This document shows positions 1 through 23,769 of a stretch of DNA of 23,769 bases, one piece after another (positions within the stretch are counted from its first letter, which is position 1; each line of letters begins with the position of its first letter). Under the pieces are notes generated by a model. The model was given only the letters and a program-made list of their open reading frames with translations, did not search any database and had not been told where the DNA came from. Source of the stretch: a virus; the IMG/VR virus record IMGVR_UViG_3300035698_025552, positions 1 to 23,769 of that record; one strand, given 5' to 3'. The translations under genes were made by a program, and so were the position numbers.

Positions 1-45
1 GCACCAATAATCGCAGCACCCATAACTCCTTCAAGAGAAAGATAA
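1..45 (+). CDS. C-terminal end of an upstream gene (partial)
   Basis: Frame 1 is open from the left edge to a TAA at 43-45 and gives a hydrophobic, Ala/Ile/Pro-rich tail ending in PSRER. The next gene starts 25 nt later, a spacing that fits a shared transcript. Frame 3 is also open, to a TAA at 54-56, but gives a less protein-like Asn/Lys/Ser-rich tail, so the choice of frame is tentative. Function cannot be judged from 14 residues. The context suggests a virion structural gene. Confidence 0.35.
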   Translation, partial: APIIAAPITPSRER

Positions 46-70
46 ATTTACAATAAAAAAAAATAAGGAT

Positions 71-1219
71 ATGCCAACTTTTTTAAAACAAGTAGAGAGT
101 ATGATTTCCTCAAAACAGCAAGATTCAACATATGTTGCTTTAACAGGAGAGGAAATTATTTACATAAAAGCAAACAGGGAAACATTGAATGAAAAGTGGG
201 GAAACTATTTTAATTCTTTTAATCTGCCGTCGTCTCAAGATATGATGCCAAGCGGCTCAACAACATCTTTAGAAAACCCGCACCTATATCAATTAAATGT
301 AAATGAAATTGTGATTATCCCTATTGGCAGAGATAGTTACAATGATTTTGTTGATGGGAGGTCGTTGACTTTAACGGTGCCTCAAACAGGTGGAAGTGGA
401 AAAACTGTTGTTTCTACAACCTATTCTATGTTTGACAAAAAACAAGATAATATTTTACTCGGGTCTAATATTGCATTTTTGTTCTCAGATGATGTTAATT
501 TGCCATATAGCGGAACAAGTGCAGATGGGGCGATTGATAACAGTGCACATGCGACGTGGAATCCAAGTTCTTATTTAAACCGTTTTCCAGCAGCAGCATA
601 TCAAGATTTGGAATCTTCGGATAAAAACACAGACCAGAGAGCGTGGTCTACTGTAAACAGAGTTAATAGTGTACCAGAAAGTTATCCTAATATAAATGAC
701 CAGGGGTATAATTATGACATCCCCGTTGGCTTTGTTTCTTTAGATAGAGGATTTGTTGTACTTACACACCCATCTATTGTAGATAATATACCGTGGTCTT
801 CTGGAACAAAAGTTCATTTAACAGGTGCGGATGATACTCCTGCGGGAAGTGTTGTTGTTGATGGGGATAATACTAGTGGTCTAGAGCAAAACATTGTGTT
901 TACAGCTTCTAGTTATAGTACAACTGTTAATCCATCAGCATCTACATTGAATTTTCGAGAAATTAGCGTAGATTTTAAAACTGGGGTACTTTGCCTTGCA
1001 GCTCCTGGAGAGTTTTATTTGTCAACTAATCCAACTTGGCCACAAGCCGCAAATTTACAAGAGTTAGAAAATGGAACAAATAACTTTGATTCTATTTTTG
1101 TTAGTCAAGTGGGGCTCTACAATGTTAATCAGGAATTGATAGCGGTTGCTAAGATGTCTGAGCCAATAGAGAAAAAATATACAAACATTATCACATTCAC
1201 TCTAGACATAGACGTTTAG
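71..1219 (+). CDS. Phage virion structural protein, tail or baseplate type
   Basis: A 382-residue protein rich in Ser, Thr, Asn and aromatics, with alternating beta-type segments and no signal peptide or membrane segment. The last ~45 residues (FVSQVGLYNVNQELIAVAKM, then a stretch ending ITFTLDIDV) follow a pattern I know from phage tail and baseplate proteins: a hydrophobic strand, IGLYN/D, a turn, then ELLAIAK. There the segment describes the element state before a final beta strand. The N-terminal ~45 residues look helical. I infer a structural role; the exact part of the virion is not determinable. ATG at 71 is the only sensible start. An intrinsic terminator follows 21 nt after the stop, marking the end of this transcription unit. 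Alternative: a neck or collar protein. Confidence 0.6.
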   Translation: MPTFLKQVESMISSKQQDSTYVALTGEEIIYIKANRETLNEKWGNYFNSFNLPSSQDMMPSGSTTSLENPHLYQLNVNEIVIIPIGRDSYNDFVDGRSLTLTVPQTGGSGKTVVSTTYSMFDKKQDNILLGSNIAFLFSDDVNLPYSGTSADGAIDNSAHATWNPSSYLNRFPAAAYQDLESSDKNTDQRAWSTVNRVNSVPESYPNINDQGYNYDIPVGFVSLDRGFVVLTHPSIVDNIPWSSGTKVHLTGADDTPAGSVVVDGDNTSGLEQNIVFTASSYSTTVNPSASTLNFREISVDFKTGVLCLAAPGEFYLSTNPTWPQAANLQELENGTNNFDSIFVSQVGLYNVNQELIAVAKMSEPIEKKYTNIITFTLDIDV

Positions 1220-1240
1220 AATAATTTTAATATCTATTAT

Positions 1241-1272
1241 AAAAGACCTTGATTTTTAATCAGGGTTTTTTT
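1241..1272 (+). terminator. Intrinsic terminator after the structural gene
   Basis: CCTTGAT at 1247-1253 pairs with ATCAGGG at 1259-1265 (one G-U pair) around a TTTTA loop. The A-rich left flank can extend the stem against the T-run at 1266-1272. The stem-loop plus T-run is a standard Rho-independent terminator. It separates the structural gene from the resolvase gene. Confidence 0.85.
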
Positions 1273-1273
1273 A

Positions 1274-1280
1274 TGTTTAT
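1274..1280 (+). promoter_or_regulatory. Near-match to the TATTTAT late-type motif
   Basis: TGTTTAT followed by AAAAAAC lies 12 nt ahead of the RuvC-like gene. It differs by one base from the TATTTAT motif found exactly upstream of nine other genes. A late promoter here would suit a Holliday junction resolvase acting before packaging, but the mismatch keeps this weak. Confidence 0.3.
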
Positions 1281-1292
1281 AAAAAACAAATT

Positions 1293-1841
1293 ATGACATT
1301 AGCACTAGATATTAGTACAAGCTGCATTGGATATGCAATTTTTAGAGAAGATGGGAAACTTTTAGAAATGAATGCTATTAGCTTTTCCAGCAAGATTAGT
1401 TATTTTGAAAGATTAACAAAATTCAAAGACGCCATCAAACATATTCTTGATATGGGCGTTCAAAGAATAGCAATAGAAGAGCCTTTGAAAAAATTTAAAG
1501 GTAAATTTTCTAGCGCTCACACTATATCAGTACTAAATTTCTTTAATGGAATGGTTAGTTCATTTTTATATAGCCATTTTGGAATAGAGCCTGTATATTA
1601 CAATGTGAACAATGCTAGAAAAGAAGTTTTTCCTATTTTTAAAGCTAAAAAAGATGGAGCGTCTCAAAAGCATCAAATATGGGAACTTGTTATGCGAATG
1701 GAACCGCAAATCAATTGGAAGTACAGCAAGAGAAGTGGAAAATTACAAGAAACCAATTATGATATGACAGATGCTTATGTAGTTGGAGCTTGCGATTTTG
1801 TTATTGTATCCAAGCAAAAAGAGAAATTGGGCACTGAATAG
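1293..1841 (+). CDS. RuvC-like Holliday junction resolvase
   Basis: A 182-residue RNase H-fold nuclease. The four acidic residues expected of RuvC are visible in order: D6 in LALDIS, E62/E63 in IAIEEPL, and D157 with D160 in YDMTDAYVVG. Spacing and total length match bacterial RuvC (about 170-190 residues). RuvC enzymes cut four-way DNA junctions symmetrically, using two metal ions. In a phage this role (done by endonuclease VII in T4) resolves branched replicating DNA before packaging. The gene stands between a terminator and the primase promoter, so it may be transcribed alone. The weak point is that RuvC-like folds are also found in other nucleases; the acidic pattern and size favour a resolvase. 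Confidence 0.8.
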   Translation: MTLALDISTSCIGYAIFREDGKLLEMNAISFSSKISYFERLTKFKDAIKHILDMGVQRIAIEEPLKKFKGKFSSAHTISVLNFFNGMVSSFLYSHFGIEPVYYNVNNARKEVFPIFKAKKDGASQKHQIWELVMRMEPQINWKYSKRSGKLQETNYDMTDAYVVGACDFVIVSKQKEKLGTE

Positions 1842-1872
1842 TTGTTTGTCTGATTTTATTTTCTTATTTTTG
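1842..1872 (+). promoter_or_regulatory. Bacteroidota-type promoter of the primase operon
   Basis: TATTTTTG at 1865-1872 matches the -7 element TAnnTTTG. A TTG at 1842-1844 lies 20 nt upstream, which suits the -33 element. The last G of the box is only 5 nt from the primase ATG, so the transcript would be leaderless or nearly so. Confidence 0.6.
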
Positions 1873-1877
1873 CGTTT

Positions 1878-2864
1878 ATGCAAGATGAGAAATTTATCAT
1901 ATTATCTATTCTCAAAAATTTTCTAGGAGAGCCTAGAACATCTTATGGTGCTGAAACACGTAACCAATGGGAATTCAATTGCCCGAATAAATTATCAGAC
2001 TGCAGACATGATTACGACAAGTTTAATCTTGCTTTCCACTCTGAAAAGAATGTTTTTAAATGTTGGAAATGTCAAGAAAGTGGTAGCGTTCACAAACTTG
2101 TAAGAAAATACGGCACAGAGGCAGATTTCAAAAAACTTAAACTTATCCTTCCTTATTTTAATTCTGATTTTACAAATGTATTTAGAAAATCTAGAGGACA
2201 CCATCAGCTCATAACTTGTAAGTGGCCAAGTGGGTATATGCCCCTTAATAAAAAACAAAATACAGCCAAATACAAGCTTGCTTATGAATATGTAGTGGAC
2301 GAGAGAAAGATATCTCCCGAGTTAATAGACAAATTTAGAATTGGGTACACAGAATATGGCGAAAGAAAAAACAGGATAATTATTCCATCATTTAATGAAA
2401 TGAGGAAATTAAATTATTTTGAGGCCAGAACATATATCAAAGGGGCAAAGCCGACTTATTTGAAACCTGATGAACCTGAAAAGTTTGATATTATATTTAA
2501 TGAGTACAACATAAATTGGGATTTACCCGTATACTTAGTGGAAGGACCATTTGATATGATAAGAATACCTAATTGTATTCCTATGCTTGGTAAGATACCG
2601 TCGGATTTGTTGATTGCTAAACTTGTACAACATAGTTGTAAAGTGGTTGTATGTATTGATGAAGATGCTCTTCTTAAAGGTATTGAGATTTATGAACAAC
2701 TTGTTTCACTTGGATTGGAAGTAGAACTAGTCGACCTTACTGGACATGGAGATGTATCAAATGTTTTTGAAAATTATGGTCAGCCAGGTATTTTAGAATT
2801 ATTACAAACAAAAAAGCAAATAGACTTTGTTTATTATATAGCAAAATTATTACAAAAAAAATAA
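1878..2864 (+). CDS. DNA primase (CHC2 zinc finger plus TOPRIM)
   Basis: A 328-residue DnaG-type primase that makes RNA primers for lagging-strand synthesis. The zinc module lies at about residues 30-70 with C35, C42 (or H44), C62 and C65, in the order CPN...C/H...FKCWKC. The RNA polymerase core carries NRIIIP near residue 165 and a TYIKGAKPTYLKP stretch like the GR...PKYLNSP region of DnaG. The TOPRIM motif follows: YLVEGPFDMI with E222 and D226, then VVVCIDEDA with D261 and D263, the metal-binding acids. It is shorter than bacterial DnaG (about 580-600 residues) because there is no C-terminal helicase-binding domain, as is common in phage primases. The next gene starts 3 nt after the stop, so the two are likely co-transcribed. 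Confidence 0.88.
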   Translation: MQDEKFIILSILKNFLGEPRTSYGAETRNQWEFNCPNKLSDCRHDYDKFNLAFHSEKNVFKCWKCQESGSVHKLVRKYGTEADFKKLKLILPYFNSDFTNVFRKSRGHHQLITCKWPSGYMPLNKKQNTAKYKLAYEYVVDERKISPELIDKFRIGYTEYGERKNRIIIPSFNEMRKLNYFEARTYIKGAKPTYLKPDEPEKFDIIFNEYNINWDLPVYLVEGPFDMIRIPNCIPMLGKIPSDLLIAKLVQHSCKVVVCIDEDALLKGIEIYEQLVSLGLEVELVDLTGHGDVSNVFENYGQPGILELLQTKKQIDFVYYIAKLLQKK

Positions 2865-2867
2865 CAT

Positions 2868-5800
2868 ATGAAAATAGCTCATATTTCAGACGTTCACATT
2901 AGATTTGGTAGTAGACACGATGAGTATCGCCAAGTGTTCAAAAGATTGTATAAAGATTTAACTGAACAAAAACCAGATAGAATTACTATAACTGGCGATG
3001 TAAATCAGCAAAAAATCAATATGTCACCAGGTTCAATGGCTCTTCTTTCTGAATTTTTAGTAAATTTAGTAAAAGTGGCTCCCGTTGATATTATTATGGG
3101 AAATCATGATTTAAATGAGCAACAACTAGCACAGGGAGACACCATCACTCCATTCTTCGACATATCAAACAAAATAACAGGTTTACAAGGCACTAAGAAG
3201 AAGATGGCTCACATCGTGTCTAAAAACAACAAAGATGGCTTAGACCTCTCCGAAAAGGGTATTTATTATTACCCAGAAAGTGGATTTTATGATGTTGGAG
3301 AAGAAGTTGTCTATGGAGTTTATTCTATTCGAGATGGAGAAATATTAACTCTTAAGAAAAAAGATAAAAATAAAAAATATATTGCAATGTTTCATGGTCA
3401 AGTTTATGGGGCTAGGATGGACAACGGATATGAAGTTATGGGGGATGATAAAATTCAGCCAACAGTATTCAACAATTTTGATATTGTTATGCTTGGAGAT
3501 ATCCACGAGCACCAAGCTTTTAGAGACGATGAGTCAATGGCATATGCTGGAAGTCTAATACAACAGGACTACGGTGAGTCAATTGATAAGGGTTATTTAA
3601 TGTGGGATTTAGAATCAAATTCATTTAAGAGAAAATACATACTTAATGATTTTGGATTCGCAAAACTCACAATTTCAAAAGGAGAAGTTGCCGAGGAAAG
3701 ATTGGATAATATAAAATTTAGCCATAACAAGAAAAAAACAAAAGTATATGTGGTTTGGAGTGACTATGAAGAAAATTACTCTCTGGAAAGAGAAAAGCAA
3801 ATTGAAAGATATGTTAAAGATAAATATGGTTGTGAGATTGTAACCGTATTGTTTGAATCAACTGAAAGGGAAACTCAAGACAATGATGACGTTGAAGATG
3901 CCAAAAATGAAGAAACATTTTTAAAAATTTTGGAGAAATACATCTCTGATGAAAGATTTGATGCAGATGAGGAAATGATAAAAGAAGTGTTAGACCTCGC
4001 CGTAGATATAGATAAAGAGCTTGAAATTGTTGAAGATAGGAGAGAAAAAGTGAAGTGGGATATTTTAGGCATAGAACTTTCCAATCTTTTTTCACTTGAT
4101 AAGAAGCCAATATATATTCCATGGGAGGCACTGCAAGGTATAGTAGGTTTATTTGGAAAAAATTATAATGGAAAATCCAATGTAATAAAGGCAATAGTTT
4201 GGTCATTATACCAAGCAACAATGGAGGATATAGACCCTCACGATATTGTTAATTTATACACAGATTCAAATAAAGCATACGGCAAAACATTTTTACGTAT
4301 TAATGGAGGAAAATATTATATAAAAAGAGAAGTAACAACAAAAGTTACCAAAAAAGGTAAACGTGAAAATTCATACGGAGTTGAATATATGAAACTTATC
4401 ATAGAAGACAACAAAGAAAAGTGGGTACCCGAGTTTTCTGATAAGAAGGCTATGGAGAAAATTGAAGTTAAAAGATTGGTCTTAGACGCTATTGGTACAG
4501 CTGATGATTTTACAAAAGTATCTTTAAAATCACAAAGCGGTAAAGATGGATATTTAAATCTTGCTCAGCAACCAAAAAATGATTTGGTAAATAGATTTGC
4601 AGGACTGCAGTTTTTTAGAAACAGATATAACTTCGGGAATGATTATTTCAAAGAAGTTAAAAAGAAACAAAAAGCTTTGGGAGATAAGTTAAAACTCGAA
4701 GAAGATGTTGTAGGCGTTAAAGATAGGGTTAATCTTCTTGATAAAGATATAATTGATGCAAAATCTGAAAAGACAAAGTTTGACAAACAAGTAGAGGAAA
4801 TAGATACGGAAACTCTCGAAAAAACTAAAACCTTAAATCATATTGATATGTTTGACGGGTATAATACGCAAACAGAAGAGTTAGTAGCCAGCTCAATTGA
4901 AAGTGCTCAAATGTTGCTTGAAGGATATAAGAATAAACAACTTGAATTGGGCGAATGGGTGCAAAATAACTTTGAAAAAGAACTTCCTTTTGACCCAACC
5001 GTAACAAAGGAAAGTTTAGAACGAGATTTACTCTCAACACAAACTACGTTTAGAACTCAAAAGGCGGAATATGAAAATATTTCCACATGGTTTGAGACTA
5101 ATCAAAAGGTTACGATTATTCCTATAGATAATTTACAGGCGAAAAACCAAGTGTTGATTACAGAAATATCTAATTTGCAAAATCAGCTTCCAATACACAA
5201 AGGAGAGCAGTGTCCAACATGTAAAACTATTACAAAAGCTCCAAACCCATCAATGGAGGCGCAATGTTCACAGCAGATAAAAGAAAAAAGCGGTGAGCTT
5301 GAAAATAACACATTGAAGTTAACATCGTACAATAATGCTGTAGCACACAATCAAACTTATGACAACAATCAAGAAAAGTTGTTAATATTGACAGACTCTC
5401 TTAAAAATCTATTTGAGAAAAGAACTGGGTTAGAGGGGAAAATAACTCAAATAGATAAATCTCAAGATATTGTTCTTCATAATCAGAATGTTAAAAGTAA
5501 AAATGCCGAGCTAATCACTTGTGGTGCCAATATTAATTCTGTCAATAAAACCATTGAGCAACATGAGCAGAATCTTGGAAAACTAAGAAGTAATAAGATA
5601 GCACTTGCTCACAATGTGTCTATTGAAGATGAGATAGAAAAATTAAAAGAAAATAAAAAAACAATTCAATTATCATCATATAATGTTAATCAGCAAATTA
5701 TTGATAAAGTTGCCGACCTCAGAGTTGAAAGAAATAATCTAGAAAACTTTGAAAACAAACTTAAGGAAGTTTCCCAGGCGGAAAGATTATATAAAAAATA

Positions 5801-6326
5801 TTCAATCTATTTACAAGCTGTACACAGAGATGGAATTCCAGCGGTGATACTTAAGAGAAAATTACCAATAATCAATAATAAGATAAAATCAATATTAAGT
5901 CAGATTGTTGATTTTAAAATCGAGCTTGAAATTAATCAAAAGGGGGATATTTCAGAATATTTTTATTTCAGTCCAGATAAAGCGGATAGATTGTCTCTAG
6001 CGTCTAGCTCTGGCTCTCAAAAATTTATTGGAGCAGTTGTTATTCAAGATGCTTTGCATTACATAAGTAATTTAATTAAACCTTCATTTATAATTATTGA
6101 TGAGGGGTTTGGCTCTTTAGATGATGAACATATTTCTGGAATTGTAAATATTTTGCAATATTTAAAGAATAAATACAAGAATGTTTTAATTATCACTCAC
6201 AAAAACGAGGTTAAAGATTTCGTAGATAGTATTATTGAAGTATATAAAACAACAGATAGTATTCCTCAAGAAATCCTAGATGTTAATCAATATGCGGGGA
6301 TAACAAAATTTAAATTACCAAAATAA
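2868..6326 (+). CDS. Fused Mre11-Rad50 (SbcD-SbcC) nuclease-ATPase
   Basis: One 1152-residue reading frame holds both subunits of the recombination nuclease, separate proteins in T4 (gp47 and gp46) and bacteria. Residues 1-~290 are the Mre11/SbcD metallophosphatase, with D8 and H10 (SDVH), D44 (TGDV), N79-H80-D81 (GNHD), H176 (FHG) and D211-H213 (GDIH). Residues ~395 onward are the Rad50/SbcC ATPase: Walker A GKNYNGKS at 430-437, coiled-coil arms, a CPTC zinc hook at 782-785, a signature motif near SSSGSQKF (1046-1053), Walker B FIIIDEG with D1078 and E1079, a D-loop SLDD, and switch histidine H1111. Every key residue is present, so the enzyme should be active. It processes DNA ends for recombination-dependent replication. 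Residues ~330-390 are acidic and probably act as the linker. The stop overlaps the next start by one base. Confidence 0.9.
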   Translation: MKIAHISDVHIRFGSRHDEYRQVFKRLYKDLTEQKPDRITITGDVNQQKINMSPGSMALLSEFLVNLVKVAPVDIIMGNHDLNEQQLAQGDTITPFFDISNKITGLQGTKKKMAHIVSKNNKDGLDLSEKGIYYYPESGFYDVGEEVVYGVYSIRDGEILTLKKKDKNKKYIAMFHGQVYGARMDNGYEVMGDDKIQPTVFNNFDIVMLGDIHEHQAFRDDESMAYAGSLIQQDYGESIDKGYLMWDLESNSFKRKYILNDFGFAKLTISKGEVAEERLDNIKFSHNKKKTKVYVVWSDYEENYSLEREKQIERYVKDKYGCEIVTVLFESTERETQDNDDVEDAKNEETFLKILEKYISDERFDADEEMIKEVLDLAVDIDKELEIVEDRREKVKWDILGIELSNLFSLDKKPIYIPWEALQGIVGLFGKNYNGKSNVIKAIVWSLYQATMEDIDPHDIVNLYTDSNKAYGKTFLRINGGKYYIKREVTTKVTKKGKRENSYGVEYMKLIIEDNKEKWVPEFSDKKAMEKIEVKRLVLDAIGTADDFTKVSLKSQSGKDGYLNLAQQPKNDLVNRFAGLQFFRNRYNFGNDYFKEVKKKQKALGDKLKLEEDVVGVKDRVNLLDKDIIDAKSEKTKFDKQVEEIDTETLEKTKTLNHIDMFDGYNTQTEELVASSIESAQMLLEGYKNKQLELGEWVQNNFEKELPFDPTVTKESLERDLLSTQTTFRTQKAEYENISTWFETNQKVTIIPIDNLQAKNQVLITEISNLQNQLPIHKGEQCPTCKTITKAPNPSMEAQCSQQIKEKSGELENNTLKLTSYNNAVAHNQTYDNNQEKLLILTDSLKNLFEKRTGLEGKITQIDKSQDIVLHNQNVKSKNAELITCGANINSVNKTIEQHEQNLGKLRSNKIALAHNVSIEDEIEKLKENKKTIQLSSYNVNQQIIDKVADLRVERNNLENFENKLKEVSQAERLYKKYSIYLQAVHRDGIPAVILKRKLPIINNKIKSILSQIVDFKIELEINQKGDISEYFYFSPDKADRLSLASSSGSQKFIGAVVIQDALHYISNLIKPSFIIIDEGFGSLDDEHISGIVNILQYLKNKYKNVLIITHKNEVKDFVDSIIEVYKTTDSIPQEILDVNQYAGITKFKLPK

Positions 6327-6727
6327 TGAGTTTATCTGATTATAGAATACGTGCCCAACAAAGAAAAGAGAAAGAGCAGTTAGAGCTTGGAGAAGCACAA
6401 AAGGTTAAACTAAAGCGCCAACTGAAACAAGGTAAGGAGGAACGTAAAAAGCGAGAACGAGTTCAAGCTATCTTGCAACCCAATATAAAAAACAATCTCT
6501 TAGAATGGAGAACAAAGAGCCCTAACGCGTATCGGTTAGAAGGATATTTTAAAGGTAAACTTATTTTTGAGATTAAAAGAGGTTTGATTTCTTTTTCGCT
6601 AAACATTATTCACGACGGTTGCAAAAAAGAATACATAAAGAGACACTCTTCAACTGAAATTTTCAAGTTGCAGGAAAAAGCTAATAAAATATTAACCGAG
6701 TTAGTCCTCCTCCTGGAAATATCTTGA
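6326..6727 (+). CDS. Small basic protein of unknown function
   Basis: 133 residues. The ATG shares its A with the TAA of the Mre11-Rad50 gene, so translation is probably coupled. Residues ~8-47 form a highly charged Lys/Arg/Glu/Gln helix that is likely coiled-coil. The remainder is a compact alpha/beta-looking segment with alternating hydrophobic strands (LEGYFKGKLIFEIKRGLISF) and a final helix. No known motif was recognised. Its position suggests a recombination or DNA-binding accessory. The last 27 nt overlap the 3' end of the convergent WYL-like gene. Confidence 0.65.
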   Translation: MSLSDYRIRAQQRKEKEQLELGEAQKVKLKRQLKQGKEERKKRERVQAILQPNIKNNLLEWRTKSPNAYRLEGYFKGKLIFEIKRGLISFSLNIIHDGCKKEYIKRHSSTEIFKLQEKANKILTELVLLLEIS

Positions 6728-7429
6728 CCAGCGACCACGTTTTTTTCTTAACCATGGTTTTTTAACGTAAAAAGGATTCTTTTCTTTCTTTTCTTCGTCT
6801 AACTCATATCCTGTGATATCGCTTGTTACATCTGTTGGTTTTTCAACAGGGGTTTGTATTTGTTTTGTAATGTCAATCGGTTCAGCTTTTCCTGCTGGTG
6901 CTAGTTTCAGTTGTCTTTGTCTAGCCTCTGCAGGGTCATATACTGCAATTTTTGAAGAAAAATGTGAATCGTTTGGAGTATATTCATGTCCAGCATTGTC
7001 TTTTGGAGCTTCATTAAAAAATTTATCTGTGAGCCACATTCCTTTAAATTTGCTAGAACCTACATCAAACATTCTCCATTCTCCAGCAGCCTCTGCGCTT
7101 CTAGAGCCTGTTTTTTTTGCAACTTTTTCCGATTGCCCCTTGAGGTGATATGCACGAAGTTTTTTTGTTCCATTGTTATGAGTACCTAATACAACTGGAA
7201 GAACAAATCTAAATTTTGTTACAGGCATTCCCTCGCTTTGATAAGATATTCCAATAGCCTGTCCATTTGCTATGGCATCTTTCATCATTTGCTCGTCATA
7301 CCCAGTTCTCTGTGTGCTTTTCTCCCATCCTTTTGTTATTTCAGGGTTAGACATACGCAGCTTCTTACCTTCTTCTACAATCTTAGCAAGTTTGTTTAAC
7401 GTATCTTTATATGATTCTGACATGGACAT
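6701..7429 (-). CDS. WYL-like domain protein
   Basis: A 242-residue protein encoded against the surrounding genes. Residues ~50-140 follow the WYL pattern: a helix, GQAIGISYQ, a turn, then FRFVLPVVLG, LRAYHLKGQS, and finally EWRMFDVGSSKFKGMW. WYL domains are SH3-like folds that bind nucleotides or nucleic acid and often control phage-defence or DNA-repair genes. No helix-turn-helix precedes the domain here, so it is not a usual WYL regulator. The C-terminal third (from ~175) is Lys/Pro/Glu-rich and probably disordered, ending in a basic patch KKPWLRKKRGRWSRYF. A TATTTAT motif sits 6 nt ahead of the ATG in the gene's own direction. A second ATG two codons in (7423) is an alternative start. The WYL call comes from the pattern only. 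Confidence 0.5.
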   Translation of the reverse strand: MSMSESYKDTLNKLAKIVEEGKKLRMSNPEITKGWEKSTQRTGYDEQMMKDAIANGQAIGISYQSEGMPVTKFRFVLPVVLGTHNNGTKKLRAYHLKGQSEKVAKKTGSRSAEAAGEWRMFDVGSSKFKGMWLTDKFFNEAPKDNAGHEYTPNDSHFSSKIAVYDPAEARQRQLKLAPAGKAEPIDITKQIQTPVEKPTDVTSDITGYELDEEKKEKNPFYVKKPWLRKKRGRWSRYFQEED

Positions 7430-7435
7430 TTTTAA

Positions 7436-7442
7436 ATAAATA
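7436..7442 (-). promoter_or_regulatory. Late-type TATTTAT motif, leftward
   Basis: Read on the minus strand the site is CTATTTATTTAAAA, 6 nt ahead of the WYL-like gene. Finding it in the coding orientation on the opposite strand supports a directional promoter rather than general AT-richness. Confidence 0.5.
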
Positions 7443-7474
7443 GCAAAATATTTTATATCTTAGATAAAATTTAA

Positions 7475-7482
7475 TATCTTTG
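7475..7482 (+). promoter_or_regulatory. TAnnTTTG promoter box, near-leaderless
   Basis: TATCTTTG followed by C matches the Bacteroidota -7 element. It ends 5 nt before the ATG at 7488. No TTG is seen at the -33 position. Confidence 0.55.
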
Positions 7483-7487
7483 CAAAT

Positions 7488-7772
7488 ATGGGATTTGGAA
7501 TAAAAGAGACAGAAGGAAAAATATATTTCAAATATTTCTTTGAAGGAGATTGCGTTTTAACTCCAATGGGAGTTGGTGTTGTTCACGAGGATGAAGAAAC
7601 AATTCATGATGAAGAAGGCTTGCGTTGTAGCGAGGTGCTAGTTCAACATGAGATGGGTTGTTCTGAAAACACAAGTAATCGTCCAATAGGTATTGGCAGA
7701 GCAATGATATCGAAAATATCGGATAAGGCGTATAAAAATTATGTAAAAGGAGAAGAAAGATTTAAGAGATGA
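7488..7772 (+). CDS. Unknown 94-residue protein, SH3-like beta pattern
   Basis: The segment GDCVLTPMGVGVVHEDE at about residues 20-36 resembles the G-V-x-P-x-G-x-G-x-V start of small SH3-like or KOW/CarD-type barrels. The rest gives no motif. Three Cys/His-rich spots are too scattered to call a metal site. It follows its own TAnnTTTG promoter and its TGA overlaps the next start in an ATGA arrangement. It is probably the first gene of an early unit leading to the Cas4-like nuclease. Confidence 0.6.
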   Translation: MGFGIKETEGKIYFKYFFEGDCVLTPMGVGVVHEDEETIHDEEGLRCSEVLVQHEMGCSENTSNRPIGIGRAMISKISDKAYKNYVKGEERFKR

Positions 7773-7990
7773 TACACAGATACCCCCCTAAATGTATATT
7801 TTGCGGTAAAATAATTGCCACAGCAGTACGCGACAAAGAATCAAGAATTATTGGAGATAATTTCATACGGTGGGAGTATGAAAAACATAATTGCGAGGAG
7901 GGGAGAAAATTCGCAGAAAAAGCAAGCAAGGCATTGGAAAAACTTAAAAAAGAACAAAAAAATGACAAACAAGATAGTAGCAAAGACTGA
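7769..7990 (+). CDS. Small putative zinc-binding protein
   Basis: 73 residues, starting in an ATGA overlap with the preceding gene, which supports translation. C9-x2-C12 (CIFCGK) and H40-x-C42 form a plausible four-ligand zinc site. The C-terminal half is a Lys/Glu-rich helix. It overlaps the start of the nuclease gene by 29 nt. Function unknown; the zinc site and neighbours suggest a nucleic-acid-linked role. Confidence 0.55.
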   Translation: MIHRYPPKCIFCGKIIATAVRDKESRIIGDNFIRWEYEKHNCEEGRKFAEKASKALEKLKKEQKNDKQDSSKD

Positions 7991-8879
7991 CGAATACACA
8001 TCAATCAATAAAAAGAATTGCATCCATATAAGTTTTAGCGAGTTTTCGTTATTTAATGAATGTCCTCATAAACATTTGGTTTTTAAATATCTCAAATTAG
8101 AAGAGCAACCTCCATCTATACATCTATATTTTGGAAATGCCATCCACGAGGCTTTGGAAATGTATGTAAAAGAGAAATATACAATTCAACAAAGAATTGA
8201 CTATTTCAAAGAGACTTTCCGTAAGAATATGATGGATAATATGAAAGATGATAAAACTTTCAAAGATGTGGATGATTTTATAGACCAAGGGGAAAATATT
8301 CTTACTATACTTGACACAGAAGCCCTTCTTAAAGGGTATGAGGTGTTTTCTGTAGAAGAAGCATTATATGAAAGCTTACACAAGAAATTCAAATTCAAAG
8401 GTTTCATTGACCTTATATTATTCAATCCAGAAACAGGTATGTATTTAATTGTTGACTGGAAAACATCTGGAGAAGCGTGGAAGGTGGCTAAAAAATTAAC
8501 TGACCATATTTTTCTTTGTCAAATGAGGTTTTATAAATACTTCTGGGGGAAGAAACATAATATCCCCCTTGATAAGATTGATTGTAAATATGTTGTATTG
8601 AATAGGCTCAAAAACAAAAAGAAACCCAAGGGTGGATTTGGAGAAGTGCAAATCGTAGATATCAATTCATCTGAGGATGAAATAATGGTATCTTTAAATC
8701 AATTGGCAAAAACTGTGAAAAATATTCACATTAAGCAGGAATTTCCAAAATATAAATTTGTTGGGGGTGAGGGATTTGGATGTTTGTTCTGTAAATTCAA
8801 AAATGATGTACACCCGCTTTGCAATAGTAAATACAACCAATATACTGAGCTATTGCAACAACACCCCAAATCTTCTTGA
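7962..8879 (+). CDS. Cas4/RecB-like PD-(D/E)XK nuclease with Fe-S cysteines
   Basis: 305 residues from the ATG at 7962. The frame is open further upstream, to 7815, but that stretch lies under the 73-residue gene and reads as low-quality sequence, so the internal start is preferred. The RecB-family catalytic set is visible: H62 (GNAIHEAL), D150 (GFIDLIL), D165-x-K167 (VDWKTSG), and Q187 with Y191 (QMRFYKY). One cysteine before the core (C34 in NECPHK) and three after it (C274, C277, C287) match the four ligands of the 4Fe-4S cluster in Cas4 and AddB nucleases. Such enzymes trim DNA ends. In a phage the likely role is recombination or host DNA breakdown. There is no cas1 or CRISPR array nearby, so a CRISPR role is unlikely. 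Confidence 0.85.
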   Translation: MTNKIVAKTDEYTSINKKNCIHISFSEFSLFNECPHKHLVFKYLKLEEQPPSIHLYFGNAIHEALEMYVKEKYTIQQRIDYFKETFRKNMMDNMKDDKTFKDVDDFIDQGENILTILDTEALLKGYEVFSVEEALYESLHKKFKFKGFIDLILFNPETGMYLIVDWKTSGEAWKVAKKLTDHIFLCQMRFYKYFWGKKHNIPLDKIDCKYVVLNRLKNKKKPKGGFGEVQIVDINSSEDEIMVSLNQLAKTVKNIHIKQEFPKYKFVGGEGFGCLFCKFKNDVHPLCNSKYNQYTELLQQHPKSS

Positions 8880-8933
8880 TTTTTATTGTAAAAAGCCTTA
8901 TATTTTTTATTGAAACTATTTAAAACTTAAAAT

Positions 8934-9350
8934 ATGGCTTATTACACAAAGAAAGATGTGATAGAATTTGTTAATACAAATAATGACATTATCTTAAAAA
9001 AAAATCAGAAACCTGTTACTCCCAAAGATGAACCACTATCTCAACTTGAAAATGGAAGCGATATAGTTGGGTTTTTCTGGATAGATTACGACGACCAGGG
9101 AGATGGTAATGTAGGTATCAATTTTAAAGGGAGTACATTTGTAAGGATTGGTGCTGATTTATATACAGATGATAGATACGCTCTTGACCTTTTTCATGCT
9201 CAATCAGAGGGCACAACAATAACTGAAATTATACAAAAACGTATTGATGATGCAAAAAAAGCTGCAAAATCAATTGTCATTGATGAGCAGAACGAGATGC
9301 AAAGTAAAATAAATCAGCAAATCAAAGACAGTACAAAAGAAAATAAATAA
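8934..9350 (+). CDS. Unknown 138-residue protein
   Basis: Starts with a helix (YYTKKDVIEFVNTNN), followed by a beta-rich middle with an acidic loop (IDYDDQGDGNVGINF) and a long charged C-terminal helix rich in Lys, Gln and Asp. No catalytic motif was recognised, and there is no membrane segment. It precedes the next gene by only 2 nt, so the two form a pair ahead of the helicase. The 54-nt gap before it is AT-rich with no clear promoter. Confidence 0.65.
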   Translation: MAYYTKKDVIEFVNTNNDIILKKNQKPVTPKDEPLSQLENGSDIVGFFWIDYDDQGDGNVGINFKGSTFVRIGADLYTDDRYALDLFHAQSEGTTITEIIQKRIDDAKKAAKSIVIDEQNEMQSKINQQIKDSTKENK

Positions 9351-9352
9351 TC

Positions 9353-9688
9353 ATGACACTGGAAGAGCTTGAGCAATTAAGAAATCTTAATGCTCTTGAT
9401 ATATTGTATAAAATTCTTGATATAGGTGATTCTGCAAAAATTGATGCCGAGAGTTCAATAAAAGGTGTTAAGGATGCTGGGATACGCCTCAGGAAAAAAA
9501 TGCAAGATATTAAGCTGCTATCTGACGTTATTAGAGATAAAGTCCAAATTCAAAAAAGTGCCGATTGGAGCGATAAGAGAAAGTTTATACTTGATAAGGC
9601 TATAAAAGCCGAACAGGAGAAAATAAACAAGGAGGATAAGGCAATACAAAAAAGAAAACAAAAAAGACTCCAGGAACTTAATAATTAA
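9353..9688 (+). CDS. Unknown 111-residue helical protein
   Basis: Almost wholly helical and charged. Residues ~65-111 are a Lys/Gln/Glu-rich coiled-coil-like tail. The N-terminal half (LEELEQLRNLNALDILYKIL) has amphipathic heptads. No known family recognised. Its start lies 2 nt after the previous stop; 24 nt later the helicase gene begins from its own promoter box. Confidence 0.6.
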   Translation: MTLEELEQLRNLNALDILYKILDIGDSAKIDAESSIKGVKDAGIRLRKKMQDIKLLSDVIRDKVQIQKSADWSDKRKFILDKAIKAEQEKINKEDKAIQKRKQKRLQELNN

Positions 9689-9700
9689 TCAAAAAAATCA

Positions 9701-9708
9701 TATATTTG
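9701..9708 (+). promoter_or_regulatory. TAnnTTTG promoter box of the helicase gene
   Basis: TATATTTG followed by C is a strong match to the Bacteroidota -7 element. It ends 4 nt before the helicase ATG. No TTG was found at the -33 position. Confidence 0.6.
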
Positions 9709-9712
9709 CACT

Positions 9713-11635
9713 ATGGCAAAAAAGCGCACCAAGAAAAAAGATGAAGAACTTATTGTTAACATTCGAATGTTAAGAATTAACTATGAATTGAGGTATGGTT
9801 ATTTGCCAATACTAAGTGAATATATTAAGCGACTTCCAAAAGAACACAGAAAAGTAAGAAAAGATAGAATTCTAACTCCTGGCGGTGATGAAAAAGATGA
9901 TTGGGTAAGAACTATATCAAATGCAAAAATAGGAGAGATTGTCGTTTTTATGCTTGATAATAAAATCCGATTCTACTTTGAGAATATTACCCAAGAGGCT
10001 TTGGATGGGATTACGCAGGAATACAAAGAAAGGCAACAAAGGTTATCTCAAATTCTAAAATTAAAAAAAGAGGGACTTAAAGACGCTGACGGGGATGACT
10101 ATTCTTTCATGAAAATACAACCCTACAATTACCAAAAACAAGCCATAAGATTTTTTGAAATTAATAATGGGATTGCTATATTGGGAGACCAGCCTGGCGT
10201 TGGAAAAACGTGTGCAGCTTTTGGATATGCAATTAAACATAATCTTAAAACTCTTATTGTTTGTCCAGCTACATTGAAGTTGATGTGGAGAAAAGAAATT
10301 GAGAAATTTACACACGAGAGAGCATTTGTTTACAAATTCAAACCAAAAAAGAAAAGTAAACTTATTGCACACAAAAAGAAAGAATCATTATTTCATATTG
10401 TCAATTATGATTCAGTTGAAACATATGTTAAATTGGAATACAATCATAAGTGCAAAGGGAGAATGGTTAATAGAGAAGGTAAAAACGAAGCTTGTGGGTG
10501 GGAAATTACTGACTTAACTAAAAAATATAAGAAGTGCCCAAAATGTGAAAATACAGGAAACATAAAAACTCGAATTGTAGGAGTGGTATATTTTGAAGAT
10601 AAAGTGTGTGAATACATTGACCCCGCAGACTATGATTTAATTGTAGTAGACGAGTGCCATAGAATGAAAGAACAAAAAACCTCTTGGACGCAGATAATAA
10701 AAAGAAGTTTTAATGAAATTCCAAGAAAAATATTAATGTCTGGCACTGTTATAAAAAACAGACCTATGGAATTATTTTCATTGTTAAGTTTTATTGACCC
10801 TAAAGAGTGGAAGAATTCACATGATTTTGGAGTAAGATATGGAGCTGGTCATGACTCTGGGTTTGGATGGGACTATGGTGGAGCATCTAATTTAGAAGAA
10901 TTGTTTGAGAGAATGACTGGTGTGTTTCTTAGGAGGCTAAAAAAAGATGTTCTTAAAGAATTGCCTCCTAAAACTTATATTGATATTCCAATTGAACTAT
11001 CCGATAAAGAGTTTAGGGAGTATAGAAAACTTGAAGATACTTTTAAGGAAGAGGATAATGATGATGGTTTTCTTGCTAAGATGCATAAACTTAAGCAGTT
11101 TACAGGTCGAGTCAAAATAAGTAGAATTAAGGAGATTATAGAAGATATTATTACAGGCGGCGAAAAAGTCGTGGTCGTATCAGATTATCAATTTATGGCC
11201 GAGGAGGTCTTTGGTTTTTTTGGAGATAAAGCTGTTCTTCATTCTGGAGCTATGTCTGATGAAGATAAATACACATCTGAAACTCGATTTATGGAAGATG
11301 AGAGCGTGTCTGTTTTCTCTGGAATGATAATGGCATCTGGTGTTGGAATTACATTGACAGCTGCAAGTAAAATTATTATTTTAGGTTTTGCATGGACTCC
11401 AGCCGATATGGAACAAGTGGAAGATAGAATCCATAGAGCTAGTACAACAGCATCTAATATAGAGGTAATTCAATTGCACTGTGTGGATACTGTTGATGAG
11501 GATGCAAAAGAAATTCTTAGAGACAAAGCTTATATTACCACAAAGGTTATGGATAATAAAGAATTTACAAAGGATGCGGAGTCATATGACGAGAATATTT
11601 TCAAGGAATTATTAAAAAGAGTAAAAAATAGATAA
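9713..11635 (+). CDS. SNF2-family DEAD-like helicase with zinc insertion
   Basis: A 640-residue superfamily 2 ATPase. Visible motifs are Q-like YNYQKQAI (138-145), Walker A GDQPGVGKT (158-166), LIVCPATL (181-188), DECH box (313-316), SGT (343-345), FLRRLKKDV (405-413) typical of SNF2, VVVVSDY (486-492), GVGITLTAAS (543-552), and motif VI QVEDRIHR (568-575). The RIHR and FLRRLKKDV stretches place it with SNF2/HepA proteins rather than with T4 UvsW. Between the ATPase motifs, C247, C261, C275 and C278 form a zinc-ribbon-like insertion. The N-terminal ~125 residues are a separate Lys-rich region. Likely roles are DNA branch remodelling, replication restart or moving proteins off DNA. Confidence 0.88.
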   Translation: MAKKRTKKKDEELIVNIRMLRINYELRYGYLPILSEYIKRLPKEHRKVRKDRILTPGGDEKDDWVRTISNAKIGEIVVFMLDNKIRFYFENITQEALDGITQEYKERQQRLSQILKLKKEGLKDADGDDYSFMKIQPYNYQKQAIRFFEINNGIAILGDQPGVGKTCAAFGYAIKHNLKTLIVCPATLKLMWRKEIEKFTHERAFVYKFKPKKKSKLIAHKKKESLFHIVNYDSVETYVKLEYNHKCKGRMVNREGKNEACGWEITDLTKKYKKCPKCENTGNIKTRIVGVVYFEDKVCEYIDPADYDLIVVDECHRMKEQKTSWTQIIKRSFNEIPRKILMSGTVIKNRPMELFSLLSFIDPKEWKNSHDFGVRYGAGHDSGFGWDYGGASNLEELFERMTGVFLRRLKKDVLKELPPKTYIDIPIELSDKEFREYRKLEDTFKEEDNDDGFLAKMHKLKQFTGRVKISRIKEIIEDIITGGEKVVVVSDYQFMAEEVFGFFGDKAVLHSGAMSDEDKYTSETRFMEDESVSVFSGMIMASGVGITLTAASKIIILGFAWTPADMEQVEDRIHRASTTASNIEVIQLHCVDTVDEDAKEILRDKAYITTKVMDNKEFTKDAESYDENIFKELLKRVKNR

Positions 11636-11672
11636 TTTTTATTATCAATCTTTAATTTATGTTTTTTCTATA

Positions 11673-11679
11673 TATTTAT
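11673..11679 (+). promoter_or_regulatory. Late-type TATTTAT motif
   Basis: TATATTTATTAAAAAATATA lies 23 nt ahead of the ATG at 11703, after a T-rich tract (GTTTTTTCTA). Confidence 0.5.
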
Positions 11680-11702
11680 TAAAAAATATAAATTTCAAAG
11701 AT

Positions 11703-12320
11703 ATGAGTACTGAAAAATTTCAAATTTCCCAAAAAAGATTAGACGAGATAATCTTAGAAGAGGTAGTTAGGCTTAAAAAGATAAAAACTCTTAAGACTCA
11801 AAAAAACAATCTCTTAAAAGAGATGCATGAGCTTTACGGCGAAGAAAATGTTGACGAGATTTTTGGCATGAATCAGAAACGACAAGATAAAAGAACAGAA
11901 CTTCTTCAACAAAGAGTGGCTCAACTTACTAACCCTAAGACTTGGACAGCGAAATTTCCAGACCTTGTTGAATATATGAAGGGTGATGAAAATAAATTAA
12001 GAGCTTATTTTGAGAAAATAGCAAAAAATCCTAGTATGATGTCTAATTTTTATAGCGCTGCTAAGGAAAATATGGAAAAAGGTAAAAAATATCTTGATTT
12101 TTGGGTGGATAATTTTCACGAAAAAGGTGCTACTCCTTTATGGGATGCGGGAAATGGTGTTTACGTAAGTGCTGGAGTTGCAGGCAAAGGCGGCGGTGGA
12201 ATTACAGGTCCTGCAGGACAGACAGGGCAAAGCTCTAGAGGTGCAGAACTTTCACAACAAGTACAAGCCAAAAAACGCGCATCAGGAATGACTGGTCGAC
12301 AAAAATATGGACAGGAGTAA
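11703..12320 (+). CDS. Probable virion-associated protein with LxE propeptide-like start
   Basis: 205 residues, no known family. The N-terminus has an amphipathic helix, SQKRLDEIILEEVVRLKK, at about residues 9-26. It resembles the short leader helices seen on internal head proteins of T4-like phages, with LEE (or ILE) as a possible prohead protease site. A charged coiled-coil stretch follows (residues ~20-75), then a compact helical region with FPDLVEYM and KKYLDFWVDNF. The C-terminal ~55 residues are Gly/Gln/Ala-rich and flexible. A TATTTAT motif precedes the gene and a strong bidirectional terminator follows it, so it is probably a single-gene late transcript. The packaged-protein role is inference. 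Confidence 0.6.
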   Translation: MSTEKFQISQKRLDEIILEEVVRLKKIKTLKTQKNNLLKEMHELYGEENVDEIFGMNQKRQDKRTELLQQRVAQLTNPKTWTAKFPDLVEYMKGDENKLRAYFEKIAKNPSMMSNFYSAAKENMEKGKKYLDFWVDNFHEKGATPLWDAGNGVYVSAGVAGKGGGGITGPAGQTGQSSRGAELSQQVQAKKRASGMTGRQKYGQE

Positions 12321-12337
12321 TAATAAATTAATCATAT

Positions 12338-12379
12338 AAACAAAAAAACCGTGAACTAAAATTCACGGTTTTTTTGTTT
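12338..12379. terminator. Bidirectional intrinsic terminator
   Basis: Eighteen bases at 12338-12355 pair perfectly with 12362-12379 around a 6-nt loop. The GC-rich top is CCGTGAA/TTCACGG, flanked by A7 on one side and T7 on the other, so it can end transcripts from both directions. It lies between the convergent genes ending at 12320 and 12395. Confidence 0.92.
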
Positions 12380-12394
12380 ATAATATATTATTTT

Positions 12395-12676
12395 CTAATA
12401 GTCAGAGAATTTTCCCTGTCCCACTTTTAACATAGAAAGTACAGCGTGCTCCACAACATATACGTCTCTTGAGTCTTGATATTTTTTATATAAAAATAAA
12501 TTAATCACAAGGAAAGGTATTGCAATATACCAATTAAATATAAATAGCGCTTTTATTGCAAATATAGTAATTAATATTGCTAGTGTAACATACTGACGTT
12601 GCTTTTTTGATTCTACTTTAATAACATTTTCTGATTTTGCTATTTCGTCTCTAAAATTTTCTTCTTTCGTTTTCAT
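12395..12676 (-). CDS. Small membrane protein, two hydrophobic segments
   Basis: 93 residues. A charged N-terminal helix (1-28, EENFRDEIAKSENVIKVESK) is followed by hydrophobic segments at ~29-47 and ~50-63 split by an NW turn, then a soluble tail. This fits a two-helix hairpin in the inner membrane. Its size and proximity to the endolysin make a holin or lysis-control role possible, but it is transcribed in the opposite direction. No family recognised. Confidence 0.6.
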   Translation of the reverse strand: MKTKEENFRDEIAKSENVIKVESKKQRQYVTLAILITIFAIKALFIFNWYIAIPFLVINLFLYKKYQDSRDVYVVEHAVLSMLKVGQGKFSDY

Positions 12677-12744
12677 AATATTGTTTTTAAATTCCTACTT
12701 CTTCTATATCTTACGCACCTGTGAAATATTTGTTGCACTTTTAT

Positions 12745-12751
12745 ATAAATA
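12745..12751 (-). promoter_or_regulatory. Late-type TATTTAT motif, leftward
   Basis: On the minus strand the site reads AATATTTATATAAAAG, a full match to the consensus seen elsewhere. It lies 68 nt upstream of the leftward membrane protein gene. On the plus strand the same bases read TATAAATA. Confidence 0.4.
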
Positions 12752-12767
12752 TTTCTCTTTTTTTGAA

Positions 12768-12774
12768 TATTTAT
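12768..12774 (+). promoter_or_regulatory. Late-type TATTTAT motif of the endolysin gene
   Basis: GAATATTTATAATAAAAAAG follows a T-rich tract and ends 12 nt before the ATG at 12787. It also supports 12787 rather than the upstream GTG at 12721 as the start. Confidence 0.55.
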
Positions 12775-12786
12775 AATAAAAAAGTT

Positions 12787-13695
12787 ATGGTAGCACGTTA
12801 CGGAGAAAGAGGGGTATATATATCTCAAATTCAAAAATACCTATCTAACCTTGGCTATGACCTTGTAGTAGATGGGCATTTTGGCAAAGTTACTTTGCGC
12901 TCAGTTAAGGCGTTTCAAAAAAGAATAGGATTAAATGTTGACGGCGAAGTTGGAGAGAGAACGTATACCGCTCTCAAAGTTTCACAAAAAAGAAGTTTTA
13001 AAGAAAGTTCTGACAGGGTTCTAGAAAAAGATTACGGAGAACTTGAAGTAAACACCTCTTGTGAGTTGCCATCAGAACAATATAATAAGCTCATTACATC
13101 AAAAGAAATGGTGTTTCTCCATTTTACAGCTGGCAGCGGCTCGGCCTCTAACACTATAAACTACTGGGATTCTAATGAGTCTAAAATTGCAACAGCGTAT
13201 GTTATAGCTAGAGATAATGCTGAAATATATCAAGCGTTCCATCCTGACTATTGGGGTTGGCATCTTGGAGTTAAGAACACTAAAGGTAGATTAGATAAGG
13301 CGTCTGTGGGAATTGAAGTTTGTTCTTATGGTGGATTGAAATATAAGAATGATAGCTATTACGCGTGGCCTGATGATTTTTCACAAAAAACAATCCCAGC
13401 TGAGGATGTTTATGAAGTTGATGAAAATTTTAGAGGGTATAATTACTTTCAAAAGTTCACAAAAGAACAAATAGATTTAATTGAGAAATTGTTATTGCAA
13501 CTGGTTAAAGAATATAATATATCAGTACAAGATAGTTTTGATGAGAGCTGGTTTGAATATAAGCCAGAACTTGTTGCGGCAAATATCCCTGGTATATGGA
13601 ATCATGTGAATGTGAGAAAAGATAAAAGCGACCTCTATCCAGATAAGAGAATTGTTGCTATGTTAAATCGAGTTTCTAAAAAAGTGAATGGATAA
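12787..13695 (+). CDS. Endolysin: peptidoglycan-binding domain plus N-acetylmuramoyl-L-alanine amidase
   Basis: 302 residues. Residues ~5-65 are a PG_binding_1 domain (GERGVYISQIQKYLSNLGY, then VDGHFGKVTLRSVKAFQ and VDGEVGERTYTAL). Residues ~100-285 are an Amidase_2 domain, which cuts the bond between muramic acid and the stem peptide. Expected metal and catalytic positions are H112 (LHFTAGS), E177 (GIEVCSYGG), H273 (WNHVNVRKDKSD) and D282, the last standing where many relatives have Cys. There is no signal peptide, so release at lysis would need a holin. The motif-proximal ATG is chosen; the GTG at 12721 would add a hydrophobic N-terminus encoded by promoter-like DNA. The stop overlaps the next start by one base. 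Confidence 0.88.
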   Translation: MVARYGERGVYISQIQKYLSNLGYDLVVDGHFGKVTLRSVKAFQKRIGLNVDGEVGERTYTALKVSQKRSFKESSDRVLEKDYGELEVNTSCELPSEQYNKLITSKEMVFLHFTAGSGSASNTINYWDSNESKIATAYVIARDNAEIYQAFHPDYWGWHLGVKNTKGRLDKASVGIEVCSYGGLKYKNDSYYAWPDDFSQKTIPAEDVYEVDENFRGYNYFQKFTKEQIDLIEKLLLQLVKEYNISVQDSFDESWFEYKPELVAANIPGIWNHVNVRKDKSDLYPDKRIVAMLNRVSKKVNG

Positions 13696-13988
13696 TGACA
13701 AAGCAAGACGAGGTTAAAATAAGAAAAATGATTCAAGGGCAAATTGACAAGGCTCTTAAATCCGAACGAAAATTGCGAGCATCTGAAATTAAAACTGAAA
13801 TTTCAGTTACATGGAAAAAACATGAGAAGGAAATAAAAACTTTCATGAAAAAAGAACTGGATAAGTTAGATAAAGAAAAAATGTCCAAAGAAGATATTAA
13901 AACTATAATTGGAAAGGCATTTATAAGACAATATAGATTTATGTGGGAAAAAGGAAAATTTGTCACATCATACCTTAATGATATATAA
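13695..13988 (+). CDS. Small helical protein, coiled-coil
   Basis: 97 residues, Lys/Glu-rich and nearly all helical (residues ~5-70 have heptad character: VKIRKMIQGQIDKALKSE, then KEIKTFMKKELDKLDKE). The C-terminal part is more compact with aromatic residues (FIRQYRFMWEKGKF). The ATG overlaps the endolysin stop by one base, so it is translationally coupled. No known motif or membrane segment, which argues against holin and leaves spanin-like or virion roles open. Confidence 0.6.
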   Translation: MTKQDEVKIRKMIQGQIDKALKSERKLRASEIKTEISVTWKKHEKEIKTFMKKELDKLDKEKMSKEDIKTIIGKAFIRQYRFMWEKGKFVTSYLNDI

Positions 13989-13989
13989 T

Positions 13990-14601
13990 ATGACACCTGA
14001 AATGGAACAACAAATAAGAGAATTAGTTCGTAAGTCAATTGACGAAACAGCATTTGAAGAGCTGAAAAAAGCTCCTGCAAAAAAAGAAAAGTTTTTTGAT
14101 GAATTAAGACAGAACGCAAAAAAGAGCGCTCAAGCAGCTCACGATGCTTTATTCTTTGGCGGTAACAAAGATAATCTTGACGGTACGATGAAAAGAATAT
14201 CTTTAGGAGAATCAGCGAAACCAAGAATTAATAAGACTGATGTGGTTAATTTTGAAAAAGATTTTCAGAATTTTATTCCTAATGCAACTATAAGTTTAGA
14301 CACGCAGAAAAACGGATATGCATTAAGTTTTCCAAAGGTGCCAGGCGGAATGGAAGTGTATGCATCAGGGAAATTAACATTTGGACAAGGACAGGTTGCA
14401 GACTTCAAATTATCTTTGTTAAATGGAGTAATGGTTAATTTGCTCAATTTCAAACCCACACAGGACAATAAAACTGTGTTAGAAGACCTTTACAATTTCT
14501 ATCATACCTGGGGCGACCATTGGAGAGAAACATTAGGAACAGCACCAACAGAAGATGAGAGTAATGAAGAGGGTGGCGAAGAAGGAATGCCAGCTATCTA
14601 A
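13990..14601 (+). CDS. Unknown 203-residue protein, candidate virion-associated
   Basis: The ATG at 13990, one base after the previous stop, is preferred over an upstream in-frame ATG that lies inside the neighbour. The protein has a leader-like helix (MEQQIRELVRKSIDETAFEE) with a possible IDE cleavage site, a Lys/Ala-rich linker, then a folded region at ~85-185. The region has FEKDFQNFIPNATISLDTQK, FPKVPGGMEVYASGKLTF and a LEDLYNFYHTWGDHWRETL helix. I recall similar layouts in unannotated proteins of marine phages but cannot name a family. The tail is acidic (EDESNEEGGEEG). The downstream pair of TATTTAT motifs starts a new unit. Confidence 0.6.
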   Translation: MTPEMEQQIRELVRKSIDETAFEELKKAPAKKEKFFDELRQNAKKSAQAAHDALFFGGNKDNLDGTMKRISLGESAKPRINKTDVVNFEKDFQNFIPNATISLDTQKNGYALSFPKVPGGMEVYASGKLTFGQGQVADFKLSLLNGVMVNLLNFKPTQDNKTVLEDLYNFYHTWGDHWRETLGTAPTEDESNEEGGEEGMPAI

Positions 14602-14605
14602 TAAC

Positions 14606-14639
14606 TATTTATTTTAATAAGATTAATTGTTATATTTAT
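14606..14639 (+). promoter_or_regulatory. Tandem late-type TATTTAT motifs
   Basis: Exact TATTTAT occurs at 14606-14612 and again at 14633-14639, 27 nt apart. They lie 33 and 6 nt ahead of the ATG at 14646. This is the only gene in the window with two copies. Confidence 0.5.
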
Positions 14640-14645
14640 TTTTAT

Positions 14646-14936
14646 ATGAATTCTATTCAAACTATAATAGAAAATCAGGATAAATATAAGGAGGAGATAA
14701 TAAATTTTCTCAAGAATGATTATGAACAAACAAAAAAGAGACTTCAAAAAATTAAGCCAGCTGATAAATTCATTGAAAAAGAAAAAGTGAAATTGGTTAA
14801 AAAGTTTAAAAAATTGAAGTATGATAACTTTATCAGTCGTTTGTTTTTTATGCATTCTAAAAGACATCCTGTATTCTATGCTTGGTGGAATGAACAAAAC
14901 GAAGAAGTAAATATTCTACAGTATGACAAAAGATAG
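14646..14936 (+). CDS. Unknown 96-residue basic helical protein
   Basis: Charged helices at ~1-55 (IQTIIENQDKYKEEIINFL; KRLQKIKPADKFIEKEKVKL) and an aromatic C-terminal part (FISRLFFMHSKRHPVFYAWW). No membrane segment or catalytic motif. It is the first gene of a three-gene cluster in which each gene overlaps the next (14 nt, then 8 nt), so the three are probably translated in a coupled way. Confidence 0.55.
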   Translation: MNSIQTIIENQDKYKEEIINFLKNDYEQTKKRLQKIKPADKFIEKEKVKLVKKFKKLKYDNFISRLFFMHSKRHPVFYAWWNEQNEEVNILQYDKR

Positions 14937-15267
14937 AAAAAGCGAAGGAACCGACATTTATCTAATTGACCTTAGATATGCATTTTCAATGAATCACTTT
15001 TATGAATTTTTCGGAGAAAATGTGCCGTTCTCTTACATCGAACAAGAAAGTTACATCGACTTTAAGTCTATGGCCTTTGATTTGATTAATCCAAAAATAA
15101 AGTTTCGCAAATATGGAAGAGAAAAATTAACGCTAACATTAAAAGCTGAAATGACACCAGAAGAGCGCGAAAAACTCATAAAAATAAACAAAGAAAATAA
15201 ATTTCGGTTTTTTTATGATTATTTAATAGAAAACATAAGACTTTACAAAAACGAAGAAGATGAGTGA
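14923..15267 (+). CDS. Unknown 114-residue protein
   Basis: A soluble, mixed alpha/beta-looking protein. YLIDLRYAFSMNHFYEFFG near residues 13-31 and FRFFYDYLIENIRLYKNEE near the end are aromatic helices. The middle holds charged beta-like stretches (KFRKYGREKLTLTLKAEM). It overlaps both neighbours. No family recognised. Confidence 0.55.
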   Translation: MTKDRKSEGTDIYLIDLRYAFSMNHFYEFFGENVPFSYIEQESYIDFKSMAFDLINPKIKFRKYGREKLTLTLKAEMTPEEREKLIKINKENKFRFFYDYLIENIRLYKNEEDE

Positions 15268-16267
15268 ACAAGTTAATTTAACACCAGAACAAATTGCTGC
15301 AATGCGAGAGCAAAAAATGGAAAGTTTTAGAAAGATGGGACTGCCACCTGGTGCTGGACAAATGAGTCAAATTACCGAGATGCCGCCAACGCGTCAGCAA
15401 ATAGCACAACAAGAGGTTGCACAACAAAAGGCTGCACAAGCAAATCCAGAGGGCAATGTTGTTATGGAACAAGAAAGCGCTGAGGATATGACCCAATCAA
15501 TACGTCAACAAATTAACGAAGAGCGCACTCAAAAACAACAATACGGAGCACATTTTACCAGTGATAAGTATCAGAAACTGATGGCTATAAAAAATGGTAA
15601 CCTTAGACAAGAATATGATGTACATAAACGTGTATCAAGTAACCCAGGCACAGGGGGAGCTGCGACAGGATACCAATTACCTGTATCTAAAGCTGGACAA
15701 AAACGCGGAACTCAAGGAATGGGTCAACAACCAGTATCAGCGAACGCGATAGCTCCAACAGCGATACCTTCAAAAAATAGTCGTGAAGCGGCATTAATTG
15801 AAAACATGTTCGCTGGAACATCTTCACCTAGATTTTCAGTAGCATCAAATATTGAACAAGGTGGAAACCTTATTAACGAAGAGTCTTCATATGGAGGCGA
15901 CTTTAACAGTAAGTGGAACACTAAAAAAGCAAGCTTTCAAAATGGGCAACCAGGAACAACGCAGCAACCTCCCCATACTAGTAATGGAGAAATCCAGGAG
16001 ATGAAAGAAATGTTGAAGATGTTAATTGAAGCACAAGTGAGCGGTACACAACCACAAGTAATACAAGAAATAAGACAACCAAAACAGCCACAACACGACA
16101 TTAAAGCTTTAAAAAGTATGATGGTTGAAATAGCTAAAAAAGTGTCTACTATTATGATAAAAGAGGTTTTAGAAGAGTACACTAAAGTTCAAAAGAAAAA
16201 TGCTGTTAAAAATCTTGGAAACAATTATGTTGAAATTAATGGAAAAAGATATAAAGCTGTTTCTTAA
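15260..16267 (+). CDS. Gln/Ala-rich low-complexity protein, probable virion component
   Basis: 335 residues. Residues ~1-110 are Gln/Ala/Glu-rich and include MREQKMESFRKMGLPPGAGQ. The middle (110-240) is Gly/Ser/Asn-rich and probably disordered. Residues ~245-315 are helical (MKEMLKMLIEAQ; LKSMMVEIAKKVSTIMIKEV), followed by a beta hairpin NNYVEINGKRYKAV. That hairpin resembles C-terminal strands seen on phage structural proteins. Low complexity and a late cluster fit a virion or scaffold-like role, but I cannot assign one. It overlaps the previous gene by 8 nt and the convergent HNH gene by 4 nt, with no terminator between them. Confidence 0.55.
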   Translation: MSEQVNLTPEQIAAMREQKMESFRKMGLPPGAGQMSQITEMPPTRQQIAQQEVAQQKAAQANPEGNVVMEQESAEDMTQSIRQQINEERTQKQQYGAHFTSDKYQKLMAIKNGNLRQEYDVHKRVSSNPGTGGAATGYQLPVSKAGQKRGTQGMGQQPVSANAIAPTAIPSKNSREAALIENMFAGTSSPRFSVASNIEQGGNLINEESSYGGDFNSKWNTKKASFQNGQPGTTQQPPHTSNGEIQEMKEMLKMLIEAQVSGTQPQVIQEIRQPKQPQHDIKALKSMMVEIAKKVSTIMIKEVLEEYTKVQKKNAVKNLGNNYVEINGKRYKAVS

Positions 16268-16788
16268 GCGTTGTTGGGGTAAACCTCAGTATAATAAGTG
16301 CTTGTAAAAATAACTTTTACTTTATCATTTTTGTTATATATTCCCGCCTGGAGTTCTTTAATTAGGTCTTCGGGTGTTTTTTTTAGGTCAACAATTCTTC
16401 TTTGTTCATATTGCTTTATTAAGCGTCCTCCTCTCATATCTACTAATAAAGAACTTTGAGAAAGTGTAGAATTAACTAGTTTTACCCATTTTCTATTTGC
16501 AAGAGATTCGAAGTGTTGTGTAAGATGACACTCTTTACAAAGAAGGGCAGCTGGAGATGCTGCTGGATTCTCATAATTTATTTCTAATATATGTGCATAT
16601 AAACAATCAGAAAGGTTTTCTACAACTAAATGATGAGGATAACCACAACCAGAGCAGCATGAACGCGTTTTTATAAGTTCATTAAATATTGCTTTGTATA
16701 TATGCTCCCCATATGTTCTCTTAAATATAGCTTCGCTTATATGACTTATGGCTGGTATTACATCAAATTCTCTAACTATTTCACTCAT
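16264..16788 (-). CDS. HNH endonuclease-like protein
   Basis: 174 residues. C45-x2-C48 (CSGCGYP) and C84-x2-C87-H88 (LLCKECHLTQHF) form the zinc knuckles of a treble-clef HNH fold. H66 (LYAHILE) takes the place of the catalytic HH pair, and N74 in NPAASPAALLCKECH fits the central Asn. H92 is the last HNH histidine. The pattern L-x-A-H...N-P...L-C-x-x-C-H-x3-H is typical of HNH nucleases, though the single H at the first position may weaken activity. Leftward orientation in a rightward block suggests a separately acquired or separately controlled gene. A TAnnTTTG box lies 62 nt upstream. Alternative: a non-nuclease zinc protein with an HNH fold. Confidence 0.6.
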   Translation of the reverse strand: MSEIVREFDVIPAISHISEAIFKRTYGEHIYKAIFNELIKTRSCCSGCGYPHHLVVENLSDCLYAHILEINYENPAASPAALLCKECHLTQHFESLANRKWVKLVNSTLSQSSLLVDMRGGRLIKQYEQRRIVDLKKTPEDLIKELQAGIYNKNDKVKVIFTSTYYTEVYPNNA

Positions 16789-16850
16789 TTTTTTTTGGTT
16801 TGATAATACTGTGCATTTTTTATTGGCTTTTTTTAACTCCTAATTCCTCT

Positions 16851-16858
16851 CAAAGATA
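16851..16858 (-). promoter_or_regulatory. TAnnTTTG promoter box of the HNH-like gene
   Basis: On the minus strand the site reads TATCTTTG, matching the Bacteroidota -7 element, 62 nt ahead of the start. No TTG was found 19-21 nt upstream. The 201-nt gap 16789-16989 holds this box and the rightward TATTTAT motif, and nothing else was seen. Confidence 0.45.
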
Positions 16859-16964
16859 AGAATATTAGTCCTAACTTTAAAACCTTTCTGCAATTATCTT
16901 TTCTTTTATATACGTTTTTTTTTCTAAAAAGTTAACTTTTTTTGGAATTTTACGTTTTGTTTAA

Positions 16965-16971
16965 TATTTAT
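16965..16971 (+). promoter_or_regulatory. Late-type TATTTAT motif
   Basis: TTAATATTTATAAAAAAAAT lies 18 nt ahead of the ATG at 16990 and follows T-rich tracts. Confidence 0.55.
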
Positions 16972-16989
16972 AAAAAAAATCTGTATATT

Positions 16990-17736
16990 ATGAGTGATAA
17001 GAAAGTAATAAAATTTAACAACGTTAATGAATTAAAAAAATATATTCAAGAACGTGCAGAAACAATAGTTAACGCTGGTGAACCTGTAAAGGATGGTAAC
17101 AAATTAATGAATACTAAAGACGAGCTTAAGCAAAGCGATGGTTCATATGTTAAGTCTAAACCAGGTGGTGGCTTTGAAACTAAAAAAGAAGGTCCTACTG
17201 GAACTCCAGATGAATTTACAGACGAGGGCGACCCAATTGACCAAAAAATGAACCAGAAAGATAGTGACCAGGGACATGATGAAAGTGTTGCTACCGCAGC
17301 AAAAATCGAAGGTTCTAAGTCAACTAAGTCAGGTGAAAAAACAAATCCATACATAGCAGGTCAACATAAGCCAGACGTAACTACTAAAACGACTCAGCCA
17401 AATGTTACCACCGATAATGACCCAACTAAAGAAGGTGGCGTTCCTGGTGGAAAAGACAATGATGCAACAATGAACCAAGAAGACGGAGAAGACAAACAAA
17501 CTACTCCAAAAACACAGGTTATCGGCAAAGGTGAAATGGGCAAAGAAGGTTTTTCTAAGGGGCAAACTGACAAAGAAATTAATGCAAAAGCTAAGCAGGA
17601 AAATGACTCTGACAAAGAAAAGTTGGATGCTCAAATTAAAACAGTGCAGCTTCCAGAAAGTTTTAAAACTCAGTCTGACTTAGATAGCTTCATTAATGAA
17701 AATGCTACTCGCATAGCAAAAGAGCTTCTAAAGTAA
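16990..17736 (+). CDS. Disordered hydrophilic protein with matching end motifs
   Basis: 248 residues from the ATG nearest the TATTTAT motif (an upstream non-ATG start at 16942 would begin in promoter-like DNA). Residues ~35-220 are Lys/Asp/Gly/Thr/Gln-rich, with no Cys or Trp, and almost certainly disordered. Only the ends look helical, and they match each other: L-x-x-Y-I-Q-E-x-A-x-x-I at ~15-26 and L-x-x-F-I-N-E-x-A-x-x-I near the C-terminus. Both contain IxE, as at T4 prohead protease sites (FIAE in internal protein I). A head-packaged filler or scaffold-type protein is the best guess. A strong terminator follows, so this is a single-gene late unit. Confidence 0.65.
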   Translation: MSDKKVIKFNNVNELKKYIQERAETIVNAGEPVKDGNKLMNTKDELKQSDGSYVKSKPGGGFETKKEGPTGTPDEFTDEGDPIDQKMNQKDSDQGHDESVATAAKIEGSKSTKSGEKTNPYIAGQHKPDVTTKTTQPNVTTDNDPTKEGGVPGGKDNDATMNQEDGEDKQTTPKTQVIGKGEMGKEGFSKGQTDKEINAKAKQENDSDKEKLDAQIKTVQLPESFKTQSDLDSFINENATRIAKELLK

Positions 17737-17759
17737 ATCTTTAGACTCAAAATATACTC

Positions 17760-17793
17760 AAAGCGTATCTTTTTTATTAAAGGTACGCTTTTT
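17760..17793 (+). terminator. Intrinsic terminator
   Basis: AAAGCGTATCTTT (17760-17772) pairs with AAAGGTACGCTTT (17779-17791), with one wobble pair and a 6-nt loop, and runs into a T-tract. Confidence 0.88.
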
Positions 17794-17821
17794 CTATTTC
17801 TTTTTTTTGACTAGATTACTA

Positions 17822-17828
17822 TATTTAT
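17822..17828 (+). promoter_or_regulatory. Late-type TATTTAT motif
   Basis: CTATATTTATTGAAAAATAT ends 14 nt before the ATG at 17843 and follows a T8 tract. Confidence 0.5.
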
Positions 17829-17842
17829 TGAAAAATATATAT

Positions 17843-19858
17843 ATGCAAGTACTAAACCATAAAGAAATAAAAGAAAGATTCTCATTTTACTTCGAAGATG
17901 AAAATAAAAATCATTACATTTGTAATTGTGGACAATATTTCGAAAGGGATGTTGAGAAAGAGGATGGAGATAAAAAAGAAGACACTATAACCCATTCAGA
18001 TGATTACGCATATCTTTACAAGATGATAGAGATTGCACAACAAGACGAAATTAAGTGTCCTGGGTGTGGTAAAAACTTCTTATCTAAAGAACAACATCAA
18101 TTCTTAATGTTAACAGGTAGATTCTTTGTAGGGGGATATAATTACAAAGAAGATGATAAAAACATTAAATTGGAATATGCAGAGGCTAAGCCTGTAAAAA
18201 GTGAGGTAATAATTCCAGATAAAGATACTCACTACGAAATAGAGTTCCAAGAAAAAAGCAAATATATTCGATTTGAAAAAGAAAGTAGGAAATTATTTTT
18301 TAAAAATTATACCGAGGAAGAAATAGAGTTTGATTTGGATGAAGTAATCAAAACTGTTGATTTGTTTTTTACACAAGGCGTTGAAATTATCCATAACCTA
18401 TATTATCTTCATACATTTTTATGGGATTTATCTAAATGCGTTTCGGATGCTGGTAATATTGACATTGTCAATGGTCTCTTAGGGGAGATAAGAAATCAGT
18501 TTGGAGATGGGGGAACGGACAAAATCAAAAAGATAATTTCCATATTCTTCGGAATAATTAAATATTCTAATCTTTCTACCTTGGCACTTACAAAGGATGC
18601 AACATTTTTATTTGATATGATGAGAGATTGTGATATACCAAAACCTCAAGTTTTAATAGATAATAAAGTCACATCCCCTATAAAAATTTTTAACTTCCTG
18701 ATAAAAAATTACATTGGTAAAATCAATGATGAAATTAACGAGGATAATCAAGAAGCTCATGAGTTTGTTTTTAAGTCCTCTGTGAAGATGGAAAGAGAAC
18801 TTGTATTAGATGAAGAGGGAAACGTCCAATATCGCAAGGACGGCTCTGAAATAGATGTTCTACACGTAATGGATGATGGAGTTGAGCAGGAAATGCAGGT
18901 AAAATATAAGACTCACGATGGATATAAACCTAAAGTTAAAAAAAGTTCGGGTAAATTTGAAGTGGTTAGCGCAGCAGAGGACGGTTCTATATCAAAATTT
19001 ATTTTTAAGGCGGTAAGAAGATTTTCAGACTACAAACAAATAATGAGATACTTCAAATTTTTTGATAAACAACAAGTGATAAGTTTGTTGCAGAAATATG
19101 ATATTGACTTTTTAGTTGTTTTCATTGACATAATCTATTTTAGAGACATTGAGGATATGAAAGAATTTGAAAGAATTGCTCGTATTGTGTTGGACTATGC
19201 TAAACAAGAGACATTAGAAGTAAGACCTACATTAGATTTAGATAATGTTGTGTTAGATTATGGATATGTTCGTTCATTTGAATTTGTTATGTATGATGAT
19301 GCTATTATGATGATGGAGGTGCTGGAGTTTGACAGGAAACGTCATTTTCAAAAAATAAAAACTTTTGCTGAGCTGGAGGAATATCATGATAATATTGTAC
19401 ACTTCTTTAATATAGCAACTGATGAAGAAAAGAATGAAAAATTCCAGACATTTGTTAGTAGATTTAGATATCTTGAAGAGCGTGAAGATTACAAAGGTCC
19501 AATTGAGTTTAAATTAATTAACACCCCAGCAATGTTAATTAGAGAGGGTGTAACTATGAGTCATAGTGTTGGGTCATATTCAAGAAGAGTTATTGGTGAA
19601 ACTTATTTAATAGGTCAATTGTACGATAGAAGCAGAGATAGGGGAGAAAAAGATTTAGATAGGTTCACAATAGCATTTAATTTTAGCGAAATAGAAGGTC
19701 TTACATTTGACCAAATGAAAGGTTTTGGAAATCTTCCAGCTTGCGATAGGCTTAAGAAATTGGTAATGGAATATTTTGTAGCAAAAGACATCTCATATCA
19801 GCCGCTCAAAGATTTAAGAATAACTTCAATGAGAGAGGATGATAAATTAGTATTATAA
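17843..19858 (+). CDS. PcfJ-like protein with N-terminal zinc ribbon
   Basis: 671 residues from the ATG behind the TATTTAT motif (a TTG at 17807 is less likely). C27-x-C29 (CNCGQYF) and C72-x2-C75 (CPGCGKNF) look like a split zinc ribbon. The middle ~450 residues are helical and unassigned. Residues ~558-645 match the PcfJ pattern: LIREGVTMSHSVGSY, then a segment with IGQLYDRS, then RFTIAFNFSEI and a final MKGFGNLPA. It corresponds to the HCVxxY...I..LR...T.....I.Q..G..N layout of the family, with Ser before Val where many have Cys. PcfJ proteins are encoded by conjugative plasmids, ICEs and large phages. Their biochemical role is not established. Large size and late-type promoter fit a virion-delivered or late-acting protein, which is inference. 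Confidence 0.6.
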   Translation: MQVLNHKEIKERFSFYFEDENKNHYICNCGQYFERDVEKEDGDKKEDTITHSDDYAYLYKMIEIAQQDEIKCPGCGKNFLSKEQHQFLMLTGRFFVGGYNYKEDDKNIKLEYAEAKPVKSEVIIPDKDTHYEIEFQEKSKYIRFEKESRKLFFKNYTEEEIEFDLDEVIKTVDLFFTQGVEIIHNLYYLHTFLWDLSKCVSDAGNIDIVNGLLGEIRNQFGDGGTDKIKKIISIFFGIIKYSNLSTLALTKDATFLFDMMRDCDIPKPQVLIDNKVTSPIKIFNFLIKNYIGKINDEINEDNQEAHEFVFKSSVKMERELVLDEEGNVQYRKDGSEIDVLHVMDDGVEQEMQVKYKTHDGYKPKVKKSSGKFEVVSAAEDGSISKFIFKAVRRFSDYKQIMRYFKFFDKQQVISLLQKYDIDFLVVFIDIIYFRDIEDMKEFERIARIVLDYAKQETLEVRPTLDLDNVVLDYGYVRSFEFVMYDDAIMMMEVLEFDRKRHFQKIKTFAELEEYHDNIVHFFNIATDEEKNEKFQTFVSRFRYLEEREDYKGPIEFKLINTPAMLIREGVTMSHSVGSYSRRVIGETYLIGQLYDRSRDRGEKDLDRFTIAFNFSEIEGLTFDQMKGFGNLPACDRLKKLVMEYFVAKDISYQPLKDLRITSMREDDKLVL

Positions 19859-19868
19859 ATTTTTCTGC

Positions 19869-19875
19869 TATTTAT
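19869..19875 (+). promoter_or_regulatory. Late-type TATTTAT motif
   Basis: CTGCTATTTATTAAAAAACC lies 16 nt ahead of the ATG at 19892, immediately after the stop of the PcfJ-like gene. Confidence 0.5.
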
Positions 19876-19891
19876 TAAAAAACCATTTTTT

Positions 19892-20374
19892 ATGAAGAAT
19901 AGCGTTAAGAGACTTTTTTTAGAGGCGGAAACTGATAGAGATGCTAACTATAGACCTTTTTCCTCTGATATAATAGACAGAATAACCAATGTAGAGTTCA
20001 ACAGAAAGGATGATTTTATAAGAATCGATTTCAAGACTACATATAAGAAAGATATGTCTTTGGTTGCTAAATTTGCAGACTTCAAAAAATGGACTGATGG
20101 GTTTTTTGAAGAGAAGGGGAATGCAGATAATATGTTTAAAAAATTTGCTAAAGATTTTGCTAGTCAATCTCAAGAGGCAAAGGAAGAAGAAGTAAACGAA
20201 ATCATTGACAAAGATAATCAAATTATACCAGACGATACTATACCCTCAAATGCTACCAATTCACATATAGGTTTAAATCATACTATGGATTTGGAAAAAG
20301 TGTTTAGAAGGTCTATGCCAAAATCAGTAAGAAATTATTCTGGAAACTTAGGAATAGGAACGGTTGTATGGTAA
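19892..20374 (+). CDS. Putative packaged protein with T4-IP-like leader
   Basis: 160 residues. The start MKNSVKRLFLEAETD has the size and shape of the capsid-targeting sequence of T4 internal protein I (MKTYQEFIAE, cut after the Glu). Here FLE/A at residues 9-12 is the candidate cut. Residues ~20-80 look like a small alpha/beta domain (FIRIDFKTTYKKDMSLVAKF), then an acidic linker, then a basic tail with KVFRRSMPKSVRNYSG. No family recognised. First gene of a three-gene cluster with 7-8 nt overlaps. Confidence 0.55.
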   Translation: MKNSVKRLFLEAETDRDANYRPFSSDIIDRITNVEFNRKDDFIRIDFKTTYKKDMSLVAKFADFKKWTDGFFEEKGNADNMFKKFAKDFASQSQEAKEEEVNEIIDKDNQIIPDDTIPSNATNSHIGLNHTMDLEKVFRRSMPKSVRNYSGNLGIGTVVW

Positions 20375-20874
20375 AAAATAAAAAAATTATGGACGAGAAT
20401 AACGAAAAATCAAGAGCAAAAGAACTTATAAAGTCACTTGAAAAAACCAAGGGTACAACTCTAAAAGAAAACATTAACAAAAAAGTTAGTAAAGAGGTGT
20501 TAAGCGAAGAAGCTAAAAAAATGAAAAGGTTAACTAATGCTGAAAATACCAACAAAAATTTCAGAGAAGTTAATGAGACTTATATGATAAATGCTCCTTA
20601 TGGGAAACTTGCAGGCGGTCAAGGGAAAACTGTTAACACGTTTATTGACACTCAACAGGACTCAACGACAAATAAAACTCCTAAGCCAGAACCAGAAGGG
20701 TTAATGCCAGAGGAGGCTTTAGCAGTAGGAATTAAGAGAACTCTTAAGTCTGGAGTTCCTATAAACGACTTTGCTTTCTATGATGAAGTAAATTACAATT
20801 TAATGAAATTGGGATTTCCTGCAAAAAATGCAGTAGATATCAAGAATCATATTTTAAAAATGATTGATGAATAG
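20368..20874 (+). CDS. Unknown 168-residue charged protein
   Basis: The ATG at 20368 overlaps the previous stop by 7 nt; an in-frame ATG at 20389 is a possible alternative. The N-terminal 55 residues are charged helix with a VLSEEA segment resembling the LxE sites of its neighbours. The middle is disordered (Thr/Asn/Pro-rich). The C-terminal ~55 residues look folded (EEALAVGIKRTLKSGVPIND, then a tail with DEVNYNLMKLGFPAKNAVDI). It may be a phage virion accessory, but no motif proves this. Confidence 0.55.
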   Translation: MVKNKKIMDENNEKSRAKELIKSLEKTKGTTLKENINKKVSKEVLSEEAKKMKRLTNAENTNKNFREVNETYMINAPYGKLAGGQGKTVNTFIDTQQDSTTNKTPKPEPEGLMPEEALAVGIKRTLKSGVPINDFAFYDEVNYNLMKLGFPAKNAVDIKNHILKMIDE

Positions 20875-21430
20875 CGAACAGCTTGTTAGAATATATGTAA
20901 GAAATTTGTTATCTGAGGCATTTGAATTCAGTAATAAAAATGATTCTTTTGTACCTACTGATGAAATCAAGAGGATTGCTGAAAGAGCCAAAATTGCTTT
21001 GGAAAAAATCAAGGAGTCTGGCCAAAAATTTGAAAGTGCAGAAGGTAAAAAAAATGAGGGTAGCGGAAAAAGAAAAGTAGAAGATTTAATACAAGTTGTT
21101 CCACAATCGTTTCCTGAAATGAAAAGACTATATGCTTTTTTTGAGAGCAATAAAAATAATATAGCCGAAGAGAGAAAGAAATTAGGAATTCTTCCACAGC
21201 AAAAAGGGTCTGAGGAGGAAATGTTGAAATCTCCTACCATATTAGCTTGGAATTTACACGGAGGAGACCCTTGTCAAAACTGGGTAGGGGAAAAACTTGG
21301 TGCAAAACATAAATCAAATCTCAAAACAAAAGAAAGACTTCGCATCGGTGGAGGAGCTGGCAAAAACAAAGGAATGGGAAGTATGGATATTACCATGATG
21401 GACCCAACCAAGACAAGAATTCACAAATAA
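20867..21430 (+). CDS. Putative packaged protein with LSE/A leader
   Basis: 187 residues from the ATG at 20867, which overlaps the previous stop by 8 nt (a TTG one codon earlier is not needed). The leader MNSEQLVRIYVRNLLSEAFE is an amphipathic helix ending in LSE/A after residue 17, a near-ideal T4-type prohead protease site. Residues ~20-120 are charged helix. The C-terminal ~65 residues hold a distinct Gly/Trp/Asn-rich module (LAWNLHGGDPCQNWVGEKLG, then a basic stretch with RIGGGAGKNKGMGSMDIT) that I do not recognise. Confidence 0.55.
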   Translation: MNSEQLVRIYVRNLLSEAFEFSNKNDSFVPTDEIKRIAERAKIALEKIKESGQKFESAEGKKNEGSGKRKVEDLIQVVPQSFPEMKRLYAFFESNKNNIAEERKKLGILPQQKGSEEEMLKSPTILAWNLHGGDPCQNWVGEKLGAKHKSNLKTKERLRIGGGAGKNKGMGSMDITMMDPTKTRIHK

Positions 21431-21432
21431 TA

Positions 21433-21463
21433 TTGTTTTTTACAAAAAAATTTTATACTTTTG
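21433..21463 (+). promoter_or_regulatory. Bacteroidota-type promoter
   Basis: TACTTTTG at 21456-21463 matches TAnnTTTG and TTG at 21433-21435 lies 20 nt upstream, giving both elements at the expected spacing. It leaves a 33-nt leader before the ATG at 21497, unlike the near-leaderless boxes elsewhere in the window. Confidence 0.6.
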
Positions 21464-21496
21464 GAGTAAATTATAAACTTCAAATTTATATAGATT

Positions 21497-22108
21497 ATGA
21501 GTACACAGAGATACGTAGAACTTGCTAAAAAAGCAATAACTCCAACAATCCAACTGGATATTGGAGATAAAGACAAAAAAGAAACAACTTTCCTTGGTGC
21601 TGGAAAATACATGGAGGCTAACGAGGAACTTCTGGAAATAACTAATTACATTAAGGCAAATGCCGAACATAACTCGGATATTGAGCCTAGTAGAATTAGA
21701 TGCTTCTACACTACAAAGCCTAAGAAGGTAGGAGGTAAATTTGCAATAGGAGACTTAATTGTAAGAAGCGAATTTGATAAACTTGTAAATGATGAGATTG
21801 ATTACATATTAATTGTTTATTATCAAATGTGGAAAGAGCTTGAAATCGAAGATAAAGTGATTCAATTAGACAGGTTACTTTGCGGAGTGAAAGCTGGCGG
21901 TGAAAAGAAAGAGCAAGCAGATGCTAGAGAGTATACCGATAACTTATGGTTTTATCAACCAGATAAAGTATTGAGAAGTGTGGAAAAAGTAGCATTATCA
22001 ATAACAGGTATTATCGAAAGAGAAAAAGAAGCCCGTAAAAACCCGCCAGATGCTCAAGACCAAATCGAACAAATAGATGCAGATGCAGATGAAGTATACG
22101 AAAGTTAA
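21497..22108 (+). CDS. Phage metallopeptidase-like protein lacking HExxH
   Basis: 203 residues. The middle follows the layout of putative phage metallopeptidases: a beta region with K-x-x-G-K-F-A-I-G-D-L, then DYILIVYYQMWKEL (the YxIVI...W..L strand-helix), then a helix where HELxH should be. It also keeps the later QPDKVLRSVEKV...G segment that follows the active site in that family. At the zinc site it reads DRLLC (residues 125-129), so the His-Glu-x-x-His ligands are gone and peptidase activity is not expected. The C-terminus is Asp/Glu-rich. It may be a repurposed binding protein. The family link rests on remembered pattern, not a search. Confidence 0.45.
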   Translation: MSTQRYVELAKKAITPTIQLDIGDKDKKETTFLGAGKYMEANEELLEITNYIKANAEHNSDIEPSRIRCFYTTKPKKVGGKFAIGDLIVRSEFDKLVNDEIDYILIVYYQMWKELEIEDKVIQLDRLLCGVKAGGEKKEQADAREYTDNLWFYQPDKVLRSVEKVALSITGIIEREKEARKNPPDAQDQIEQIDADADEVYES

Positions 22109-22113
22109 TAAGT

Positions 22114-22362
22114 ATGGATAAAAACTTTTACAAATTTCTTTTTGCAAAATTTAAAGAAAAGAGAGAGCTTCTTTATCATTCTATCGACAAAATAATAGAA
22201 GATAAATCTATTGCTGAGGATGAAAGGGTGGAGAGAGCATACTTACTCTTTCATAAAATTGCCCAAGAAGAATTATCTTTAGAGGCTGCAAGTGAATATT
22301 ATCATCGGCAAATAAATCTAGAGATGTTAAAATCTAAGAATAAAGATAAAAAAGAAAAGTAA
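22114..22362 (+). CDS. Unknown 82-residue helical protein
   Basis: Starts 5 nt after the previous stop. Helical throughout with charged heptads (KFKEKRELLYHSIDKIIED; ERVERAYLLFHKIAQEELSL) and a Lys-rich tail. No known motif. Its stop shares a base with the next ATG. Probably one transcript from 21497 to 22903. Confidence 0.55.
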   Translation: MDKNFYKFLFAKFKEKRELLYHSIDKIIEDKSIAEDERVERAYLLFHKIAQEELSLEAASEYYHRQINLEMLKSKNKDKKEK

Positions 22363-22595
22363 TGATGGTTATATTATTAAAAATATTATTAGGAATCTTA
22401 GTTCTTGCTGAAATATTAGTAGGTAGAGTTATGGTGTCTGATTGGCTTAGTACTAAAAAGAGTCAAAATTTTGAAGAGGGAACGTTATATAGTAGGTTTG
22501 TAACAAATCTTACATTTGGGTTTATTATGGTTGCTCTTTTGATGATGGCTGTTTTTCTAGTATGGATTATTTCTTCACCTGTTACAATAGGATAA
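22362..22595 (+). CDS. Small two-helix membrane protein
   Basis: 77 residues with hydrophobic segments at ~2-20 and ~49-70 joined by a charged loop (SDWLSTKKSQNFEEGTLYSR), fitting an inner-membrane hairpin. Both ends overlap neighbouring genes by 1 nt. Size and topology are holin-like, but the endolysin is ~9 kb away and the promoter is of the early type, so membrane stress or superinfection control is as likely. Confidence 0.55.
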   Translation: MMVILLKILLGILVLAEILVGRVMVSDWLSTKKSQNFEEGTLYSRFVTNLTFGFIMVALLMMAVFLVWIISSPVTIG

Positions 22596-22903
22596 TGTTT
22601 AAAAAATGGTGGAAATATTCTCGTTGGAGATTTTATAAAAAAAATCTTTCTTGGAACATACGATTTTGGATGTATGCAAAAGCTGTATATAAACCAATCA
22701 TGTATCAAAGAGGAACAGGAGAATATGTTGACAACCAAAATGTTTACGATGAAAAATACATGGTCGAAATTAAAGAGCCAGTGACTAAAAAAAGGTTTTC
22801 TGGGTATTTTTATGATAATGGTCTTTACTTAGATAATCCTGGATTCCCCATTAGGGAACGGGACGTTTGGGTAGTATGGAAAAAAAAGGGTTTAATCCCT
22901 TAG
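22595..22903 (+). CDS. Small Trp/Tyr-rich basic protein
   Basis: 102 residues from the ATG at 22595, which overlaps the previous stop by one base; an upstream ATG at 22562 lies inside the membrane protein gene and is less likely. The N-terminus is strikingly aromatic and basic (FKKWWKYSRWRFYKKNLSWN), followed by beta-like segments (YMVEIKEPV; KRFSGYFYDNGLYLDNPGFP). The N-terminus could bind membranes or nucleic acid. No family recognised. A terminator follows 6 nt after the stop. Confidence 0.55.
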   Translation: MFKKWWKYSRWRFYKKNLSWNIRFWMYAKAVYKPIMYQRGTGEYVDNQNVYDEKYMVEIKEPVTKKRFSGYFYDNGLYLDNPGFPIRERDVWVVWKKKGLIP

Positions 22904-22909
22904 TTTAAG

Positions 22910-22935
22910 GCCGCGTCGAAAGACGTGGCTTTTTT
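22910..22935 (+). terminator. Intrinsic terminator with GAAA tetraloop
   Basis: GCCGCGTC (22910-22917) pairs with GACGTGGC (22922-22929), with one wobble pair and a GAAA loop, followed by T6. It ends the 21497-22903 unit. Confidence 0.9.
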
Positions 22936-22967
22936 GTTACAAAATAAATAAAAACCTTTTTTTTAGA

Positions 22968-22974
22968 TATTTAT
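22968..22974 (+). promoter_or_regulatory. Late-type TATTTAT motif
   Basis: AGATATTTATAGAAAAATC follows a T-rich tract and ends 19 nt before the ATG at 22994. Confidence 0.5.
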
Positions 22975-22993
22975 AGAAAAATCTTTTTAGAAC

Positions 22994-23769
22994 ATGGAAA
23001 AAGGCAAAGAATATCCTAAAGATACTGTAAAGCAAACTCCTGAATTTGCAGAGCGTCAGAAAATAATGAAGATGGCTGGAGAAATCACAGAAAGGCTATT
23101 GAAAGATGAAACTATCAAAGCTTTTAAAAAGGCTGGATACGAGGAGAAAGATGGTTATTTATGTATGATAGCAGCGGACTATGATGACAGTAATGAGCCG
23201 CTGGAAGCTGGAAAAGGTACTCAGGAACAAAAAATAAACCTTAAGATTGCTAAAACAAAAAAAGCTAACCCAGCTGGAGTTACACCTGTGGCATATTTTC
23301 AAAAACAAATTGTAGAGGGTGCAAAAAGATTAATCAACGACCTACAACTAGACCTTGAGGGTAAGAATTTGCATATTACGTATAAGAATACCGAAGCTGC
23401 TTCATTTTTCCCGAAGTCAGATGGTCCTACTTATTCTCCAGATAAATTAAATGCTAAGAGAACCTTTTCAAACATTGCAGATAGCAAAAAGTTTGAGAAA
23501 GAATTGAGAGAATTTTTCTCAGAACTAGCAGAAACAGAAGTTAAATACATAACAGGTTCAAAAATAGGCATCCAAGATAAAACAGAAAAGAAAATGACAG
23601 ACTCAATCGTTCAAGAAATGAAAAATAAAAAATTCACTATGAGCCTAGCTGAAATAGTTAACGGTACAGGTGAAGATATTTCTAAAAAAATAAATGAATC
23701 CAGAGCAACAGATGATGTTGATGCTGATGATATTGAAGCTGATGGGACACCAGACACTTCAACTGGAGA
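22994..23769 (+). CDS. Unknown protein, incomplete at the right edge
   Basis: The frame is open from the ATG at 22994 to the window edge (258 full codons), so the C-terminus is missing. The N-terminal ~60 residues are charged helix (MKMAGEITERLLKDETIKAF). There is a folded-looking stretch (DGYLCMIAADYDD; KANPAGVTPVAYFQKQIVEG), later charged helices and an acidic Asp-rich end. No family recognised. The late-type motif upstream places it with the putative virion-associated genes. Confidence 0.6.
   Translation, partial: MEKGKEYPKDTVKQTPEFAERQKIMKMAGEITERLLKDETIKAFKKAGYEEKDGYLCMIAADYDDSNEPLEAGKGTQEQKINLKIAKTKKANPAGVTPVAYFQKQIVEGAKRLINDLQLDLEGKNLHITYKNTEAASFFPKSDGPTYSPDKLNAKRTFSNIADSKKFEKELREFFSELAETEVKYITGSKIGIQDKTEKKMTDSIVQEMKNKKFTMSLAEIVNGTGEDISKKINESRATDDVDADDIEADGTPDTSTG

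Follow-up and report, generated by a model that had tools for sequence, protein, structure and literature searches.

In a fragment of a phage genome the heptamer TATTTAT recurs in coding direction ahead of genes, which raises the question whether it serves as a promoter, for which genes it would do so and by which factor it would be read. The best answer, to which we assign a probability of about three in four, is a T4-style late promoter that consists of a -10 box only, with a changed box, and that is read by a gp55-like sigma factor on the host RNA polymerase.

Placement and orientation of TATTTAT in the window

The stretch of DNA that was analysed (the window, 23,769 nt) contains 1073 nt of upstream noncoding DNA according to automatic gene calls. 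A sequence-only reading of it had named ten TATTTAT sites in coding direction before nine genes. All ten were located where it had placed them (Table 1, which also gives the state in G001, a fully syntenic relative of the window phage). The reading had counted likely head proteins among the boxed genes; none of them could be identified as such, and the amidase endolysin is their sole identified late-type product.

Table 1. Candidate late boxes, host-type contrast boxes and associated genes in the window.
Feature	Sequence	Position	Strand	Context
Candidate late box	cTATTTATttAAAA	7436..7442	-	before gene 7429-6701(-); also present at the G001 orthologue, 5 nt from ATG
Candidate late box	aTATTTATtAAAAA	11673..11679	+	before gene 11703; kept at G001 orthologue 72925
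Candidate late box		12745..12751	-	before gene 12676-12395(-), small membrane protein; G001 positional counterpart 73535-73951(-) without box
Candidate late box		12768..12774	+	before endolysin gene 12787; kept at G001 orthologue 74103
Candidate late box, first of pair		14606..14612	+	before gene 14646; not exactly kept in G001
Candidate late box, second of pair		14633..14639	+	before gene 14646; 6 nt to ATG
Candidate late box		16965..16971	+	before gene 16990; kept at G001 orthologue 78550
Candidate late box		17822..17828	+	before gene 17843; G001 form ATATTTAG, one mismatch
Candidate late box	cTATTTATtAAAAA	19869..19875	+	before gene 19892; G001 orthologue likewise has TATTTATTAAAAA, motif at 81452
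Candidate late box		22968..22974	+	before gene 22994; kept at orthologues in G001 and G004
Amidase endolysin with peptidoglycan-binding domain, late-type gene		12787..13695	+	Pfam Amidase_2 4e-12, PG_binding_1 3e-16
Contrast, Bacteroidota-type -7 box	TATTTTTG	1865..1872	+	before DnaG-like primase gene 1878; TAnnTTTG also at G001, G006 and G009 orthologues
Contrast box	TATCTTTG	7475..7482	+	before gene 7488
Contrast box	TATATTTG	9701..9708	+	before SNF2 helicase gene 9713
Contrast box, TTG at 21433-21435	TACTTTTG	21456..21463	+	before gene 21497; TAnnTTTG also at G001 orthologue
DnaG-like primase, host-type promoter class		1878..2864	+	phrog_47 7.5e-32

Over the whole window the number of TATTTAT matches is not unusual (20 vs 14.6 ± 3.8 in shuffles). 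The signal lies in the placement and orientation of the heptamer, not in its overall count: the upstream noncoding DNA contains 8 forward matches compared to a mean of 1.5 in first-order Markov (dinucleotide-matched) simulations, none of which reached 8 (n = 1000). For TATTTATnnAAAA 6 matches were observed in this DNA with 0.06 expected. The density in upstream DNA is 9.45 per kb in forward and 2.36 per kb in reverse direction, while inside genes it is 0.18 per kb (sense) and 0.31 per kb (antisense). The densities are thus equal neither inside and outside of genes nor in the two orientations, either of which would have spoken against a directional motif. A single noncoding site points the wrong way, at 22944-22950(-).

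The box in related phages

With SbcCD as bait relatives were found in IMG/VR, with the SNF2 helicase none; the 671-aa protein had no relatives among isolated phages. In nine relatives, which comprise contigs from IMG/VR and the isolated Flavobacterium phage immuto, upstream DNA is enriched in TATTTAT on its coding strand, with forward/reverse/expected-forward counts of 67/14/10.7 (G011), 71/30/13.5 (G009), 50/25/7.1 (G018), 30/9/4.0 (immuto), 23/9/3.4 (G003) and, still enriched at 39% GC, 15/3/0.9 (G016). Over ten genomes a forward box is found at 294 of the 933 genes with free upstream DNA (32%), against 94 reverse ones, and at 19 of 715 tightly packed genes (3%). For de novo motif discovery we used k-mer ranking, because T-tracts swamped an EM search, as did terminators and a second motif class in G001; the ranking puts TATTTAT or CTATTTA at the top in most relatives. 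The identical test on T4 gave 6/2 (forward/reverse) for the T4 late box TATAAATA, and TATTTAT was not enriched in four Bacteroidota phages whose annotation includes an RNA polymerase of their own (1/5, 1/6, 1/2 and 0/1). The boxed phages form a large group whose hosts are most probably Bacteroidota. Conservation is also seen at single genes: six of the eight boxed window genes that have a G001 orthologue retain the exact box, despite diverged proteins (52% identity for SbcCD).

The box precedes virion and lysis genes, as T4-type late promoters do. In G009 it stands before the genes for portal, TerL, tail sheath, protease, tape measure and baseplate hub, while TAnnTTTG, the Bacteroidota host-type box, stands before those for DNA polymerases, primase and RNR beta. 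Among the genes that follow a late box in immuto are terminase and gp20. Among five phages it is found before the sheath gene in four and before the protease gene in three; G016 and immuto also have virion genes without a box, and these closely follow the upstream gene. Both box types occur together on one gene 3 times, compared to 24 expected over the ten genomes, such that the two classes nearly exclude each other.

Alignment of the host-type sites reveals a clear TTG element 21–23 nt upstream. The same analysis recovers no -35 element at the late sites, which contain neither TTG nor TAnnTTTG and thus do not resemble the Bacteroidota housekeeping promoter. The latter, a two-part promoter with a different -7 box, occurs in the same genomes before early and replication genes. 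The consensus first proposed was [A/C]TATTTAT[A/T]nAAAA, often after a T-tract; across the group it takes the broader form [A/C]TATTTAT-N4-AA(A), with a weak T-tract. From box to start codon the median gap is 17 nt, and some boxes lie so close to the called ATG (4–6 nt) that a leader would not fit.

With the late promoters of T4 (Straboviridae; PMC2988020) the sites share a single AT-rich -10 box, the lack of a conserved -35 element, an AT-rich stretch directly after the box and the virion genes that follow. The box itself differs, as had been claimed: TATTTAT has TT for AA at positions 4-5 of TATAAAT(A), and it is the former that is enriched in forward direction, while TATAAATA gives forward/reverse counts of 0/2 in the window, 6/22 in immuto and 6/52 in G011. 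Due to this exchange TATTTATA is the exact reverse complement of TATAAATA, which it nevertheless replaces in the same functional orientation. We considered whether the motif is simply the T4 box on the other strand and rejected this, since the orientation forward to the gene dominates in every relative. The late promoters of KVP40, 44RR, S-PM2 and Aeh1 follow the same logic with highly similar consensus sequences, and Aeh1, altered at -13/-12, provides a precedent for a change of the box; a central TT change as seen here is not described for T4-related phages in that review (PMC2988020).

A candidate sigma factor

A family of proteins with a putative sigma-region-2 domain, unannotated in databases, is encoded by the motif-bearing genomes that are complete enough for testing. 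It was found in G001, G002, G003, G006, G009, immuto and about 30 further loci, so that the relatives do contain a candidate for the gp55-like gene that the sequence-only reading had suggested looking for. The window fragment contains no sigma gene; the window phage is assumed to carry one because the fully syntenic G001 does. The proteins are 225–363 aa long and extend about 100 residues beyond region 2, with a conserved helical C-terminal domain. In immuto, an isolated relative with both the boxes and the family, the member is gp118 (YP_010114565.1, 'hypothetical protein'; 34% identity to the G003 protein), and the record mentions neither the TATTTAT motif nor a function of gp118.

Pfam Sigma70_r2 matches 6 of 12 members tested with E values of 4e-5 to 0.024 (best 4.4e-5), below the curated cut-off. 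A profile-profile comparison with region 2 of T4 gp55 provided a colinear match over 86 columns that is weak (E 2.9e-4, hhalign probability 40%) and scores above 30 shuffled profiles. Only profile against profile gave this match: hhalign gave nothing usable on single sequences and no match with T4 gp55 alone, phmmer with T4 gp55 alone found no match in the relatives, and phrog_234 matches immuto only, weakly (E 0.008). A fold model of moderate confidence (pTM 0.39) matches mostly sigma factors, the best viral match being unnamed (1.7e-4) and the next a sigma-E factor (8.6e-3), while a PDB fold search with the model gave no match below E 0.1.

T4 gp55 is, as the candidate would be, a divergent phage sigma factor that is sigma-70-like in region 2 only (PMC2988020). 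It is small, however, with region 2 and a short C-terminal clamp-binding motif, unlike the candidate with its additional helical domain. T4 moreover has the gp45 clamp. Among the searched genomes the T4-type clamp PF02916 was found in T4 only and the beta clamp PF00712 in none, searches by which divergent clamps could be missed. The activation mechanism of T4 is therefore without support here.

The comparison between genomes directly shows the motif with its orientation, position and conservation, its tie to gene class, the missing -35 element and the candidate family among the relatives. From it we infer a promoter role of the TATTTAT class and its lateness, both well supported, and that the candidate sigma factor reads the box. 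TATTTAT would act as the -10 box of a late-gene class without a -35 element, and transcription would start about 6–8 nt downstream of it, so that transcripts would begin with a short leader. Host-type promoters, with TTG about 20 nt upstream of TAnnTTTG, would remain in place at early and replication genes. Late in infection the phage sigma-region-2 protein, a putative distant relative of T4 gp55 that is extended by a helical C-terminal domain, would bind the host core polymerase and direct it to the TATTTAT boxes. More broadly, we tentatively suggest that a large and widespread phage group, mainly infecting Bacteroidota, may possess its own late system, in which a new sigma family, composed of region 2 and a novel C-terminal domain, recognises TATTTAT, the T4 late box in reverse complement, without a phage sliding clamp.

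The literature searched, mostly without subscription journals, contained nothing relevant on TATTTAT phage promoters or late promoters of Bacteroidota phages, and as far as it shows, there is no description of how large Bacteroidota phages control their late genes. In dozens of large uncultured phages with mostly unnamed genes, the motif provides a simple marker of late operons, and it connects an unannotated protein family with a function that is specific and testable. With immuto and its host Flavobacterium sp. LMO8, an isolated pair is available for a direct test of the claim. Comparing the reader of TATTTAT with that of TATAAATA would reveal how a minimal sigma factor shifts its -10 specificity.

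Other readings of the box

The boxes could also be promoters that a primary or alternative host sigma factor reads when assisted by a phage activator, or that are read by RpoD-like sigma factors of the phages. Phages commonly modify host sigma, and G009 and G006 each encode two adjacent RpoD-like sigma factors. We nonetheless consider this unlikely: the late sites lack the TTG of host-type sites and exclude TAnnTTTG, and no conserved activator site is seen upstream of the box in the aligned sites. In addition, the complete immuto genome gives no Sigma70_r2 match at E up to 1, and is thus without a recognisable RpoD-like sigma factor, yet has TATTTAT boxes.

Of the two readers first proposed, a phage sigma factor or a phage polymerase, the former gained a candidate in the relatives, while the latter became very improbable, as no beta' homologue was found (0 of 13 records, with the same search finding 14 of 14 control genomes). 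Own polymerases are known from jumbo phages such as AR9 (PMC5312081) and are annotated in the four Bacteroidota control phages; in the boxed phages a sigma-like gene is present instead. A search for T7-type polymerases gave no match, but neither did its control.

There is an even slighter chance that TATTTAT acts in translation initiation or mRNA stability rather than as a promoter. Such a role would fit its proximity to start codons and the use of features other than Shine-Dalgarno in Flavobacterium initiation (PMC6847099), but the box is nearly absent at tightly packed genes, other AT-rich Bacteroidota phages show no enrichment of it, and it excludes the second class of promoter. Finally, an artefact of AT composition or a by-product of terminator T-tracts, conceivable given the very AT-rich noncoding DNA, the T-tracts that end terminators and the ordinary whole-window count, has a negligible probability, being contradicted by the dinucleotide-matched simulation and the orientation tests, by the enrichment that persists in G016 and by the conservation of the box before orthologues.

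Proposed late boxes in the window and in its closest relative

Over the whole window the proposed late promoter signal TATTTAT (late box) is not rare, with 20 hits versus 14.6 expected. The signal therefore lies in place and strand. All ten sites that the sequence-only reading had placed in the coding direction ahead of genes were confirmed. In upstream noncoding DNA the density was 9.45 per kb on the coding strand versus 2.36 per kb on the other strand and 0.18–0.31 per kb inside genes, such that an equal frequency in genes or in both orientations was not found. For automatically called upstream DNA of the window, none of 1000 Markov simulations reached the observed 8 sites.

The window (23,769 bases) is an entire IMG/VR record and covers part of a larger phage genome. 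Its gene products include RuvC, a DnaG-like primase, SbcCD, a PD-(D/E)XK nuclease, an SNF2 helicase and an amidase endolysin. Ten further proteins, next in the scan, gave no match. The closest relative is G001 (186.9 kb; SbcCD 52% identical), which, like the other G-numbered sequences, is a related IMG/VR phage contig. Of the eight late-box genes with a G001 orthologue, six have the exact heptamer at the same place in G001, while the box has one mismatch for gene 17843 and is lost for gene 14646. For the ninth gene, 12676(-), G001 offers just a positional counterpart, which has no late box. The TAnnTTTG box of host-type promoters (TTG ~20 nt upstream of TAnnTTTG) is kept ahead of the primase gene in G001, G006 and G009 and ahead of gene 21497 in G001. 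Since such promoters are present and an isolated relative infects Flavobacterium, we infer a Bacteroidota host.

In some cases, including several G009 genes, only 4–6 nt separate the end of the late box from the called ATG; either the transcripts would be leaderless or translation would start at a codon further downstream. The short gap at 7429 is also present in G001.

Features located in the window and in related contigs
Feature	Sequence	Position	Strand	Basis
Gene, exact late box kept in G001	window	7429	-	
Gene, exact late box kept in G001	window	11703		
Gene, exact late box kept in G001	window	12787		
Gene, exact late box kept in G001	window	16990		
Gene, exact late box kept in G001	window	19892		
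Gene, exact late box kept in G001	window	22994		
Late box near ATG 7429	window	7436-7442	-	
Late box near ATG 14646	window	14633-14639		
Terminator-like hairpin with T-run, between transcription units	window	1241-1271		by eye
Same	window	12343-12376		by eye
Same	window	17745-17795		by eye
Same	window	22903-22935		by eye
Segment syntenic with entire window	G001	59639-86812		
Two adjacent RpoD-like sigma factors (regions 1.2-4)	G009	57223-59047	-	sigma search
Two adjacent RpoD-like sigma factors (regions 1.2-4)	G006	63369-65184	-	sigma search

Distribution and promoter-like features of the late box

TATTTAT was enriched in forward orientation in upstream DNA of nine relatives. In G016 (39% GC) 15 forward and 3 reverse sites were found for 0.9 expected, and in the isolated Flavobacterium phage immuto (NC_055915) 30 and 9 for 4.0 expected. 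De novo discovery by k-mer ranking, i.e. without prior choice of motif, placed TATTTAT or CTATTTA first in the window and in six relatives (G003, G004, G006, G009, G011, G016). Its rank was second in immuto and seventh in G018, and in G001 it came behind terminators and a further motif. No TATTTAT enrichment was seen in the negative controls, four AT-rich phages of Bacteroidota whose annotation includes an RNA polymerase of their own; the positive control T4 yielded TATAAATA in the same test. The late box is a group-wide signal, in relatives that share kinship and are not independent of each other.

Where at least 25 nt of upstream DNA is free, 294 of 933 genes have a late box no more than 45 nt ahead of them, compared with 19 of 715 genes that are tightly packed. 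This difference speaks against a translation signal. The median gap to the start codon is 17 nt, an approximate value because genes in relatives were called automatically (longest ORF, first ATG). Sites aligned on the box carry their main flanking information in A/C immediately 5' and AA(A) 4 nt 3', with no -35 element; the identical procedure clearly recovered the TTG element of TAnnTTTG sites. Both promoter types occurred at the same gene 3 times versus 24 expected. Judged by these patterns, TATTTAT behaves like a promoter.

Going by annotated functions, the late box marks late genes. In G009 (PHROG; a sample chosen mainly by size, many proteins without match) it precedes genes for tape measure, portal, terminase large subunit, tail sheath, head maturation protease and baseplate hub, and TAnnTTTG precedes two DNA polymerases, primase, ribonucleotide reductase and one RpoD-like sigma factor. 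In immuto it stands ahead of terminase, gp20, PhoH and tail spike. The box is found at the tail sheath gene in 4/5 phages and at the protease gene in 3/5; sheath and protease genes without it lie close behind another gene.

A candidate reader

The box had been suggested to be read by a phage sigma factor or polymerase. For the sigma factor a gp55-like candidate was found in relatives, while neither a multisubunit polymerase nor a T4-type clamp or beta clamp was detected there. A sigma region 2 search revealed a divergent ~294-aa protein in G002, G003, G006 and G009, with homologues in G001, ~30 further IMG/VR loci, immuto (hypothetical gp118) and Microcystis phage Mel-JY01. Matches to Pfam region 2 were consistent in place and below cut-off. 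A seven-protein gp55 profile aligned colinearly over region 2 (E 2.9e-4; retrimmed 1.4e-3, all 30 shuffled profiles scoring lower). Most top matches of the fold model (pLDDT 75, pTM 0.39) were sigma factors, none of them strong in the PDB.

This family is a candidate reader of TATTTAT through co-occurrence: all motif-bearing genomes that are complete enough carry it. The window, itself a fragment, holds no sigma gene, and the family was not found in G004, a 69-kb fragment. A clade pairing the sigma with another motif, which would prove co-variation, was not found either. In 28 sigma-family loci, some possibly closely related, TATTTAT occurred 78 times forward versus 35 reverse (19 loci in favour of forward, 2 against, 7 ties). 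The 40-kb Mel-JY01 segment, too short to decide, gave no clear signal. Although the record of Mel-JY01 (PP395634) gives Microcystis as host, SbcCD, primase and sigma of this phage are similar to those of the present group, which otherwise looks Bacteroidota-linked; the host assignment may merit a check.

In T4 late promoters an 8-bp box sits roughly one turn upstream of the transcription start and there is no -35 element; gp55 resembles sigma in domain 2 only (PMC2988020). By analogy, the candidate would most likely replace or compete with host sigma on core polymerase and recognise TATTTAT during promoter opening. Unlike gp55, the family has a conserved extra C-terminal domain. The late box differs from the T4 box, as had been claimed, with TT instead of AA at positions 4-5. 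TATTTATA is exactly the T4 box on the opposite strand, yet the orientation statistics show forward use.

Other putative promoter and sigma classes

The large phages G009 and G006 carry an RpoD-like sigma pair in addition to the gp55-like sigma; the pairs possibly serve early or middle genes. At ~140-175 kb in G001, TTTCTTTATA is repeated ~48 times, in many cases as TTTCTTTATATGTTTATAACCAATAAAA; the copies directly follow CCCCCTTTT terminators and precede small ORFs. They represent a second promoter-like class, distinct from the late box, in what is probably an early region. In immuto, TATATTTAGGTATCAATAATTAAAAC, distinct from the late box, precedes many small ORFs at 60-75 kb and is probably an early or middle promoter. 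Host-type promoters of G018 (274 kb) have the strongly fixed form TACCTTTG (34 forward, 1 reverse), sharper than the general TAnnTTTG.
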